Assembly (NCBI RefSeq): GCF_000025965.1
Contig: NC_006513.1
Location: 1,860,001-1,924,000 of the forward strand
From: Aromatoleum aromaticum EbN1
Lineage (GTDB): Bacteria > Pseudomonadota > Gammaproteobacteria > Burkholderiales > Rhodocyclaceae
Length of the DNA: 64,000 bases
Direction: 5' to 3'
Numbering within the stretch: position 1 is the first letter of the stretch; every line of letters begins with the position of its first letter. The notes under the pieces were generated by a model. It ran no database searches. It had not been told where the DNA came from and saw only the letters and a program-made list of their open reading frames with translations. Positions 1 to 64,000 of the stretch are shown here, one piece after another. The translations under genes and the position numbers were made by a program.

Positions 1-350
1 CCGATGCCGCGGCCTTCCTGTCGCAGGTACAGCAGGACGCCGCGCCCTTCGGCAGCGATCGCCGCGAGCGCCGCTTCGAGTTGCGGGCCGCAGTCGCAGC
101 GCCGGCTGAACAGGGCGTCGCCGGTGAGGCACTCGGAGTGAACGCGGGTCAGCACGGGTTTGCCATCGGCGACTGCTCCAAGCGTCAGCGCGACATGCTC
201 GCGCCCGGTCGCCGGCTCTTCGAAGCCGTGCATCCGGAAAATTGCCCAGGGGGTCGGCAACCGGCATGAAGCGACCAGGCGGGTGTTCCGCTGGTCGGTT
301 TCATCGGTGCTCGCAACCGGCCCGGCGTTTCGGGTATCCGCGGTGTGCAT
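1..350 (-). CDS. ribA: GTP cyclohydrolase II, 5' part only (runs off left edge)
   Basis: Opens riboflavin synthesis by converting GTP to 2,5-diamino-6-ribosylamino-pyrimidinone phosphate, formate and PPi in the cytoplasm. About 116 N-terminal residues are visible. They contain [10 protein letters not shown], the zinc-ligand pattern C-x10-C-x-C ([16 protein letters not shown]) and [14 protein letters not shown], all hallmarks of RibA. The ATG at 350-348 follows a GGAAGAGAG ribosome-binding site. The first ~35 residues are a poorly conserved leader, so a slightly later start is possible. There is no RibB domain at the N-terminus, so this is a stand-alone cyclohydrolase II as far as can be seen. 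It lies on the same strand as the flavin-related genes of the phenol cluster but is separated from them by a plus-strand gene, so co-transcription is not shown. Confidence 0.9.
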
Positions 351-607
351 CGTGATCTCTCTTCCATTACGGGTGGCGGCCGGAGTCATCGGAGGACCTG
401 GGTGGAGGTTTTCCCAACGTCCGTGCGAGGCCCGTCGTACCGCTTTCAACGAGAAGGTGACGTGTGCGCGCAGATCGGTCAACTGCAAAATGCGTGCTTT
501 CGTCGCGCGCCGCGCTCGATCGGTCGCAGAAAAGCGGCTGTGTCCGACGCTGTGTCCTAATATTGGGAGACGCGACGGCAAACGATCGCCGAGTTGCTGA
601 CGGAGGG

Positions 608-781
608 ATGATGCATACGCCTACACCGCCGGTGCCGGGTCCCCAACCGGATCCGGCACCGGAGCCCGACCCCGTGCCCGACCCGAGCAAAGACCCGGAT
701 CCGGAGACGGACGACGATACCGCGCAAGTGACCCGCGGACACCTGAAGAAAGGGGTGATCCTGAGCGCTTCACTCGCATAG
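608..781 (+). CDS. Small proline/aspartate-rich hypothetical protein
   Basis: I do not recognise this 57-residue ORF. It starts with ATG ATG at 608/611 next to a GGAGGG stretch. Its first two thirds are a P-D/P-E repeat ([20 protein letters not shown]) followed by an acidic DDD patch and the tail [14 protein letters not shown]. The low-complexity anionic composition suggests a disordered segment. It ends 8 bp before the DUF6351 gene, so the two could be co-transcribed. The reading frame extends further upstream, but without a convincing ribosome-binding site. It may be non-coding; the composition alone could come from GC-rich DNA. Confidence 0.35.
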
Positions 782-789
782 GGGGGAAT

Positions 790-3018
790 ATGCCGGCGAA
801 AGGGTGGGTCTGGTTGAGCTTGCTGCTGACGGCCACACTGTCCGCCGGGTCCTCCGCCCCGCCGAAGGCGCAACGTCCGATCGTGGTCGGCCTGCCGGCC
901 GGCTTCGATGCGAAGGCGCCCGCCGCACCCTACGACGGACCACATCCGTCGCGGTTGCAGCGTCCTGCCGAGACGTTCCGGTTTCCGATAAGGCTCGGCC
1001 AGGTAGGGCCGAGCGAAGCCCTGTTTGCCGGTCCCACACAGTATCCGTTCGTTTGCGATACCGAAGCTTCCGGCCTGGGTCAACCGCTGGTGGACAATCA
1101 TGCCGGAGTCGGCACGCCGGTCGTCTCGAAGGCCGCGACGGTCTTTGCGAACCCCGCACCGATCGGCTACAGCCAGGACTGTCTGGCGCGCACGCGGGCC
1201 TGGTATTACTACAAGCCGCGGGGCAAGGAAAAATTCGAGCGGTGGTCGGAAGCGGTGCGGGACGTCGACAGCGTCAGCATCAACGGTACCCCGGTGCCGT
1301 TCATCGTGCGCGTCGAAATGGGCACGATCAACCGTTTCGTCTACGTCATTGCGGCGCTGAAAGGGCCTCATGAAACTCTCGCTGCCCCGAGTGCCGCGCA
1401 CTGGAACGGCCGCCTGATCTACCAGTTTTCCGGCGGCGTCGGGATCGGGCACCGGCAAGGCAGGGTGAAGCCTTCGAGAGTCCTCGAGGGGCGGCGCGAG
1501 CAACTGGCGCAGGGCTATGCGGTCGTCGCGTCGACCGGCACGACGACTTCCACTCATTACAACATCTGGCTGGCCGAAGATACCGCGTTGCGCGTAAAGC
1601 GCCAGTTCGTCGCGCTATATGGCGAACCGGAGTATACGATCGGCGTGGGCGGGTCCGGTGGCGCGATCCAGCAGTATCTGCTGGCGCAGAACCGTCCCGG
1701 CCTGATCGATGCTGCGATTGCGCAGTATTCGTATCCCGACATGGTCACCCAGACCATCTGGGCGTTCGATTGCGAACTGCTGGAGTATTACTTCGACAGG
1801 ACCGACCGCCGCAATCCGCTGTGGCACCACGCCGAACACCGGCAATGGGTCGAAGGTCTCAACGCCCGCAACGATTACCAGGGCGAGGGCAAGGCGAGAG
1901 CCATCGCGACGACGACCCGGCTCGCCCTGCTGGCCGGTGAGCGCCGGGTGGCGGACGCCGAGGGTCAGACTGAATGCGTGGTCGGCTGGCGCGGGCTGAC
2001 GCCACTGGTGCTGAACCCGCGCTTTGCGTTCATCGAGGACCGACTTGCCAGACGGGTGTTCAGGCGTGTGCAGTGGAGCTATTTCGAGGATCTGAAGGAT
2101 TTCTACGGCACCGATGCGCAGGGCTATGCGCGCATCCCGTGGGACAACGTGGGAGTCCAATACGGCCTGCGGGCGCTCCAGCGTGGGCAGATCGACGTCG
2201 AGCAGTTCCTGCGCCTCAATGCCCGTGTCGGCACCTGGAAGCCCGTCGCCGAGATGAAGCGCGAGCGTTTCTGGATCCTGCGCGGAGCCAGCAGCGATCT
2301 GGATGATTTCTCGCCGTGGAGCGCGCACAACATGAATCGCGGCAAGACCCGCGACGCGCCGGCGCCGCGCTTCGAGGGCGATCGCCTGGCGATGGCGGCA
2401 GCGTATCGATCGGGCCAGGTCTTTCTCGGGCGCCTCGACATTCCGGTCATCGACGTGCGCCACTATCTGGAACCGGTGCTGGACATGCACCATGCTTCGG
2501 CGTCCTTTTCGGTGCGCGTGCGGCTCCTTGCGGCACAGGGGGAGGCGGGAAACCAGGCGATCTGGGTCAGCGACAGGAAGCACGATCCGACTCCCGAGGC
2601 CTTCGCGGCGATCGAGCGATGGCTCGCGGCCAGACGCGCGCGTCCCGAACAATCCTGGTCCGCGCTGCGTCCGGCGGCCGCGAGCGATCGTTGTATCGAT
2701 GCGCAGGGCAGGACGATGTTCAGCGGCGATCGGGTATGGGACGGTGAATGGAACCAGCGTCCGCCCGGCCCGTGCATGCAGGCCTATCCGATCTACGACA
2801 ATCCGCGCACCGTCGCGGGCGACAAGATACGTGGCGATCATTTCAAGTGCGCGCTGCAGACGGTTGGCGAAGCGCTCGATGCCGGGCTCTACGAACCGAT
2901 CGACATGCGTCCCTACCGGGCGCGACTGGAGCGGATCTTTCCGCAGGGCGTCTGTGACTACCGACAGGCCGATCAAGGCCGCCCGGCCGATCTGCCGGAG
3001 GCGGACGGCACCGGCTGA
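790..3018 (+). CDS. Exported DUF6351 family protein, probable alpha/beta-hydrolase fold
   Basis: A 742-residue protein with an N-terminal signal sequence (WVWLSLLLTATLSAGSSA), so probably periplasmic or outer-membrane associated. It matches my memory of the DUF6351 family in size and in its central segment. GVGGSGGAIQ around Ser289 looks like the nucleophile elbow of an alpha/beta hydrolase and is followed by AIAQYSYPDM. The C-terminal half is rich in Trp, Arg and Cys (QTECVVGW, CDYRQADQG), compatible with disulfides in an exported enzyme. The substrate is unknown; esters or polyhydroxyalkanoate-like substrates have been guessed for relatives, but nothing here proves it. The start at 790 follows a GGGGGA site and gives a complete signal peptide. 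The gene faces the end of the phenol cluster. Confidence 0.75.
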   Translation: MPAKGWVWLSLLLTATLSAGSSAPPKAQRPIVVGLPAGFDAKAPAAPYDGPHPSRLQRPAETFRFPIRLGQVGPSEALFAGPTQYPFVCDTEASGLGQPLVDNHAGVGTPVVSKAATVFANPAPIGYSQDCLARTRAWYYYKPRGKEKFERWSEAVRDVDSVSINGTPVPFIVRVEMGTINRFVYVIAALKGPHETLAAPSAAHWNGRLIYQFSGGVGIGHRQGRVKPSRVLEGRREQLAQGYAVVASTGTTTSTHYNIWLAEDTALRVKRQFVALYGEPEYTIGVGGSGGAIQQYLLAQNRPGLIDAAIAQYSYPDMVTQTIWAFDCELLEYYFDRTDRRNPLWHHAEHRQWVEGLNARNDYQGEGKARAIATTTRLALLAGERRVADAEGQTECVVGWRGLTPLVLNPRFAFIEDRLARRVFRRVQWSYFEDLKDFYGTDAQGYARIPWDNVGVQYGLRALQRGQIDVEQFLRLNARVGTWKPVAEMKRERFWILRGASSDLDDFSPWSAHNMNRGKTRDAPAPRFEGDRLAMAAAYRSGQVFLGRLDIPVIDVRHYLEPVLDMHHASASFSVRVRLLAAQGEAGNQAIWVSDRKHDPTPEAFAAIERWLAARRARPEQSWSALRPAAASDRCIDAQGRTMFSGDRVWDGEWNQRPPGPCMQAYPIYDNPRTVAGDKIRGDHFKCALQTVGEALDAGLYEPIDMRPYRARLERIFPQGVCDYRQADQGRPADLPEADGTG

Positions 3019-3137
3019 AAGCCTGCCGCCTGTCCGTGCAAGAGACTGCGGCACACCGTGCCACCCCGCGCGGGCCGCAGCCTTGCTCTCAAGAAAGCGC
3101 CGGGCAGCCCCAGGTTTTCTTGCCCTCCTCGGGGGGC

Positions 3138-3158
3138 GGAAACGGCTAAGCCGTTTCC
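3138..3158. terminator. Palindrome between convergent genes, possible terminator
   Basis: Perfect 10-bp arms (GGAAACGGCT / AGCCGTTTCC) around one central base, placed between the convergent stops at 3018 and 3168. There is no T-run on either side, so it is at best an atypical bidirectional terminator or an mRNA-end stabiliser. The rest of 3019-3167 shows nothing else. Confidence 0.4.
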
Positions 3159-3167
3159 TGGGGACGC

Positions 3168-4097
3168 TCAGAACGGCGTGACGAGCTTGAACCACGCCTT
3201 GTCGCCGCGGAAGCGGTTCTCGGCTTCGGTTTCGTGTTGCCACTGCGCGACCAGCAGCGTGCCGCCTTTCGTCGTGTAGCTGACGCTCGGGCCGATCGCG
3301 AACACTTCGCCGCGGCGCCCGGCGGACCATGGGCCGATCGCGGCCGGGATCTTGCGGCCGTCGAGCTCGTCGTCGGTCGTCTGCTTCACGTAGTAGCCCG
3401 ACAGGCCCGCCCCCCAGGGCCCGAAGCGCTTGCCGACGAGGTAGTCGATGTGGAGTTCGTCGCCGGACTCGTAGTCCATCTCCGGCGCTCCCGGTGCGGG
3501 GCGGAAGTCGTTGTTCTTCGCCTTGATGTTGTACATGAACTTGCCCGATACCTCCCAGCCGCTTTCCGACAGCCATGTCACGGCGAACACCGGCTCGACA
3601 CTCCAGTAGTGCGCGCCGATGCTCTTTCGCGGTTTGCCCGACTTGTACTTGCCGGTCGGCGCGTAGAAGTCGAGCACGGCGACCCAGCGCCAGTTGCCGG
3701 AATGCCATGAGATGGCGAGCGGCGAAAATACCAGGTCACCCAGTCCGGTGACCGTCTTGCTGCCGGCGCCGAGCTCCAGTTCCTGGTGCACGACCGGCAG
3801 GATCGCGTGCACCGCCCAGTTGCCGCCGAGGATCTGCTGGTTCGTGACCTTGACCCAGCGCAGCGCGTCGAACCATGCGGTGACGGAGGCGCCGGGCACT
3901 TTGTCGCCGTCGCCGTCGCGCAGGTCGCCGTCGTAATAGCCGAAGTAGTTCAGAAAATAATCGCCCGGCGGCGGCAGCGCGCCAGCGAGCCAGTTCTCGC
4001 TGCCGTGGGGGTATTGATCGCCGCCTTCCTTTGCGCCCGCACTTGTCGCAACGAGTGCCGACAGGGCGATCGCAAGGCCGATTTTGTTCATCCTCAT
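3168..4097 (-). CDS. Phenol_MetA_deg / SphA-type outer-membrane protein
   Basis: A 309-residue exported protein: MRMNKIGLAIALSALVATSAGA is a clear signal peptide, followed by alternating amphipathic beta strands and a final aromatic residue (WFKLVTPF), typical of an outer-membrane beta-barrel. It belongs to the family annotated as MetA-pathway of phenol degradation, or SphA-like transporter, found beside many aromatic-degradation operons. The family is thought to help hydrophobic substrates cross the outer membrane. The start at 4097 has an excellent AAGGAGGAG site; the upstream extension in the same frame has none. It is the last gene of the minus-strand phenol cluster, 160 bp after the Nudix gene, so phenol or p-cresol uptake is a reasonable but unproven role. 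Confidence 0.85.
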   Translation of the reverse strand: MRMNKIGLAIALSALVATSAGAKEGGDQYPHGSENWLAGALPPPGDYFLNYFGYYDGDLRDGDGDKVPGASVTAWFDALRWVKVTNQQILGGNWAVHAILPVVHQELELGAGSKTVTGLGDLVFSPLAISWHSGNWRWVAVLDFYAPTGKYKSGKPRKSIGAHYWSVEPVFAVTWLSESGWEVSGKFMYNIKAKNNDFRPAPGAPEMDYESGDELHIDYLVGKRFGPWGAGLSGYYVKQTTDDELDGRKIPAAIGPWSAGRRGEVFAIGPSVSYTTKGGTLLVAQWQHETEAENRFRGDKAWFKLVTPF

Positions 4098-4257
4098 GTG
4101 TCTCCTCCTTGATGTCTTATTGCTCTGCTCACTGCAATGCCCCGGCCGGAACGAGACGGCGCAATGGCCCGTCTCGTCCCGGCCGGAACGGTCGAACATC
4201 TTCGACCGTCGGCAGCCCTGCGCGGACCCACGGCTGCGAATGTGGTGCTCACGCTAT

Positions 4258-4806
4258 CTATCTTGCGGTCATCGTCCGGAGGCCCGGCTGGCGGCCCCAT
4301 TTCCACGGTGCCGTGACGTCCTCGATGACGTCGAAAAACCAGCGGTCGAGCGGCGGCGCGTCGACGGGCGGGCGCTGCACCGGCAGCTGGCCGGGAGCGA
4401 TCAGGCAGATCTCGCCGGCGTCGTCGCCGGCAACCGGTTCGCCGGCGATCGAGTGCGCGCGGTAGGCGAGGATCACGGCGCGAACGCCGGTCTGCGAATA
4501 TGCGCCGACGAAGCCGTCGACGACGACCTCGAGCCCGCTTTCCTCGCGCGCCTCGCGCACTACCGCCTCCTCGAGCGACTCGCCGAGCTCGACGTAGCCG
4601 CCCGGAGGCGCCCAGTAGCCGGCCAGCGGTTCGAGCTTGCGGCGGATCAGCACCAGCCGGCCCGCATGTTCGATGATCCCCAGCACGACCGGCGCCGGCT
4701 TGTGGAACGCGGTATGGCCGCACGCCGGACAGGTCTCGCGGTCCCGGCCGTGGATCGGCGCGACGGTCAGCGGGGTGCGGCAGTGCGGGCAGAATTGCAG
4801 TGACAT
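4258..4806 (-). CDS. Nudix hydrolase with N-terminal zinc ribbon
   Basis: A 182-residue protein. Residues 1-35 form a zinc ribbon (FCPHC and CPACG). The Nudix domain follows with an intact box GX5EX7REX2EEXG in GYVELGESLEEAVVREAREESG. Nudix enzymes hydrolyse nucleoside-diphosphate-X compounds; this subgroup resembles NUDIX proteins acting on NAD, FAD or similar dinucleotides, but the substrate cannot be read from sequence. MutT-like genes are known in phenol clusters of Thauera and relatives. It lies 19 bp downstream of the riboflavin-kinase-like gene, so a link to flavin nucleotide turnover (for example releasing FMN from FAD) is an attractive inference. The start at 4806 follows a GGAGAC site. 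Confidence 0.88.
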   Translation of the reverse strand: MSLQFCPHCRTPLTVAPIHGRDRETCPACGHTAFHKPAPVVLGIIEHAGRLVLIRRKLEPLAGYWAPPGGYVELGESLEEAVVREAREESGLEVVVDGFVGAYSQTGVRAVILAYRAHSIAGEPVAGDDAGEICLIAPGQLPVQRPPVDAPPLDRWFFDVIEDVTAPWKWGRQPGLRTMTAR

Positions 4807-4825
4807 GTCGGTCTCCTGTGGGGGG

Positions 4826-5305
4826 TCACGCCGGAACGTCGGGGAGGAGCGGATGGGGCGCGGCGCCGACGCAGGGAGACATCGGCAGTCCGCCCCGCCA
4901 GCCGGTCACGACATGCAGCTGCACCGCGTCGCCGTCGGCCAGGCCGAGCGTGTGGCGCACCGGCAGCGGCGCGATGACCTCTAGTTTGTCCGGCGGGTAA
5001 TCGTCCATGTCCGGCAGCACCAGCGCGCCCGAAAGGCGCCCGGCAAGGCGCACCGGGAAGCACTTTGCCGCGCACAACCCGTGCCGCGGCGTGATCGCGA
5101 TGCCGCGCGTGGCGAGCAGCCGCAGGCGCAGCGCCTCCCAGCGCGCGCCGTCCATGCGCAGGTTGAACGTGCCGGGGCAGGGGGCGAAGCCGAGCCTGGT
5201 GCGGAATTCCTCGACGACCCAGTCGATCGTGGTAAATCGCGTGCCTTCGCCGAGGCCCGAGCAGACGACGCCTTGGAGTTTGACGGTTGTGCCGGTTTCA
5301 CGCAT
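4826..5305 (-). CDS. Archaeal-type (CTP-dependent, DUF120) riboflavin kinase homologue
   Basis: A 159-residue protein whose core matches the CTP-dependent riboflavin kinase (RibK/DUF120) family of archaea: KLQGVVCSGLGEGTRFT near the start, the signature APCPGTFNLRM, then RHGLCAAKCFPVRL and a C-terminal LADGDAVQLHVV. Archaeal RibK converts riboflavin to FMN. Bacteria normally use the unrelated RibF, so a stand-alone DUF120 protein in a bacterial catabolic cluster is unusual. Placement between the UbiX-like gene and the Nudix gene suggests it supplies FMN for prenylation, or modifies a flavin-like cofactor. I chose the start at 5305 because the family begins close to this residue; the ribosome-binding site (AGGGCGAG) is mediocre. 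Activity and nucleotide donor are not proven. Confidence 0.8.
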   Translation of the reverse strand: MRETGTTVKLQGVVCSGLGEGTRFTTIDWVVEEFRTRLGFAPCPGTFNLRMDGARWEALRLRLLATRGIAITPRHGLCAAKCFPVRLAGRLSGALVLPDMDDYPPDKLEVIAPLPVRHTLGLADGDAVQLHVVTGWRGGLPMSPCVGAAPHPLLPDVPA

Positions 5306-5491
5306 CGCTCGCCCTTGTGCTCGATAAAAAACGTTGCCGATTCGTGGTCTTGCAGGCGGAAAACGAAGTTTCGGCGTAGCCGAAAGCGAAGCGCCTTCCA
5401 CCGGATTGCAGTTGCCGCGAGCCCAAACGCCGCGAATGCCGCCTTCGGCTCATCCGCCCTGCGGCGGTTGCGGTCGGTCGAGCCCATCGCC

Positions 5492-6082
5492 TCAGTCCGA
5501 ACGTGCTTTCGCGTGCTCGCGTTCCTCGTTGCCGGTCCAGCGCCCGAACAGGTCGACGTCGAGGTCGAACTGGTCGAGCACTTTCGTCACCGATTGGTTG
5601 ATGATGTCGTCGAGCGTCTTCGGCCGGTGGTAGAACGCCGGCAGCGGCGGCACCAGCACCGCGCCGGTCTCGGTGACCTGCGTCATCAGCCGCAGGTGTC
5701 CGAGATGCAGCGGAGTTTCGCGGATCATCAGCACGAGCTTGCGGCGCTCCTTGAGCGTCACGTCGGCGGCGCGGATCAGCAGGTTCGTGTTGAACGAGTT
5801 CGCCACTGCCGACAGCGTCTTGATCGAGCACGGCGCGATGATCATGCCGGCGTGGCGGAACGAGCCGCTCGCGATCGACGCGCCGACGTCGTTGATGTCA
5901 TGCACGCAGGAGGCGAGGCGCTTGACGTCGTTGATCGAATAATCGGTCTCGTAGACGATCGTGCGCTTGGCCGAATCCGACATCACGAGGTCGGTGTCGA
6001 CGCCGATTTTCTTCAGCACCTCGAGGATGCGGATGCCGTAGATCGCGCCGCTGGCACCGGAAATTCCGACGACTATTCTCAT
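5492..6082 (-). CDS. UbiX-like flavin prenyltransferase
   Basis: A 196-residue UbiX/Pad1 family protein. It begins with the FMN-binding signature MRIVVGISGASGAIYGIR and has the conserved PCSIKTLSAVANS, NLLIRAADVTLKERRKLVLM and RETPLHLGHLRLM blocks. UbiX joins a dimethylallyl group to FMN to make prenylated FMN, the cofactor of UbiD-type (de)carboxylases, so it probably serves one or more of the three UbiD paralogues upstream in the same transcription unit. The start ATG at 6082 has a GGGAG site and lies 13 bp after the preceding gene. The protein ends with a charged tail, REHAKARSD. Whether this copy also serves ubiquinone synthesis cannot be told. Confidence 0.93.
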   Translation of the reverse strand: MRIVVGISGASGAIYGIRILEVLKKIGVDTDLVMSDSAKRTIVYETDYSINDVKRLASCVHDINDVGASIASGSFRHAGMIIAPCSIKTLSAVANSFNTNLLIRAADVTLKERRKLVLMIRETPLHLGHLRLMTQVTETGAVLVPPLPAFYHRPKTLDDIINQSVTKVLDQFDLDVDLFGRWTGNEEREHAKARSD

Positions 6083-6095
6083 TTTCAGATCTCCC

Positions 6096-7442
6096 TCAGG
6101 AAAGCAGTGCGGCGATGAGTGCGCGCGCTTTTGCCGCGGCGGCGGCGGGCAGGGTGATGCGGTCGGACTCGGCGCCGCTCGTGCGCGTCGCGATGAAGCC
6201 GACTTTCGAAGCGGCGTTGCCGGATGCCGACGGGTCGATGACATAGGCTTCGCAGCCGTGGATCACGACAGTGTCGCGCGCGGGCTGGTAACGTGTCGCC
6301 AGCGCCCACGCGACTTCGCGCGGGTCGCGGATATCGACGTCGTCGTCGACGATGGTGACCATCTTCAGGCGGCGGTCGAGATTCAGCGCCAGCATCACGA
6401 GCCTTCTCACGTCGGCTGGCGTGCAGTCGTGAACGGCGATGACGGCGGAAAAGCCGCTCGTGCCAGCGGCCAGTTCCAGATCGGCGACGCCGCCGATCAG
6501 CACCTGCAACTGGCCGAGCAGCTCGGCACCGGCCGCGAGCGACAGCAGCGCGTCGACTTCGGCCGACCATGGACAAAGGCCCGGGTAGATGAAGTTGTCG
6601 CGGTGCGTGACCGCGCTCACTTCGATGACAGGGCTTACGTTCGAGAAGTAATGCCCGGTGTTCTCGCCGAACGGCCCTTCGAGTTCGCGCACGCCCGGCA
6701 GCATCCGCCCTTCGATGACGATCTCGGCGTGCGCCGGCACTTCGACGTCGACCGTCTCGGCGCGCACCAGTTCGACCGGTTCGCCGCGCAACGCGCCGGC
6801 GATCGCCATCTTGTCCGGCACCAGCGGACCGACCTTGACGACCGACGCGAGCAGCGTCGCCGGTTCGAGGCCGAGCGCGACCGCGACGTCGAGCGGCCGG
6901 CCGGCGGCTTCGGCGCGCGCGAGGAACTGCGGCAGCGGCGGATTCGCGAGCAGGATGCCGAGCCGCCTGCCGCCCTTGACCATCATGCGGTGGATGCCCA
7001 TGCCGCGCCGGCCGGTCTCGGGGTCGGTGCACAGCACGACGCCGGTGGTGATGAACGGCGCCGCGTCCTTCTCATGGTGGGTCAGGATCGGCAACAGCGA
7101 CAGCAGGTCGTCGGGTGCGCGGTGCACGACCTCCTTGACCGGCACCGCGCCCGTGGCCACGACCGGCGGCACGCCGTGTTCCTTGCGCTGCAGCCAGGTT
7201 TGCGCGAGCCGCTCTTCAGTCGTGCCGAGTGCGCGGGCGAGGCGCGGGCGGCTGGCGATCAGGTTGCCGGCGACGCGCGTGCCGGGATAGCCGCGGAGGT
7301 TGTCGAACAGCACCGCCGGCGCGCCCGCGGGCAGGCCACGCAACACTGCCGCGATCTCGAAGCGCGGATCGAACTCGTCGCGGACGTGGCGCAGATCGTC
7401 GCCGAGGTCGGCGAGAAATGCGCGCAAATCGGAATAAGCCAT
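6096..7442 (-). CDS. Third UbiD-family (de)carboxylase of the phenol cluster
   Basis: A 448-residue UbiD-family protein distinct from the two carboxylase subunits upstream. The UbiD catalytic set appears present: Arg152 in MGIHRMMV, and Glu255 and Glu260 in EGPFGE. It starts at an ATG with a GGGGGAACG site and is separated from ppcC by 121 bp containing a strong hairpin, while UbiX follows after only 13 bp. The close UbiD-UbiX pairing is the usual arrangement for a prenyl-FMN-dependent enzyme. Possible roles are a decarboxylase or carboxylase acting on 4-hydroxybenzoate-like compounds, or an accessory or alternative phenylphosphate carboxylase subunit. The sequence does not decide between these. 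Confidence 0.9.
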   Translation of the reverse strand: MAYSDLRAFLADLGDDLRHVRDEFDPRFEIAAVLRGLPAGAPAVLFDNLRGYPGTRVAGNLIASRPRLARALGTTEERLAQTWLQRKEHGVPPVVATGAVPVKEVVHRAPDDLLSLLPILTHHEKDAAPFITTGVVLCTDPETGRRGMGIHRMMVKGGRRLGILLANPPLPQFLARAEAAGRPLDVAVALGLEPATLLASVVKVGPLVPDKMAIAGALRGEPVELVRAETVDVEVPAHAEIVIEGRMLPGVRELEGPFGENTGHYFSNVSPVIEVSAVTHRDNFIYPGLCPWSAEVDALLSLAAGAELLGQLQVLIGGVADLELAAGTSGFSAVIAVHDCTPADVRRLVMLALNLDRRLKMVTIVDDDVDIRDPREVAWALATRYQPARDTVVIHGCEAYVIDPSASGNAASKVGFIATRTSGAESDRITLPAAAAAKARALIAALLS

Positions 7443-7516
7443 CGTTCCCCCAATTCTTGAAACCGTGTCGAGCCGCGGCGCCGGCCGCGGGCGCACGTCC
7501 TGAACGTGCTGCCGCC

Positions 7517-7555
7517 GCCCGGGACCCACGGGCCGCAACCCGTGCGGGCCCGGGC
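7517..7555. other. Strong GC hairpin between ppcC and the third ubiD gene
   Basis: The outer arms GCCCGGG (7517-7523) and CCCGGGC (7549-7555) and the inner arms CACGGG / CCCGTG pair almost perfectly around a small loop. There is no T-run, so it is not a classical terminator. In the middle of an operon it could stabilise the upstream pps/ppc mRNA segment or lower expression of the downstream genes. Confidence 0.55.
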
Positions 7556-7563
7556 ACGCGTTG

Positions 7564-7818
7564 CTACAGATACTTCGCCGGCATGCGCTGGACCTGCTCG
7601 ATGATGCGGATCGAGAACTGCTGGCTGCACAGCTGGCCGCGGCCGAAACGCACTTGCAGGCGGTCGGGGAACTTGTCGAGCGCATTCGACAGTTCAGCCT
7701 TGACGCGCTGATAAGTGTATTTCTTCAGCCCCGGATTAAGGGTGCGCACGCTCAGTTCGAGCTCCGTGCCTTCCGGCAGCTCAGCCAGATCCATGACGAA
7801 AACTTCCCACTGGTTCAT
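7564..7818 (-). CDS. ppcC: Phenylphosphate carboxylase, gamma subunit
   Basis: An 84-residue protein without a broad family, matching the size (about 10 kDa) and position of the gamma subunit of phenylphosphate carboxylase described in Thauera aromatica. It is hydrophilic and highly charged, with a beta-rich start (MNQWEVFVMDLAELPEGTEL) and a basic middle (LNPGLKKYTYQRVKAE). In the known enzyme the alpha, beta and gamma subunits exchange label between CO2 and 4-hydroxybenzoate, and delta is needed for net carboxylation of phenylphosphate. It begins 12 bp after ppcA with an AAGGAGACGACG site, so the two are translated from one message. The assignment rests on context, size and recalled similarity. 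Confidence 0.88.
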   Translation of the reverse strand: MNQWEVFVMDLAELPEGTELELSVRTLNPGLKKYTYQRVKAELSNALDKFPDRLQVRFGRGQLCSQQFSIRIIEQVQRMPAKYL

Positions 7819-7830
7819 CGCGTCGTCTCC

Positions 7831-9288
7831 TTATTTGACCGGCTTGAAGCCGTAGTCGGTCCAGCTGTTCGTGACTTTGTCCTGGATGTCCTGCGGATAG
7901 ACTTTCTTGAAGCTGACGACCGACGGCACGTCGTTCGTCTTGTCCCAGTCGACCGGCCACAGGCAGTCGAACAGCACTTGCGAGCCGATCGAGTACTTGC
8001 GGTCGTGCGGCGTTGCGTGCGGATACAGCGCTGTGCCGGTGGTGTTCTTGAACACGTGGATGCCGCGCTCCGGGTTGCAGCGCGTGCAGAACGCGTGATA
8101 GACCTCGTCCCAGTTGAAGATGTCGGTCTGGTCGTCGACGACCATCACCATGTGGAACCACGGGCCGAGCTTCGAGCCGAACGCGAGCTGCGCGATCTGC
8201 ATCGCGATGCCGGCGTACGTCGGCTTCACGCCGACGATCATCATGTGGTGCGTCGAGCGCGGATGCATATACACGCCGGTCACCGGGATGCCCTGGCTCT
8301 TGAGCAGCTTCTCCAGTTCCAGCCCGAGCGAGAACGAACGCAGCAGCTGCCCTTCGTCCTGCGGCACGCCCATGTTCGAGATCGTCATCGTCGCGTTGTT
8401 GCGATAGGTGATCGCATCGACGCGGAACGTCACGCGAAAGTCGCGCGGGCTGGTGCGGTAGCCGGTGTATTCGCCGAACGGGCCTTCCTCGACCTTGTAG
8501 TCGGGCAGGATCATCCCTTCGATGATGATTTCGGCATCCGCCGGCACTTCGAGGTCGTTCGTCTCGCACTTCACCAGCCGCACCGCTTCGCCGGACAGCA
8601 TGCCGCACAATTCCGGCTCGGGGATCGGCGAGGGCGCGCACGCGGCCATCGCGGCCAGCGGCGACAGGCCGATCGCGGTCGCGAACGGGCAGCCTTCGCC
8701 GCGCGGCAGGTAGTAATCGGTCAGCGCCTTGCCCAGATCCGAGAACGGGAACACCGCTCCGCTCATCGTGCGGCCGTCCCACATCATCTGCCGGTACATG
8801 CCCCAGTTCACGTCGCCGCGCACCGGGTGCCTCGTGATCACCGCGTGCCACGTGCCGACGTAGCGCCCGCCGTCGCCGTCATGCACCAGCGGCACCGGCA
8901 GCTTCGTCAGGTCGACGTCGTCGCCGAGCAGGATGTTTTCCTTGCACGGCGCGTCGCGGCGGTCGATCACGACCGGTTCGATCGGCTCGCTGTTGGTGCG
9001 CTTCAAGTACTCGGCGCCGATCTGCGGCAAGGTCGAAGCCGGGTCCATGCCGAGCGAGATCGCCATGCGGCGGTACGTCGACAGCGGCGCGCCGAAGTAG
9101 CTGAAGCCGGGATAGTCCTTGATGTTCTCCATGAACGGTGCGGCTTCGCCGAGCTCGCAGACGCGCCGCACGATCGCGCCGGCCTCGTTGTCCCAGTCCA
9201 CTTCCTGCCTGATGCGCACCGCGTCACCGGATCTTACGCAGGCCTCGATGAATTCGCGGTTGTTCTTCGGTGCCGAAATCTTTGCCAC
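7831..9288 (-). CDS. ppcA: Phenylphosphate carboxylase, alpha subunit (UbiD family)
   Basis: A 485-residue UbiD-family protein forming part of the cytoplasmic enzyme that turns phenylphosphate plus CO2 into 4-hydroxybenzoate and phosphate. Residues equivalent to the UbiD catalytic triad are present: Arg166 in GMYRQMM, and Glu268 and Glu273 in EGPFGE. I chose the GTG at 9288 (mature start AKISAPKNNREF) because an AAGGAG site lies 6 bp upstream and it agrees with the family start; the longer in-frame extension has no such site. Gene order ppcB-ppcD-ppcA-ppcC matches my recollection of Thauera. It differs clearly from PpcB, so the two are old paralogues rather than a recent duplication. Whether it binds prenyl-FMN is not established by sequence alone. 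Confidence 0.93.
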   Translation of the reverse strand: MAKISAPKNNREFIEACVRSGDAVRIRQEVDWDNEAGAIVRRVCELGEAAPFMENIKDYPGFSYFGAPLSTYRRMAISLGMDPASTLPQIGAEYLKRTNSEPIEPVVIDRRDAPCKENILLGDDVDLTKLPVPLVHDGDGGRYVGTWHAVITRHPVRGDVNWGMYRQMMWDGRTMSGAVFPFSDLGKALTDYYLPRGEGCPFATAIGLSPLAAMAACAPSPIPEPELCGMLSGEAVRLVKCETNDLEVPADAEIIIEGMILPDYKVEEGPFGEYTGYRTSPRDFRVTFRVDAITYRNNATMTISNMGVPQDEGQLLRSFSLGLELEKLLKSQGIPVTGVYMHPRSTHHMMIVGVKPTYAGIAMQIAQLAFGSKLGPWFHMVMVVDDQTDIFNWDEVYHAFCTRCNPERGIHVFKNTTGTALYPHATPHDRKYSIGSQVLFDCLWPVDWDKTNDVPSVVSFKKVYPQDIQDKVTNSWTDYGFKPVK

Positions 9289-9338
9289 GTCGATCTCCTT
9301 GCTGTGGATGGAAGCGATTCGAAAAGGTGGTGGATCGT

Positions 9339-9848
9339 TCAGTGGATTTTCGCGAGGACAGCGTCCCACTTGCCCTGCGCTTTCAGGATCAGCTCGGCGA
9401 CTTCACGCACTGCGCCGTGGCCGCCGCGCGCGGTCGTGACGTAGGTCGCGGCTTCCTTGACGTCCGCGACCGCGTCGCCGACCGCGACCGCGAGCCCGAC
9501 GCGCTTCATCATCGACAGATCGACGAGGTCGTCCCCGACGTAGCAGACTTCGGCGTCGGAGATGTTCATCTCCTCGAGCATCTGCGCGTACGGCTCGGTC
9601 TTCTTCTTGATCCCCTCGTGGAAGCGCTTGATCTTCAGCTCCTCGGCGCGGTGGCGCACCGCCCCGGATTTCTTCGACGTGATGATCGCCACGTCGATGC
9701 CGCACAGCTGCAGCACGATCACGCCCATCCCGTCCTTGATGTCGAAGTTGCGCGATTCGATGCCTTCGTCATTAATGACGATGCGCCCGTCGGTCATCAC
9801 GCCGTCGACGTCGAGGATCACCAGCTTGATGTTCTTGGCCTGTTCCAT
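9339..9848 (-). CDS. ppcD: Phenylphosphate carboxylase, delta subunit (HAD phosphatase, KdsC-like)
   Basis: A 169-residue HAD-superfamily protein. Motif I is LDVDGVMTDG (Asp nucleophile and general acid), motif II is the IITSKKS region, and the GDDLVDLSMM block carries motif IV aspartates. It resembles KDO-8-phosphate phosphatase. In the characterised complex this subunit is thought to hydrolyse the phosphoester of phenylphosphate, delivering bound phenolate to the alpha/beta/gamma core. Its position between ppcB and ppcA supports this rather than a lipopolysaccharide role. The start at 9848 is 64 bp after ppcB. All key catalytic residues seem intact. Confidence 0.93.
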   Translation of the reverse strand: MEQAKNIKLVILDVDGVMTDGRIVINDEGIESRNFDIKDGMGVIVLQLCGIDVAIITSKKSGAVRHRAEELKIKRFHEGIKKKTEPYAQMLEEMNISDAEVCYVGDDLVDLSMMKRVGLAVAVGDAVADVKEAATYVTTARGGHGAVREVAELILKAQGKWDAVLAKIH

Positions 9849-9912
9849 GTTTCCATATCCTCGGTGAGGCCGCCTCGCCGGACGGCCGTTGCGTGTCGGT
9901 GGTAGGTGTCGC

Positions 9913-11331
9913 TCAGTCGATGCCGTACTCGTGCCAGCGGGCGCGGATCTTCGCGAGCATTTCCTCGTCCATGCGCGCCTCGACCGGCTTCTGCTTCCAC
10001 TCGTACGGGATGCACGCGTCCATCAGGATGCGCGACGTCGTGAGCTTGTCGCCGTCCGGGTCGAGCGCCGGGTCGAGCGGCGTCGAGCGGCCGCGCTTGA
10101 TGAGTTCGGTGCCGCGCATCGGGTCGTAACGGCACGACAGCGCCCAGAACACGCGCTGCAGGTCGTCGGCGGCGATGTCCTCGTCGACGGTGATGATGCC
10201 CTTCATGCCGTAGCTGCCGGTGTTGCTGCCCATGACCGCGTCGGCGACCTGGCGCGAGTGGCCGGGGTACGCCTGCTTGAGCGACACGACGGACCAGAAG
10301 CGCCCGGTCGATTCCGGCAGCACGCACACCGACTGGACGCCGGGGATGCGCATCTGCTCGAGCTCGGTCCACAGGGTCGCGGTCCGCGTGAAGGCGAGCA
10401 GCATATGCACGTCGGTCACCGGACGGCCCTGGCCGGTTGCCCACAGGATCGGGTTGTTGCGGTGCAGGATCTGCTGCACTTCGAGCACCGGCTTCGGAAT
10501 CGGCTTGTGCAGCTCGTCGGTGTAGTAGCCGGTGTATTCGGCAAACGGGCCTTCGGGCAGGAAGGCGTTCGGGTCGATCTCGCCTTCGAGGACGATCTCG
10601 GCGCCCGCCGGCACGGGCAGGCCGGTCAGCGGTGCCATCAGGAACTCGGCCTGCTGGCCGCGCACCGTGCCGGTGATGTCGAAGTCGCTCGCGCCCTTGT
10701 GCATCAGAGTGCCGGCCATGAAGATCAGCGGATCGCAGCCGATGATCGCCGCCGCGGGCATCTTCTTGCCCAGCTTCGCGTATTTCTTCATGATCCGCTC
10801 GCCGCGCTTGCCCGGCAGGATCTGCACGCCGCAGCGCTTGTCGTCGAGCATCTGCATGCGGTAGGTGCCGAGGTTCACCTCGCCGGTCTCCGGATCGCGC
10901 AGCACCACCGACACCATCGTGCCGATGTAGCGCCCGCCGTCGAGCGGGAAGAACTTCGGCACCGGGAACATGTTGAGATCGACCTTGCCGCCGCTGAGCA
11001 CGTTTTCCAGCACCGGGCCGTCCTTCACTTCCTTCGCCTTGATCAAGCCTTCGGATGTGATCGTCTTCTTCATCCACTGCTGCGCCGACTCGCACAGGGT
11101 CAGGTGGTGCGGCAGGCCGAGCATGATCGCGAGCCGCTTCGTCGTCGCGAATGCGCCGGTGAACACCGGGGTGTCGTAGCCCTTGATGCTCTCGAACAGC
11201 AGCGCCGGGCCTTTCTTCTCCTCGGTCAGCTTGGAGACGTGCGAGATCTCCAGATTCCAGTCGACTTCGGTCGTGACGCGCTTGAGTTCGTGGGCTTCGG
11301 CGCACTGGTTGATGAAATATCTCAGGTCCAT
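9913..11331 (-). CDS. ppcB: Phenylphosphate carboxylase, beta subunit (UbiD family)
   Basis: A 472-residue UbiD-family protein, the first gene of the carboxylase block and 56 bp downstream of ppsC. The UbiD-type residues are Arg158 in GTYRMQM, and Glu260 and Glu265 in EGPFAE, where Ala replaces the usual Gly between the two glutamates. The ATG at 11331 has an AGGAG site 7 bp upstream. With PpcA it is expected to form the core that binds phenolate and CO2. The alpha/beta naming follows gene order and subunit size recalled from Thauera aromatica; the two could be swapped if naming differs. Confidence 0.92.
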   Translation of the reverse strand: MDLRYFINQCAEAHELKRVTTEVDWNLEISHVSKLTEEKKGPALLFESIKGYDTPVFTGAFATTKRLAIMLGLPHHLTLCESAQQWMKKTITSEGLIKAKEVKDGPVLENVLSGGKVDLNMFPVPKFFPLDGGRYIGTMVSVVLRDPETGEVNLGTYRMQMLDDKRCGVQILPGKRGERIMKKYAKLGKKMPAAAIIGCDPLIFMAGTLMHKGASDFDITGTVRGQQAEFLMAPLTGLPVPAGAEIVLEGEIDPNAFLPEGPFAEYTGYYTDELHKPIPKPVLEVQQILHRNNPILWATGQGRPVTDVHMLLAFTRTATLWTELEQMRIPGVQSVCVLPESTGRFWSVVSLKQAYPGHSRQVADAVMGSNTGSYGMKGIITVDEDIAADDLQRVFWALSCRYDPMRGTELIKRGRSTPLDPALDPDGDKLTTSRILMDACIPYEWKQKPVEARMDEEMLAKIRARWHEYGID

Positions 11332-11387
11332 TCGATAACTCCTTGATAGGTGACGGTGCAGGTCAGCGGGAGGGGTTCAATGAGGGT

Positions 11388-12056
11388 TCAATGCATTGCC
11401 TGGACGGATTCGATGACTTCGAATCCTGCGTTTCCTAGGGCGCGGATCACGGTGTCGGTGTCGGCGGCGTGAAAGCGGACGATCACTTTCTTGGCGTGCG
11501 ACGCGGAGGACGCGTTCAGGTGGCCAATGCTGATCGGATAGATCGCGAGCAGTTCGGCGTTCGCCGCTTCGATGATGTCGGCGATGTGCCCCATCGTTCC
11601 CGGCTTGAGTTCCATCGGCGCGAGCGTCACGCCGCTGCGCTTTTCCCAGGCGCCGAGGAAATGCGCTGCCAGCGAATACATCTCGATCGCCGAAATCATC
11701 CCCACGACATGGTCGCCGTCCATCACCGGCAACTGGCCGACGCCGTGCTCCTGCCCGATCTGCAGGCAGTGCTCCATCGTGTCGTCGGCGTCGATCGTCG
11801 CCGGATTGCGGACCATGATGTCCTTGACCTTGACGTGATTCGAGAAATAGCTGAGCTCGTCGGTGTCCTGGGTGCGCAGCGCGGCGTGCGCAGCCCGCAG
11901 GCAGCCGGCGCGCGTGATGAGGCCGCGCAGGCGACCGTCATCGACGACCGGCAGCGCGTGGACATTGGCTTCCGACAGGATCCGCTTCGCTTCGGAAAGC
12001 AGCGTGTCGCCGGTCAGCACGGTCGGATTCGGCTGCATCCAGTTGCGTACGATCAT
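11388..12056 (-). CDS. ppsC: Phenylphosphate synthase subunit 3 (tandem CBS-domain protein)
   Basis: A 222-residue protein with two CBS domains: residues ~1-58 (MIVRNWMQPNP ... RLRGLITRAG) and ~78-135 (VKDIMVRNPATID ... HVVGMISAIEM). An ACT-like C-terminal region follows (~150-222). CBS pairs bind adenine nucleotides. In Thauera the corresponding protein is not essential but stimulates phenylphosphate synthase several-fold, so it may sense energy charge. The start at 12056 is set by AGGAGG, which overlaps the ppsB stop codon region 13 bp away, indicating coupled translation. A much longer in-frame ORF upstream overlaps ppsB and is rejected. Confidence 0.92.
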   Translation of the reverse strand: MIVRNWMQPNPTVLTGDTLLSEAKRILSEANVHALPVVDDGRLRGLITRAGCLRAAHAALRTQDTDELSYFSNHVKVKDIMVRNPATIDADDTMEHCLQIGQEHGVGQLPVMDGDHVVGMISAIEMYSLAAHFLGAWEKRSGVTLAPMELKPGTMGHIADIIEAANAELLAIYPISIGHLNASSASHAKKVIVRFHAADTDTVIRALGNAGFEVIESVQAMH

Positions 12057-12069
12057 TTTGGTCGTCCTC

Positions 12070-13194
12070 CTAGCTGAGTCGTTTTCCGGCCAGCAGGCTC
12101 GACACGATGTAATCCATCGCCGACGTGCTGCTTGCCGCACCGGTGGTTTTCTGCCGATTGCTCCAGATCGTTTCGGGGCGCGCCTGCAGGATGAAAATGT
12201 TCCCGCCCGCCGGCAGGTGCTTGTCGATCGCCCATTCGATGTCCATCGGGCGGCCATAGTGCTTTTCGATTTTCTTGGCCATCCACGCGAGTTCGCCGAT
12301 CTCGTCGTCGGTGATCGACTGGATGGTCTGGCGCTCGGCAGGGACCGGGAGCGCAATCGACTTCTGGGTTTTCAGATCGACGGTGTGGCAGATCTCCTTC
12401 GTCGAGATCGTCCGCTCGATGATGTCGAGCGTGATCTTGTTGACGACGAAGTTGTCCGGTGTGACTTCGCCCGACACGACGGATTCGCCGAAGCCGAAGT
12501 TCGAGTCGATGACGATCACCGAACGGTCGCCGGTCGCCGGATGCACGGTGAACATCACGCCCGCGGTGTAGGCGTTCGCCATCTTCTGGATGCCGACGCT
12601 GATCGCGACCTGTTCGTGCGGGAATCCCATCTTCATGCGATAGGCGATCGCCCGGCCGGTGTAGAGGCTGGAGATGCACCGGCGCACGTGGTGGATCACG
12701 TCATCGACGCCGCGGATCCACAGGTAGGTGTCCTGCTGGCCGGCGAAGCTCGCGCCCGGCAGATCCTCGGCGGTCGCGGAGGAGCGCACCGCGACCGGCA
12801 CTGCCGGCAGGTAGCAGCGTACCGACAGCTTGCGGTAGGCCTCGGCGATCAGGTCCTCGAGCTCGATCGGCAGCGGGCGCGATTCGATCATCTCGCGGAT
12901 CGCGTGCGACGCCTCCTCGAGCTTGTCCATGTCCTCGTGGTCGAGCCCGTCGAGGAGTCCCGCGACTTCGGCCTGGATGCCGGCCTCGCGCATGAATTGG
13001 GCATAGCCCCGGGTGGTCAGCGCGAAGCCTGGCGGCACCCGCACGCTCGCATTGATCAGTTCGCCGAGCGACGCGCACTTGCCGCCGACCAGCGGCACCG
13101 AGTCCTTGCCGCATTCCTCGAAAGAGCACACTTTCGGCGCGACGCTGTCGAGGGCGGTCCAGGGCAGGGCCGCTTCAGAAATAACGCTTCCCAT
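12070..13194 (-). CDS. ppsB: Phenylphosphate synthase subunit 2 (PEP-synthase N-terminal, ATP-binding domain)
   Basis: A 374-residue protein equivalent to the nucleotide-binding N-terminal third of PEP synthase. VPLVGGKCASLGELI near residues 33-50, PVAVRSSATAEDLPGASFAGQQDT in the middle and NIFILQARPETIW near the end are the standard PPDK_N motifs. It binds ATP and transfers the beta-phosphoryl group to the histidine of PpsA; phenol then receives it, giving phenylphosphate, AMP and Pi overall. I chose ATG 13194, which has AGAGG at good spacing; a GTG at 13203 in the same frame sits too close to that site. The gene starts 13 bp after ppsA. Splitting PEP synthase into two genes is characteristic of this enzyme. 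Confidence 0.94.
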   Translation of the reverse strand: MGSVISEAALPWTALDSVAPKVCSFEECGKDSVPLVGGKCASLGELINASVRVPPGFALTTRGYAQFMREAGIQAEVAGLLDGLDHEDMDKLEEASHAIREMIESRPLPIELEDLIAEAYRKLSVRCYLPAVPVAVRSSATAEDLPGASFAGQQDTYLWIRGVDDVIHHVRRCISSLYTGRAIAYRMKMGFPHEQVAISVGIQKMANAYTAGVMFTVHPATGDRSVIVIDSNFGFGESVVSGEVTPDNFVVNKITLDIIERTISTKEICHTVDLKTQKSIALPVPAERQTIQSITDDEIGELAWMAKKIEKHYGRPMDIEWAIDKHLPAGGNIFILQARPETIWSNRQKTTGAASSTSAMDYIVSSLLAGKRLS

Positions 13195-13207
13195 CGGAGT
13201 CACCTCT

Positions 13208-15046
13208 TCAGTCCGTGATGATCGAGATCACGCCGGACGAGCCATCCACGCGCAATGTCATGCCGGTGCGGATCACGCGCGTCGACACTCCCGTGCCGAC
13301 AACCGCCGGCATGCCGTATTCGCGACACACGATCGCGGCATGGCTCATGACGCCGCCGACATCGGTGACGCAGGCCTTGATCTTGGCGAAGGCCGGAGCC
13401 CACGACGGCGACGTCGTCGGCGCGACGAGAATCTCGCCTTCCTGCAGGTCGCGGATGTCCTCGGCGCTGCGGCACACGCGGGCCCGGCCTTCGACCGTGC
13501 CGGGGCTCGCGGCGAAGCCTTTCAGCTCGGTGATGCTGTCGGGGTCGCCGATGTCCTGCACGGCGGCCCAGTCGGACAGGGAGTTGTTCGTGACTCCCCA
13601 CAGCACGATCGTGAAGGGTTCCTGGATGACTTCCGGCGCAACGCCGATCGCCGGCGGCGGGTTCCATTCGCGGAACTTCTGCATCACGCCCTTGCGCCAT
13701 TCGATTTCGGCCGGCCAGGTCGCGGTGCCGCGCGGCGTGACACCGGTCGCCCACGCGGTGACGACATCCCACAGCGCCTGCTTGATCTCGTCGCGGCGCA
13801 GAAGCCAGATGTCCTCAATGTCGGCGATCATGCGGTGTTCCTTCATGATCGCGGCGACTTCGCGCATCTTGTTCCAGAACACCGAGTGGAACCAGTGCTC
13901 GACATAGAAGAGATGGTTCTCGACGTACGGGAACACCGTCTTCGCGCAGCTGAGCAGTTCGTCGAACTGCTTGCGATCTTCGTCGCTGTCGATCAGCTCG
14001 CGGTATTCCGCAGTGATCCGTTCGCGCTCGGCACGCACCGCTTCCATCGGCCGGTCGATCGAGACCCCTGCGCGCAGCTTGCCGATGTAGGTCTGGATGC
14101 CGTCGAGCGGGATGTCGAGGTTGTCGTTCCAGCTGCGGTCGGTGTGGAACCAGCCGGTGCCCGACGAGATGTTGAACCACGGGTAGCGCGCCTTCTCGAA
14201 CGCCGCGAGCCACTCGATGCCGTGACGGTGCCCGGCGAGCGCAGCCTTGACGTCGGCCCACTCGCGGTGGCCGGCGACGATGTCGTCGACTTCGAGCTTC
14301 ACCGCTTTCTTCGCCAGTTCCTTCAGCTCGTCGTCAGGCCGGTACATGATCACGTCGATGCCGGAGATCATCTGCGTGACGCGCTGCATCGGGATGCTCG
14401 GGAACAGCTTCTGCGTGAAGTCCATGAAGAACACATAGGCCGCGTAGCCGAGGTTCAGGAACTCGAAGTGGTACTGCCAGCACTTGATGCCGAGGTTGAT
14501 CAGGTCGTCGTAGTTTTTCAGCAGGTGATAGCCCTTCGACTCGCCGACGCCGTCGGTGACGACGCTGAGCGCCTCGACGTCGGGCAGGGGCGGGATCTCG
14601 AGCGCTTCGAGTTCGGCGATCGCCGCCTCCATCTTCACTTTCCATTTCGCTTCGAGCGCGTCCCAGTTCTTGTAGTAGAAGCCCGCACGCTCCATGAAAT
14701 TCGGCACTCGCGCGCCGATCTCGGCAGGGTCCTTGACGGGTACCGGCGAGATATAGACATAGCCGTTGATGATGCGGTGATCGACGCCGCGCACCGGCGG
14801 CACCTGGAAGATGCGGTTGTTGAACTGCGACAGCGCGAGGTACCAGGCTTCGTCCCAGATCGTGTCGAACGGGTACAGCGGCTCCGGGTAATGCAGTCCG
14901 TCGTAGAACCAGAAAGTGTCCTTCTCGTACTGGTTGCGCTGCGGGTCGTCGGTGACGAACTGGTACTGGTACGGATACATCCGCTCCCAGCCTTCGGTCC
15001 CCGGAATCGTCTTGGCCTTGATGTCGTGCGGAACAGGAAACTTCAT
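13208..15046 (-). CDS. ppsA: Phenylphosphate synthase subunit 1 (phospho-histidine subunit)
   Basis: A 612-residue first enzyme of anaerobic phenol degradation. The C-terminal third is the swivelling phosphohistidine domain of PEP synthase: TSPSWAPAFAKIKACVTDVG followed by GGVMSHAAIV, placing the phosphorylated histidine at residue 569, the same position I recall for the Thauera aromatica enzyme. The N-terminal ~450 residues lack the PEP/pyruvate domain and presumably bind phenol. ATG 15046 has a GGAGGGGG site; the longer ORF reaching 15451 crosses the promoter region and is rejected. It is the first gene of the operon and is driven by the sigma54-type promoter at 15125-15139. Confidence 0.95.
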   Translation of the reverse strand: MKFPVPHDIKAKTIPGTEGWERMYPYQYQFVTDDPQRNQYEKDTFWFYDGLHYPEPLYPFDTIWDEAWYLALSQFNNRIFQVPPVRGVDHRIINGYVYISPVPVKDPAEIGARVPNFMERAGFYYKNWDALEAKWKVKMEAAIAELEALEIPPLPDVEALSVVTDGVGESKGYHLLKNYDDLINLGIKCWQYHFEFLNLGYAAYVFFMDFTQKLFPSIPMQRVTQMISGIDVIMYRPDDELKELAKKAVKLEVDDIVAGHREWADVKAALAGHRHGIEWLAAFEKARYPWFNISSGTGWFHTDRSWNDNLDIPLDGIQTYIGKLRAGVSIDRPMEAVRAERERITAEYRELIDSDEDRKQFDELLSCAKTVFPYVENHLFYVEHWFHSVFWNKMREVAAIMKEHRMIADIEDIWLLRRDEIKQALWDVVTAWATGVTPRGTATWPAEIEWRKGVMQKFREWNPPPAIGVAPEVIQEPFTIVLWGVTNNSLSDWAAVQDIGDPDSITELKGFAASPGTVEGRARVCRSAEDIRDLQEGEILVAPTTSPSWAPAFAKIKACVTDVGGVMSHAAIVCREYGMPAVVGTGVSTRVIRTGMTLRVDGSSGVISIITD

Positions 15047-15124
15047 CTGATGCCCCCTCCTTTGTAATTCCGGTGTCGATCGAAGCAACCGGATTTGTTG
15101 GACGACGCCTGCCGGACTCCCTTC

Positions 15125-15139
15125 GCAAGGGGTGTGCCA
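15125..15139 (-). promoter_or_regulatory. Sigma54 (-24/-12) promoter of the pps/ppc operon
   Basis: On the minus strand the sequence reads TGGCAC-ACCCC-TTGC, a full match to the -24 element TGGCAC and the -12 core TTGC with the required 5-bp spacer. Transcription should begin near 15113, about 65 bp before the ppsA start. The adjacent sigma54 activator gene makes this the main promoter of the phenol cluster. Confidence 0.85.
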
Positions 15140-15299
15140 TTGCGGCTGCGCCGGGCCGGCAGATGGGCTTTCCGCGGGCGCTTCGGCGAGGCTGCGACGC
15201 GCGGACAGCGTGCGATCCAGGCGTTTTCGGGGGGGCGACGCAAAACGGCGGGAAGGATGCGGAAGGTGGGCCACGACGGGGCAGCGCGGCGAGCGCGGC

Positions 15300-15315
15300 T
15301 TTACCAATTGATCAG
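15300..15315. promoter_or_regulatory. Upstream activator site 1, XylR/DmpR-like
   Basis: TTTACCAATTGATCAG matches the XylR/DmpR upstream activating consensus TTGANCAATTGATCAA (as I recall it) at all but two positions. It lies about 160 bp upstream of the sigma54 promoter, a normal distance for an enhancer-binding protein. Confidence 0.65.
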
Positions 15316-15339
15316 ATTTCGTCTCCTCGGCCGCACGGC

Positions 15340-15355
15340 TTGACCATTTGGTGAA
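15340..15355. promoter_or_regulatory. Upstream activator site 2, XylR/DmpR-like
   Basis: TTGACCATTTGGTGAA is an imperfect palindrome sharing 13 of 16 positions with the XylR/DmpR-type consensus. Its start is 40 bp from that of site 1, roughly four helical turns, so both sites would face the same side of the DNA. Paired sites of this kind are usual for V4R-type sigma54 activators. Confidence 0.6.
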
Positions 15356-15407
15356 CCGGCGTTCAGCGGAGTCTCCAGTTCGTTCGGATAGTTGTCGCTC
15401 GAACTGT

Positions 15408-15421
15408 TTGATGCAGGTCAA
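15408..15421. promoter_or_regulatory. FNR/ANR-like box upstream of the activator gene
   Basis: TTGAT-GCAG-GTCAA differs from the FNR consensus TTGAT-N4-ATCAA at one position. It lies 54 bp before the regulator ATG, and between it and the activator sites, so it could control the regulator gene, ppsA, or both in response to oxygen. Confidence 0.6.
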
Positions 15422-15474
15422 TACGGGAGGCCGCGGCGACGCGTAGAACAAGCGATCCAGGAGGAGGGCGAGGC

Positions 15475-17207
<1,733 letters not shown>

Positions 17208-17211
<4 letters not shown>

Positions 17212-17675
17212 GCGCGGCAGCGGCGCGCGAGGCGGCGCTCGCGTACCTGCAGACGCACCACGTGATGACGCTCGCGACGCACGGCAGCGACGGTCCGTGG
17301 GCCGCGGCGGTGTTCTACGTCAGCGACGGCTTCACGCTGTATTTCCTGTCGGCGCCGGCAAGCCGCCACGCCGCCGCACTCGCCGCGCACGCGCGGGTCG
17401 CGATCACGGTGCAGGAAGACTACGCGGACTGGCCGCAGATCAAGGGCGTCCAGGCCGAAGGGTTCGCCTGCGAAGTGTCGGGCGACGAGGAAAAGCGCGC
17501 GCGCCGGCTGTATGGCGACAAGTACCCGGTCGTCGGCAAGCTCGCGCTGGCCCCGGCCGCGATCGTCAAGGCGCTGACAAAAGTGCGCTGGTACCGCTTC
17601 GTGCCCGAGCGGTTGTACTTCATCGACAACTCCGCCGGCTTCGGCCACCGCGACGAGATCGACTGCGCCGGCTGA
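17208..17675 (+). CDS. Pyridoxamine 5'-phosphate oxidase-fold flavoprotein
   Basis: A 155-residue split-barrel protein of the PNPOx-like/FMN-binding superfamily: HVMTLATHGSDGPWAAAVFYV at the start is the family signature, followed by RVAITVQEDYADWPQIKGVQ and KVRWYRFVPERLYFIDN. Members bind FMN, F420 or haem; function here is unknown. I chose the TTG at 17208, which overlaps the regulator stop (TTGA) and follows GGGGAG. Later ATGs would cut into the domain. The overlap implies co-transcription with the regulator gene. A role in flavin handling or redox sensing for the phenol pathway is only a guess. Confidence 0.78.
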
Positions 17676-17842
17676 GCCCGGTCCGCGCGCTCCGCCTGCC
17701 ACCGGCGAAGCGACCGCTTGCCCACCTTTCCTCCGCGAGTCCGCTCGAGCAGCACAGCCGCCCCGATAGCGGTGGCGCGGGCGCGCTTCGGCAATTCTGC
17801 CATTCCCGGGAAAACGTTTGATTCGGCGATATTTCGCTTCTC

Positions 17843-17856
17843 TTGACCTGCGTCAA
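17843..17856. promoter_or_regulatory. FNR/ANR-like box upstream of korAB
   Basis: TTGAC-CTGC-GTCAA is a perfect inverted repeat close to the FNR consensus and lies 106 bp before the korA start. The rest of 17676-17962 carries no gene. It suggests anaerobic induction of korAB. Confidence 0.6.
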
Positions 17857-17962
17857 TACTGATGGACGTCAAACTGTTTGTAATCAACAAAACCCCGCCC
17901 GCGGTCGACGGCGTCGCCCCGCAATCAGGGCAGGCAACCCGGGCCCATCGAGGAGGAAAATC

Positions 17963-19873
17963 ATGTCAGAAGCCGGATACACGTCCGAGGCCGAAGTCGA
18001 TAGCAGGGCAGCCTGCGGCAGCACCCAAGCCGCCGGCGCGTCGAGCGTCCGCGCACGGGCCGTCGAGGCGCTCGACAGCGTTGTGATCCGTTTCGTCGGC
18101 GACTCCGGCGACGGCATGCAGCTCACCGGTTCGGAATTCTCGAAAGCCGTCGCGAAGGCGGGTCACGGCTTTGCGACCCACCCCGACTACCCGTCCGAAA
18201 TCCGTGCGCCGACCGGCACGCTGTTCGGCGTGTCCGGCTACCAGATCCAGTACGGGTCGCGGCAGGTGTTCACCTCCGGCGACGCGCCCGATGCGCTCGT
18301 CGCGATGAACCCCGCGGCGCTGAAGACCAACCTTGCGGATGTCAAGCACGGCGGCATCATCATTGCGAACACCGGCGCGTTCGCCGACACGAACCTCGCG
18401 AAAGCCGGCTACACGAGCAATCCGCTCGAGGACGGCAGCCTCGACGGCTACCGGCTCTTCAGGATCGACATCTCGGCGCTGACTGCGGCGGCGCTGCGCG
18501 ATTCCGGCCTGTCGAAGAAGGAAGTCGGCCGCTGCAAGAACTACTTCGCGCTCGGCCTGATGCTGTGCCTGTACGGCCGGCCGATCGAGGATGAAATCGC
18601 CGACATTTACGAGAAGTTTGCGAAGAAGCCCGAATTCGCCGACGCCAACGTCAATGCGCTGCGCGCCGGCTTCGCGTATGCCGACGCCGCCGAGATCTTC
18701 GCCGCGACCTACCAGGTGCGCGAAGCGGCGGCGAAACCCGGCATCTATCGCAGCATCACCGGCAACCATGCCGCGGCGCTCGGCTTCGTCGCCGCGTCCG
18801 AGTCGTCGGGTGTCGGGCTTTTCCTCGGCTCGTACCCGATCACGCCGGCGACCGACATCCTGCACGAACTGTCCGCGCTGAAGCATTTCAACGTCACGAC
18901 TTATCAGGCCGAGGACGAGATCGCCGGCATCTGCTCGACGATCGGCGCGGCCTACGGCGGCGCGCTCGGCCTGACGACGACTTCCGGCCCCGGCATGGCG
19001 CTCAAGACCGAGGCGATGGGCCTCGCAGTGATGCTGGAGCTGCCGCTGGTGATCGTGAACGTGCAGCGCGGCGGCCCGTCGACCGGCCTGCCGACGAAGA
19101 TCGAGCAGTCCGACCTGCTGCAGGCGATCTACGGGCGCAACGGCGAATGCCCGATCCCGGTGATCGCCGCGCGCTCGCCCGCCGACTGCTTCGACTGCGC
19201 GATCGAGGCGTTCCGCATCGCCGTCAAGTACATGACGCCGGTGATCCTGCTTACGGACGGCGGCATCGCGAACGCCGCCGAGCCGTGGCGGATTCCGGAC
19301 GTCGCCAGCCTACCGAAAGTCGAGGTGAGCTATCGCACCGATCCGGAAGGCTTCCAGCCGTACGCGCGCGACGAGAACCTCGCGCGCGCCTGGGTGCGCC
19401 CCGGCACGCCGGGCATGGAGCACCGCGTCGGCGGCCTGGAAAAGGACTTCCTCACCGGCAACATCTCGCACGATCCGCTGAACCACCAGCGCATGGTCGA
19501 CGTGCGCGCCGCGAAAGTCGCCGGCACCGCGCAGGACATCCCGCCGACGACGGTCGAGGGGCCGGCCTCCGGGGACCTGCTCGTCATCGGCTGGGGCAGC
19601 ACCTACGGCACGATCGCGCAGGCGCGCGAGAAGGCGGAGGCCGACGGCCGCTCGGTCGCGCATGTCCATCTGCGCCACCTGAACCCGCTGCCGCCGGACC
19701 TCGGCGACCTGCTCGCGCGCTACAAGACCGTGCTGGTGCCGGAACTCAACATGGGGCAACTCTCGAAGCTGCTGCGCGAACGCTACTTGTGCGACGTCGT
19801 GCCGCTGAACAAGGTGCAGGGCAAGCCCTTCAAGGTCAGCGAAATCCATGACCGCATCCTCGAACTGAGCTGA
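17963..19873 (+). CDS. korA: 2-oxoacid:acceptor oxidoreductase, fused gamma-alpha subunit
   Basis: A 636-residue subunit of a 2-oxoglutarate/pyruvate:ferredoxin oxidoreductase. The N-terminal gamma domain shows FVGDSGDGMQLTGSEFSKA and THPDYPSEIRAPTGTLFGVS. The alpha domain begins around FLGSYPITPATDILHELS with TTSGPGMALKTEAMGLAV and VNVQRGGPSTGLPTK. With KorB it oxidatively decarboxylates a 2-oxoacid to acyl-CoA and reduces ferredoxin. In Thauera-type bacteria such an enzyme supplies the low-potential electrons that benzoyl-CoA reductase needs. The ATG at 17963 follows GAGGAGGAAAATC. It lies near the phenol cluster and behind an FNR-like box, consistent with anaerobic use. The exact 2-oxoacid is not decided by sequence. 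Confidence 0.92.
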   Translation: MSEAGYTSEAEVDSRAACGSTQAAGASSVRARAVEALDSVVIRFVGDSGDGMQLTGSEFSKAVAKAGHGFATHPDYPSEIRAPTGTLFGVSGYQIQYGSRQVFTSGDAPDALVAMNPAALKTNLADVKHGGIIIANTGAFADTNLAKAGYTSNPLEDGSLDGYRLFRIDISALTAAALRDSGLSKKEVGRCKNYFALGLMLCLYGRPIEDEIADIYEKFAKKPEFADANVNALRAGFAYADAAEIFAATYQVREAAAKPGIYRSITGNHAAALGFVAASESSGVGLFLGSYPITPATDILHELSALKHFNVTTYQAEDEIAGICSTIGAAYGGALGLTTTSGPGMALKTEAMGLAVMLELPLVIVNVQRGGPSTGLPTKIEQSDLLQAIYGRNGECPIPVIAARSPADCFDCAIEAFRIAVKYMTPVILLTDGGIANAAEPWRIPDVASLPKVEVSYRTDPEGFQPYARDENLARAWVRPGTPGMEHRVGGLEKDFLTGNISHDPLNHQRMVDVRAAKVAGTAQDIPPTTVEGPASGDLLVIGWGSTYGTIAQAREKAEADGRSVAHVHLRHLNPLPPDLGDLLARYKTVLVPELNMGQLSKLLRERYLCDVVPLNKVQGKPFKVSEIHDRILELS

Positions 19874-19923
19874 CGCACGCGCCGCATCGCGTCCACGAGC
19901 CCCATCGTTACAGGAAGATCATC

Positions 19924-20949
19924 ATGAACGACATGTCCGCACCCGTCGCACTGACGAAAAAAGACTTCGAATCGAACCAGGATGTGCGCTGGTGTCCCGG
20001 TTGCGGCGACTACGCCGTCCTCGCGCAGATCCAGAAGCTCTTGCCGACGCTCGGCATCCCGCGCGAGAACTTCGCTTTCATCTCGGGCATCGGCTGCTCG
20101 AGCCGCTTCCCGTACTACATGGACACGTACGGGATGCACAGCATCCACGGGCGCGCGCCGGCAATCGCGAGCGGGCTGAAGCTCGCCCGGCCCGAGCTGT
20201 CGGTGTGGGTCGTCACCGGCGACGGCGATGCGCTCGCGATCGGCGGCAACCACTTCATCCATGCGATGCGCCGCAACGTCGACCTGAAGATCATCCTGCT
20301 CAACAACCGCATCTACGGCCTGACGAAAGGCCAGTATTCGCCGACTTCCGAAATGGGCAAGAAGACCAAGAGCACGCCGCTCGGCAGCATCGACCGCCCG
20401 TTCTCCCCGGTCGCGCTCGCGCTCGGCGCCGGAGCGACTTTCGTCGCCCGCTCGGTCGACACCGACCTGCCGCATCTCGCGTCGGTGCTCGCGCGCGCGG
20501 CAGCGCACAGGGGCACCGCGTTCGTCGAAATCCTGCAGAACTGCATCGTGTTCAACGACGGCGCGTATTCGACACTGACCGACAAGGCGACCCGCGACGA
20601 CGCGCGCGTGATCCTCGAGGACGGCAAGCCGCTGGTGTTCGGCAAGGCGCGCGACCGCGGCATCCGCTTGCGCGGCATGGAGCCGGAAGTCGTGACGCTC
20701 GGCGAAGGCGGTGTCGCCGAGAGCGAGCTCGTCGTGCATGACGAGAAAGCGGCGCACAGCGGCCTCGCGTTCTTCCTGTCGCAGTTCGACACGCCCGACC
20801 TGCCGGTCCCGCTGGGGGTATTCCGTTCAGTGCGCACGCCCAGCTACGACGAGCTCAACGCGCAGCTGCACGCTGACGCGCGGGCGAAAAAAGGCGACGG
20901 CCGCCTCGCCGATCTGCTGCAAGGCGGCGAGACCTGGACGATCGCGTAA
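19924..20949 (+). CDS. korB: 2-oxoacid:acceptor oxidoreductase, beta (TPP-binding) subunit
   Basis: A 341-residue beta subunit. VRWCPGCGDYAVLAQIQ, ISGIGCSSRFPYYMDTYGMHSIHGRAPAIA and VVTGDGDALAIGGNHFIHAMRRN are the TPP-binding and iron-sulfur ligand regions of the family. It follows korA by 50 bp with an AGGAAGATC site. No korC-like NAD(P)-coupling subunit follows; a terminator closes the unit at 20976. So electrons would go to ferredoxin, or a KorC encoded elsewhere would be used. Confidence 0.93.
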   Translation: MNDMSAPVALTKKDFESNQDVRWCPGCGDYAVLAQIQKLLPTLGIPRENFAFISGIGCSSRFPYYMDTYGMHSIHGRAPAIASGLKLARPELSVWVVTGDGDALAIGGNHFIHAMRRNVDLKIILLNNRIYGLTKGQYSPTSEMGKKTKSTPLGSIDRPFSPVALALGAGATFVARSVDTDLPHLASVLARAAAHRGTAFVEILQNCIVFNDGAYSTLTDKATRDDARVILEDGKPLVFGKARDRGIRLRGMEPEVVTLGEGGVAESELVVHDEKAAHSGLAFFLSQFDTPDLPVPLGVFRSVRTPSYDELNAQLHADARAKKGDGRLADLLQGGETWTIA

Positions 20950-20975
20950 GCGCGCTGCGGCGCAGCCGAAAACGC

Positions 20976-21006
20976 GGAAGGAGGCGCAAGCCTCCTTTCT
21001 TTTTTT
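20976..21006 (+). terminator. Intrinsic terminator of korAB
   Basis: Ten-bp arms GGAAGGAGGC / GCCTCCTTTC with loop GCAA, followed by a seven-T tail. It lies 27 bp after the korB stop. Confidence 0.9.
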
Positions 21007-21020
21007 GCCGACCACAGACG

Positions 21021-21050
21021 AAAAACGGGCGCCCCGCGACGGGGCGCCCG
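21021..21050 (-). terminator. Intrinsic terminator of the glnK-amtB unit
   Basis: On the minus strand, perfect 11-bp arms CGGGCGCCCCG / CGGGGCGCCCG with a 3-base loop are followed by TTTTT. It lies about 40 bp after the amtB stop. Confidence 0.88.
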
Positions 21051-21091
21051 TCCAGTGGCCGGGGAAGAGGAGGGAACCCCGGCCGTGAAGC

Positions 21092-22444
21092 TCAGTGGTG
21101 GTACGCCGTCTCGCCGTGGGCGCTGACGTCGAGCCCCTGGCGTTCCTCCTCTTCGGGCACCCGCAGCCCGACGAGGATGTCGGCGACCTTGTAGGCGATC
21201 ACCGCGACGACCGCCGACCACGCGATCGTGATCAATACACTATAGGTCTGGATCCAGACTTGGCCAGCGATCGAGAAGTCCTCGGCGCCGGTGCCGCCGA
21301 GCGACGGGGCGGTGAACACCCCGGTCAGGATCGCGCCGAGGATGCCGCCGACGCCATGCACGCCGAACACGTCGAGCGCGTCGTCCGCGCCGAGCATGCG
21401 CTTCAAGCCATTGACGCCCCACAGGCAGACGAAGCCGGCGAGCAGGCCGATGACGATCGCGCCCATCGGCCCGACCGAGCCGCACGCCGGCGTGATCGCG
21501 ACGAGACCGGCAACGGCACCCGACGCTGCGCCGAGCATCGACGGCCGGCCCTTGAACAGCGCCTCGCCGAGCGACCATGCGAGCACTGCGGCGGCGGTCG
21601 CGACGAGCGTGTTGATGAATGCCAGCGCGGCACCTGACGTCGCTTCGAGGTTCGAGCCGGCGTTGAAGCCGAACCAGCCCACCCACAGCATCGACGCGCC
21701 GACCATCGTCAGCGTCAGTGAATGCGGCGTCAGCGCTTCGCGGCCGAAGCCGATCCGTTTGCCGACCATGTACGCGCCGACGAGACCCGCCACCCCGGCG
21801 TTGATGTGCACCACCGTACCGCCGGCGAAGTCGAGCGCGCCGTCATCGAGCAGCATGCCGCCGGGGCCCCACACCATGTGGCAGATCGGCAGGTAGCACA
21901 GCGTGAACCAGATCACCGAGAAGATCAGCACCGCGGAGAACTTCATCCGCTCGGCGAACGCACCGACGACCAGCGCTCCGGTGATGCCCGCGAACGTGGC
22001 CTGGAACGCGACGAACGCGAATTCGGGCAGCTTGACGTTGTCGGTGAAAGTGTCGGCGAGCGTGTCGATCGTCACGCCGGACAGGAACAGCTTGTCGAGC
22101 GAGCCGATGAACGGCGCTCCTTCAGTGAACGCGAGCGAATAGCCATAGAACACCCACAGCACCGCGATCAGCGAGAACACGACCATCACCTGCATCAGCA
22201 CCGACAGCATGTTCTTCGAGCGCACCAGGCCGCCGTAGAACAGCGCGAGGCCCGGCAGCGCCATGAACAGCACGAGCAGGGTCGACGTCATGATCCACGC
22301 GACGTCGCCTTTCTCGACGATCGGCGCTGCGGCGGCGGCCTCGACGGCAGGTGCGACGGCTGTTGCAGCTTCCTGGGCGAGCGCGCTGCCGCCAGCGAGC
22401 CCGAGCGCAAGTGCGGCGGGCAGCAATGCGTAGAGTTTCTTCAT
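21092..22444 (-). CDS. amtB: Ammonium transporter Amt
   Basis: A 450-residue inner-membrane ammonium channel with a cleaved signal peptide (LLPAALALGLAGGSALAQ) and about eleven transmembrane helices. Family motifs include LPGLALFYGGLVRSKN, FAFVAFQATFAGITGALVVGAFAERM, MVWGPGGMLLDDGALDFAGGTVVHINAG and DDALDVFGVHGVGGILGAILTG with the twin pore histidines. The C-terminal cytoplasmic tail, which contacts GlnK, is present. It is 13 bp downstream of glnK, the universal pairing in which uridylyl-free GlnK blocks the channel when nitrogen is ample. Confidence 0.96.
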   Translation of the reverse strand: MKKLYALLPAALALGLAGGSALAQEAATAVAPAVEAAAAAPIVEKGDVAWIMTSTLLVLFMALPGLALFYGGLVRSKNMLSVLMQVMVVFSLIAVLWVFYGYSLAFTEGAPFIGSLDKLFLSGVTIDTLADTFTDNVKLPEFAFVAFQATFAGITGALVVGAFAERMKFSAVLIFSVIWFTLCYLPICHMVWGPGGMLLDDGALDFAGGTVVHINAGVAGLVGAYMVGKRIGFGREALTPHSLTLTMVGASMLWVGWFGFNAGSNLEATSGAALAFINTLVATAAAVLAWSLGEALFKGRPSMLGAASGAVAGLVAITPACGSVGPMGAIVIGLLAGFVCLWGVNGLKRMLGADDALDVFGVHGVGGILGAILTGVFTAPSLGGTGAEDFSIAGQVWIQTYSVLITIAWSAVVAVIAYKVADILVGLRVPEEEERQGLDVSAHGETAYHH

Positions 22445-22457
22445 GTTTTTTTCTCCG

Positions 22458-23577
<1,120 letters not shown>

Positions 23578-23744
23578 TGCATGCTCCTTCAGGAGGGGAA
23601 TTATCTGGCAGTGCACCACAAGCACGATCAATGCCATGTCGTGGATGTGTCCTGCAACAATATGATTATCAAATGAATTCTCCAGATCCATGGTCTGCGT
23701 GAAGGGGGTTTTGGTGCAAGCTGCAACGCCTCTGCTTTTCGTGA

Positions 23745-23761
23745 TGCACCGGAACGGTGCG
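23745..23761. promoter_or_regulatory. NtrC-like binding site upstream of the torF-glnK-amtB unit
   Basis: TGCACC-GGAAC-GGTGCG matches the NtrC enhancer consensus TGCACC-N5-GGTGCA except for the last base. A weaker second copy lies at 23764-23780 (right half GGTGCA intact). The site is 168 bp upstream of the TorF-like start codon. I could not find a convincing -24/-12 promoter between them. Confidence 0.65.
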
Positions 23762-23863
23762 GCTGACGCACGATGGTGCATCGCGGCTCCTTTGCTGCCT
23801 ACGGGCTGAAATCGACCGTGATAAACTGGCTGTCCCCATCACAACCGCCGCACAGGTGCCGCC

Positions 23864-24127
23864 ATGCCCGGTCCCCGCATCCTCGATGAACTCGGCGCCA
23901 AGCTTTCCGAAATTGCCGCGAGCAATCCGGCGCGCGATTTCGAGAAAAACGCCAAAGCCCTGCTCGGCAGCGCCTTCAGCAAGCTCGATCTGGTCACTCG
24001 CGAGGAATTCGACGTGCAGCGTGAAATGCTCGCCCATACGCGGCAGAAACTCGCCGAACTCGAAGACCGTGTTGCCGCGCTGGAATCCGAGCTGACGCGC
24101 GTACGCACTGAAAACGACGCCGACTGA
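23864..24127 (+). CDS. ubiK: Ubiquinone biosynthesis accessory factor UbiK (BMFP family)
   Basis: An 87-residue protein: N-terminal amphipathic helix (ILDELGAKLSEIAASNPARDFEKNAKALL), then the signature LDLVTREEFDVQREMLAHTRQKLAELEDRVAALE, a C-terminal coiled coil typical of the BMFP/YqiC family. UbiK helps assemble the aerobic ubiquinone hydroxylation complex and binds lipids. It is encoded immediately upstream of yifB in many betaproteobacteria, as here. The ATG at 23864 gives the usual family length. Confidence 0.9.
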   Translation: MPGPRILDELGAKLSEIAASNPARDFEKNAKALLGSAFSKLDLVTREEFDVQREMLAHTRQKLAELEDRVAALESELTRVRTENDAD

Positions 24128-24251
24128 AGCCGCAACGCGCTCCCGTCGCAGCCACATCATCCGGCGCAACGCGGTTGCGCCGAATCCATCTAGGCGTTTG
24201 TCATCGACGCCGTCTCCGGTAGACTGCTCCCAGTCCATCCCGGAGACTTCG

Positions 24252-25745
24252 ATGTCGCTGGCTCTCATACGTACCCGCGCGCTGGTCGGCCTCGCCGCAC
24301 CGGAAGTGACGGTCGAAGTCCACCTCGCCAACGGCCTGCCTGCTTTCAACCTCGTCGGGCTCGCCGACACCGAGGTGCGCGAGGCGCGCGATCGCGTGCG
24401 GGCCGCGATCGTCACGTCGCAGTTCGAGTTCCCGCAGCGTCGCATCACCGTCAACCTCGCCCCCGCCGACCTGCCGAAAGAGGGCGGGCGCTTCGACCTG
24501 CCGATCGCGCTGGGCATCCTCGCGGCATCCGGCCAGATCGATGCGGGCGCGCTTTCGCGACACGAGTTCGTCGGCGAACTGTCGCTGAATGGCGCACTGC
24601 GCCCGGTGCGTGGCGCGCTCGCGGTGGCGCTCGAAACCGCTCGTGAAGGCCGCACGCTGGTGCTGCCGGTCGCCAACGCGGACGAGGCGGCGCTTGCGGA
24701 GGATGCGAGCGTGCTGGCCGCGGCGAGCCTGCTCGCGGTGTGCGGGCACCTGAACGGGCGTGCCGTGCTTCCGCCTCACCTGCCTCCGCTGCGTAGCCGG
24801 AGCGGGCCGCCCGAGGCCGATCTCGCCGAAGTCAAGGGACAGCTTCAGGCGCGCCGCGCGCTCGAAGTCGCCGCGGCCGGACAGCATTCGCTGTTGCTGT
24901 TCGGGCCCCCGGGAACCGGCAAGTCGATGCTCGCACGGCGCCTGCCCGGGCTGCTGCCGCCGATGGAGCAGGCCGAAGCGATCGAGAGCGCGGCGATCCA
25001 GTCGATCGAAGGCTCGTTCGACGTGCGGCACTGGGGACGCCGCCCGTATCGCGCGCCGCACCACTCGGCCTCCGCGCCGGCGCTCGTCGGCGGCGGCGCC
25101 GATCCGCGGCCGGGCGAGATCAGCCTCGCGCACCACGGCGTGCTGTTTCTCGACGAACTGCCCGAATTCGACCGGCGCGTGCTCGAGGCACTGCGCGAGC
25201 CGCTCGAAACGGGTCTCGTCACCGTGTCGCGCGCCCGGCGCCGCGCGGAATTCCCCGCCCGCTTCCAGCTCGTCGCGGCGATGAACCCCTGTCCGTGCGG
25301 CCATGCCGGCAGCGCCCGCTGCCGCTGCTCGCCGGACCAGATCGCGCGCTACCGCGGCAAGCTGTCGGGCCCGCTGCTCGATCGCATCGATGTCATCATC
25401 GAAGTGCCGCTGCTCGACCAGGCCGAGATGCTCGCGCAACCCGCTGGCGAATCGAGCGAAGCGGTGCGCTCACGCGTCGAGCGTGCGTGGGCGTGCCAAC
25501 GCGAGCGCCAGAATGAGCCGAACAGCCGCTTAGCGGCGGGCCGCGTGGACGCGTTGTGCGCGCCCGACGCCGAAGGCCGCAAGCTCCTGGCCCACGCGAT
25601 CGAGCGGTTGAACCTGTCGGCGCGGGGTTATCATCGCATCCTGAAAGTCGCCCGCACGATCGCCGATCTGGCCGATGCCGACGCCATCGGTCCGGCGCAT
25701 CTGGCCGAGGCGATCCAGTATCGACGCGGGCTGGACACGCGATAG
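24252..25745 (+). CDS. comM: YifB/ComM-family Mg-chelatase-like AAA ATPase
   Basis: A 497-residue protein: N-terminal Lon-like S16 domain (MSLALIRTRALVGLAAPEVTVEVHLANGLPAF split over residues 1-32), AAA+ core with Walker A LLFGPPGTGKS near residue 220, Walker B LFLDELPEF and the Mg_chelatase C-terminal domain. ComM is a hexameric helicase that promotes branch migration during natural transformation. The start at 24252 agrees with the family; the upstream in-frame region lacks homology. Complete, no lesions seen. Confidence 0.92.
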   Translation: MSLALIRTRALVGLAAPEVTVEVHLANGLPAFNLVGLADTEVREARDRVRAAIVTSQFEFPQRRITVNLAPADLPKEGGRFDLPIALGILAASGQIDAGALSRHEFVGELSLNGALRPVRGALAVALETAREGRTLVLPVANADEAALAEDASVLAAASLLAVCGHLNGRAVLPPHLPPLRSRSGPPEADLAEVKGQLQARRALEVAAAGQHSLLLFGPPGTGKSMLARRLPGLLPPMEQAEAIESAAIQSIEGSFDVRHWGRRPYRAPHHSASAPALVGGGADPRPGEISLAHHGVLFLDELPEFDRRVLEALREPLETGLVTVSRARRRAEFPARFQLVAAMNPCPCGHAGSARCRCSPDQIARYRGKLSGPLLDRIDVIIEVPLLDQAEMLAQPAGESSEAVRSRVERAWACQRERQNEPNSRLAAGRVDALCAPDAEGRKLLAHAIERLNLSARGYHRILKVARTIADLADADAIGPAHLAEAIQYRRGLDTR

Positions 25746-25891
25746 CGCGTGTCCGGTCGCGTTGCACTGCCGGGCCGGTGCCGGGCGGCGTGTGCATCGC
25801 GGGCGAAGGCTGCGCTCGGGTCGAAGCCGCGGCCCGCTCCGGCGACGCGAAGAAAAACAGAAAAAAACAGAAGATTCCCGGAGAGATTCCG

Positions 25892-27076
25892 ATGCCTGCT
25901 TCCTCGCCCTGGCTCGCGGCGATTCTCGCCGCGCTCGCCGCGATCGGGCCATTTTCGATCGACACTTACCTGCCGGCCTTTCCCGCGATCGCCGCGTCGC
26001 TCGGCGCGACGCCGATCGAAGTGCAGCAGACGCTGACGGCCTACATGGCGACTTTCGCGTTCATGGTGCTGTGGCACGGCGCGCTGGCCGACCATTTCGG
26101 CCGGCGGCGCGTGATCCTCGGGTCGATGGCGCTGTTCGTGCTGGCGTCGCTCGTGTGCGCGCTGGCGCCGTCGATCGAATGGCTGTGGACCGGGCGCGTG
26201 CTGCAAGGGCTGTGCGGCGGTGCGGGGATGGTGGTCGGGCGCGCCGTGATCCGCGACCTCTACGACGGCGCGCAGGCGCAGCGGCTGATGGCGCGCGTCA
26301 CGATGATCTTCGCCATCGCGCCGGCGATCGCGCCGATCATCGGCGGGCTGCTGCTGGCGATCGCCGGCTGGCGCGCGGTGTTCGTGTTCCTCGCCCTCTT
26401 CGCCGGCGGGCTGACTTACCTGACCTGGCGCTACCTGCCCGAGACGCTGCCCGCCGCGGCGCGCCATCCGCTGCACCCGGTCAGCCTCGGCCGTGCCTAC
26501 ACGAAAGTGCTCGGCAGCGGGGCGTTCCTGCTCGTCGCCGGGGCGGTCGCGTTCAACTTCAACGGGTTCTTCCTCTACGTGCTGTCCGCACCGGCCTTCC
26601 TGATCGGCCATCTCGGTCTCGGGCCGCAACAGTTCGGCTGGATGTTCGTGCCGACCGTGCTCGGCATGGTGTGCGGTTCGGCGCTGTCCGGGCGCATGGC
26701 CGGACGTTGGCAGCACGGGCGCACGATCACGACCGGTTTCGCGATCATGGGCGGGGCGGCAGTGCTCAACGTGCTGATCGGCGCGCTGGTGACGCCCGGC
26801 CTGCCGTGGTCGGTGCTGCCGGTCGCGATCTACACGATCGGCATGGCGCTGGTGATGCCCAGCCTGACGCTGATCGCGCTCGACCGCTTTCCCGCGCGGC
26901 GTGGCCTCGCGTCGAGCTGCCAGAGCTTCCTGCAGGTCAGCGTCAATGCGGTCACTGCGGGAGTGTTGGCGCCGCTGCTGTGGAGCTCGCCGCTGACGCT
27001 CGCTGCCGGCATGGCGGGCTTCATGTCGCTCGGCCTGTTGTGCTTCCTGTCCTGGCAGCGCCGCGTGGAAGCCTGA
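25892..27076 (+). CDS. Bcr/CflA-family multidrug efflux MFS transporter
   Basis: A 394-residue inner-membrane protein with twelve predicted helices. AAIGPFSIDTYLPAFPAIA in helix 1, the loop motif GALADHFGRRRVILGSM and FSIDTYLP-type spacing identify the Bcr/CflA drug:H+ antiporter family. It exports small drugs such as bicyclomycin or chloramphenicol in relatives; the natural substrate is unknown. The start at 25892 has a CGGAGAGA site; the longer upstream ORF overlaps comM and is rejected. It is the last gene before the p-cresol island. Confidence 0.88.
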   Translation: MPASSPWLAAILAALAAIGPFSIDTYLPAFPAIAASLGATPIEVQQTLTAYMATFAFMVLWHGALADHFGRRRVILGSMALFVLASLVCALAPSIEWLWTGRVLQGLCGGAGMVVGRAVIRDLYDGAQAQRLMARVTMIFAIAPAIAPIIGGLLLAIAGWRAVFVFLALFAGGLTYLTWRYLPETLPAAARHPLHPVSLGRAYTKVLGSGAFLLVAGAVAFNFNGFFLYVLSAPAFLIGHLGLGPQQFGWMFVPTVLGMVCGSALSGRMAGRWQHGRTITTGFAIMGGAAVLNVLIGALVTPGLPWSVLPVAIYTIGMALVMPSLTLIALDRFPARRGLASSCQSFLQVSVNAVTAGVLAPLLWSSPLTLAAGMAGFMSLGLLCFLSWQRRVEA

Positions 27077-27104
27077 CCCGACCCTCTCGTCCGTCGCGTT
27101 CAAC

Positions 27105-27281
27105 GGTGTTCGTTTCCATCAGGTCGATCTTGAGGCCGAGCTCGCGGCAGCGGGCGAGTTCGGCGGGGATGTCGGGCTCGTCCTTGAAGCCGTACTTCAC
27201 CCGCAGGCGCCAGAAGCCGAAATCGAGCTGCTCGAGCTGCAGGCGCTCGGCCGGTGTTACGTAGGGCACGCCCAGGTTTCT
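27105..27281 (-). pseudogene. kup: C-terminal fragment of a Kup potassium transporter
   Basis: A minus-strand stretch of about 59 codons reads LGVPYVTPAERLQLEQLDFG, then FWRLRVKYGFKDEPDIPAEL and CRELGLKIDLMET. This fits the cytoplasmic C-terminal domain of Kup uptake proteins (PRV-ER-v--L--GFWRV-YGFM--PDIP). The membrane part, an N-terminal start and the last ~40 residues are absent, so this is a remnant broken on both sides. It lies exactly at the left edge of the pch genes, suggesting that insertion of the island, or a deletion, disrupted kup. The remaining DNA in 27282-27468 shows no gene. Confidence 0.6.
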
Positions 27282-27468
27282 GCGTTGTTCGAATTTGGAG
27301 ACCCTGTACGTTGCCGGCAGCCACTTTCGCTGCCTATTCTCAACGCGGAACAGAGCTTGACGCTTGAGACAGAAACTGGAATGGTGTGCTCGACCCCTTC
27401 CAAAGCCGGCCGGGTCGCTTTGATCAGTGTCTGGCGCGGAGGGCTCCGGATACAAGGAGAGAGATGTC

Positions 27469-28941
27469 ATGAAGAGCAAGCCGGCCTATCAAAACCTTGA
27501 ATTGCAGCCGATTGCCGGGCAGTGGCGAGCGGGAAGCGCCGAACGCAATCTCGATGTCACCGACCCTTTCACCGGCAAAACCCTGCTGAGCCTGCCGATG
27601 GCCAGTTGTGAGGATCTGGACCAGGCTTATCATGCGGCGCAAAAGGCGCAATCCGAATGGGCAACAATGGGGCCCACGGTGCGTGGTGACGTAATGCGTC
27701 GGGCCGTCGAAATTTTCGATGAGCGCAAGGAAGAAATCCTCCACTGGCTGATTCGTGAGTCCGGCAGTACCCACATCAAGGCCGAAATCGAGTGGGCTTC
27801 CGCCCGCGCCATCACGCTGGAGTCCGCGAGCCTGCCGAGCCGGGTTCATGGCCGCATTTTGCCTTCGGATGTGCCGGGCAAGGAAAGCCGTGTCTACCGC
27901 GCGCCGCTGGGTGTGGTAGGAGTGATCAGTCCCTGGAACTTTCCGCTGCACTTGAGTGCCCGTTCAGTCTCCCCGGCGCTGGCGCTGGGCAACGCCGTGG
28001 TCATCAAACCGGCGAGTGATACGCCGATCACCGGCGGCCTGCTGCTGGCGCGCATCTTCGAGGAAGCCGGGCTGCCGGCAGGCGTGTTGAGTGTGCTGGT
28101 TGGGGCCGGCTCGGACATCGGCGATGCCTTCGTCGAGCACCCGGTGCCGTCCTTCATCTCCTTTACCGGCTCCACGCCCGTCGGCCGAAACATCGGCCGT
28201 CTTGCGAGCGGCGGCACGCACCTCAAGCACGTGGCGCTGGAACTGGGCGGCAACAGTCCGTTTGTGGTGCTGGCCGATGCGGATGTGGATGCGGCGGTGA
28301 ACGCTGCGGTGGTCGGCAAGTTCCTGCACCAGGGGCAAATCTGCATGGCCATCAACCGCATCATCGTTGAAGCCCCTCTGCTGGAAGGGTTCACACGGCG
28401 CTTTGTCGAGCGGGTCAAGGCATTGCCGTATGGCGATCCGAGCAAGCCGGAAACCATTGTGGGCCCGGTGATCAACGCCAAACAGCTGGCAGGCCTCACG
28501 GCCAAAATCAGCAAGGCGCAACAGGAAGGTGCAGTGGTCCTCGTGGGCGGCGACCCGCAAGGCAACGTCATGCCGCCGCATGTATTCGGCAACGTGACCG
28601 CCGATATGGAAATCGCCCGCGAGGAGATCTTCGGCCCGCTGGTCGGCATCCAGAGCGCCCGCGACGCGGAGCATGCACTGACCTTGGCCAATAGCAGCGA
28701 GTACGGGCTGTCCAGCGCCGTGTTCACTGGGGATACCTCCCGTGGCGTGCAGTTCGCGCAGCGGATCCGTGCCGGCATGACTCATATCAACGATATGCCG
28801 GTCAACGACGAGCCAAACGCACCCTTCGGCGGCGAGAAGAATTCTGGCTTGGGGCGGTTCAACGGTGACTGGGCAATCGAGGAGTTCACGACGGATCACT
28901 GGGTCACGGTGCAGCACGCGCCGCGTCGCTATCCGTTCTGA
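27469..28941 (+). CDS. pchA: 4-hydroxybenzaldehyde dehydrogenase (aldehyde dehydrogenase family)
   Basis: A 490-residue NAD(P)-dependent aldehyde dehydrogenase. It shows [30 protein letters not shown], the catalytic cysteine Cys292 in GQICMA and [10 protein letters not shown]. It oxidises 4-hydroxybenzaldehyde, the product of p-cresol methylhydroxylase, to 4-hydroxybenzoate in the cytoplasm. The identification relies on position as first gene of pchA-pchC-pchX-pchF, the order known from Pseudomonas putida p-cresol operons. The ATG at 27469 follows AAGGAGAGAG. Codon use is slightly less GC-rich than in neighbouring chromosomal genes, in keeping with transfer. Confidence 0.9.
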
Positions 28942-28989
28942 TGCATCGGTCTGATGCTCGGCCGTCCACTTGCTATTGGAGAATCAAAA

Positions 28990-29328
28990 ATGTCTGATTC
29001 CTTGAGCGGCAAGGCTGCGAAACGAGCGCTAGTGGCGAGTGTCCTGCCCTTTGCGCTGCTGGCCGCATCGACCCAAGCGCAGGATGACAGCCAATGGGGC
29101 AGTGGCAAGAACCTGTATGACAAAGTCTGCGGCCACTGCCACGACCCTAAAGTCGGAGTGGGTCCGGTGATCGCCGGCCGCGACCTGCCCGAAAGCTATA
29201 TTCGGTACATCGTACGCAATGGCTTCAACGCCATGCCAGCGTTCCCTGCCTCCTACATCGATGACCAATCCCTTGCTCAGGTGACTGAATACCTGTCGAC
29301 CCTGCCGGCTCCGGCAGCTCGGCCTTGA
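28990..29328 (+). CDS. pchC: p-Cresol methylhydroxylase, cytochrome c subunit
   Basis: A 112-residue exported c-type cytochrome. A signal peptide (RALVASVLPFALLAASTQAQ) precedes the haem motif VCGHCH and the distal methionine in GFNAMPAFP. In the periplasmic alpha2-beta2 flavocytochrome it takes electrons from the FAD subunit PchF. The start at 28990 follows GGAGAATC; an upstream ATG in frame would extend the signal peptide needlessly. Confidence 0.93.
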   Translation: MSDSLSGKAAKRALVASVLPFALLAASTQAQDDSQWGSGKNLYDKVCGHCHDPKVGVGPVIAGRDLPESYIRYIVRNGFNAMPAFPASYIDDQSLAQVTEYLSTLPAPAARP

Positions 29329-29338
29329 GGAGCCTGTC

Positions 29339-30031
29339 ATGAGTGTGAACCGTCGTTTCGTGCTCAAGAGCATGGCCCTGAGCAGTATCGCCGGTGTGAC
29401 GATGGGCAGCGCAGTACGCGCGTTTGCCGCCGCCACTGCCGGCTCGAGCGCTACCGCAGCCGCCCGGCCGGTCGTGGCGCTGGCAAACGAGGGGGCGGCC
29501 GAGTCGATTTTCCTGTATGGCGCCCTGGCGGCCAGTGACACACGGCTGCAGGTGCAGCGGGTCGGTCGCGATCCGGGCTTCATGCTGGATTTTGAGCGCC
29601 AGCTGCGGAGTCGTCAGCCGATGCGGCTCATCGGCCTGCTGGATGATGCCTCGGCAGCTCTGGTAGTGGATATGGCTCGTAGTGGCGGCGCACGCGTGCA
29701 GTGGCTTGGGCAGCACATCGCTGAAGCCGGGTTCAGCCGCCATCATTTGCTCAATACCGATAGCGCTGAAGGTTGTTCGCAGCAGTTCAGCCGTCAGCTG
29801 CAGGCCTGTGGAGCGGGTTTCAGCCTGAATGAGGAGCGTCAGAATGGACCGATCGTGCCGCGCCGAATGAGCGGACCGTCACGCGGCACCGGTCAGTCGG
29901 CCCAGTGGGCGAGCAGTATCGGTTATTTGCTGGCTTCGCTGGGCACGCGCACGACGCTGGCCGCCCCACTGGCACCCACTGCGAGCGCGCCAATCACCGG
30001 CAGCTTCGTTTCTTTTTCGATCGAGGCCTGA
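29339..30031 (+). CDS. pchX: PchX-like exported protein of the p-cresol operon, function unknown
   Basis: A 230-residue protein lying between the cytochrome and flavoprotein subunit genes, as pchX does in Pseudomonas. The N-terminus RRFVLKSMALSSIAGVTMGSAV looks like a Tat-type signal, with a twin arginine followed by FVLKS. No catalytic motif is visible. The body contains alternating Ala/Gly-rich strands and helices and a few Cys (GCSQQFSRQLQACG). A chaperone or export/flavinylation role for PchF has been suggested by context only; the family function is unknown. It starts 10 bp after pchC with a GGAG site. Confidence 0.8.
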   Translation: MSVNRRFVLKSMALSSIAGVTMGSAVRAFAAATAGSSATAAARPVVALANEGAAESIFLYGALAASDTRLQVQRVGRDPGFMLDFERQLRSRQPMRLIGLLDDASAALVVDMARSGGARVQWLGQHIAEAGFSRHHLLNTDSAEGCSQQFSRQLQACGAGFSLNEERQNGPIVPRRMSGPSRGTGQSAQWASSIGYLLASLGTRTTLAAPLAPTASAPITGSFVSFSIEA

Positions 30032-30044
30032 AGGAGTCTGATCA

Positions 30045-31616
30045 ATGCCTGAACAGAATAACGCTGTATTGCCCAGAGGGGTGGTCCAGGAAGAATTCAA
30101 CAAGGCAATCGAGAAGTTCCGCGTTTTGCTGGGTGAAGAGAGCGTGCTGGTCCAAGCCGATCAGCTGCTGCCCTACAATAAAATCATGATGTCCGTCGAG
30201 AATGCCGCTCATGCGCCTTCGGCAGCGCTGACGGCGACCACGGTCGAGCAGGTGCAGGGTGTGGTGCGCATCTGCAACGAGCACAGAATTCCGATCTGGA
30301 CCATCTCCACCGGCCGAAACTTCGGTTACGGCTCAGCCGCGCCGAGCCAGCGTGGGCAGGTCATCCTTGACCTGAAGAAGATGAACAAGATCATCAAGAT
30401 CGACACGGACATGTGCTATGCCCTGGTCGAGCCAGGCGTGACCTATGGGCAGCTCTACGATTACATCGAGGAGAACAATCTGCCGGTGATGCTGTCCTTC
30501 TCGGCGCCCTCGGCCATTGCCGGACCGGTCGGCAACACCATGGACCGCGGCGTGGGTTACACCCCGTACGGCGAGCACTTCATGATGCAGTGCGGCATGG
30601 AAGTGGTGCTGGCCAACGGTGACGTCTACCGCACTGGTATGGGCGGGGTGAAGGGCAGCAACACCTGGCAGATCTTCAAATGGGGCTATGGCCCGACGCT
30701 GGATGGCATGTTCACCCAGGCCAACTACGGCATCACCACCAAGATGGGCTTCTGGCTGATGCCCAAGCCACCGGTGTTCAAACCGTTCGAGGTCATTTTC
30801 GAGAACGAGGAGGATATCGTCGAGATCGTTGATCTGCTTCGTCCGCTGCGCATGTCCGGCACCATCCCCAACTCGGTAGTGATCGCTAGCACCCTGTGGG
30901 AAGCCGGCAGCGCGCACCTGCGCCGCTCCGACTACATCACCGAACCAGGCCACACGCCGGACAGCGTGATCAAGCAGATGCAGCAGGATACCGGCATGGG
31001 CGCGTGGAACCTCTACGCCGCGCTGTACGGCACCCGGGAGCAGGTCGATGTGAACTGGAAGATCGTCACCGACGCGTTCACGAAGCTCGGCAAGGGCCGC
31101 ATCGTCACCCAGGAAGAGGCCGGTGCCAAGCAGCCGTTCAAATACCGCGCCGAGCTGATGTCCGGCGTGCCCAACCTGCAGGAATTCGGCCTGTACAACT
31201 GGCGCGGGGGCGGCGGCTCGATGTGGTTCGCGCCGGTAAGCGAAGCGCGCGGCAGCGAGTGCGAGAAGCAGGCACGGATGGCCAAGCGCATCCTGCACAA
31301 GCATGGTCTGGATTACGTGGCCGAGTTCATCGTCGCGCCACGCGACATGCACCACGTCATCGACGTCCTCTTCGATCGCACCAGTGCGGAGGAAACCAGG
31401 CGGGCCGATGTCTGCTTCAACGAACTGCTGGATGAGTTCGAGAAGGAAGGTTATGCGGTTTACCGGGTTAACACCCGTTTTCAGGAGCGTGTCGCGCAGA
31501 GCTACGGCCCGGTCAAGCGGGACGTGGATCACGCCATCAAACGCGCACTGGACCCGAACAACATTCTGGCTCCGGGCCGCTCGGGCATCGATTTGGACAC
31601 CTATAAAAAGGCCTGA
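30045..31616 (+). CDS. pchF: p-Cresol methylhydroxylase (4-cresol dehydrogenase), FAD subunit
   Basis: A 523-residue flavoprotein of the VAO family. It oxidises p-cresol to 4-hydroxybenzyl alcohol and on to 4-hydroxybenzaldehyde, with water as the oxygen source, so it works without O2. The FAD-binding region contains WTISTGRNFGYGSAAP and GPVGNTMDRGVGYTPYGEH. The covalent flavin site is conserved: Tyr384 in GLYNWRGGGG has the same residue number as the FAD-linked tyrosine of the Pseudomonas putida enzyme. It has no signal peptide of its own and probably reaches the periplasm with its partner. It follows pchX by 13 bp. Confidence 0.95.
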   Translation: MPEQNNAVLPRGVVQEEFNKAIEKFRVLLGEESVLVQADQLLPYNKIMMSVENAAHAPSAALTATTVEQVQGVVRICNEHRIPIWTISTGRNFGYGSAAPSQRGQVILDLKKMNKIIKIDTDMCYALVEPGVTYGQLYDYIEENNLPVMLSFSAPSAIAGPVGNTMDRGVGYTPYGEHFMMQCGMEVVLANGDVYRTGMGGVKGSNTWQIFKWGYGPTLDGMFTQANYGITTKMGFWLMPKPPVFKPFEVIFENEEDIVEIVDLLRPLRMSGTIPNSVVIASTLWEAGSAHLRRSDYITEPGHTPDSVIKQMQQDTGMGAWNLYAALYGTREQVDVNWKIVTDAFTKLGKGRIVTQEEAGAKQPFKYRAELMSGVPNLQEFGLYNWRGGGGSMWFAPVSEARGSECEKQARMAKRILHKHGLDYVAEFIVAPRDMHHVIDVLFDRTSAEETRRADVCFNELLDEFEKEGYAVYRVNTRFQERVAQSYGPVKRDVDHAIKRALDPNNILAPGRSGIDLDTYKKA

Positions 31617-31669
31617 CCTCCGCAGGACGATGCCAGGGTCACGGGCCCTGGACGAGCCCGACGGCCGTA

Positions 31670-32758
31670 TCAGGCGAGCCTGAGGACCGGCTTGACCGCG
31701 ATGCCGTTGGCCGAATCCTCGAAGGCCTGGTTGATCTGATCGAAGCGGTAGAACTTGACCAGCTTGTCGAAAGGGAATTTCCCGGCCTTGAAGAACTCAA
31801 CCAGCTTCGGAATGAATACCCGCGGCACCGAATCCCCTTCGATCACCCCGATCATGCTCTTGCCTTCAGCCATCAGATCGTTGTGCACGTCGATGTTCAT
31901 CTCCGGCGTCACCCCGACGATGGCCGCCTGCCCCAGCGGTCGCAGCGCGTGCAGGCATTGGCGCACCACCGGTGGCACGCCCGTACTTTCCACCGCATAG
32001 TGCGTGCCGCCCATGGAGGCTTCCTTGATCTCCTTGACCACATCCACTTCCTTGCCATTCAGGACATGGGTCGCACCCAGTTCGCCGGCCAGTTGCAAAC
32101 GGCTTTCATGCACATCGATGGCGAAGATCTGCTGGCAGCCGGCGATCTTCGCCGCCATGATTGCGCTCAGGCCGACCGCGCCGCAGCCGTAGACCGCAAT
32201 GGAGGTGCCGAACGCCGGCTTCAGGCGGTTGAGAACGGTCCCGGCGCCGGTCTGGATACCGCAGCCGAGCGGCCCGAGCAGCGCCAGATCCACGTCCTTG
32301 TCGACCTTCACGACGTTGCGCTCATGGGCCACCACATGGGTGCCGAAGGAGGACTGGCCAAAGAAGGTGGAGAGCTCCGTATCGCCTTGATGCAGGCGGC
32401 AGGTGCCGTCTTCCATCCGGCCACCGAAGTTGAGCTCGTTGAACCGCGAGCACACGGTCGGGTGGCCGGTCAAGCAGTTTTCGCACTGGCCACAATGGGC
32501 GAAGGACATCACCACATGGTCGCCCACCTCCAGGCTGGTGACGTTCTCACCGATCTGCTCGACGATACCCGAACCCTCGTGCCCCAGCACGATGGGGTAG
32601 GGCGAAATACCCAGGTCGCGCGCCACTGCATCGGTATGGCACACGCCGGTTGCAACGACCCTGACTAGCACTTCATTCAACTTGGGCGGCGCAAGGGTGA
32701 CTTTCTCGATAGTGAAGTCTTCGCCCTGAGCAGGGGTTACTGCGGCTTGAATCTTCAT
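31670..32758 (-). CDS. Zinc-dependent aryl-alcohol dehydrogenase
   Basis: A 362-residue medium-chain alcohol dehydrogenase resembling benzyl alcohol dehydrogenase XylB. The catalytic zinc ligands are in GVCHTDA and LGHEGSG, the structural zinc cysteines in CGQCENCLTGHPTVC, and the NAD-binding fold in YGCGAVGLSAIMAAK. It faces pchF tail to tail (53 bp gap). It probably oxidises 4-hydroxybenzyl alcohol to the aldehyde, dealing with alcohol released by PCMH. The start at 32758 gives the usual family N-terminus. It likely belongs to the same acquired island. Confidence 0.88.
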   Translation of the reverse strand: MKIQAAVTPAQGEDFTIEKVTLAPPKLNEVLVRVVATGVCHTDAVARDLGISPYPIVLGHEGSGIVEQIGENVTSLEVGDHVVMSFAHCGQCENCLTGHPTVCSRFNELNFGGRMEDGTCRLHQGDTELSTFFGQSSFGTHVVAHERNVVKVDKDVDLALLGPLGCGIQTGAGTVLNRLKPAFGTSIAVYGCGAVGLSAIMAAKIAGCQQIFAIDVHESRLQLAGELGATHVLNGKEVDVVKEIKEASMGGTHYAVESTGVPPVVRQCLHALRPLGQAAIVGVTPEMNIDVHNDLMAEGKSMIGVIEGDSVPRVFIPKLVEFFKAGKFPFDKLVKFYRFDQINQAFEDSANGIAVKPVLRLA

Positions 32759-32966
32759 ATCGGCTAACTCCGGTTGGATGGTTCAGGCATTCCATGCTGA
32801 CCAGATTATAGGCGGCGAAATTGGGTAACGTATGAGCGCGAATCGTTTCCAGGCCGCGCGCCATCAATCTGCGAAGGGGGCCGATGTCCTTCAGGATCGG
32901 TGTAAAGAAAGGAGATGATCTGCTCCGCGAAGCATCCCGAGCGCCGTGAAGGTCCGTACTCCAGCC

Positions 32967-33719
32967 CTACGCGATTTCGTCCGACTCGCCGAGATAGGCT
33001 GTCCGCACTTTCGGGTCCGTCAGCAGCTCCGCGCCGCTGCCCGACAGCGTGATGCGACCTGATTCCATGACATACGCACGCTGCGAGAATTCCAGCGCGA
33101 GGTTCGCGTTCTGCTCGACGAGCAGGATCGTCACGCCTTCCTTGCCGACCGAGCGGAGGACTTCGAAGATCTTCTCGACGACCAGCGGCGCGAGCCCCAT
33201 CGACGGCTCGTCGAGCAGCAGCAATTTGGGGCGCGACAGCAGCGCGCGGCCGATCGCGAGCATCTGCTGTTCGCCGCCGGACAGCGTGCCGGCAACCTGG
33301 GCAAGGCGCTCCTTGATGCGCGGCAGCATCGCATAGACGCGCTCGAGGTCGGCTTCGATGCCGGCGGCGTCGCGGCGCGAATACGCGCCCATGCGCAGGT
33401 TTTCCTCGACCGTGAGCCGCGTAAAGATGCCGCGCCCTTCGGGCACCAGCGCGATGCCGCGGCGCAGCCGCTTGTGCGCCGGCACCTGCCCGATCCGGTC
33501 GCCGTCGTAGAGGATTTCACCCCGGGCGAGCGGCAGGATGCCGGCGATCGCGTTCAGCGTCGTCGTCTTTCCCGCGCCGTTCGCGCCGATCAGGCTGACG
33601 CGCTCGCCACGGTGGAGCTCGAGGTCGATACCCTTCACGGCCTGGATGCCGCCGTACGCGATCTGCACGCCGTCGAGTCGCAGCAGCGGCGAGGGCGGGT
33701 TAGGCGGGTCAGTGTTCAT
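32967..33719 (-). CDS. livF: LIV-type ABC transporter ATP-binding protein (LivF)
   Basis: A 250-residue ATPase: Walker A LIGANGAGKTTT, signature TLSGGEQQMLAIGRALLSRP, Walker B LLLLDEPSMGL, and the LivF-typical LVPEGRGIF. It pairs with LivG to drive uptake through LivHM. It overlaps livG by 11 bp, so translation is coupled. Last gene of the importer operon. Confidence 0.93.
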   Translation of the reverse strand: MNTDPPNPPSPLLRLDGVQIAYGGIQAVKGIDLELHRGERVSLIGANGAGKTTTLNAIAGILPLARGEILYDGDRIGQVPAHKRLRRGIALVPEGRGIFTRLTVEENLRMGAYSRRDAAGIEADLERVYAMLPRIKERLAQVAGTLSGGEQQMLAIGRALLSRPKLLLLDEPSMGLAPLVVEKIFEVLRSVGKEGVTILLVEQNANLALEFSQRAYVMESGRITLSGSGAELLTDPKVRTAYLGESDEIA

Positions 33720-34485
33720 GCCGGCAGCCCCCGCCGAGGTAGGCGTTGATGACAGCCTCGTTGGTCTGCACGACGGCGGGGATGCCTTCGGCGATCTTGC
33801 AGCCGAAATCGAGCACCGCGACGCGGTCGCACAGCCCCATCACGAGCTTCACGTCGTGCTCGATCAGCAGCACCGTGATGCCGTCGCGGCGGATCTGCTC
33901 GATCAGGAGCTTCAGCTGCGCGGTCTCGGTCGCGTTCATGCCGGCCGCAGGCTCGTCGAGCGCCAGGAGCTGCGGCTCGGTCGCGAGCGCGCGGGCGATC
34001 TCGAGGCGGCGCTGGTCGCCGTACGACAGGTTCTTCGCTGTCGCGGTGGCGAAGCGCTCGATGCCGACGTACTTGAGCAGCTCGTACGCGCGTTCGGTCG
34101 TCAGGCGCTCCTCTTCGCGCGTGCGCTTGTTCTGAGTGAGGATTCCCCAGATCGTCGCTTTCGTGCGGATGTGGTGCCCGGCCATGACGTTCTCGAGCGC
34201 GGTGAGATCGCGGAACAGGCGGATGTTCTGGAAGGTGCGCGCGATGCCCTGCGCGACGACGAGATGGGGCTTGGCCGAAGGCAATGCGGTGCCGTTGAAC
34301 ACGAATTCGCCACCGTCGGGAGCGTAGGCGCCCGTCAGCACGTTGAAGAGCGTCGTCTTGCCTGCACCGTTCGGGCCGATCAGGCCGTAGATCTCTCCCT
34401 TGCCGATCGTCAGCGACACGTCCGACAGTGCTTTCAGGCCGCCGAAGCGCTTGTCGATACCGCGGGCTTCGAGCAGCGTGATCAT
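33709..34485 (-). CDS. livG: LIV-type ABC transporter ATP-binding protein (LivG)
   Basis: A 258-residue ATPase with Walker A LIGPNGAGKTTLFNVLTG, signature LSYGDQRRLEIARALATEP, Walker B LLALDEPAAGMN and the LivG/BraF-type C-terminus GCKIAEGIPAVVQTNEAVINAYLGG. Partner of LivF. Start overlaps the livM stop by 4 bp. Confidence 0.93.
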   Translation of the reverse strand: MITLLEARGIDKRFGGLKALSDVSLTIGKGEIYGLIGPNGAGKTTLFNVLTGAYAPDGGEFVFNGTALPSAKPHLVVAQGIARTFQNIRLFRDLTALENVMAGHHIRTKATIWGILTQNKRTREEERLTTERAYELLKYVGIERFATATAKNLSYGDQRRLEIARALATEPQLLALDEPAAGMNATETAQLKLLIEQIRRDGITVLLIEHDVKLVMGLCDRVAVLDFGCKIAEGIPAVVQTNEAVINAYLGGGCRHEH

Positions 34486-35582
34486 CGCGACACCCCGTGG
34501 CGTTTCAGGTGTTCGACGTGGGAGTAGCGCGCGTTCGCCGGGATCAGGCCGGCGGGCTTGAGCAGCATCATCAGGATCATCGCCAGCGACAAGAGCAGCA
34601 TGCGCAGCACTTCGGGGTCGAGCAGCACGGTGCCGAACAGCGTCTGCTGCACCGGCACCGCGAGGTGGCGCAGGATCTCGGGCAGCGCCGACAGGATCAA
34701 GGCGCCTGCGATCGCGCCGGCGACGTTGCCCATGCCGCCGAACACCACCATCGTCAGCACCGCGATCGATTCCATCAGCGAGAAGGATTCCGGCGACACG
34801 AAGCCCTGGAATGCGCCGAACAGCTCGCCGGCGACGCCGCCGAAGGTCGCGCCGAGCGAGAACGCAAGCAGCTTCAGGTTGCGCGTGTTGATGCCGATCG
34901 CCTTGGCGGCGAGCTCATCGTCGCGCATCGCCGCCCACGCGCGCCCGACGCGTGACACCTGCAAGCGCTGGATGAACACGATCGAGCCCGCGACGCAGGC
35001 GAGGAAGAAGTAGTAGTACAGGAACAGCGAGTTGATCGACAGGTTCTCGGTGATCTCGAGGTTGCGCGACAGGTCCCAACCGAACAGCACGAGCGGGTCG
35101 AGCGCGTTGATGCCCTGCGGCCCGTTCGTGATGTTGACCGGATAATTCAGGTTGTTCAGGAAAATGCGCACGATCTCGCCGAAGCCGAGCGTGACGATCG
35201 CGAGGTAGTCGCCGCGCAATCGCAGCACCGGGAAGCCGAGCATGATCCCGGCCAGCGCGGCAAAGCCGGCTGCGACCGGCAGCACGATCCAGAACGGCAG
35301 GTGCACGCCGAAATGCGGCGACGCGAGGAAAGCGGCAGTGTAGGCGCCGACCGCGTAGAACGCGATGTAGCCGAGGTCGAGGAGGCCGGCGAAGCCGACG
35401 ACGAGGTTCAGGCCGAGCGCGAGCATCACGTACAGCAGCGCGAAGTCGAGCACGCGCACCCAGGTGCGGCCGAACAGCACCGCGACGAGCGGCGCGGCGA
35501 TCGCGACGATGACGATCAGCCAGCGCGCCGCCTGCGGGTTGCGGCTGCCGAGCCAGGGGACGGCCGAAGCAAGCTCGTTCAT
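34482..35582 (-). CDS. livM: LIV-type ABC transporter permease (LivM)
   Basis: A 366-residue permease with about ten membrane helices and the family segments LNLVVGFAGLLDLGYIAFYAVGAY (given in part) and FGGMGNVAGAIAGALIL. It forms the channel with LivH. An extra loop around NITNGPQGINALDPLVLFG is typical of LivM. 12 bp downstream of livH. Confidence 0.92.
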   Translation of the reverse strand: MNELASAVPWLGSRNPQAARWLIVIVAIAAPLVAVLFGRTWVRVLDFALLYVMLALGLNLVVGFAGLLDLGYIAFYAVGAYTAAFLASPHFGVHLPFWIVLPVAAGFAALAGIMLGFPVLRLRGDYLAIVTLGFGEIVRIFLNNLNYPVNITNGPQGINALDPLVLFGWDLSRNLEITENLSINSLFLYYYFFLACVAGSIVFIQRLQVSRVGRAWAAMRDDELAAKAIGINTRNLKLLAFSLGATFGGVAGELFGAFQGFVSPESFSLMESIAVLTMVVFGGMGNVAGAIAGALILSALPEILRHLAVPVQQTLFGTVLLDPEVLRMLLLSLAMILMMLLKPAGLIPANARYSHVEHLKRHGVSR

Positions 35583-35594
35583 CGGGTTCCCCGT

Positions 35595-36527
35595 TCAGGC
35601 GCGGTCGGACACGCGTTCACCGAGCAGGCCGGTGGGCCGGAAGATGAGCACGAGGCCGAGGATGATGAACGCGAAGATGTCCTGGTAGGACGAATTCAGC
35701 AGGCCGAACGTCATGTGCTCGATGTAGCCGGCGCCGAAGGATTCGACGAGGCCGAGCACGATGCCGCCGAGCATCGCGCCGCCGAGGTTGCCGATGCCGC
35801 CGAGCACCGCGGCGGTGAAGGCCTTCAGCCCCGGCATGAAACCCATGCCGTAGTGCGCGATGCCGTAGTTGCTCGCGTACATCACGCCCGCGACTGCGGC
35901 GAGTGCCGCGCCGATGACGAAAGTCAGCGCGATGATGAGGTTCGTGTCCACGCCCATCAGCGCCGCGACGCGGTGGTTCTCGGCCGTCGCGCGCATCGCC
36001 CGGCCAAGCCGGGTCTTCGTCACGAGCACGATCAGCGCGGCCATGATGAGCGCCGAGCCGACGACGATCGTCACCTGGATCGGTGTGACGAACACGCCCG
36101 CGACCGGCTGCAGCGGCACGGTCGAGACGAGCTGCGGGAAAGTGTGGTAATTGCGTCCCCACAGCATCATCGCGATCGTCTGCAGCAGGAACGACATGCC
36201 GATCGCGGTGATCAACGGCGCCAGCCGCGGGGCGTTCCTCAGCCGCCGGTACGCGAGGCGCTCCATCGTGTAGCCGAGGAGCATGCATACGGGAATCGCG
36301 ACGGCGAGCGACAGCGTCAGCATCGCGAGCGGCGACATCCCGGGCGCTGCGCCCATCAGGAACAGCATCGTCTGCAGCGCGGTCATCGCGCCGACCATGA
36401 CGAGGTCGCCGTGGGCGAAGTTGATCAGGCCGAGGATGCCGTAGACCATCGTGTAGCCGAGCGCGACGAGCGCATAGACGCTGCCGACGACCAGGCCGTT
36501 GACGAGCTGCTGCAGGAAGATTTCCAT
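35595..36527 (-). CDS. livH: LIV-type ABC transporter permease (LivH)
   Basis: A 310-residue permease starting MEIFLQQLVNGLVVGSVYAL, the standard LivH N-terminus, with GLINFAHGDLVMVGA and LGGIGNLGGAMLGGIVLGLVES later. The longer ORF starting at 36605 lacks homology upstream of this Met. It is preceded by a 91-bp gap after the substrate-binding protein gene. Confidence 0.92.
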   Translation of the reverse strand: MEIFLQQLVNGLVVGSVYALVALGYTMVYGILGLINFAHGDLVMVGAMTALQTMLFLMGAAPGMSPLAMLTLSLAVAIPVCMLLGYTMERLAYRRLRNAPRLAPLITAIGMSFLLQTIAMMLWGRNYHTFPQLVSTVPLQPVAGVFVTPIQVTIVVGSALIMAALIVLVTKTRLGRAMRATAENHRVAALMGVDTNLIIALTFVIGAALAAVAGVMYASNYGIAHYGMGFMPGLKAFTAAVLGGIGNLGGAMLGGIVLGLVESFGAGYIEHMTFGLLNSSYQDIFAFIILGLVLIFRPTGLLGERVSDRA

Positions 36528-36618
36528 CGTTACCCTTGTGATGCCGGGGCGACTGCGGAGCGCGATCACCTCTGTCGCGCCCCGGTTCCGGCCGTGCGCC
36601 GTCACCTCTCGGCGAGTC

Positions 36619-37734
36619 TCACATCGGCGACCACGCGCCGTTCCTGTACTGGTACATCGTCACCGCGCCTTCCTTGATGTCGCCCTTGTCGTCGAACGCG
36701 ACCGTGCCGATGACGCCCTGGAAGTTCGATTTCTTCAGCGCCGGCAGGTACTTCGACGGCTCGGCCGAATCGGCCGCCTGCATCGCCCGGATGATCGCCG
36801 TCGCGGCGTCGTAGGCGTACGGTGAATAGATCTGCACGTCGGTGTTGAAGCGTGCCTTGTAGCGGGTGCGGAACTCCGGCCCGCCCGGCATCTTGTCGAT
36901 CGCCAGGCCGGGCATCGAGCAGTAGGTGGTGGCGTTGATCGCGTCGCCGGCGAGCTTGATCATCTCCGGGCTGCAGCCGCCGTCGCCGGTGACGAACTTC
37001 GCTTCGATGCCGAGTTGCTTCAACTGGCGCAGCATCGGGCCGGCCTGCGCGTCCATGCCGCCGAAGAAGATCGCGTCCGGCTTGACGCCGCGGATCTTGG
37101 TCAGGATCGCGTTGAAGTCGGTCGCCTTGTCGGTGGTGAATTCGCGCGCGACGACTTTGCCGCCGGCGGCCTTGACCGCTTTTTCGGTCTCGTCGGCGAG
37201 GCCCTGGCCGTACGCGGTGCGGTCGTCGATGATCGCGATGGTCTTCGCGCCGAGCGAGCCGACGATGAACTTGCCGAGCATGCCTCCTTGCTGCACGTCG
37301 TTGGCGATCGTGCGGAACACGCCCGGGTAGCCTTGGCGGGTCAGCGTCGGGTTCGTCGCGGACGGCGATACCATCGGCACGCCGGCCTGGTTGTAGATGC
37401 GCGACGCCGGAATCGTCGTGCCCGAATTCAGGTGGCCGACGACGCCCTTGACGTCGGCATCGACGAGGCGCTGCGCGACGGTCGTGCCGGTGCGCGGGTC
37501 GGCCTGGTCGTCCTCGCCGAGCAGTTCGAACCTGACTTTCTTGCCGTCGATCGTCACGCCTTTCGCGTTCGCGTCCTCGATCGCGAGCCTCGCGCCGTTC
37601 TCGTTGTCCTTGCCGAGGTGGGAGATCGTGCCGGTCAGCGGGGCGACGCTGCCGAGCCTGACGACGGTTTCCTGCGCATGGGCCAGCGACAGGCCGAGCC
37701 CCAGGACTGCGAGTGCAACAACGCTTCTCTTCAT
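36619..37734 (-). CDS. Periplasmic substrate-binding protein of the LIV-type importer (first copy upstream of livH)
   Basis: A 371-residue type I periplasmic binding protein with signal peptide MKRSVVALAVLGLGLSLAHA and the LivJ/LivK-like start VRLGSVAPLTGTISHLGKDNENGARLAIEDANA. It presents the substrate to LivHM. It shares most of its length with the next protein (37942-39054), so the two are tandem paralogues. The ligand is unknown: branched-chain amino acids, amides or aromatic acids are all used by relatives. Next to p-cresol genes an aromatic ligand is worth considering. Confidence 0.9.
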   Translation of the reverse strand: MKRSVVALAVLGLGLSLAHAQETVVRLGSVAPLTGTISHLGKDNENGARLAIEDANAKGVTIDGKKVRFELLGEDDQADPRTGTTVAQRLVDADVKGVVGHLNSGTTIPASRIYNQAGVPMVSPSATNPTLTRQGYPGVFRTIANDVQQGGMLGKFIVGSLGAKTIAIIDDRTAYGQGLADETEKAVKAAGGKVVAREFTTDKATDFNAILTKIRGVKPDAIFFGGMDAQAGPMLRQLKQLGIEAKFVTGDGGCSPEMIKLAGDAINATTYCSMPGLAIDKMPGGPEFRTRYKARFNTDVQIYSPYAYDAATAIIRAMQAADSAEPSKYLPALKKSNFQGVIGTVAFDDKGDIKEGAVTMYQYRNGAWSPM

Positions 37735-37941
37735 GCTTGCCCCTCCAGTGAAAATCGGGAAACCGGGCCGATGCGCCGCGTGTCACGTCGCCCTCGCCCG
37801 CGCCCTCGGCAGCTGCGCGTCGGACACTCCGGAAAGCGCCACTATACTGCCCGGTAATGACGCCATGGTGAGCCGGTTGCGTCCCGCGCGGCGGAATTTC
37901 GCCCCGCTGAACGGCAGCCGCGGGGCGTCAAGGTCGCGCGC

Positions 37942-39054
37942 TCAGTTCAGCGCTTCCCACTTGCCGTCGCTGAAGCGGTACATCGTGACCCCGCCGTCGC
38001 GGATGTCGCCGTTCCGGTCGAACGCAATGGTGCCGGTGATGCCCTGCATGTCGAGCTTCTGCAGCGCCGGCAGGTATTTCTGCGGCTCGGCCGAGCCAGC
38101 CGTCTTCATCGCCTCGATCAGCGCCATCGTCGCGTCGTAGCTGTAAGGGGCATACAGCTGCACGTCGGTCTTGAAGCGCTCCTTGAAACGCTCGTTGAAC
38201 TGCGCGCCGCCGGGCATTTTCGCCATCGGGATGCCGGCCTGCGTGCAGTACGTGTCGGCGCTCATCGCCTCGCCGGCGAGCTTGATCATTTCGCTGGTGC
38301 ACACGCCGTCGCCGCCGAGGAAGCGCGCGCCGATGCCGAGCTGCCTCATCTGGCGCAGCATCGGCGCGGCCTGCGCGTCCATGCCGCCGAAGAACAGCGC
38401 GTCCGGCTGCCTGCCCTTGATTTTCGTCAGGATCGCGGTGAAGTCGGTCGCCTTGTCGGTCGTGAATTCGCGCCCGACGACCTGCACGCCATGCTGCTTC
38501 AGGCTGTCGGCGAACGCGTCGGCGAGCCCCTGCCCGTACGCGGTACGGTCGTCGATGATCGCGACCTTGCCGACCTGCAGGCTCTGCGCCGCATGCCTGG
38601 CCATTGCCGCGCCCTGCTGCAGGTCGTTCGCGATGACGCGGAACGTGACTTCGTATCCCTGCAGCGTGAGCTTCGGGTTCGTCGATGACGGCGTGATCAT
38701 CGGTATGCCGGCCTGTTCGTAGATGCGCGACGCGGGAATCGATGCTCCCGACGTGACGTGGCCGACGACGCCCTTGACGCCGGTGTCGGCGAGGCGCTGC
38801 GCGACCGTCGTCGCGACGCGCGGATCGGCCTGGTCGTCCTCGCCGACGAGCTCGAACTGCACTTTCCGGCCGCCGATCGTGATGCCTTTCGCATTGGCGT
38901 CGTCGATCGCGAGGCGCGCGCCGTTTTCGCCGTCCTTGCCGATGTGGGAAATGGGACCGGTCAGCGGCCCGGCGTGACCGATCTTCACTGACGTCTGGGC
39001 AAGGGCCGAACAACCGAAGCCGACCAGTGCGAGTGCGAGCAATGTCCTTTTCAT
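37942..39054 (-). CDS. Second periplasmic substrate-binding protein, paralogue of the neighbour
   Basis: A 370-residue type I binding protein. Signal peptide MKRTLLALALVGFGCSALAQ, then VKIGHAGPLTGPISHIGKDG, nearly parallel in sequence to the protein at 36619-37734. Both retain GEDDQADPR, AYGQGLAD, KATDF and FFGGMDAQA blocks. It is separated from the first copy by 207 bp of sequence in which I see no gene. A second binding protein could broaden ligand range for the same permease. Start chosen at 39054 where the signal peptide begins. Confidence 0.9.
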   Translation of the reverse strand: MKRTLLALALVGFGCSALAQTSVKIGHAGPLTGPISHIGKDGENGARLAIDDANAKGITIGGRKVQFELVGEDDQADPRVATTVAQRLADTGVKGVVGHVTSGASIPASRIYEQAGIPMITPSSTNPKLTLQGYEVTFRVIANDLQQGAAMARHAAQSLQVGKVAIIDDRTAYGQGLADAFADSLKQHGVQVVGREFTTDKATDFTAILTKIKGRQPDALFFGGMDAQAAPMLRQMRQLGIGARFLGGDGVCTSEMIKLAGEAMSADTYCTQAGIPMAKMPGGAQFNERFKERFKTDVQLYAPYSYDATMALIEAMKTAGSAEPQKYLPALQKLDMQGITGTIAFDRNGDIRDGGVTMYRFSDGKWEALN

Positions 39055-39180
39055 GAGGCTCCTCCCGGATGGGTGCAGGTCACCAGCGGCCGCGACTTGA
39101 TTTGCACGCCGGCATGATGCGATTCTAGCCCACGGCACGATAGCCATCGGAGCCGTCCGGCATCGGGGAGAAACCAGTCC

Positions 39181-39672
39181 ATGAAGCGCTTTTTACTGCT
39201 CCTGTGCAGCGTGCTCGCGGCGATCGGCCTGCCCGCGTGCGATTATTTCAACTTGCAGGAACTCAAGCCCGGCGTGTCCACGGCGATGGATGTGCGCGAC
39301 CGCTTCGGCCCTCCCGGCATGGAGTGGCAGAACGACGACGGCTCGGTGACGTGGGAATACTCGCGCCAGCCCGAGGGCACGAAGTGCTACATGATCACGA
39401 TCGGCCCCGACAACGTGCTGCGCAGCGTCGACCAGGTGTTGAACGAAACGGGCTTCGCGCGCATCCAACGTGGCATGACCGGCAACGAAGTGCGCCGCGT
39501 GCTGGGCAAGCCGGCGTCGCGCCAGTACTTCGAGCTGAGCAAGGAGACCGTGTGGAACTGGCGCATCGAGCCGCCACCGCCTTCGAGCGATACGACATTC
39601 TTCACGGTGCATTTCAACAGCGACGGGCGCGTCGCGAAGACGAGCCGGAACACCGAATATCGAGGAGGCTGA
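39181..39672 (+). CDS. BamE/SmpA-OmlA-like lipoprotein, copy 1
   Basis: A 163-residue lipoprotein: signal MKRFLLLLCSVLAAIGLPAC with the lipobox Cys at residue 20, then two SmpA/OmlA-like repeats: LKPGVSTAMDVRDRFGPP and IQRGMTGNEVRRVLGKPA, each followed by W-rich strand pairs (EYSRQPEG, WNWRIEPP). This is a BamE-like fold, but the protein is not the BamE housekeeping gene by context. Its stop abuts the start of the next gene, so both are co-translated paralogues. Confidence 0.82.
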   Translation: MKRFLLLLCSVLAAIGLPACDYFNLQELKPGVSTAMDVRDRFGPPGMEWQNDDGSVTWEYSRQPEGTKCYMITIGPDNVLRSVDQVLNETGFARIQRGMTGNEVRRVLGKPASRQYFELSKETVWNWRIEPPPPSSDTTFFTVHFNSDGRVAKTSRNTEYRGG

Positions 39673-40257
39673 ATGGCATCCCGCATCCTCGCGCTGCTCG
39701 CGCTGCTGATCCTCTCCGGCTGCGCGGCCTTCGCCCCACCGCGCCCACTGACGACCGAAGCCGAGGCGTTCGCCGTGCACGGCGAACCGACGCGGCGCTG
39801 GGACAACGGCGACGGCACGACGACGCTGGAATACTCGACGCAGCCGTATGGCCATCGCGCGCTGATGGTGACCGTCGACGCGAGCGGCGTCGTGATCGAC
39901 CAGTACGACGCGCTCTCCGACGAGAATCTCGCCCGGGTCAAGCCGGGCATGACGCAGGACGAAGTGTCGCGCCTGCTCGGCACGCACCGCTCGGTGCAGG
40001 TGTTCAAGCTCAGCGGCGAAGAGGTGTGGGACTGGAATGTCTACAACGACGGTCCCGGCGTCGCGACGCTGTTCAACGTGCATTTCATCGACGGCAAGGT
40101 CGTGCGCACGAGCCGCACTTACGTTTATCCCCGCGACGGCATAGTGTCCGGCCCTTGGTACCCGTATTCCTATCGCTACCCGTACGGCTATCCGTTTTCG
40201 TACCGGTCGCCCTACTGGGGCTTCGGCTGGCACGGCTACCCGTGGCATCCGTGGTGA
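39673..40257 (+). CDS. BamE/SmpA-OmlA-like lipoprotein, copy 2, with aromatic tail
   Basis: A 194-residue paralogue of the preceding lipoprotein. Lipobox ILSGC near residue 17, then FAVHGEPTRRWDNGDGTTTLEYSTQP in two parts and VKPGMTQDEVSRLLGTHRSV. The last ~45 residues differ from copy 1: a Tyr/Trp/Pro/Gly-rich tail (YPYSYRYPYGYPFSYRS, WHGYPWHPW) of low complexity. It starts directly after the stop of copy 1 with GGAGG inside the upstream coding end. Function unknown, probably envelope maintenance. Confidence 0.82.
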   Translation: MASRILALLALLILSGCAAFAPPRPLTTEAEAFAVHGEPTRRWDNGDGTTTLEYSTQPYGHRALMVTVDASGVVIDQYDALSDENLARVKPGMTQDEVSRLLGTHRSVQVFKLSGEEVWDWNVYNDGPGVATLFNVHFIDGKVVRTSRTYVYPRDGIVSGPWYPYSYRYPYGYPFSYRSPYWGFGWHGYPWHPW

Positions 40258-40349
40258 GGCAGCGGACCGTGGCCGCGGGCGGACCGGGCAGCCGGACCAC
40301 CGGCTGATGCTTTTTGCACCGCGCCGGCGGTCCGTCGCCACCCCGCCTC

Positions 40350-40784
40350 CTACGGTTCGAGCACTGGTGGCGTGTCGGCCAGGGGACTATTCACGTGGAC
40401 GCTGATCGTATCGCTGAGTCCGGGTCCGTACGACTGGTGGAGGCCGTCGGCGAACTGGAGCGTCAGCGTGTGCTTTCCGGGTGGGAGCTTGAGCGTGGTT
40501 TCCGTCTGGCCCTTGCCGAAATGCAGGTGCGTGGCATCGGTCGGCACTGGTTTGCCGGCTTCGACCGGCTTGCCATCGACGATGAGGTGATGATGCCCGG
40601 TGCCTTCGGCGGGCTGGCCCGCAGGCTGCACGCGCATGCCCTCGACGCCCATCTTCACCGTGAATTCCTCGGGCACCGCTGCACCGTCGGCGGGCGCGAT
40701 GAAATAAGCGCGATCGGCCGCCGCCGCAAGCGGCGACAGCGTTGTGGCAGCGGCAAGAATGGCAAGGGAAAGAATTCTTTTCAT
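40350..40784 (-). CDS. DUF4399 exported protein
   Basis: A 144-residue periplasmic protein with signal peptide MKRILSLAILAAATTLSPLAAA and the DUF4399 features: AYFIAPADGAAVPEEFTVKMGVEGM, histidines in GTGHHHLIVDG and HLHFGKGQTE, and LPPGKHTLTLQFADG. The clustered histidines suggest metal binding. Function not known; the family is often near envelope or copper genes. The start at 40784 is supported by GGAGAACCGCC. Confidence 0.82.
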   Translation of the reverse strand: MKRILSLAILAAATTLSPLAAAADRAYFIAPADGAAVPEEFTVKMGVEGMRVQPAGQPAEGTGHHHLIVDGKPVEAGKPVPTDATHLHFGKGQTETTLKLPPGKHTLTLQFADGLHQSYGPGLSDTISVHVNSPLADTPPVLEP

Positions 40785-40922
40785 GGCGGTTCTCCGGCGG
40801 TTCGTCTGCAGGGGATTTCATCCTAGTTGCTCCACGGAGCGTTTGCTGGGCACCAGCGCATCGCGTCCGCGGCAGACGATCACGCCTTGGCATTGGCCGG
40901 CAAATTCCCTAAGATTCATCCC

Positions 40923-40998
40923 TTGCTGAGGAGCGCTGCGACCCGCGACGGGCTGTGACTGCCGGGGCCAGGCTCAGCAACCGAACAACGGCGCTCGC
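40923..40998 (+). promoter_or_regulatory. SAH (S-adenosylhomocysteine) riboswitch upstream of metH
   Basis: The conserved core GAGGAGCGCTGC (40928-40939), then GCCAGGCTC (40968-40976) and AACGGCGCTC (40987-40996) match the SAH riboswitch as I know it. P1 is a perfect 8-bp stem (TTGCTGAG at 40923 with CTCAGCAA at 40973), and GAGCGC near 40931 can pair with GCGCTC at 40991 to form the pseudoknot. SAH binding normally turns expression on, fitting a gene that recycles homocysteine. The metH start is 93 bp downstream. Confidence 0.88.
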
Positions 40999-41091
40999 AA
41001 ACCATCCACCGGGGTTTGCCGCGCCGTTTGCTTTTGCGCGCTTGTTGCGGCCTCTGCCCGGTGCCTGAACCGCACGAGCGAGGTACTCCCC

Positions 41092-44000
41092 ATGCAAGCC
41101 GACCGCACCGAAGAACTCCGCACTCTCCTCGCCCAGCGCATCCTGATCCTCGACGGCGCGATGGGCACGATGATCCAGCAGCACAAGCTCGGCGAGCCGG
41201 ATTACCGCGGCGAAAGGTTCCGAGATCACCCGAAGGACCTGAAAGGCAACAACGACCTGCTGGTGCTGACCCGGCCCGACGTTGTCGCGGGCATCCACCG
41301 CGCCTATCTCGACGCCGGCGCGGACATCATCGAGACGAACACTTTCAACGGCACGCGCGTGTCACAGGCCGAATACGGCCTGGCCGACTGCGCGTACGAG
41401 ATCAACGTCGCAGGCAGCCGCCTCGTGCGCGAACTGTGCGACGAATACACGGCGAAGAATCCGGACAAGCCGCGCTTTTGCGCCGGCGTGCTCGGACCGA
41501 CATCGCGAACGCTGTCGATTTCGCCCGACGTCAATGATCCGGGCTTTCGCAACGTCACGTTCGACGCGCTCGTCGACGACTATTTCGACTCGGCGCGCGG
41601 ACTGCTCGAAGGCGGTGCGGACCTGCTGCTGATCGAGACGATCTTCGATACGCTGAACGCGAAGGCGGCGGTATTCGCGGTCGAGAAGCTGTTCGCCGAA
41701 CTGGGGCGCCGCGTGCCGGTGATGATCTCCGGCACGATCACCGACGCGTCCGGTCGCACGCTGTCGGGCCAGACTGCGGAAGCGTTCTGGAATTCGCTCG
41801 CGCACGCGCAGCCGATCTCGTTCGGCCTGAACTGCGCGCTCGGCGCAAAGGAGCTGCGCCAGTACGTCGAGGAGTTGTCGACCGTTTGCGACACCCACGT
41901 CTCGGCGCACCCGAATGCCGGTCTGCCGAATCCGCTGTCGCCGACCGGCTACGACGAGACGCCCGAAGCGCTCGCGACGGCGATCCGCGAGTGGGCCGAA
42001 GCCGGCCTCGTCAACATCGTCGGCGGGTGCTGTGGCACGACGCCCGAGCATATCGCGGCGATCGCGCAGGTCGTCGCCAACCTCGCGCCACGCCAAGGGC
42101 CGGACATCGAGAAGAAGCTGCGCCTGTCGGGCCTCGAACCGTTCAACGTCGGCGCCGACAGCCTGTTCGTGAACGTCGGCGAGCGCACCAACGTCACCGG
42201 CTCGAAAGCGTTCGCGCGGATGATCCTCGAAGGCCGCTTCGACGACGCGCTCGCAGTGGCGCGCCAGCAGGTCGAAAACGGCGCCCAGGTCATCGACATC
42301 AACATGGACGAGGCGATGCTCGATTCGCAGGCGGCGATGGAGCGGTTCTGCAAGCTCATCGCGTCCGAGCCGGACATCTCGCGCGTGCCGATCATGCTCG
42401 ACTCGTCGAAGTGGAGCGTCATCGAGGCGGGTCTGAAGTGCATCCAGGGCAAGGGCGTCGTCAACTCGATCTCGATGAAGGAAGGCGAAGCCGAGTTCCT
42501 GCGCCAGGCGCGGCTGTGCCGGCAGTACGGCGCAGCGGTGATCGTGATGGCCTTCGACGAGAAGGGCCAGGCCGACACTTACGAACGCAAGACGGGCATC
42601 TGCACCCGGGCCTACGAACTTCTGACGGGCATGGGCTTCCCGCCGGAGGACATCATCTTCGACCCGAACATCTTCGCGATCGCGACCGGCATCGAGGAGC
42701 ACGACAACTACGCGGTCGATTTCATCAATGCGGTTGCGTGGATCAAGGCGAACCTGCCTTTTGCCAAGACGTCGGGCGGCGTGTCGAACGTATCTTTCAG
42801 CTTCCGCGGCAACGACGCGGTGAGGGAGGCCATCCACACGGTGTTCCTGTTCCACGCGATCCGGGCCGGCCTGTCGATGGGCATCGTCAATGCCGGGCAG
42901 TTGGGCGTCTATGACGACCTCGACCCGGTGCTGCGCGACAAGGTCGAGGACGTGGTGCTCAATCGCAAGCCGGGTGCCGGCGAAGCGCTCGTCGAGCTTG
43001 CGCAGAGCGTCAAGGAAGGCCGCGCGAAGAACGCCGGGCCGGATCTCTCGTGGCGCGCGCTGTCGGTCGAGGAGCGGCTGTCGCACGCGTTGGTGAAAGG
43101 CATCACCGACTTCGTCGTCGCCGACACCGAGGAAGTGCGCGCGAAGCTCGAGGCTGCGGGAAAGCCGCCGTTGTCGGTCATCGAAGGGCCACTGATGGCC
43201 GGCATGAACGTCGTCGGCGACCTTTTCGGCGCCGGCAAGATGTTCCTGCCGCAGGTCGTCAAGTCCGCGCGCGTGATGAAGCAGGCGGTCGCGCACTTGA
43301 TCCCGTACATCGAGGCCGAGAAGCTGCGCACCGGCGCGACGTCGAAAGGCCGCATCGTCGTCGCGACGGTGAAAGGTGACGTGCACGACATCGGCAAGAA
43401 CATCGTCGGCGTCGTGCTTGGCTGCAACGGCTACGAGGTCATCGACCTCGGCGTGATGGTGCCGGCCGAGAAGATCCTCAACGCCGCGCGCGAACACGGC
43501 GCGCAGGCGGTCGGCGTCTCCGGCCTGATCACTCCGTCGCTCGAGGAAATGGGCCATGTCGCCGCCGAAATGCAACGTCAGGGCTTCGCCGACGGCAAGC
43601 CGATGCCGTTATTGATTGGCGGCGCGACGACGAGCCGCGCGCACACCGCGATCAAGATCGCGCCGCACTACACCGGCCCGGTCGTCTACGTACCCGACGC
43701 GTCGCGCGCGGTCGGCGTCGTCACCGCGCTGCTCTCCGAAGGCGGCGCCGACGAATTCAAGGCCCAGGTCGTCGCCGATTACGACAAGATCCGTGCGCAG
43801 CACGCGAACAAGAAAGGCGTGCAGCTCGTGAGCCTGGAAGCGGCGCGCGCGAACGCGTTCCGCACTGATTGGGCGCCGGTCGCGCCGGTCGCAGGCGAGG
43901 AGATCGGGGAAAACGGGGGGCGGACCGCAGCCGCGGCGAAAGGCTACGTGCCGCCGAAGCCCACTGTCTTTGGTGTTCACGCCGTCGACGTGCCGCTCGC

Positions 44001-44856
44001 GTCGCTCGTCGATTACATCGACTGGGGGCCGTTCTTCCAGACCTGGGACCTGTCGGGGAGCTTCCCGAAAATCCTCGACGACGAGATCGTCGGCGAGGCC
44101 GCGCGCAATGTCTTCGCGGACGGGCGCGCGATGCTCGAAGACATCGTTGCAGAGAGCTGGCTGCGCGCTCGGGCGGTGTTCGGCCTGTTCCCGGCCAACA
44201 GCGACGGCGACGACATCGCGTTCTACGGCGACGAGACGCGCTCGGCCGCGCTGATGGTGTGGCACGGCCTGCGCCAGCAGCACGAGCGGCCGGCCGACAA
44301 GCCGCATTACTGCCTTGCCGACTTCGTCGCGCCGAAGGACTCGGGCGTCGCGGACTACGCCGGCGCGTTCGCCGTCACTGCCGGCCTCGGCATCGAGCAG
44401 AAACTCGCCGAATTCCACGAAGCGCACGACGACTACCGCGCGATCATGCTCAAAAGCCTCGCCGACCGCCTCGCCGAAGCCTGCGCCGAATGGCTGCACG
44501 AGCGCGTGCGCAAGGAACACTGGGGCTTCGCCGCCGACGAAGCCCTCGGCGGCGAAGCGCTGATCCGCGAGCAGTACCGCGGCATCCGACCTGCGCCCGG
44601 CTACCCCGCCTGCCCCGACCACACCGCGAAGCGCGGCCTGTTCGAACTCCTCGACGTCCCCCGCAACACCGGCATGACGCTCACCGAGTCGTGCGCGATG
44701 AGCCCGGCTGCGTCGGTCAGTGGCTTCTACTTCTCCCACCCGCAGGCGCGCTACTTCGCGATCTCGAAGATCGGCCGCGACCAGCTCGAGGACTGGGCGG
44801 AGCGCACCGGGATGGCTGTGGACGAGGCCGCGCGGTGGCTCGCGCCGTTGCTGTGA
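41092..44856 (+). CDS. metH: Cobalamin-dependent methionine synthase
   Basis: A full-length 1254-residue enzyme that methylates homocysteine using methyl-tetrahydrofolate via B12. Domains in order: homocysteine-binding barrel (1-~330; zinc ligands in NCALGAKE region and [10 protein letters not shown]), pterin-binding barrel (~350-620; [26 protein letters not shown]-like [14 protein letters not shown]), cobalamin domain with lower-ligand His765 in [12 protein letters not shown], and the C-terminal SAM reactivation domain (~915-1254; [30 protein letters not shown]). The SAH riboswitch upstream gives metabolite control. No lesion seen. Confidence 0.97.
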
Positions 44857-44977
44857 GGATCGCCGGCAGGCCGGGCGACAGCGGGCTCGCGCGCTGAACG
44901 AGCGCGTGGGTCGCCCACGCTGCTCGCTTCGACCGAAGCGCGAAGCGGTCCGTGGTCGGCGAGCCACTTCGCGCGCT

Positions 44978-46297
44978 TCAGCGCATGTCGAATGCTTCCT
45001 GATGGAAGCGCAAGTGGCCGAGCCAGGCCCGCGCGAGGCCGTTGCGAAGCTGCTCGGCAAACGCCCGCGGGCCGCAGAACCACACTTCGGCGCGCTGCCG
45101 GCAGTCGTGCAAGGTCGCCAGCCTCTCCGCCGTCAGGACGCCATGCCGAGCGGTATCGTGAACATGCAGCGTGACTGACGGCAGGTCTCGGCACAGCGTT
45201 TCCAGTCGCCCGACGAAAGGATCGTCCGAGCCGGCGCGAGTGCAGTAGTGCAGGTCGGCGACCGGCGCTGCGGCGGGATTTGCCCGAAGCGCGTCCAGCC
45301 AGGCGAGGAAGGGCGTGATGCCGATTCCCCCGGCGACCCAGATCTGCCTCGCCTTGCGGTCCTGACGCGCCAGCTCGAAGCGCCCATACGGACCTTCGAC
45401 GGTGACGGCCTGCCCGACCGCGATGCGGCGCGAGAGCTCACGCGTGTAGTCGCCCAGCGCCTTGATCTGGAACCCCACGCTATGGTCGCCCTGGTCGGCG
45501 CTGGCGATCGTGAAGGGATGCGCGCCCTCGATGCGATTGAAAGTCACGAATGCGAACTGCCCCGCGTGGTGGCCGCGCCAATTCCCGTCGAGGCGACAAA
45601 CGACTTCGGTCACATCCGGGGCGGGCGATGCCACCGCGGTCACGACGCCATGCGCTTGCCGACCGCGACCGATGCGGCCAGCCAGGGACCAGACGGCGGC
45701 AAGCGTGCCGGCCGACAACGCCCCTGCAAGCAGCAATCCGGCGGGCTCGCTCCAGTAAGCCGTCGGCGCCAGCACGGCGGCATGGAAGGCGAGCATCAGG
45801 TACAGCACCGGCATCGCGCGGTGAATGTGTCGCCAGAATTTGTATGGAAAGCGCTTCCACAGCGCCAGGACGATCATCGCGAGGACGAGGTAGATCGCGA
45901 ACTCGCCGAGCTCCTCCCCGGTATCCCGGAGCGTATCGAGCACGCCCGAGACGTTCTCGTCGGATGTGCGGCCGGCTTCACCGTACCGCTCCTCGATCAG
46001 GTCGTCGGACATCTCCAGCAGCCAATGCAACGAGGCGAAGCCGGCGGCCAGAATGCCCGCCCACTTGTGCAGTCGGTAAGCGCGGTCCATGCCCCCGAGC
46101 AGGCGCTCGACTCCGGGCGGTCGCGTCGCCATCACCATCGCCAGCGACATCATTGCAATCGCGAGCAGACCGCTCAGGTAGAGCCCCTGTTCGTAGACGA
46201 CCCAGGGCATTGATCCCGAGCCCGCCCCGTTCACGGCAAGGTCCCAGCCCCAGACGCCGGCAACAATGGCGATTAATGCAGTCAGTGTAGGAATCAT
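44978..46297 (-). CDS. Ferric-reductase-like transmembrane/FAD/NAD(P)-binding oxidoreductase
   Basis: A 439-residue inner-membrane electron-transfer protein. Six N-terminal helices carry paired histidines (LHKWAGILAAGFASLHWLL, HIHRAMPVLYLMLAFHAAVL), consistent with haem b binding. The C-terminal half is a ferredoxin-reductase module: HPFTIASADQ for FAD, GPYGRFEL, and GGIGITPFLAWLDAL for NAD(P). Relatives reduce ferric iron or other acceptors. It lies in a region rich in PepSY and redox genes, which supports a metal-reduction or envelope-redox role, but the acceptor is unknown. Confidence 0.85.
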   Translation of the reverse strand: MIPTLTALIAIVAGVWGWDLAVNGAGSGSMPWVVYEQGLYLSGLLAIAMMSLAMVMATRPPGVERLLGGMDRAYRLHKWAGILAAGFASLHWLLEMSDDLIEERYGEAGRTSDENVSGVLDTLRDTGEELGEFAIYLVLAMIVLALWKRFPYKFWRHIHRAMPVLYLMLAFHAAVLAPTAYWSEPAGLLLAGALSAGTLAAVWSLAGRIGRGRQAHGVVTAVASPAPDVTEVVCRLDGNWRGHHAGQFAFVTFNRIEGAHPFTIASADQGDHSVGFQIKALGDYTRELSRRIAVGQAVTVEGPYGRFELARQDRKARQIWVAGGIGITPFLAWLDALRANPAAAPVADLHYCTRAGSDDPFVGRLETLCRDLPSVTLHVHDTARHGVLTAERLATLHDCRQRAEVWFCGPRAFAEQLRNGLARAWLGHLRFHQEAFDMR

Positions 46298-46385
46298 GCG
46301 CGTTCTCCGGCGGGTGGGGGATGGCTGGCGACCCGAGCGCTCAGCTCAGGTGATGGATGGAGCTCAGACCGTACATGGCCTTGGC

Positions 46386-46676
46386 TCAAGACTTCTTCGT
46401 CTTCGTCTTCGTCTTCGACTCGACGACACTGCCGTCGACCGGGTTGTGGTAGATCTCGACCTTGTTGCCGTCCTTGTCCGTGCCGTATAGCTCGTAGCAA
46501 TTCCCCTTGGTGACTTGGAAGCGCTCGAGCGTGTAGCCGGCGTCGACGAGCTTCCGGAGCATGGTCGTTTGCGGCATCCAGCTGCTTTCTGGGGTTTCGG
46601 TGCAGGTCGGGCCGGCGAAAGCGGCGGTGCCCATCAGCACGCTGGAAGCGGCGACGATGAGATGATGAAGTTTCAT
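46386..46676 (-). CDS. Small exported PepSY-domain protein, copy 1
   Basis: A 96-residue protein: signal peptide MKLHHLIVAASSVLMGTAAFA, then a single PepSY-like domain (WMPQTTMLRKLVDAGYTLERF, GNCYELYGTDKDGNKVEIYHNP) with a conserved Cys pair (CTETPES and NCYELYG). It ends in a Lys-Thr repeat encoded by a hexanucleotide repeat. Nearly identical to the protein at 56719-57015. Small PepSY proteins are often inducible partners of cytochrome b561 and two-component systems. The start at 46676 has an AAAGGAG site. Confidence 0.82.
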   Translation of the reverse strand: MKLHHLIVAASSVLMGTAAFAGPTCTETPESSWMPQTTMLRKLVDAGYTLERFQVTKGNCYELYGTDKDGNKVEIYHNPVDGSVVESKTKTKTKKS

Positions 46677-46731
46677 GGCTGTTCTCCTTTCATGCCGGGA
46701 TGGCATGGAACGCATTCTGTGGAAACAGACA

Positions 46732-46746
46732 TGAATCAATGCTGAA
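46732..46746 (-). promoter_or_regulatory. Direct repeat TTCA-N7-TTCA upstream of PepSY copy 1
   Basis: On the minus strand TTCAGCATTGATTCA contains two TTCA units spaced 11 bp start to start, the spacing used by OmpR/PhoB-type response regulators. It lies 56 bp before the start codon. The same motif precedes two other PepSY genes in the window. The rest of 46677-46999 shows no gene. Confidence 0.5.
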
Positions 46747-46999
46747 CGGCGCGCGACGTGAAAATCGGCGGGGAACGAAATCTGTACTGGAGAAGAAATC
46801 CCGGCGCACGTAAGGCCGGACTGCCGTGCCATCCTATTTGCGCGCTGAATTTCCAACGATGCAGACCGCTCCTCCTCGTACACGCGTCATGCACGCGCGA
46901 CTGACGACTGATGATGGAGCCGCCGCGGGCGCAATTCATCCCCTGTTCAGCAAAGGCGGCGTAGCGTGGGGAACCGATTCCACCCAGCCAGGAGACGCC

Positions 47000-47497
47000 A
47001 TGACCTCGAGTGTTGTTGCCATCGCTGCCGCGGCCGCGATCGCACTGATCGTGGCACCTGTAGCGCCCGCCGCCTTGCGGGAGGGCTCGAGCTACGACGG
47101 GGCGGTGCAGCCTGAAGGCACGAGCCAACGTTGGCGTACGGACGCCGCGGTGCGCCAGGCAATGGACGGTCTCCATGCGGCCATCGATGCAAACGTCACC
47201 CAAGGAGCGGATGGCGGGATCGCGGAAGAGCGTCTTGCGGACCTTGGCGGGACCTTGGCCGCGCGAACCACTCAATTGATCGCCTGTTGCACGACCCCGG
47301 ACGTGTCCGGTCGTCACCTCCACATGATCCTTGTCGAGATCGCCGACGGCGCGGAGTTGATGAGGAAAGGGCGACCCGTCGCAGCGCAACGGCTTGGACT
47401 GCTGCGGGTCGTCCAGGCGCTGAATCTCTACGGAGATCTATTCGACCATCCCGGCTGGCAAAGACTCGATGAACCACGCGAAGTCTCCCCGAGGTAG
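47000..47497 (+). CDS. Small exported helical protein, divergent relative of the 54579 gene product
   Basis: A 165-residue protein with an N-terminal hydrophobic signal (VVAIAAAAAIALIVAPVAPAA) and a helical body: WRTDAAVRQAMDGLHAAIDANV, then QLIACCTTPDVSGRHLHMIL and LFDHPGWQRLDEP. The same pattern (W-TD-A---gM--ir, a Cys-containing central helix, FGHPGW-like end) occurs in the protein at 54579-55055, so they form one uncharacterised family. It is divergent from PepSY copy 1, an association repeated at 54-57 kb. Function unknown. The start at 47000 has GGAGA. Confidence 0.7.
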   Translation: MTSSVVAIAAAAAIALIVAPVAPAALREGSSYDGAVQPEGTSQRWRTDAAVRQAMDGLHAAIDANVTQGADGGIAEERLADLGGTLAARTTQLIACCTTPDVSGRHLHMILVEIADGAELMRKGRPVAAQRLGLLRVVQALNLYGDLFDHPGWQRLDEPREVSPR

Positions 47498-47561
47498 GGA
47501 CAGAGAGGCGGCGCCATCATGGGTGTGAGATCGACGAGACGGTCGCGGACTGGCCGAACTC

Positions 47562-47741
47562 ATGGACGGCAAGCTCCTGCTCGTGACCAATGCGCAGGAT
47601 CTCGCCCCCGACGAGGGCGTCGCGCGAAAGGGCGACGGCGAGCCCGGCGTGAAGACGATCTGGCTCAGTTTGCAGCGTGTCATGGATGTGGCGACCACCA
47701 TACAGGTGCTACGAAACCCGGAGGCGATGGGTTGTGTATGA
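47562..47741 (+). pseudogene. Short ORF, possible degenerate transposase remnant
   Basis: A 59-codon frame beginning MDGKLLLVTNAQDLAPDE resembles the segment of IS1634/IS4-like transposases that reads DGK-L-TN--DL-P-EVV-RY, but the rest does not continue the match and no upstream part exists in frame. No ribosome-binding site is clear. It may be a decayed mobile-element scrap or non-coding. The surrounding 47498-47742 shows nothing else. Confidence 0.25.
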
Positions 47742-47742
47742 T

Positions 47743-48729
47743 CTAAACCTGCAATTCGCGCTGCCCGTCGACAATGGAGATCTCCTGAAATCCTTCGCCA
47801 TCACGCAGCACGAACAAAACATTCATATTTCTTTCCTGTGCGAGTTGAGCCCCCGCATCTTCGCCGAGCACCAGCAGTGCGGTGGCCCACGCATCGGCGA
47901 GCATGCAGGTTGTCGCCACTACAGTGACTGCCGCGACCCGGGTACGCGAAGGGCTCCCAAGCGAAGGGTTCATGGTGTGGGCATAGTACGTGTCTGCAAT
48001 CTGGACCCAGTGACGGTAATCCCCTGAGGTTGCGATGGCGGCATCGGTGAATTCCATCACCCCCATCGCTTCACGTACACCTCGAACAGGCTTTTCCACA
48101 GCGATTGCCCACGCTCGCCCATCGGGCTTCAGGCCGCGCGCCCGCATTTCGCCATCAATACCGACGAGATAACTCGTGATCCCGAAGCTGTCGAGACAGC
48201 GGGCCATCTCGTCCACGCCGAAGCCTTTGGCAATTCCCGAAAGATCCAGCGTGATGGCCGCTCGCTTGCGCACCCGGTTATTCGCGTCATCGATGTCCAC
48301 CACGTTGCATGCGGGTTGATACGCTTGTTTCTTCAGCATGCTGATCTGGTGTGCATCCGGTTGGGGCGTGCCGGGACCGAAACCCCAGGCGTTGACCAGT
48401 GCCCCGACACCGATATCAAACGCGCCATGAGACTGCCGGCTCACGCCCAGGGAAGTCGCGAGCACGGCAACGAGTTCTTCAGGTACCTCAACCCATTGCT
48501 GCAGCGGGCTCGCGTTAAGGCGGCTCAGGTCGGAGTCGGGTTTCCAGGTGGACATCTGTTGGTCCACCTTGTTGACTGCCGCAAACAAACGTGCGGCAAG
48601 GGCTGATTCGTCGCGTCCCGCTTCGGCAAAAAAAACAGCGCTATATCGCGTGCCCATGGTCGCTCCGCTAAAATTATAGCGTTGCAAGCCAATGGAACAG
48701 GGATCCTGTCTTTCAGAAGACATCTTCAC
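47743..48729 (-). CDS. apbE: FAD:protein FMN transferase (ApbE)
   Basis: A 328-residue ApbE-family enzyme that attaches FMN covalently to a Thr/Ser in target proteins on the outer side of the membrane. Signatures: GATMGTRYSAVF near the start, VDQQMSTWKPDSDLSRLN, DLSGIAKGFGVDEMA (Mg/flavin site) and TMNPSLGSPSRTRVAAVTVVA-type end. It overlaps the upstream reductase gene by 17 bp, so translation is coupled. The likely target is the DUF2271 protein at the start of this operon, which carries DGVTGAS. No obvious lipobox or signal is seen at the chosen start, so the secretion route is unclear. Confidence 0.9.
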   Translation of the reverse strand: MKMSSERQDPCSIGLQRYNFSGATMGTRYSAVFFAEAGRDESALAARLFAAVNKVDQQMSTWKPDSDLSRLNASPLQQWVEVPEELVAVLATSLGVSRQSHGAFDIGVGALVNAWGFGPGTPQPDAHQISMLKKQAYQPACNVVDIDDANNRVRKRAAITLDLSGIAKGFGVDEMARCLDSFGITSYLVGIDGEMRARGLKPDGRAWAIAVEKPVRGVREAMGVMEFTDAAIATSGDYRHWVQIADTYYAHTMNPSLGSPSRTRVAAVTVVATTCMLADAWATALLVLGEDAGAQLAQERNMNVLFVLRDGEGFQEISIVDGQRELQV

Positions 48730-50938
48730 GGAAGCGTCCCTGCATTTTCAGCGTGCTCACATCCAGATTAAGGGGTGCCAGAATTTCGTCCAGCACCTTG
48801 ATGATGCTGTTCGCCATCGCACGACTTCCACAGACGAGCACCTGTGCTCCGCTTTCGATCAGTTGGCGCATTTGCGTGGCGTCATCAACAATCCGTTCCT
48901 GGACATAAGCCCCGTCCTGAACTCGCGAAAAAGCGGCATGCAGCTGGGTCAGCCGGCCATCCGCCAAATACTGATTAAGTTCGGGCTCATAGAGAAAATC
49001 GGAGGCCGGGTCGCGCCCGCCCCAATAGAGATACATCGGGTGTTTGCCTTCGTTGTGGCGGATGAACCCGGCCAATGGCCCGATTCCGGTACCCGCACCG
49101 ATAAGAATCACCGGAGCTTTACCGGACGCGGGACGAAAGTCCGGATGAAGCTGAATAAAACCATCGATGCGGTCGCCCACTTTTAAACCGTGAAGAAATC
49201 GGGAACATAAGCCTTCGGGATGTCTGCGCACGCAGATTTCCAGAACGCCGTCACTCGACCCAGTGGCAAGCGAATAGAACCGTGGTATGGGACTGCCAGG
49301 AGGCAAAATGCCGACCAGATCGCCCGCTTCGAAATACGGCAAGCGGTTACCTCCGAACAAGCCGATCAGTCGGCCCATGGTGTCGCTTCGGGCGACTGCA
49401 GTGAAGCGCAGTATGCTGGTTGGCGCATCGACCTGTTCGCCGTAGTCGATTCGCTCAACCAGCTGAAAGGAATCCGTCCGCGGGCGCTTCGGCGTATGCA
49501 GTAAGGTCAGTTCCCGACCGATCAACCGGCCGAGCTTATTACCCCAGCGAGCGAATGCCTGAGTCGATTGCCGATCGATCGTCTCGAGCGCAAGTAACGG
49601 TCGCCAGCCGCGGGCGACCAGCGCAGCTTCGGTATCCTTGGCAAACTTGCAGAACTGGGGAAACTGTCGGTCACCGAAACCCAGCACGACGAAGCCCAGT
49701 TTCGGATTGACCTTCGCCTTCGCCAGCCGCGTGAGAAACTGATTCGCTGAACTCGGGGCGTCACCGTCACCATAAGTCGACGTAAGGATGAAAAGCCGTT
49801 CGGCAGAGCGATACTCCGACGCCAGTTGATTCATCGGCGCCGTATGTACACGGAGACCGGCCTGCCTCAAGGCCTCGTGCAGCACATTTGCAAAGCCCCA
49901 GGTGCTGTTGTTTTCGCTGCCGACCAGAACGATTGTGTCGGCCGACTGCGCTCCACTATTGTGGGCAATTCGCGGCTTCGACTGCCGCCGCTGCCACCAA
50001 GTCAACGCACCGGTCGCGCTCATCAGCGGCACACTCAGCGCGCATAGTCCCAGGAGCAAACCGAGCCACCAAAGACCTTCACCCGTATGCAGTTGGTAGA
50101 TCAGCTCATAGGTGCGGCGAACGTTGTCATGGGCGCGGTAGGATAAGAGCGCCCCGCTCGCCTGGTCGACATAAGCTTCGCCCTGCGCGGTCTGCAAGGA
50201 ATAAACATCCGAAGGATCGTTCGGATTGGGGTATACGAGCTCGCGCAAATCATTCAGATCGGTCGCCAACAGGGCCGGTAGCGCGGTGATCGGTGCCGCA
50301 GGCCCGCCCACCTTCTCCTGCGGAAAATCCGCTTCGCTCTGCATGCCGTCCGATATGAAGCCGAACGTCACGGCCGACATATAGATACCGGTCAGAGCAG
50401 ACAAGAGTAGCCCGAGCACCGCGATGCGTCCGACTTGCGCGTGCCATCGCTGAGTCAAGCCGCCGTGCAACGGACGTCCGATATGCCGCCATCCCCCCAC
50501 CCGCCTCGCGAGTAGCACCGCGCCTGAAATGCATAACACGAGCATCGTCAAGGCAGTAATGCCGACGACCGCCCGGCCTGGCGTGTCCGCAAGCAAAGAG
50601 CGGTGAAGGTCTTTGACCCAGCGCGAGAATGTCGAGGGTGCATACGGCGCGATTCCCCGCCCGCTTAGCGGATCGACTCGATCGACTCCCGGCTGACCAT
50701 TCTGTGTGTAATACACGATGATCGAGCCGGAGGATTTGCGTTCGATTTGTTCGACCGTGGCATAATGCTGCGCTACCCGACCTGCAAGCGTTGCCACGCT
50801 GATACGGCCGTCGGCAGGCACGGTTGCACCGAGTCGTTCCAGCGCCGGATCAAGTGACAGGACTGTGCCGCTGAGGGCCAGCACCACCAGCAACAAAGTC
50901 GCGATCAGGCCAGAGAGTGAATGAAGCTGACGTAACAC
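48713..50938 (-). CDS. PepSY transmembrane / flavodoxin / NADPH-flavoreductase fusion
   Basis: A 741-residue fusion. Residues ~1-330 form a PepSY-associated membrane domain with helices near 8-28, 130-150, 185-205 and 300-320. A flavodoxin domain (~345-480; IVLVGSENNSTWGFA, ILTSTYGDGDAPSSANQFL) and a CysJ-type FAD/NADPH module follow (YFEAGDLVGILPPGSPIPRF, ILIGAGTGIGPLAGFIRHNE, YLYWGGRDP). It would move electrons from cytosolic NADPH across the membrane. It is second in the DUF2271-reductase-apbE operon, probably reducing a flavinylated periplasmic partner. Such fusions are known in iron-reduction and flavin-transfer systems; the final acceptor is unknown. Confidence 0.85.
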   Translation of the reverse strand: MLRQLHSLSGLIATLLLVVLALSGTVLSLDPALERLGATVPADGRISVATLAGRVAQHYATVEQIERKSSGSIIVYYTQNGQPGVDRVDPLSGRGIAPYAPSTFSRWVKDLHRSLLADTPGRAVVGITALTMLVLCISGAVLLARRVGGWRHIGRPLHGGLTQRWHAQVGRIAVLGLLLSALTGIYMSAVTFGFISDGMQSEADFPQEKVGGPAAPITALPALLATDLNDLRELVYPNPNDPSDVYSLQTAQGEAYVDQASGALLSYRAHDNVRRTYELIYQLHTGEGLWWLGLLLGLCALSVPLMSATGALTWWQRRQSKPRIAHNSGAQSADTIVLVGSENNSTWGFANVLHEALRQAGLRVHTAPMNQLASEYRSAERLFILTSTYGDGDAPSSANQFLTRLAKAKVNPKLGFVVLGFGDRQFPQFCKFAKDTEAALVARGWRPLLALETIDRQSTQAFARWGNKLGRLIGRELTLLHTPKRPRTDSFQLVERIDYGEQVDAPTSILRFTAVARSDTMGRLIGLFGGNRLPYFEAGDLVGILPPGSPIPRFYSLATGSSDGVLEICVRRHPEGLCSRFLHGLKVGDRIDGFIQLHPDFRPASGKAPVILIGAGTGIGPLAGFIRHNEGKHPMYLYWGGRDPASDFLYEPELNQYLADGRLTQLHAAFSRVQDGAYVQERIVDDATQMRQLIESGAQVLVCGSRAMANSIIKVLDEILAPLNLDVSTLKMQGRFREDVF

Positions 50939-50968
50939 GGGCGAGTGTTTCCTCTCTGGGTGAAACGG

Positions 50969-51442
50969 TCACATGTCGTATTGAAATGATTCGATATAAC
51001 CCCGCCCCGCCGAAGGCTTCCCCGCACCCGCCGTAGTCAGCGGCACGCGCACCTCAGCCGGGTTATCGCGCTGGTCTTCGACCGCGCTGTCTACGCGTAT
51101 CTCGTAGCCTGCGTCGATCAGCGCATCAGCAAGTTCAACGGTCACTTTCAGCGTTTTGCCGCTTCCGACGCTGGCACCGGTCACGCCGTCCAACTCTGCT
51201 GTTTTCAAGCCGCTTCCACGCGCCCAGTCACGCAGATTCTTGTAGTACTTCGCCTTCTTGCCCGCGACCCAAAGCGTCTTCTTATACTGGCCCTTCGCGT
51301 CGGTGACATAAACCGCCAGAAAAGCTGCCTCGCCGCCATAACTTTTCAGCTGGGTCGTCAGGGTCACTGGGCGCGCCTCGGCGAGGCCAGGTAATGCGAT
51401 GCAACTCGTCGCGAGACAGAGTGATGCAGCGATCTTTTTCAT
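50969..51442 (-). CDS. DUF2271 periplasmic protein with ApbE flavinylation motif
   Basis: A 157-residue exported protein: signal peptide MKKIAASLCLATSCIALPGLAEA, then the DUF2271 body (YGGEAAFLAVYVTDAKGQYKK). Residues 85-91 read DGVTGAS, fitting the ApbE target motif D-x-x-T/S-G-A-T/S; Thr88 would carry FMN. It is the first gene of the operon with the PepSY/flavoreductase fusion and apbE, giving a complete target, electron donor and flavinylating enzyme set. The start at 51442 has a CGGAGATTCAC site. Predicted role: flavin-based electron carrier in the periplasm. Confidence 0.85.
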   Translation of the reverse strand: MKKIAASLCLATSCIALPGLAEARPVTLTTQLKSYGGEAAFLAVYVTDAKGQYKKTLWVAGKKAKYYKNLRDWARGSGLKTAELDGVTGASVGSGKTLKVTVELADALIDAGYEIRVDSAVEDQRDNPAEVRVPLTTAGAGKPSAGRGYIESFQYDM

Positions 51443-51582
51443 GTGAATCTCCGGTTTTGTGCCAACCACTGCCCATTGGCTCTACGACTCAGTACGGCAG
51501 CGCCGAGATGAAGTACAAGGCGTACGGACGTTTCAACCGGCCTGCGCGCGAACGAAAGACCGCCTTCGCCAACGCAGGATGG

Positions 51583-51906
51583 TCATTTCGTTTTCGGGTC
51601 TTGATCAAGATAGTCGGACGCCTCACCACCGTCGGCGAACTGGATTTCAAGTTGGCGGATACGTAGCGAGGCAGGCGAGTACTTGCCTCTGAACTTGTTT
51701 CCGCGGCGGTCGAGACCTCTGACCTCGTAACATCCGTCGTCGACTTTGATGCGCTGCACCGTCCAGCCCCGCTGCTCGAGTTGTTGCCGCAATGCTTCAC
51801 GCGGCTTCCACTCGCTCACCGGGTCAGTGCAATCGTTATCAGCTAATACAGTGCCGCTTACAAGTATGCTGACTAGCACGACGCCCGTGAGCATTGAAGG
51901 TTTCAC
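51583..51906 (-). CDS. Small exported PepSY-like protein, divergent copy
   Basis: A 107-residue protein with signal VLVSILVSGTVLA and a PepSY-like core: EWKPREALRQQLEQRGWTVQ, RIKVDDGCYEVRGLDRRGNK, keeping the Cys pair pattern of the other copies (CTDPVSEW, GCYEVRG). I chose GTG 51906 because GAGGAG lies 7 bp upstream. An in-frame ATG at 51990, also behind GAGGAG, would add 28 residues without signal-peptide character; just ahead of it a six-codon frame (ATG at 51994) ends in TGA. The gene lies upstream of the DUF2271 operon on the same strand (140-bp gap), so it may belong to the same regulon. Confidence 0.72.
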   Translation of the reverse strand: MKPSMLTGVVLVSILVSGTVLADNDCTDPVSEWKPREALRQQLEQRGWTVQRIKVDDGCYEVRGLDRRGNKFRGKYSPASLRIRQLEIQFADGGEASDYLDQDPKTK

Positions 51907-52056
51907 GACGTTTCTCCTCTCCCCGGATGCGAGGCACACTACACGCGATCGATCAGCAAAGCTGAAACCGAGATCACGAGACGGGAGCATTCATGGCGGT
52001 CTCCTCGGTTCGGACTCATGCGGTATAGCATAAAACGGATTGTGAGGAAGTCGATC

Positions 52057-52071
52057 TGAACAGAAGCTGAA
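52057..52071 (-). promoter_or_regulatory. Direct repeat TTCA-N7-TTCA upstream of the divergent PepSY gene
   Basis: Minus strand TTCAGCTTCTGTTCA repeats the TTCAGC-N5-TTCA motif found before PepSY copies 1 and 2, again with 11-bp periodicity. It is 67 bp from the possible start at 51990 and 151 bp from the GTG start. Confidence 0.45.
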
Positions 52072-52132
52072 CGAAAAAGAAGCCCCGTCGAAGGCACGAA
52101 GGTAGTACCACCCTAGCAGCCTGCCGGACTTG

Positions 52133-52158
52133 AACCCCACGAGTGAGACCGTGGGGTT
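52133..52158. repeat. Perfect 8-bp inverted repeat, function unknown
   Basis: AACCCCAC and GTGGGGTT arms with a 10-base loop. There is no T-run, so it is not a clear terminator. The nearby GCAGCCTGCCGGACTT (52117-52132) resembles transposon-end sequences I have seen, so it may be an IS scar. The stretch 51907-52333 otherwise contains no recognisable gene. Confidence 0.4.
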
Positions 52159-52333
52159 GATTTCACAATGTGAGAGACGATGGGCGTTTCAGGCTCCAAT
52201 CAGCTGTTTTCTGCGCCAAATCGCAATGCGCGTGTCCTTTTTTCTCGCTGGGGACGCAATACGGCCATGCGCTTGAAGTTCTACGTGAGGCCCACCAGGG
52301 TCCATTCGTTGCGCACGTTGTTCAAGCCCCGCA

Positions 52334-52514
52334 GCCGGCCTGAGGTTGAGCGCCGTTGCCCTTGCCCGTCCGCAGTGCACCGACAAGCCGAAATCGGACT
52401 GGATGCCCGAGGAGGCGATGAAACAGAAGATCGCCGAACAGGGCTATACCGTCGACAAGTTCAAGACGACGGACGGCAACTGCTACGAAATCTACGGCAA
52501 GGACAAGGACGGGC
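52334..52514 (+). pseudogene. Truncated copy of the PepSY gene at 57287
   Basis: About 60 codons nearly identical to the middle of the intact gene at 57287-57559 (QCTDKPKSDWMPEEAMKQKI ... YEIYGKDKDG). The signal peptide is disrupted and the C-terminus is missing: after DKDG the sequence jumps into the end of an HD-GYP gene. It is the left part of the collapsed duplicate copy A. Confidence 0.82.
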
Positions 52515-52904
52515 AATCGGGCGGAAGGCAGCCATCACACGCGCATCGAACTGGCTCCCGGTATCCGCCGCCAGGATCGACATCGTGGTCTCGAAGCCCA
52601 TCGGCTCTTTGTAGGGGCGTCTCGAGCTGAGCGCATCGAAGACGTCCGCCACGGCAAATATGCGGGCGGCAAGCGGGATTTCGCCGCCCGCCGGTTTGCG
52701 CGGGTAACCCGAGCCGTCCCACTTTTCGTGATTGCGGTGCCGCACAACAGCGAGGCGAACCCGACCATCAGGGCGGCGCTGGACGCATTCGCGCGCATCT
52801 GCTCGCGCTGCCACGTGGGGACGATGCGAACACCTTCGAAGTATCCCGTGATCCGATCCGCGTCGGCGGCTCCTCGCAGCGGTTCGCTTGTTGAACGAGT
52901 TCAT
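52514..52904 (-). pseudogene. Collapsed remnant of the HD-GYP gene at 58192
   Basis: Three blocks match the intact gene: 52514-52732 (to 58284-58502, including HEKWDGSGYP), 52733-~52870 (to ~58889-59024) and ~52880-52928 (to ~59424-59472, including the start MNSFNKRTA). Intervening parts, including the HD motif, are deleted. An open frame of 147 codons survives by chance joining but mixes frames in the middle, so it is not a functional phosphodiesterase. Confidence 0.85.
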
Positions 52905-52929
52905 GTGCTGCTCCCAACGAGTGACTACA

Positions 52930-54209
52930 GGGCGCCTCGAAAAACCTCGCCTCTCCCGCTCTTGGTAAAATTACATCCTCCTGAATCTCGCCACAGCCGA
53001 CATCGATGAAACCGCGCAGCGCCATCAAGACCGACCTGTTTGCCTTTGATGCCCACCGACAGAAGATCGACGCGCTGGGCGACCCGCTGGCCGAGATCGA
53101 GTCGCACATCGACTTTGCGGCGTTGGCGGCCGAGGTTGATCGGGTGGCGCCCCGTCCGGTGAGTGCGCAAGGCGGGCGCCCGCCGTACCCGACCGAGACG
53201 ATGGTGCGCATCCTGGTGGTGAAGCGCCTGTACAACCTCTCGGACGAGCAGATGGAATACCAGTTGCTCGACCGCATGAGCTACAAGCGCTTCTGCGGCC
53301 TGGCGAACGCGACGAACGTCCCGGACCGCACCACGGTGTGGACCTTCGAGAACCGGATCGGTGAGGCGGGGGCGAAGGCCTTGTTCGACGGGGTCTCGGC
53401 GCAGCTGCTCCAGAAGGGCTTCATCGCGCGCGGCGGTCAGATCATCGACGCCACCTTGGTGCCGGCGCCCAAGCAGCACAACAGGCGCGGCGAGAAGGAA
53501 CTGATCGAGCAAGGCGCAATGCCCGCCTCGTGGCGCCCGGCGAAGCGGCGCCAGAAGGATCTCGATGCGACCTGGACGAAGAAGCACGGCAAGAGCCACT
53601 TCGGCTACAAGCTCTCGATCAACGCAGACAAGAAATACAAGATCATCCGCAGACTCGAGACCGACACGGCCAGCACGCACGACAGCCAGCACTTCGACAA
53701 CGTCTTCGACACGCGCAACACGAGCCGCGATGTTTATGCCGACCGGGGCTACCCGTCCGAGCAGCGTGAAGCCTGGCTGAAGGAGAACGGGTTTCGGAAT
53801 CGGATCCAGCGCAAGGGCAAGCGCAACAAGCCGCTGTCCGAGTGCCAGCAACGGCGCAACAAACGCATCGCCAAGACGCGCGCGCGGGTCGAGCACGTAT
53901 TCGGGGCCATCGAGCAGATGGGTGGCAAGCTGCTGCGTACCATCGGTCAGGAGCGGGCGAACTTTGCGATGACGATGATGGCGGCCTGCTACAACTTGAA
54001 GCGGCTGGTCTATTTCAGGAAGGCCGGAATCGAGGCCTTCTGACGCCCGAAATGGGTCGAATCGCCGCTGCCTCAGGCGATTCGAAGCGAAAACGGGGCG
54101 ACACCGCCGGGAAAAAGCGGTGATTCATCAGAGAAATTGGACCGGATTCGCTCGCGGTCATAGATGCGCGGCAGGATTCATTGAAGACCTCGGGTTATTC
54201 GAGGTGCCC
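52930..54209 (+). mobile_element. IS5-family-like insertion sequence, 1280 bp, with terminal inverted repeats
   Basis: The ends are GGGCGCCTCGAAAAACC (left) and, on the other strand, GGGCACCTCGAATAACC (right), giving 15/17 matching inverted repeats. Flanking TACA at 52926-52929 and 54210-54213 is the target duplication, because the undisrupted copy B reads GTGACTACACGTAG at 59465-59478. One transposase gene fills the element. It appears complete and potentially active. Confidence 0.9.
53006..54043 (+). CDS. IS5-family transposase (DDE)
   Basis: A 345-residue transposase: N-terminal DUF772 domain (ETMVRILVVKRLYNLSDEQM, MSYKRFCGLANATNVPDRTT), then catalytic blocks IIDATLVPAPK (D), DVYADRGYPSEQ (D) and RARVEHVFGAIEQMGGKLLR (E). 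Intact from ATG to stop, 76 bp from the left end of its element. Confidence 0.94.
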   Translation: MKPRSAIKTDLFAFDAHRQKIDALGDPLAEIESHIDFAALAAEVDRVAPRPVSAQGGRPPYPTETMVRILVVKRLYNLSDEQMEYQLLDRMSYKRFCGLANATNVPDRTTVWTFENRIGEAGAKALFDGVSAQLLQKGFIARGGQIIDATLVPAPKQHNRRGEKELIEQGAMPASWRPAKRRQKDLDATWTKKHGKSHFGYKLSINADKKYKIIRRLETDTASTHDSQHFDNVFDTRNTSRDVYADRGYPSEQREAWLKENGFRNRIQRKGKRNKPLSECQQRRNKRIAKTRARVEHVFGAIEQMGGKLLRTIGQERANFAMTMMAACYNLKRLVYFRKAGIEAF

Positions 54210-54213
54210 TACA

Positions 54214-55120
54214 CGTAGCCCGACCGGAGACGGTACTGGCCAAAAGATCCCGGTTTTTCGAGCGCTGCGTGTCGTCTTGAATTCTTGCCGACTTCCCCAC
54301 GTGCGGCTTATTGGATCGCGGCTCGCCGCAGCGCGCGACGACGCATGAAGGCTGCGCACGCAGCGGTGCTCACCGTTCATTTGGCGTTCAGCGTGAGCAG
54401 CGTAACGTTCAAACCTGATTCCACGGTAACTGGAGAACGTCATGAACTCGAAGGTCCCGTAAAGGCAAGAACGGGGAGTCGGTTTGCGGTCGCCGGCTCC
54501 CCCGTTTCATCCCAGGCCGCTTCGAGGCTGACCCGAATTGCGGGACGGCCTTCAGTGACAACAGAAAGGAGACAGGAAATGAACGCGAAATCTGCAAGAA
54601 AACTGGCCATCGCCTGCGCGCTCGCGCTGACCGGGATTGCCGGTGTAACCACCGGAGCAGTCGCTGCAAACGATCAAGTACCGCCGACGCAAGCCGAGGT
54701 CAAATGGCAAACTGACACCGCGCTCGAGCAAGGCATGCTGAATATCCGGGCAGTCGTGGAACAGAGTCTCCCGCAGATTCGGGCAAACCAATTCGGCGAC
54801 GAACACTACAATGCCCTGGGCCAGACGATCGAAACGCAGGTCGCATACATTGTGAAAAACTGCAAACTCGAGCCTTCGGCAGATGCCGTATTGCACGACC
54901 TTCTGGAGGAATTATCGAGCGGCATCGACCGGGTCACCGCGAGGACGGCCGAGAACCAGCGCACCCATGGCGTCAGTTACATCATCGCTGCCCTCGATAA
55001 ATACGGTCGCCAATTCGGTCACGCCGGCTGGACGCCGATCAAGGTCGTGCCTTGAGGGCTGCCGTCGGTGCCGGGCAGGGCGGGCCTCACCGTCAAGGCA
55101 ACGATCATGGGGAATTGCCC
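54214..55120 (+). repeat. Duplicated segment, copy A (right part)
   Basis: Nearly identical to 59479-60008 joined to 62432-62812. It spans a non-coding spacer (54214-54578, with a conserved hairpin-poor region and a short frame starting ATGAACTCGAAGGTC that is broken in this copy) and the intact small exported-protein gene. Homology fades near 55120. Confidence 0.88.
54579..55055 (+). CDS. Small exported helical protein of unknown family, intact copy
   Basis: A 158-residue protein: signal peptide (ARKLAIACALALTGIAGVTT, cleaved near AVAA), then an all-helical body: KWQTDTALEQGMLNIRAVVE, ETQVAYIVKNCKLEPSADAV, HDLLEELSSGIDRV and a terminal FGHAGWTPIKVVP. A single conserved Cys lies in NCKLEP. 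I do not recognise a named family; the protein at 47000-47497 is a distant relative and 59840-62747 a split second copy. The start follows AAAGGAGACAGGAA. It lies upstream of a cytochrome c peroxidase gene, hinting at periplasmic redox stress, but no function is known. Confidence 0.82.
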   Translation: MNAKSARKLAIACALALTGIAGVTTGAVAANDQVPPTQAEVKWQTDTALEQGMLNIRAVVEQSLPQIRANQFGDEHYNALGQTIETQVAYIVKNCKLEPSADAVLHDLLEELSSGIDRVTARTAENQRTHGVSYIIAALDKYGRQFGHAGWTPIKVVP

Positions 55121-55361
55121 TGCGCATCTATCAACCGCCGGATTTTGCAAACGATTACATCTGAGCTATCCCCTAAGAAATTTAAGGCTTTTCTCGGCCA
55201 TGACTTCTGTATGGAGACGCATTCGTAGCAAACCCACCCGAGATATGCTTAATTCAGGTATGCAGAGCAAATTTTCGCCCCCCGCTAAAATCGTTGCCCG
55301 TGTGAATCGCTCGTCACTAATGCAACTGCTGGACATTCTCTGCGTCTTCGGGAGATCAACT

Positions 55362-56438
55362 ATGAAGCAGGCCATTCAATCGCTCTTATTCGTCGGGATG
55401 ATCGGTGTAACGGCATCCGCGGAGGCTCAGCAATGGGAGCCTCTGCCCGCACAACCACCAATTCCAGCCGACAACCCGCAAACCGAACAAAAGGTTGAAC
55501 TCGGCAAGGTTCTGTTTTTCGATCCGCGCCTGTCCGAGCACGGCACGCTTTCGTGCAACTCCTGCCACAACGTGATGGGGAGCGGGGATGACAATCGGCC
55601 GAACTCGATCGGCATGCACGATGCCCGCGGCGGACGCAGCGCGCCCACTGTCTGGAATGCAGCGTTCCAATCGGCGCAGTTTTGGGATGGTCGCGCGGAC
55701 TCGCTGGAAGCGCAGGCCAAGGGACCCATCACCAATCCCATCGAAATGGGTATGGGCAGCGCCGAGGTCGTGATGGAGCGCTTGAAAAGCATTCCGGGGT
55801 ATCTTCCATTGTTCAAAGCAGCCTTTCCTGGCTCGCCGGACCCCATCAATATGGATAACCTGGCGAAGGCGATCGCGTCATACGAGCGCACTTTGATCAC
55901 TCCGGACACGCCTTATGATCGTTACGTCAAGGGCGATAAATCGGCATTTACCGAACAACAGGCCCGCGGCATGCAAACGTTCGCAGAGCTGGGCTGCACC
56001 GCCTGTCATTCCGGCCCGAACTTCAGCGGCCCGTCGTTGCAAGCCGGTCAGGGTTTTTTCATGAAATTTCCGACCTTTGCCGGCAGCAAGTATGACGATC
56101 AGTATGACTTGTTATTGGATACCGGACGCCACGCAGTCACCAAGCAGGAGTCGGACAGACATCTGTGGCGCGTGCCTACATTGCGCAATATTGCGCTGAC
56201 GGCACCCTATCTCCACAACGGCAAGGTGGAGACGCTCGAGGAAGCAGTGGTGGTGATGGCGAAGACACAGCTGAACAAGGACGTAACCCCCGCGCAAGTC
56301 AAGGATGTAGTCGCCTTCCTGACAAGTCTTGGCGGGAGTTTTCCCGCGCAGACCATGCCGCGTCTTCCGCTAACGGTGGGAGTCAGCATCGTGCCCGCTG
56401 TGGACCCGCACCTCAAGACCACGCCCCTGAGCCACTGA
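55362..56438 (+). CDS. Di-haem cytochrome c peroxidase
   Basis: A 358-residue periplasmic enzyme reducing H2O2 with electrons from cytochromes. Signal peptide MKQAIQSLLFVGMIGVTASA. Haem motifs are CNSCH near residue 65 and CTACH near residue 213. Conserved MGSGDDNRPNSIG, GGRSAPTVWNAAF and LHNGKVETLEEAV fit the CcpA/MauG family. The ATG at 55362 follows GGGAGA; the longer frame from 55068 has no signal peptide and is rejected. The region 55056-55361 between it and the preceding gene has lower GC and holds no gene. Confidence 0.92.
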   Translation: MKQAIQSLLFVGMIGVTASAEAQQWEPLPAQPPIPADNPQTEQKVELGKVLFFDPRLSEHGTLSCNSCHNVMGSGDDNRPNSIGMHDARGGRSAPTVWNAAFQSAQFWDGRADSLEAQAKGPITNPIEMGMGSAEVVMERLKSIPGYLPLFKAAFPGSPDPINMDNLAKAIASYERTLITPDTPYDRYVKGDKSAFTEQQARGMQTFAELGCTACHSGPNFSGPSLQAGQGFFMKFPTFAGSKYDDQYDLLLDTGRHAVTKQESDRHLWRVPTLRNIALTAPYLHNGKVETLEEAVVVMAKTQLNKDVTPAQVKDVVAFLTSLGGSFPAQTMPRLPLTVGVSIVPAVDPHLKTTPLSH

Positions 56439-56718
56439 TACGTGACGGGCGTGACGGTCGGGTCTTGGTGTGAACCGACGTCTGGCTGAAACACGAACGG
56501 ACTCGGCACACTCAAGGCGTGGATGGGCGCAACCCACTTCCTGACCAAGGGCCTCGGTCGGGAGCAGTCGGGGAGGCATAGCGGTTCGAGTGTCACGTTC
56601 GGCCGAGTTTTACGCGTAGGTCGGCCGCCAGGTTTCCGGCCGAAGCGGCCTCTCAAATGCTCCCTCTGCAGAAGCGACGACCGGCAGCAGTGGGCCGGTA
56701 GAACGTACCGGCCTTGGC

Positions 56719-57015
56719 TCAAGACTTCTTCGTCTTCGTCTTCGTCTTCGTCTTCGACTCGACGACACTGCCGTCGACCGGGTTGTGGTAGATCTCGACC
56801 TTGTTGCCGTCCTTGTCCATGCCATATAGCTCGTAGCAATTCCCCTTGGTGACTTGGAAGCGCTCGAGCGTGTAGCCGGCGTCGACGAGCTTCCGGAGCA
56901 TGGTCGTTTGCGGCATCCAGCTGCTTTCCGGGGTTTCGGTGCAGGCCGGGCCGGCGAAAGCGGCGGTGCCCATCAGCACGCTGGAAGCGGCGACGATGAG
57001 ATGATGAAGTTTCAT
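56719..57015 (-). CDS. Small exported PepSY-domain protein, copy 2
   Basis: A 98-residue near-duplicate of the protein at 46386-46676, differing at few residues (for example GMDKDG versus GTDKDG) and by one more Lys-Thr pair in the tail (KTKTKTKTKKS). Same signal peptide and PepSY core. The duplicated block covers the gene and about 70 bp upstream, including the TTCA repeat. It is divergent from the next PepSY gene. The gap 56439-56718 contains no gene. Confidence 0.82.
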   Translation of the reverse strand: MKLHHLIVAASSVLMGTAAFAGPACTETPESSWMPQTTMLRKLVDAGYTLERFQVTKGNCYELYGMDKDGNKVEIYHNPVDGSVVESKTKTKTKTKKS

Positions 57016-57070
57016 GGCTGTTCTCCTTTCATGCCGGGATGGCATGGAACGCATTCTGTGGAAACGGAGA

Positions 57071-57085
57071 TGAATAAAAGCTGAA
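57071..57085 (-). promoter_or_regulatory. Direct repeat TTCA-N7-TTCA upstream of PepSY copy 2
   Basis: Minus strand TTCAGCTTTTATTCA, two TTCA units 11 bp apart, 56 bp before the start codon, exactly as for copy 1. It suggests control by an OmpR/PhoB-type regulator encoded elsewhere. The remaining part of 57016-57286 has no gene. Confidence 0.5.
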
Positions 57086-57286
57086 CGAGCAACGCAATCG
57101 CGGCGTGATGACAGGGGGCTCACAATTCACGGGCAAGTGCGACCCTGCTGTCCAGGATGGACACTGACATATCCGGATACCACGACACGGCTCGTTTCAC
57201 CGCGCTCGTTAAGCAGCGGTTCAGGTTCGGTGCGACAGAATGCGTCCTGTGCCGATTGGGCATGCAAACCAACTTGGAGAATCCAA

Positions 57287-57559
57287 ATGAGAAGCCTTAA
57301 TGCCTTGCTTGCCGTCGCCGGCCTGACGCTGAGCGCCGTTGCCTTCGCCGGGCCGCAGTGCACCGACATGCCGAAATCGGACTGGATGTCCGAGGAAGCG
57401 ATGAAACAGAAGATCGCCGAACAAGGCTATACCGTCGATAAGTTCAAGACGACGGACGGCAACTGCTACGAAATCTACGGCAAGGACCAGGACGGCAAGA
57501 AGGTCGAGATCTACTTCAGTCCGATCGACGGCAGCGTGGTCAAAGAGAAGCGCGGCTGA
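57287..57559 (+). CDS. Small exported PepSY-domain protein paired with cytochrome b561
   Basis: A 90-residue protein: signal MRSLNALLAVAGLTLSAVAFA, then QCTDMPKSDWMSEEAMKQKI, AEQGYTVDKFKTTDGNCYEI and YFSPIDGSVVKEKRG, a single PepSY-like domain with the Cys pair seen in the other copies. It starts at an ATG behind TTGGAGAATCCAA and lies 23 bp upstream of the cytochrome b561 gene. PepSY-b561 pairs are common and are thought to serve membrane redox reactions. A truncated copy lies at 52334-52514. Confidence 0.82.
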   Translation: MRSLNALLAVAGLTLSAVAFAGPQCTDMPKSDWMSEEAMKQKIAEQGYTVDKFKTTDGNCYEIYGKDQDGKKVEIYFSPIDGSVVKEKRG

Positions 57560-57582
57560 GCGCGATACCAGAGGAGGCCGCG

Positions 57583-58104
57583 ATGTCCATGGGAAAGGTC
57601 AGAGTCTGGGATCGCCCGGTGCGCATTTTTCACTGGGGATTGGTCGCTTCGTTGACTGCCGCCTATCTCACGTCCGAGGACGCCGAGTCTCCTCACCAGT
57701 GGGCGGGATACCTCGCGCTCGCATTGGTCGCATTCCGCGTCGTGTGGGGGTTCGTCGGCAGTCCGCACGCGCGCTTCGCCGACTTCGTGCCACGGCCGGC
57801 GACCCTGGTCGACTATGTCGGTCAGCTTGCGCGCGGGCGCGAGCCGCGTCATCTGGGCCACAATCCGGCAGCTGCGGTGATGATCGTGTTTCTGATGGCG
57901 ATGGTGGCAACGATCGGCACCACCGGCTGGCTGATGACGACCGACTGGGGGTGGGGAAGTGAAATTCTCGAGGAGGTGCACGTCACCGCAGTCGATCTGA
58001 CGCTCGGCGCGATTGCGCTCCACGTCGCCGCGGCGATCTTCGAAAGTGTTCGCCACCGGGAAAACCTCATCCTGTCGATGCTGACGGGCTACAAGCGCCG
58101 ATAG
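57583..58104 (+). CDS. Cytochrome b561 family membrane protein
   Basis: A 173-residue inner-membrane di-haem b protein with four helices. Histidines in RIFHWGLVAS, SPHQWAGYLALAL, EEVHVTAVDL and ALHVAAAIFES are the likely haem ligands; the motif RVWDRPVRIFHW at the start is typical of the Ni/Fe-hydrogenase b-type/b561 family. It passes electrons between quinone or cytosolic donors and a periplasmic acceptor. It follows the PepSY gene behind AGGAGG. No copy survives in duplicate A. Confidence 0.9.
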   Translation: MSMGKVRVWDRPVRIFHWGLVASLTAAYLTSEDAESPHQWAGYLALALVAFRVVWGFVGSPHARFADFVPRPATLVDYVGQLARGREPRHLGHNPAAAVMIVFLMAMVATIGTTGWLMTTDWGWGSEILEEVHVTAVDLTLGAIALHVAAAIFESVRHRENLILSMLTGYKRR

Positions 58105-58191
58105 CGCGGACCCTGCGGGCGGGCCGGGAGTGCCAAGCGAAAGAACGCGGTCGCAGTTCTGGCGGACTGTGGGTTTTTCTTGCTTCCGGCA

Positions 58192-59448
58192 TTAAATGCC
58201 GAAATGAAACCGAACCCGCTCTTCCAGCAATCGCCGGACATCCTCCTCGTTACACTGGCCTAGGCGGTTGAACACTTCGCGGGCAATCGGGCGGAAGGCA
58301 GCCATCACACGCGGGTCGAAATGGCTCCCGGTGTCCGCCTCCAGGATCGACATCGTTGTCTCGAGGCCCATCGGCTCTTTGTAGGGTCGTTTCGAGCTGA
58401 GTGCATCGAAGACGTCCGCCACGGCAAATATGCGCGCGGCAAGCGGGATTCCGTCGCCCGACAGTTTGCGCGGGTAACCCGAGCCGTCCCACTTTTCGTG
58501 ATGGGCCGCGACCACCGCATTCGCGTCCTCGAGCCACCCGATGCCGGACACAATTTCCTCGCCATGCGCGACGTGCGTATGCATGATTTTGCTCTCTTCG
58601 GCGTCGAGCTTGCCCGGTTTGAGCAGAATCGCATCGGGAATGCTGATCTTGCCGACGTCGTGCAGAAAACTGCCAACGATCAACGACTGCATCGTCCTGC
58701 CGCGCAGGCCGAGGCGTTCGCCGATGCGCGCAGCAAGCCACGCAACGCGAAAATTGTGGGCGCCGGTATCGGAATCCCGCATCGCGACGGCACGCCCGAG
58801 CGCTTCCATCATCGACAGGTGCGAATCAAGGATTTCGCGGGCCTTGCGCTCATTGTCGGCCGACAGACGTACGACAACGGGATAGATTGCGGTGCCGCAC
58901 AACAGCGAGGCGAATCCGACCATCAGGGCAGCGCTGAGCGCATTCGCACGCATCTGCTCGCGCTGCCACGTCGGGATGACGCGAACACCTTCGAAGTATC
59001 CCGTGATCCGATCCGCGTCGACGGTTCCTTGCAGCGGGACAAAAACTCGCAACACCCAACGCCTGTCTTCAAGTCTGAAGCTCTCATGAAAACCGGCACG
59101 GTAAGCGGGACGTACGTGCGAGGGCAGCTGTTCTTCAACCGCTTCGCCCTCCTCGGTCATTGCCTGGGCGAGCTTTACTCCTTGCCGGTCATAGATTTCG
59201 GCGATGTCGAACAGTCCCCCGGCAAGAGCACTCGCGGCCTTGCGGGCGTTGTCGCCAGCCTCCGGGCCGGTCAGCGTAATAGCGCCGAAATGATGCAGAA
59301 GGCGGCGTGACTCGTCGATTGCCAGCCATACCGTTCCGTCCTCGGCACCTTTATACGCGACGAACCACGCGACCGGACTGACCAGCGCAGCAAGCAGCGC
59401 GCTGACGACCGCAATCCGTACCGCGGTTCGCTTGTTGAACGAGTTCAT
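58192..59448 (-). CDS. Membrane-anchored HD-GYP cyclic-di-GMP phosphodiesterase
   Basis: A 418-residue protein: N-terminal helix (VVSALLAALVSPVAWFVAY), a periplasmic sensor of ~150 residues, a second helix (ALSAALMVGFASLLCGTAIY) and a cytosolic HD-GYP domain. Catalytic HD is His263-Asp264 in LHDVGKISIPD, and the GYP signature is HHEKWDGSGYP near 315-326. It should hydrolyse c-di-GMP in response to a periplasmic cue. The start at 59448 gives a clean N-terminal anchor; the longer frame runs into the repeated spacer. It is convergent with cytochrome b561. A collapsed copy lies at 52514-52904. Confidence 0.92.
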   Translation of the reverse strand: MNSFNKRTAVRIAVVSALLAALVSPVAWFVAYKGAEDGTVWLAIDESRRLLHHFGAITLTGPEAGDNARKAASALAGGLFDIAEIYDRQGVKLAQAMTEEGEAVEEQLPSHVRPAYRAGFHESFRLEDRRWVLRVFVPLQGTVDADRITGYFEGVRVIPTWQREQMRANALSAALMVGFASLLCGTAIYPVVVRLSADNERKAREILDSHLSMMEALGRAVAMRDSDTGAHNFRVAWLAARIGERLGLRGRTMQSLIVGSFLHDVGKISIPDAILLKPGKLDAEESKIMHTHVAHGEEIVSGIGWLEDANAVVAAHHEKWDGSGYPRKLSGDGIPLAARIFAVADVFDALSSKRPYKEPMGLETTMSILEADTGSHFDPRVMAAFRPIAREVFNRLGQCNEEDVRRLLEERVRFHFGI

Positions 59449-60036
59449 GTGCTGCTCCCAACGAGTGACTACACGTAGCCCGACCGGAGACGGTACTGGC
59501 CAAAAGATCCCGGTTTTTCGAGCGCTGCGTGTCGTCCTGAATTCTTGCCGACTTCCCCACGTGCGGCTTATTGGATCGCGGCTCGCCGCAGCGCGCGACG
59601 ACGCATGAAGGCTGCGCACGCAGCGGTGCTCACCGTTCATTTTGCATTCAGCTCGACCCGCGTAACGTTCAAACCTGATTCCACGGTAACTGGAGAACGT
59701 CATGAACTCGAAGGTCCGTAAAGGCAAGAACGAGGAGTCGGTTTGCGGTCGCCGGCTCCCCCGTTTCATCCCAGGCCGCTTCGAGGCTGGCCCGAATTGC
59801 GGGACGGCCTTGGCAGTGAAAACCGAAAGGAGACAGGAAATGAACGCGAAATCTGCAAGAAAACTGGCCATCGCCTGCGCGCTCGCGCTGACCGGGATTG
59901 CCGGTGTAACCACCGGAGCAGTCGCTGCAAACGACCAAGTACCGCCGACGCAAGCCGAGGTCAAATGGCAAACTGACACGGCGCTCGAGCAAGGCATGCT
60001 GAATATCCGTAAGCGGTAACTGACGAGCGTTCTTGA

Positions 60037-61653
60037 CTACTTCGAGATCCCGAAGAGATCGGATCGCAGCGGGTTGGCAGCGAAGTGCTGCTTCCACAGA
60101 CGGGGGGTGAGTTGCGCGACGTCGGCAGCGGGGTGTTGGCCGACACGCTGCAGCACATCGACCAAATATTCGTACGGATCGATGTCGTGCAGCCGGCAGG
60201 TGGCGATCAGGCTCTGCGCGATGCCGACGTATTTGGCGCCGACCTCGGTCCAGCAAAAGAGCCAGTTGCGACGTCCCATGGGCACCACGCGCAACGCCCG
60301 CTCGAGATGGTTTGTGTCGATCGACACTTCGGGGTCGCGCAGGTACACCTCGAGGGCGGCACGGCGCTCCCGCACATAAGCCATGGCGGTGGTGAGCGGC
60401 GAACTGGGCAGCAAGCCGTGGGTGTCGAACTGGGCATCGACCCAGGCGAAGAACTCGTGGACCACGGGCTGTGCATGCTCGATCCGGTACGCCCGGCTCG
60501 CCTCGCCGACGAGCGTGGCCTCGCGGATGCGTTTCTCGACTGCATAGAGCTTGCCGATCATCTCCAGCGCCCGGCCCGCACGCTCGGGCTCGACCGACTG
60601 GGCGTCGAAGAACTTCCTCCTCGAATGCGCCCAGCATTGAGCGTGCGTGAGTCCGCACTTCTCGGCATAGCGTTCGTAGACTCCATAGCCATCGGTGAGG
60701 AGCACCGCCCCCTCGGGGGGCGGGTCAGTGCCCAGGATCTGCTCGATGTGCTGCGCCTTGCGGCTCTCGTGATAGACGAAACAGATCTCGTCACGTTCGC
60801 CATAGACCGGCCAGAAATAGCCGCCTTTCATCTTGCCGGGGCCAGCACGGCCGGCCTTGATCGGGGTCTCGTCCATCGCCTTGACCCGCGACAGCCGAAT
60901 CGAGCCGAGCTGTGCGGTGAAGACGGGTTCGAGCAGCGCGAGCGCGCTATGGGTGAGCTGCGTGAGCCACGGGCGCGACACCCTGATGCCATTGTCCCCC
61001 AGTCGCTGGTGCTGGCGGTAGAGCGGCTGGTGATAGCAGAACTTGTCCGTGATGAGCCCGACGACAAAGCTCACATCAGCGCGGCTACCCTCGATGACAC
61101 CCCTGGGCGCCGCGGGGCAGGAGATGAGCTGCGTGTTGCGAAGCTTGATCACCGGGCGCACGTATTTGAGGATGACGTAGCTGCCCGGGCGCTGCGCGAG
61201 CCGGAAACTCGTCTTCTCACCGATCACCTCGAACTGACCGGGAGCGAGCCCCTCGGCCTCGGGGTTGGGCACCTCGATCGTCTCGACCGGCACCCGGGCC
61301 TCGTCGAAGAACAGCGCCGACTCGTCGCCCTTGGCGCAGTCGCTGGTCCGGGCCCGTCGGGTATGGGCGGCAATGTCCTGGGCGGGGGGCGGCGGCGAGG
61401 ATCCGGGCACCGGCAACTCGCCCAGACTCATCTGATGTGGGTTGGCGTCCACGATGCGCTTCTCGCTCTTCTGGCCGAAGAGCTGCCGACGGAACCAGTC
61501 GAGCTGGTGGCGCATCGCCTCGAATTCGCCTTTGATGACCTCGAACTGGCGCTGCTGCGCCAAGTGCGCGCCCGCCAGTTCGACGACCTGATCGGCCGTC
61601 CACTGGGCGGCTTCTTCACGGGTCGGCAGCTGCGTCAAAGGCGTCTGAGGCAT
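60037..61653 (-). CDS. tnpC: IS66 transposase TnpC
   Basis: A 538-residue DDE transposase of the IS66 family: coiled N-terminus (QWTADQVVELAGAHLAQQRQ), a zinc-finger-like IS66 region, the DDE core with KAMDETPIKAGRAGPGKMKG, LLTDGYGVYERYAEKCGLTH, CWAHSRRKFFDAQ and NHLERALRVVPMGRRNWLFC (catalytic Glu), and the C-terminal DPYEYLVDVLQRV. Intact. Confidence 0.95.
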   Translation of the reverse strand: MPQTPLTQLPTREEAAQWTADQVVELAGAHLAQQRQFEVIKGEFEAMRHQLDWFRRQLFGQKSEKRIVDANPHQMSLGELPVPGSSPPPPAQDIAAHTRRARTSDCAKGDESALFFDEARVPVETIEVPNPEAEGLAPGQFEVIGEKTSFRLAQRPGSYVILKYVRPVIKLRNTQLISCPAAPRGVIEGSRADVSFVVGLITDKFCYHQPLYRQHQRLGDNGIRVSRPWLTQLTHSALALLEPVFTAQLGSIRLSRVKAMDETPIKAGRAGPGKMKGGYFWPVYGERDEICFVYHESRKAQHIEQILGTDPPPEGAVLLTDGYGVYERYAEKCGLTHAQCWAHSRRKFFDAQSVEPERAGRALEMIGKLYAVEKRIREATLVGEASRAYRIEHAQPVVHEFFAWVDAQFDTHGLLPSSPLTTAMAYVRERRAALEVYLRDPEVSIDTNHLERALRVVPMGRRNWLFCWTEVGAKYVGIAQSLIATCRLHDIDPYEYLVDVLQRVGQHPAADVAQLTPRLWKQHFAANPLRSDLFGISK

Positions 61654-61681
61654 GGCGTCATTTTACCAAAAACGCCAGCAT

Positions 61682-62041
61682 TCATACGGGTTTGCGGTTA
61701 CTTTCTGGAAGCGCAAAGCGCTTTTTGAAGCGTGCCGGCTCGATGCCCTCGAGCAGCAGTTTCAGCCCCGTCCAGTCCATCTCGCGGGTGGCCACCCGCG
61801 ACCAATCCGACACGAAACGGCCCGACTCGAGCCGCTTGGCCCAGATGCAAAAGCCGCTGCGATCCCAGTACAGGACCTTCATCTGGGTCGCGCGGCGGCT
61901 GATGAACACGAACAGATGCCCCGACAACGGATCCTGTCCCACGCCGTGGCGGGCGAGCGCATACAAACCGTCGAAGGATTTGCGCATATCGACCGGGCGC
62001 CCGTACAGATGCACCCGCACCGCGCCTTCGGGAAAGAACAT
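61682..62041 (-). CDS. tnpB: IS66 accessory protein TnpB
   Basis: A 119-residue IS66 Orf2-type protein: VRVHLYGRPVDMRKSFDGLY, GHLFVFISRRATQMKVLYWD and GFCIWAKRLESGRF are the standard family blocks. Needed for IS66 transposition, exact role unclear. Its ATG overlaps the tnpA stop (TGATG), giving coupled translation. Confidence 0.95.
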   Translation of the reverse strand: MFFPEGAVRVHLYGRPVDMRKSFDGLYALARHGVGQDPLSGHLFVFISRRATQMKVLYWDRSGFCIWAKRLESGRFVSDWSRVATREMDWTGLKLLLEGIEPARFKKRFALPESNRKPV

Positions 62042-62346
62042 CAGCCGCGCACCAGATGCAGCACGACGCCGTCACCCAGATCAAGCTTCAACTCCCAGCG
62101 CGAAGTACCGCCCGACCCCAGCACTCCCAGATCAACGAAGGCCTCTTTCCGAGTCGCCCCGCCAGCGACTGCCTTACCGCACACCGGACCGACCGTCGCT
62201 CGCCAGCGCTGAAAGCTCGAGACGCTGATCGACTCGCGCGCGCAGAATGCCGTGACGCTCAGCCCACTCGAACCGTGTCGGGCGAAAACCTCCTGCCACT
62301 CCTCTCGGCTGCGCCGGCGCCAATTGCGCTTGAGCACTCCTGCCAT
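62041..62346 (-). CDS. tnpA: IS66 accessory protein TnpA
   Basis: A 101-residue protein starting MAGVLKRNWRRRSREEWQEV, with a helix-turn-helix-like region (LSVTAFCARESISVSSFQRW) as in IS66 Orf1 proteins. The ATG at 62346 has a GGAGGG site; a slightly longer version from 62361 is possible. Confidence 0.9.
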   Translation of the reverse strand: MAGVLKRNWRRRSREEWQEVFARHGSSGLSVTAFCARESISVSSFQRWRATVGPVCGKAVAGGATRKEAFVDLGVLGSGGTSRWELKLDLGDGVVLHLVRG

Positions 62347-62812
62347 GAACGATCCCTCCATTGCTGAGCCTGGAGGCAATTGTCCACGTCGATCACGGGC
62401 CCAGGAATAACGCCGGTCAGTTACCGCTTACGAATATCCGGGCAGTCGTGGAACAGAGTCTCCCGCAGATTCGGGCAAACCAATTCGGCGACGAACACTA
62501 CAATGCCCTGGGCCAGACGATCGAAACGCAGGTCGCATACATTGTGAAAAACTGCAAACTCGAGCCTTCGGCAGATGCCGTATTGCACGACCTTCTGGAG
62601 GAATTATCGAGCGGCATCGACCGGGTCACCGCGAGGACGGCCGAGAACCAGCGCACCCATGGCGTCAGTTACATCATCGCTGCCCTCGATAAATACGGTC
62701 GCCAATTCGGTCACGCCGGCTGGACGCCGATCAAGGTCGTGCCTTGAGGGCTGCCGTCGGTGCCGGGCGGGAGGGGCGTCACCGGTAAGGCAACAATCGT
62801 GGGTAACTGCCT

Positions 62813-63115
62813 TATTAACCCGGTGATCAAATACAACCGTTCGCCCTGAGTGGGATATTCGCCCGATGGTCGAAAGGCGTTGGCAAGAAACAGGGCGGTG
62901 GTAGTGTTCGGGGAGTTGCTTGTGGACAAAGACCGACTGAGCACTGGTGCCCTGGAGCCCGTCCTCTGAGTATGGTTGAGGCATCGTCGGCGAGTATGGT
63001 GAGTCCCCTGGCGCGTTGGTGCTGGCCACCGGCGGGTCTGTCCGACATCCCGATTGAGAGATTGAGCGTATCGACATGCCCACGTCCGCGAGCGACCTTG
63101 ACTCAAGGAGAGAAC
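62813..63115 (+). ncRNA. Non-coding 5' segment of an IS110-family element, candidate bridge-RNA region
   Basis: About 300 bp without a plausible gene between the end of the duplicated segment and the IS110 transposase start. In IS110-group elements the left non-coding end encodes a bridge RNA that pairs with target and donor DNA. Short self-complementary pieces are visible (for example GGTGCTGGCCACC at 63031-63043). I cannot fold it reliably, and the exact left end of the element is not fixed. Confidence 0.4.
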
Positions 63116-64000
63116 ATGGCGCAACGAGTTGGTCCGACCCGACGCGGAGTTGACGGCACACCGGTCGAGCCGTTGAGCATCAAGCATCCCAACGCTGCCG
63201 GCATCGACATCGGCGGGGCAAGCCACTATGTGGCGGTGCCGCCTGATCGGGTAGGCAAAGGCGAGCCCGCGGTGCGCGAATTCGGACCGCACACCGAAGA
63301 CCTGGTCGCGGTTGCCAATTGGCTTTGCGCGTGCCGCATCGATACCGTCGCGCTCGAATCGACGGGGGTGTATTGGATAGCGCTGTACGAGCTTCTGCAA
63401 GCGCGTGGCTTTGAGGTGTGGCTGGTCGATGCCAAAAGCGTACGCCACGTCAAGGCGCGCAAATCCGACGTGCTTGATTGCCAGTGGTTGCAACAACTGC
63501 ACAGCTTCGGACTGCTGAGTCAGGCGCATCGGCCGGATGAGCAGGTTTGCGCGCTGCGCGAGATGTCGCGGCTGCGCGACATCACCATCGATGAGCGCGC
63601 CCGGCATACCCAGCGCATGCAAAAGGCGCTCACCCAGATGAATGTGCAACTCACCAACGTGATTACCGACATCACCGGCGAGACGGGCATGAACATCATC
63701 CGCGCCATCGTTGCCGGCGAGCGCGACCGCATGGCCCTCGCGCAGTTGAGGAACTACCGGGTACATGCCAGCACCGAGCAGATTGCCAAGGCGCTCGAAG
63801 GGCGTTGGAGCCGCGAGCATCTGTTCAGTCTTGCCCACGAGCTCAAGGCCTATGACTTTGCCAGCGAGCAGATTGCGCGGCTGGACGCCGAGATCGAGGG
63901 GCGGCTTGAGGCGATGCGCGTCTTCGACAAGAGGCCGGAGGCGAACGCGAACAAGGGACGTCGCAAGAACACGCTGGCCTTCGACGGACGGCGGGCACTG
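63116..64000 (+). CDS. IS110-family transposase, 5' part (runs off right edge)
   Basis: 295 codons are open to the window end. The N-terminal RuvC-like DEDD domain is clear: AAGIDIGGASHYVAV (first Asp), VALESTGVYWIALYELLQARG (Glu region) and KSDVLDCQWLQQLHSFGLL (Asp pair). A coiled segment (TIDERARHTQRMQKALTQMN) follows. The C-terminal Tnp_20 domain with the catalytic serine lies beyond the edge. The ATG at 63116 follows AAGGAGAG. DEDD recombinases of this family act with a bridge RNA. Confidence 0.92.
   Translation, partial: MAQRVGPTRRGVDGTPVEPLSIKHPNAAGIDIGGASHYVAVPPDRVGKGEPAVREFGPHTEDLVAVANWLCACRIDTVALESTGVYWIALYELLQARGFEVWLVDAKSVRHVKARKSDVLDCQWLQQLHSFGLLSQAHRPDEQVCALREMSRLRDITIDERARHTQRMQKALTQMNVQLTNVITDITGETGMNIIRAIVAGERDRMALAQLRNYRVHASTEQIAKALEGRWSREHLFSLAHELKAYDFASEQIARLDAEIEGRLEAMRVFDKRPEANANKGRRKNTLAFDGRRAL

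Follow-up and report, generated by a model that had tools for sequence, protein, structure and literature searches.

Prenylated FMN (prFMN) is the cofactor of UbiD (de)carboxylases, whose expected task in this system is the carboxylation of activated phenol in the anaerobic pathway. Accessory genes of UbiD and UbiX that serve this cofactor include those for PhdC, a prFMN maturase, and LpdD, a prFMNH2 chaperone, and overexpressed UbiD enzymes often carry an inactive radical form of prFMN, according to the available excerpt of PMC13040415. Compared by description in that excerpt, PhdC and LpdD act after prFMNH2 formation, whereas the protein described below, RibK, would act earlier, on FMN supply. 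The accessory proteins in the same excerpt act after UbiX; if a kinase is tied to UbiX, it would form an earlier and directly testable part of prFMN supply.

For the kinase itself, the closest described systems are archaeal RibK (MJ0056; 2vbu, 2vbv) and RbkR (5trd), with which the protein from Aromatoleum aromaticum EbN1 shares the Pfam family, the modelled fold, the GTxN motif and a Glu. It differs from archaeal RibK in sequence (26-29% identity), and the bacterial proteins carry Cys78 and mostly Tyr103, belong to hosts with their own RibF and are frequent neighbours of UbiX. The bifunctional riboflavin kinase/FAD synthetase RibF carries out the reaction that we propose, riboflavin to FMN, but belongs to a different Pfam family (PF01687).

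The window, a 64,000-nt stretch of the EbN1 genome, includes the known anaerobic phenol operon. Its gene set is identical to that of the phenylphosphate synthase/carboxylase operon found in Thauera aromatica and Aromatoleum, and its gene order is that of the phenol operon of Azoarcus sp. KH32C; the available part of PMC6114531 assigns additional ORFs (7-11, 13 and 14) to the T. aromatica cluster. Relative to these operons the gene content is nothing new, and what is added is a reading of the ORF behind ubiX. For an operon gene that KH32C labels simply as a 'DUF120 domain-containing protein', this offers a likely function, and it widens the range of an enzyme type with an archaeal name to several RibF-owning bacterial phyla. 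No mention of DUF120, riboflavin or riboflavin kinase was found where these were looked for in CC-licensed papers, and DUF120 had zero occurrences among the matches listed of a broader CC-licensed literature search, so that novelty applies within that scope.

Gene content of the phenol operon

The operon ends with ubiX, the DUF120 gene and a Nudix gene (Table 1). All three equivalog profiles of the phenylphosphate carboxylase cluster (PpcA, PpcB and PpcD) were matched, and PpcA, PpcB and UbiD3 bear out the three UbiD paralogues that a first-pass annotation of the sequence had listed. The UbiX homologue in the same annotation was equally well founded, exceeding the cut-offs of NF004685 (188) and TIGR00421 (247.8 bits against 108.9) and having PAD1 chain 6qlg as top PDB match (E 3.2e-59). 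The zinc-ribbon Nudix hydrolase was likewise recovered, with its CxxC...CxxC motif and Pfam match; it scored below the NAD(+) diphosphatase equivalog cut-off (NF001299, 48.9 against 158), and its nearest solved structures by sequence were 2yyh and 3cng.

The placement of ribA (1-350) within a flavin-supply cluster did not hold. This GTP cyclohydrolase II gene overruns the left window edge, its domain continuing past that edge, and is separate from the operon. The 10-19 kb stretches surrounding the 16 further phenol operons sampled in the family held no RibA match, and RibA was near a phenol operon in one of 65 named loci, that of A. buckelii (L085). Because ribA is cut off by the DUF6351 and MetA-type genes, the former on the opposite strand, and is rarely near other phenol operons, it is not packed around the cluster, and we ruled it out as part of a supply line.

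Table 1 Genes in and beside the phenol operon of the 64,000-nt window
Feature	Position	Strand	Basis
ribA (GTP cyclohydrolase II), domain part within window; outside operon	1-272	-	profile match
DUF6351 gene, between ribA and operon	790-3018	+	
MetA-type gene, between ribA and operon	3171-4097	-	
Nudix hydrolase, N-terminal zinc-ribbon-like CxxC...CxxC, 182 aa	4258-4806	-	PF00293, E 4.8e-15
RibK, DUF120/CTP-dependent riboflavin kinase homologue, 159 aa	4826-5305	-	PF01982, E 1.9e-30
UbiX flavin prenyltransferase, 196 aa	5492-6082	-	NF004685, 262.9 bits
UbiD3, the third protein of the UbiD family; inferred to start at MAYSDLR	about 6096-7442	-	PF01977; TIGR00148, 298.2 bits, cut-off 244.85
84-aa ORF located where ppcG (phenylphosphate carboxylase gamma) is expected	7564-7818	-	position of annotated ppcG in Azoarcus sp. 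KH32C; assigned by place
PpcA, phenylphosphate carboxylase alpha, UbiD family; start approximate	7831-9288	-	TIGR02723, 1184.6 bits, over cut-off
PpcD, phenylphosphate carboxylase delta (HAD)	9339-9848	-	TIGR02726, 378.9 bits, over cut-off
PpcB, phenylphosphate carboxylase beta, UbiD family	9913-11331	-	TIGR02724, 1133.4 bits, over cut-off
PpsC-like gene, at the place of the KH32C CBS-domain protein; start provisional	11388-12029	-	ORF list and homologues at the equivalent place
PpsB-like gene, putative phenylphosphate synthase subunit	12070-13203	-	named by place and homologues
PpsA-like gene, putative phenylphosphate synthase subunit; start inferred	13208-15046	-	named by place and homologues
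Divergent regulator-like gene, named PheR from its position	15475-17211	+	sigma-54-dependent regulator annotated at the equivalent place in KH32C

Identity of the DUF120 protein

The first-pass annotation had named an HMM search against PF01982 as one check on its DUF120 homologue, and this search gave 105.8 bits against a cut-off of 25, covering profile positions 1-121 of 121. The closest PDB sequences were MJ0056 RibK and the RibK of T. acidophilum (E 5e-14 to 2e-10). A structure model (pLDDT 85.7) retrieved 5trd, 2vbu, 2vbs, 2vbv, 2oyn and 2p3m with Foldseek, all of them RibK (E 1e-10 to 8e-9), and all seven PDB matches at E ≤0.001 were riboflavin kinases (RibK). Scores against the NCBIfam CTP-dependent riboflavin kinase equivalogs fell below their cut-offs (NF040694, 58.3 against 168; NF010762, 80 against 279).

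Residues were compared in an alignment of 100 rows, 95 bacterial and 5 archaeal, the latter a small sample. Thr46 and Asn48 of the GTxN motif, which we take to be the Mg site, and Glu109 were kept in all 100 rows, hence in 95/95 bacterial ones, and RibK dN/dS was below 1 in 10/10 pairs. Both observations count against the view that the DUF120 protein is degenerate or regulatory and lacks kinase activity, which we regard as extremely improbable; its support lies in fast evolution, RibK dN/dS exceeding that of UbiX in 9/10 pairs, and in a Gly-rich-loop Glu present in just 66/95 bacterial rows (variants being GDGVG in L034 and GLGQA in HAD fusions), although this Glu is variable in archaea too (3/5).

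Cys78 occurred in 95/95 bacterial and 0/5 archaeal rows, and Tyr103 in 90/95 bacterial rows, at a position where archaea mostly have His; a second Cys of RibK, Cys82, is common to 3/5 archaeal rows. At the positions of MJ0056 Thr99 and His101, these residues were found in 5/5 and 4/5 archaeal rows and in the bacterial rows as 3 Thr and 3 His of 95, the window RibK having Asp and Tyr instead. Thr99 of MJ0056 presumably contacts FMN. The two archaeal residues do not strictly define membership, and the rarity of the MJ0056-type Thr/His in bacterial rows suggests that the flavin side of the RibK site may differ. The replacement of archaeal residues by Cys78 and Tyr103, with Thr46, Asn48 and Glu109 left in place, would also suit a kinase acting on another substrate of the pathway, such as a flavin in modified or reduced form, or a prenyl alcohol, with prenol converted to DMAP. 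We consider another substrate unlikely, as the model fold matched solely riboflavin kinases at E ≤0.001. The sequences are best read as placing the window kinase in a bacterial subfamily of RibK that has Cys78 and adjoins UbiX in several phyla.

Co-occurrence with phenylphosphate carboxylase

True PpcB (at least 995.6 bits) was present in 17 of 199 genomes of the family, and all 17 were among the 21 genomes with PF01982 (hypergeometric 3.6e-21, kinship ignored). RibK lay beside Ppc genes in 17/17 PpcB genomes; PpcB was on the RibK stretch itself in 15, and in the remaining two (G433 and G401) the contig ended with PpcA present. The first-pass annotation called it unusual for a bacterial catabolic operon to carry a stand-alone kinase of archaeal type. 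This holds for the phylum, where PF01982 was found in 2 of 398 genomes including EbN1, but not for the phenol operons of the family, in which the kinase is the rule. The kinase was absent from 178 of the 199 family genomes despite UbiD-type matches to the PpcB profile at E ≤0.001 in 185 of the 199, and EbN1 has four UbiX genes and one DUF120 kinase, which argues that UbiX does not generally need the kinase. RibF (PF01687) was separately present in 22/22 genomes examined for it, EbN1 and 21/21 others, so the DUF120 kinase is extra.

Linkage of RibK and UbiX across phyla

Of the partners looked for, UbiX most often lay within 1 kb of RibK, at 70 of the 94 bacterial loci, compared with 59 for UbiD and 46 for Nudix. 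An alignment scan with one pattern built on phenol-operon proteins supplied 65 loci, which therefore lean to the phenol type, and a single-sequence scan of genome contigs returned no locus. Pfam searches by phylum, covering phyla other than that of EbN1 and free of phenol-type bias, placed UbiX within 1 kb of RibK in 11/22 genomes (3/8, 6/12 and 2/2).

RibK still adjoins ubiX outside phenol operons, with examples from Nitrospinota, Binatota, Myxococcota and Chloroflexota. In 12 of the 70 loci the UbiX-RibK pair, with no contig-end cut at UbiX, had no UbiD match in the stretch: L128 and L131 of Nitrospinota (behind RibBA), L134, L135 and L137 of Binatota, L136 and L138 of Myxococcota, L132 of Chloroflexota, and L127, L129, L165 and L166. 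UbiX and RibK are fused in L132, where one 328-aa frame matched PF02441 (1.6e-42) and PF01982 (3e-25); the fusion was found in one MAG only and has a short, Met-containing linker, and it may reflect a lost stop codon or an assembly artefact. The association of RibK with Ppc and with UbiX is more than chance.

UbiX was not within 1 kb of RibK in the other 24 of the 94 loci, four of which are truncated nearby at the end of a contig (L102, L113, L116 and L140), with the end of UbiX visible in L113 and L116. Half of the genomes from the phylum searches had no UbiX within 1 kb, RibK pairs with PNPOx-type genes without UbiX in L167-L169, and three haloarchaeal plasmids carry RibK genes alongside RibB and flavoenzyme genes, all of which would be expected if RibK were a general FMN/FAD booster for every flavoenzyme of a catabolic pathway and not specific to UbiX. 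The rank of UbiX as top partner, the fusion and the 12 loci with UbiX and no UbiD match oppose such a general role, which we judge highly unlikely.

Proposed role in prFMN supply

The evidence in hand comprises homology, the modelled fold, GTxN and Glu, operon place, co-occurrence with PpcB, UbiX adjacency, the fusion and a separate RibF. We consider it likely that the putative monofunctional riboflavin kinase makes FMN for the neighbouring UbiX in the phenol operon, and as the pairing recurs in several phyla, once as a fusion, the kinase is probably a dedicated FMN supplier for prFMN synthesis. RibK would phosphorylate riboflavin to FMN, with CTP as the predicted phosphate donor, and would hand FMN over to UbiX, where prenylation of FMN in its reduced state would yield prFMN for the operon's UbiD-type carboxylases. 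A second kinase may exist because RibF alone would fall short of prFMN demand. The supply line from FMN to prenyl-FMN in the first-pass annotation is thus strengthened by UbiX adjacency in several phyla, the fusion, and clusters with RibBA or IPP isomerase 2, after removal of its ribA part. More tentatively, and with rather low probability, an invariant-Cys RibK could be physically coupled to UbiX in a bacterial prFMN-supply module with direct FMN hand-over, perhaps involving reduced riboflavin or thiol gating, in which IPP isomerase 2, RibBA, Nudix or HAD proteins would complete substrate supply. The phenylphosphoamidate carboxylase of D. anilini, reported in the available part of PMC7500099 to work with plain FMN, counts against the likely role of RibK as an FMN supplier for prFMN synthesis.

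The prenyl substrate was considered from the UbiX sequences. DMAP-specific and DMAPP-using UbiX enzymes differ at PaUbiX F181, AnUbiX Q203 and O157 UbiX H164, the F181/Q203 position not being the sole determinant (available excerpt of PMC6541611). The window UbiX has Gln at this position, as do 66 of 70 UbiX proteins from RibK loci, the other 4 having His (one best match per locus, counting those with a pattern-readable motif); six more matches without the pattern lie outside this count, the ends of four showing Gln, Gln, Gln and His and two being cut short. DMAP therefore need not be made, which, together with RibBA neighbours (L128, L131 and L165) that point to riboflavin, weakens the case for a prenyl alcohol or other alternative substrate that might be drawn from the IPP isomerase 2 and HAD phosphatases among RibK partners. 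The same 70/70 lowered the candidacy of Nudix or HAD as a required DMAPP-to-DMAP step. The three other UbiX copies of EbN1 show His, His and Gln, so Gln/His is not special to the kinase.

HAD domains are fused to RibK without UbiX in L038, L039, L041, L043, L133, L125, L178 and L179. PNPOx-type neighbours were considered as candidate prFMN maturases, and PDB sequence searches with a single protein from each of L127 and L168 yielded weak matches, none named PhdC. Plant NUDX23-type enzymes convert FAD to FMN and AMP, an alternative role for the Nudix protein, which may add FMN by FAD cleavage or may act on the prenyl donor; it lies beside RibK in 15/17 phenol operons of the family. IPP isomerase 2 was within 1 kb of RibK in 5/94 bacterial loci, three by tblastn only and two, L127 and L129, with TIGR02151 scores of 419 and 414 bits against 281.

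The kinase gene and its operon

The anaerobic phenol operon is itself already known. Its gene order in the window is PpsA, PpsB, PpsC, PpcB, PpcD, PpcA, an ORF in the place of ppcG, UbiD3, UbiX, the DUF120 protein (RibK) and a Nudix hydrolase; the Pps genes (phenylphosphate synthase) are named from place and homologues, and PpcA, PpcB and PpcD (phenylphosphate carboxylase) each scored above their own NCBIfam equivalog cut-off. The annotated gene order on a plasmid of Azoarcus sp. KH32C is identical, with the end of ubiX and the DUF120 gene overlapping by 4 bases, and the RibK counterpart is annotated there merely as 'DUF120 domain-containing protein'. The genome has two genes for GTP cyclohydrolase II. 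One of them, ribA, had been counted as part of the cluster by the first-pass annotation, but it is a separate unit that extends past the left edge of the window, and an opposite-strand DUF6351 gene intervenes. A 95% identical copy of the DUF6351 gene lies near the operon at three other loci (L034, L076 and L085).

Coordinates of the genes and clusters discussed
Feature	Location	Strand	Description
Anaerobic phenol operon	window ~15046 down to 4258	minus	ORF calls, Pfam and NCBIfam
UbiD3	window ~6096-7442	minus	third UbiD-family gene
UbiX	window 5492-6082	minus	flavin prenyltransferase
RibK	window 4826-5305	minus	putative riboflavin kinase, 159 aa
Nudix hydrolase	window 4258-4806	minus
DUF6351 tannase-like protein	window 790-3018	opposite to operon	742 aa, between ribA and operon
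Further UbiX and UbiD genes	own genome (G000), contig C3 70467-81134		two additional UbiX genes and a UbiD-family gene
Very divergent DUF120 protein	locus L044 8261-8812		28.9 bits, adjoins BacA-family gene; genome of the window's phylum

The DUF120 profile search that had been proposed bore out the family assignment, as RibK matched PF01982 across the full profile. Its best sequence matches in the PDB were MJ0056, the archaeal CTP-dependent enzyme, and T. acidophilum RibK, and all seven PDB matches to its structure model at E 0.001 or better were RibK (mean pLDDT 85.7, input alignment of 17). RibK scored below the cut-offs of the NCBIfam equivalogs that represent archaeal RibK, and we infer CTP as the donor nucleotide from the family name. 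Across 100 aligned rows (95 bacterial, 5 archaeal), Thr46, Asn48 and Glu109 were present in every row. Cys78 occurred in 95/95 bacterial and 0/5 archaeal rows, Tyr103 in 90/95 bacterial rows, with His there in 4/5 archaeal rows, and a Thr two positions ahead of this site in 5/5 archaeal and 3/95 bacterial rows. Cys82 (82/95 bacterial rows) is not a bacterial mark, because it was also found in 3/5 archaeal rows. This bacterial signature is provisional, its archaeal side comprising five rows. In a tree for which the tool warned of few columns and long branches, the archaeal rows and one bacterial row (L172) split from the remaining bacterial rows with support of 98/95.

Kinase distribution in the phylum and family

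In the phylum sample, 2 of 398 genomes had PF01982, namely the own genome and one with a very divergent protein; in the family it occurred in 21 of 199 genomes (absent in 178). PpcB at 995.6 bits or more occurred in 17 of the same 199, all within these 21; the remaining four belong to one genus (g219) and carry the domain as part of a fusion with a HAD phosphatase (four translated, three of them Pfam-scanned). The kinase lay beside Ppc genes in 17/17 PpcB genomes, together with UbiX in 17/17 (2 kb off in G401), while UbiD3 accompanied it in 16 genomes and Nudix in 15; in G433 and G401 it stands with PpcA and a contig end, and PpcB sits on a separate contig. Eight more PpcB-like matches, at 559–571 bits, came from eight genomes, one of which (G579) also carries PF01982, within a HAD fusion. 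Aromatoleum buckelii carries an additional Pps/Ppc cluster with RibK (L112), with no UbiX or PpcD match in that stretch.

Association of RibK with UbiX across phyla

Among 94 bacterial loci, with near-identical rows removed and the loci not phylogenetically independent, UbiX lay within 300 bases of RibK in 69, 1 kb in 70 and 3 kb in 72. Two loci lacking a UbiX match (L044, L170) were left out by hand; including them gives 70/96 within 1 kb. UbiD was within 1 kb at 59/94 loci, Nudix within 300 bases at 46/94 and IPP isomerase 2 within 1 kb at 5/94, and UbiX within 1 kb was accompanied by no UbiD match at 13 loci, or 12 without L121, whose contig ends inside the UbiX gene. The named-genome scan with alignment (65 RibK loci) was biased to phenol-type proteins; in phylum searches free of this bias, UbiX was within 1 kb in 3/8, 6/12 and 2/2 genomes (11/22). 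The UbiX-RibK link is strong, yet not universal.

Pfam searches found PF01982 in 8/301, 12/148 and 2/2 genomes of the phyla of L132, L135 and L131, respectively. Gene order is RibBA, UbiX, RibK in Nitrospinota (L128, L131), RibK, then UbiX and PNPOx-type genes, in Binatota and Myxococcota (L134–L138), and consecutive RibK, UbiX and type 2 IPP isomerase at L127 and L129. A single 328-aa frame combines UbiX and RibK in one Chloroflexota MAG (L132). Phylum searches yielded further Ppc-UbiD-UbiX-RibK clusters (L171, L173, L175, L176), a cluster of UbiD, HAD, RibK-HAD, UbiX, RibK and IPP isomerase (L182), and a HAD-RibK fusion next to UbiX and RibBA (L165). RibK-HAD phosphatase fusions occur in either domain order and several lineages (L038, L039, L041, L043, L133; L125, L165; L174, L178, L179, L182), identified by Pfam for L038, L039, L043 and L125 and from translations, frames and tblastn for the rest. 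A Chloroflexi MAG (L084) has a Ppc-UbiD-UbiX-RibK cluster that also includes PpsB and PpsA, 49–74% identical to the window genes, reflecting either transfer or a binning error.

Redundancy and sequence evolution

RibF, the bifunctional enzyme, was found in the own genome and in 21/21 other genomes tested, and RibK is therefore an addition. Because one of four UbiX genes in the own genome is linked to the kinase, its sole PF01982 match, and 178/199 family genomes are without PF01982, UbiX has no general need of RibK. RibK is constrained but fast-evolving: dN/dS (Nei-Gojobori) was 0.105–0.578, below 1 in 10/10 pairs and higher than that of UbiX in 9/10. Between the window and G496 (L034), identity was 1.00 for PpcA, 0.98 for UbiD3 and 0.96 for UbiX, but 0.59 for RibK and 0.76 for Nudix, and dS climbed from 0.11–0.21 to 0.60; this pattern suggests that a recombination boundary lies between ubiX and ribK.

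A candidate route to prenylated FMN

UbiX prenylates reduced FMN using DMAP or DMAPP, according to two papers (PMC6541611, PMC13040415), the first of which describes AnUbiX as DMAPP-specific with Q203 and the residue at this site as not alone decisive. The window UbiX, whose closest PDB match is a PAD1 chain (6qlg), has Gln at this position; the UbiX of RibK loci have 66 Gln and 4 His (70 readable by pattern), and kinase-less copies carry the same letters. A DMAP-making step would therefore be unnecessary, as far as a residue that is not the sole decider can indicate. In the simplest account, RibK would supply FMN, IPP isomerase 2, where present, would supply DMAPP, and UbiX would join the two. 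Searches of openly licensed papers found no literature functionally linking riboflavin kinase or DUF120 to UbiX, prFMN or phenylphosphate carboxylase; within that literature, both the assignment as a putative kinase and its association with UbiX in different phyla appear to be new.

In the L132 phylum, three genomes have a PNPOx-type gene adjoining RibK and no UbiX match (L167, L168, L169). On three haloarchaeal plasmids (L183, L184, L185), also with no UbiX match, RibK and RibB lie among flavoenzyme and catabolic genes, possibly as a parallel, local flavin supply.
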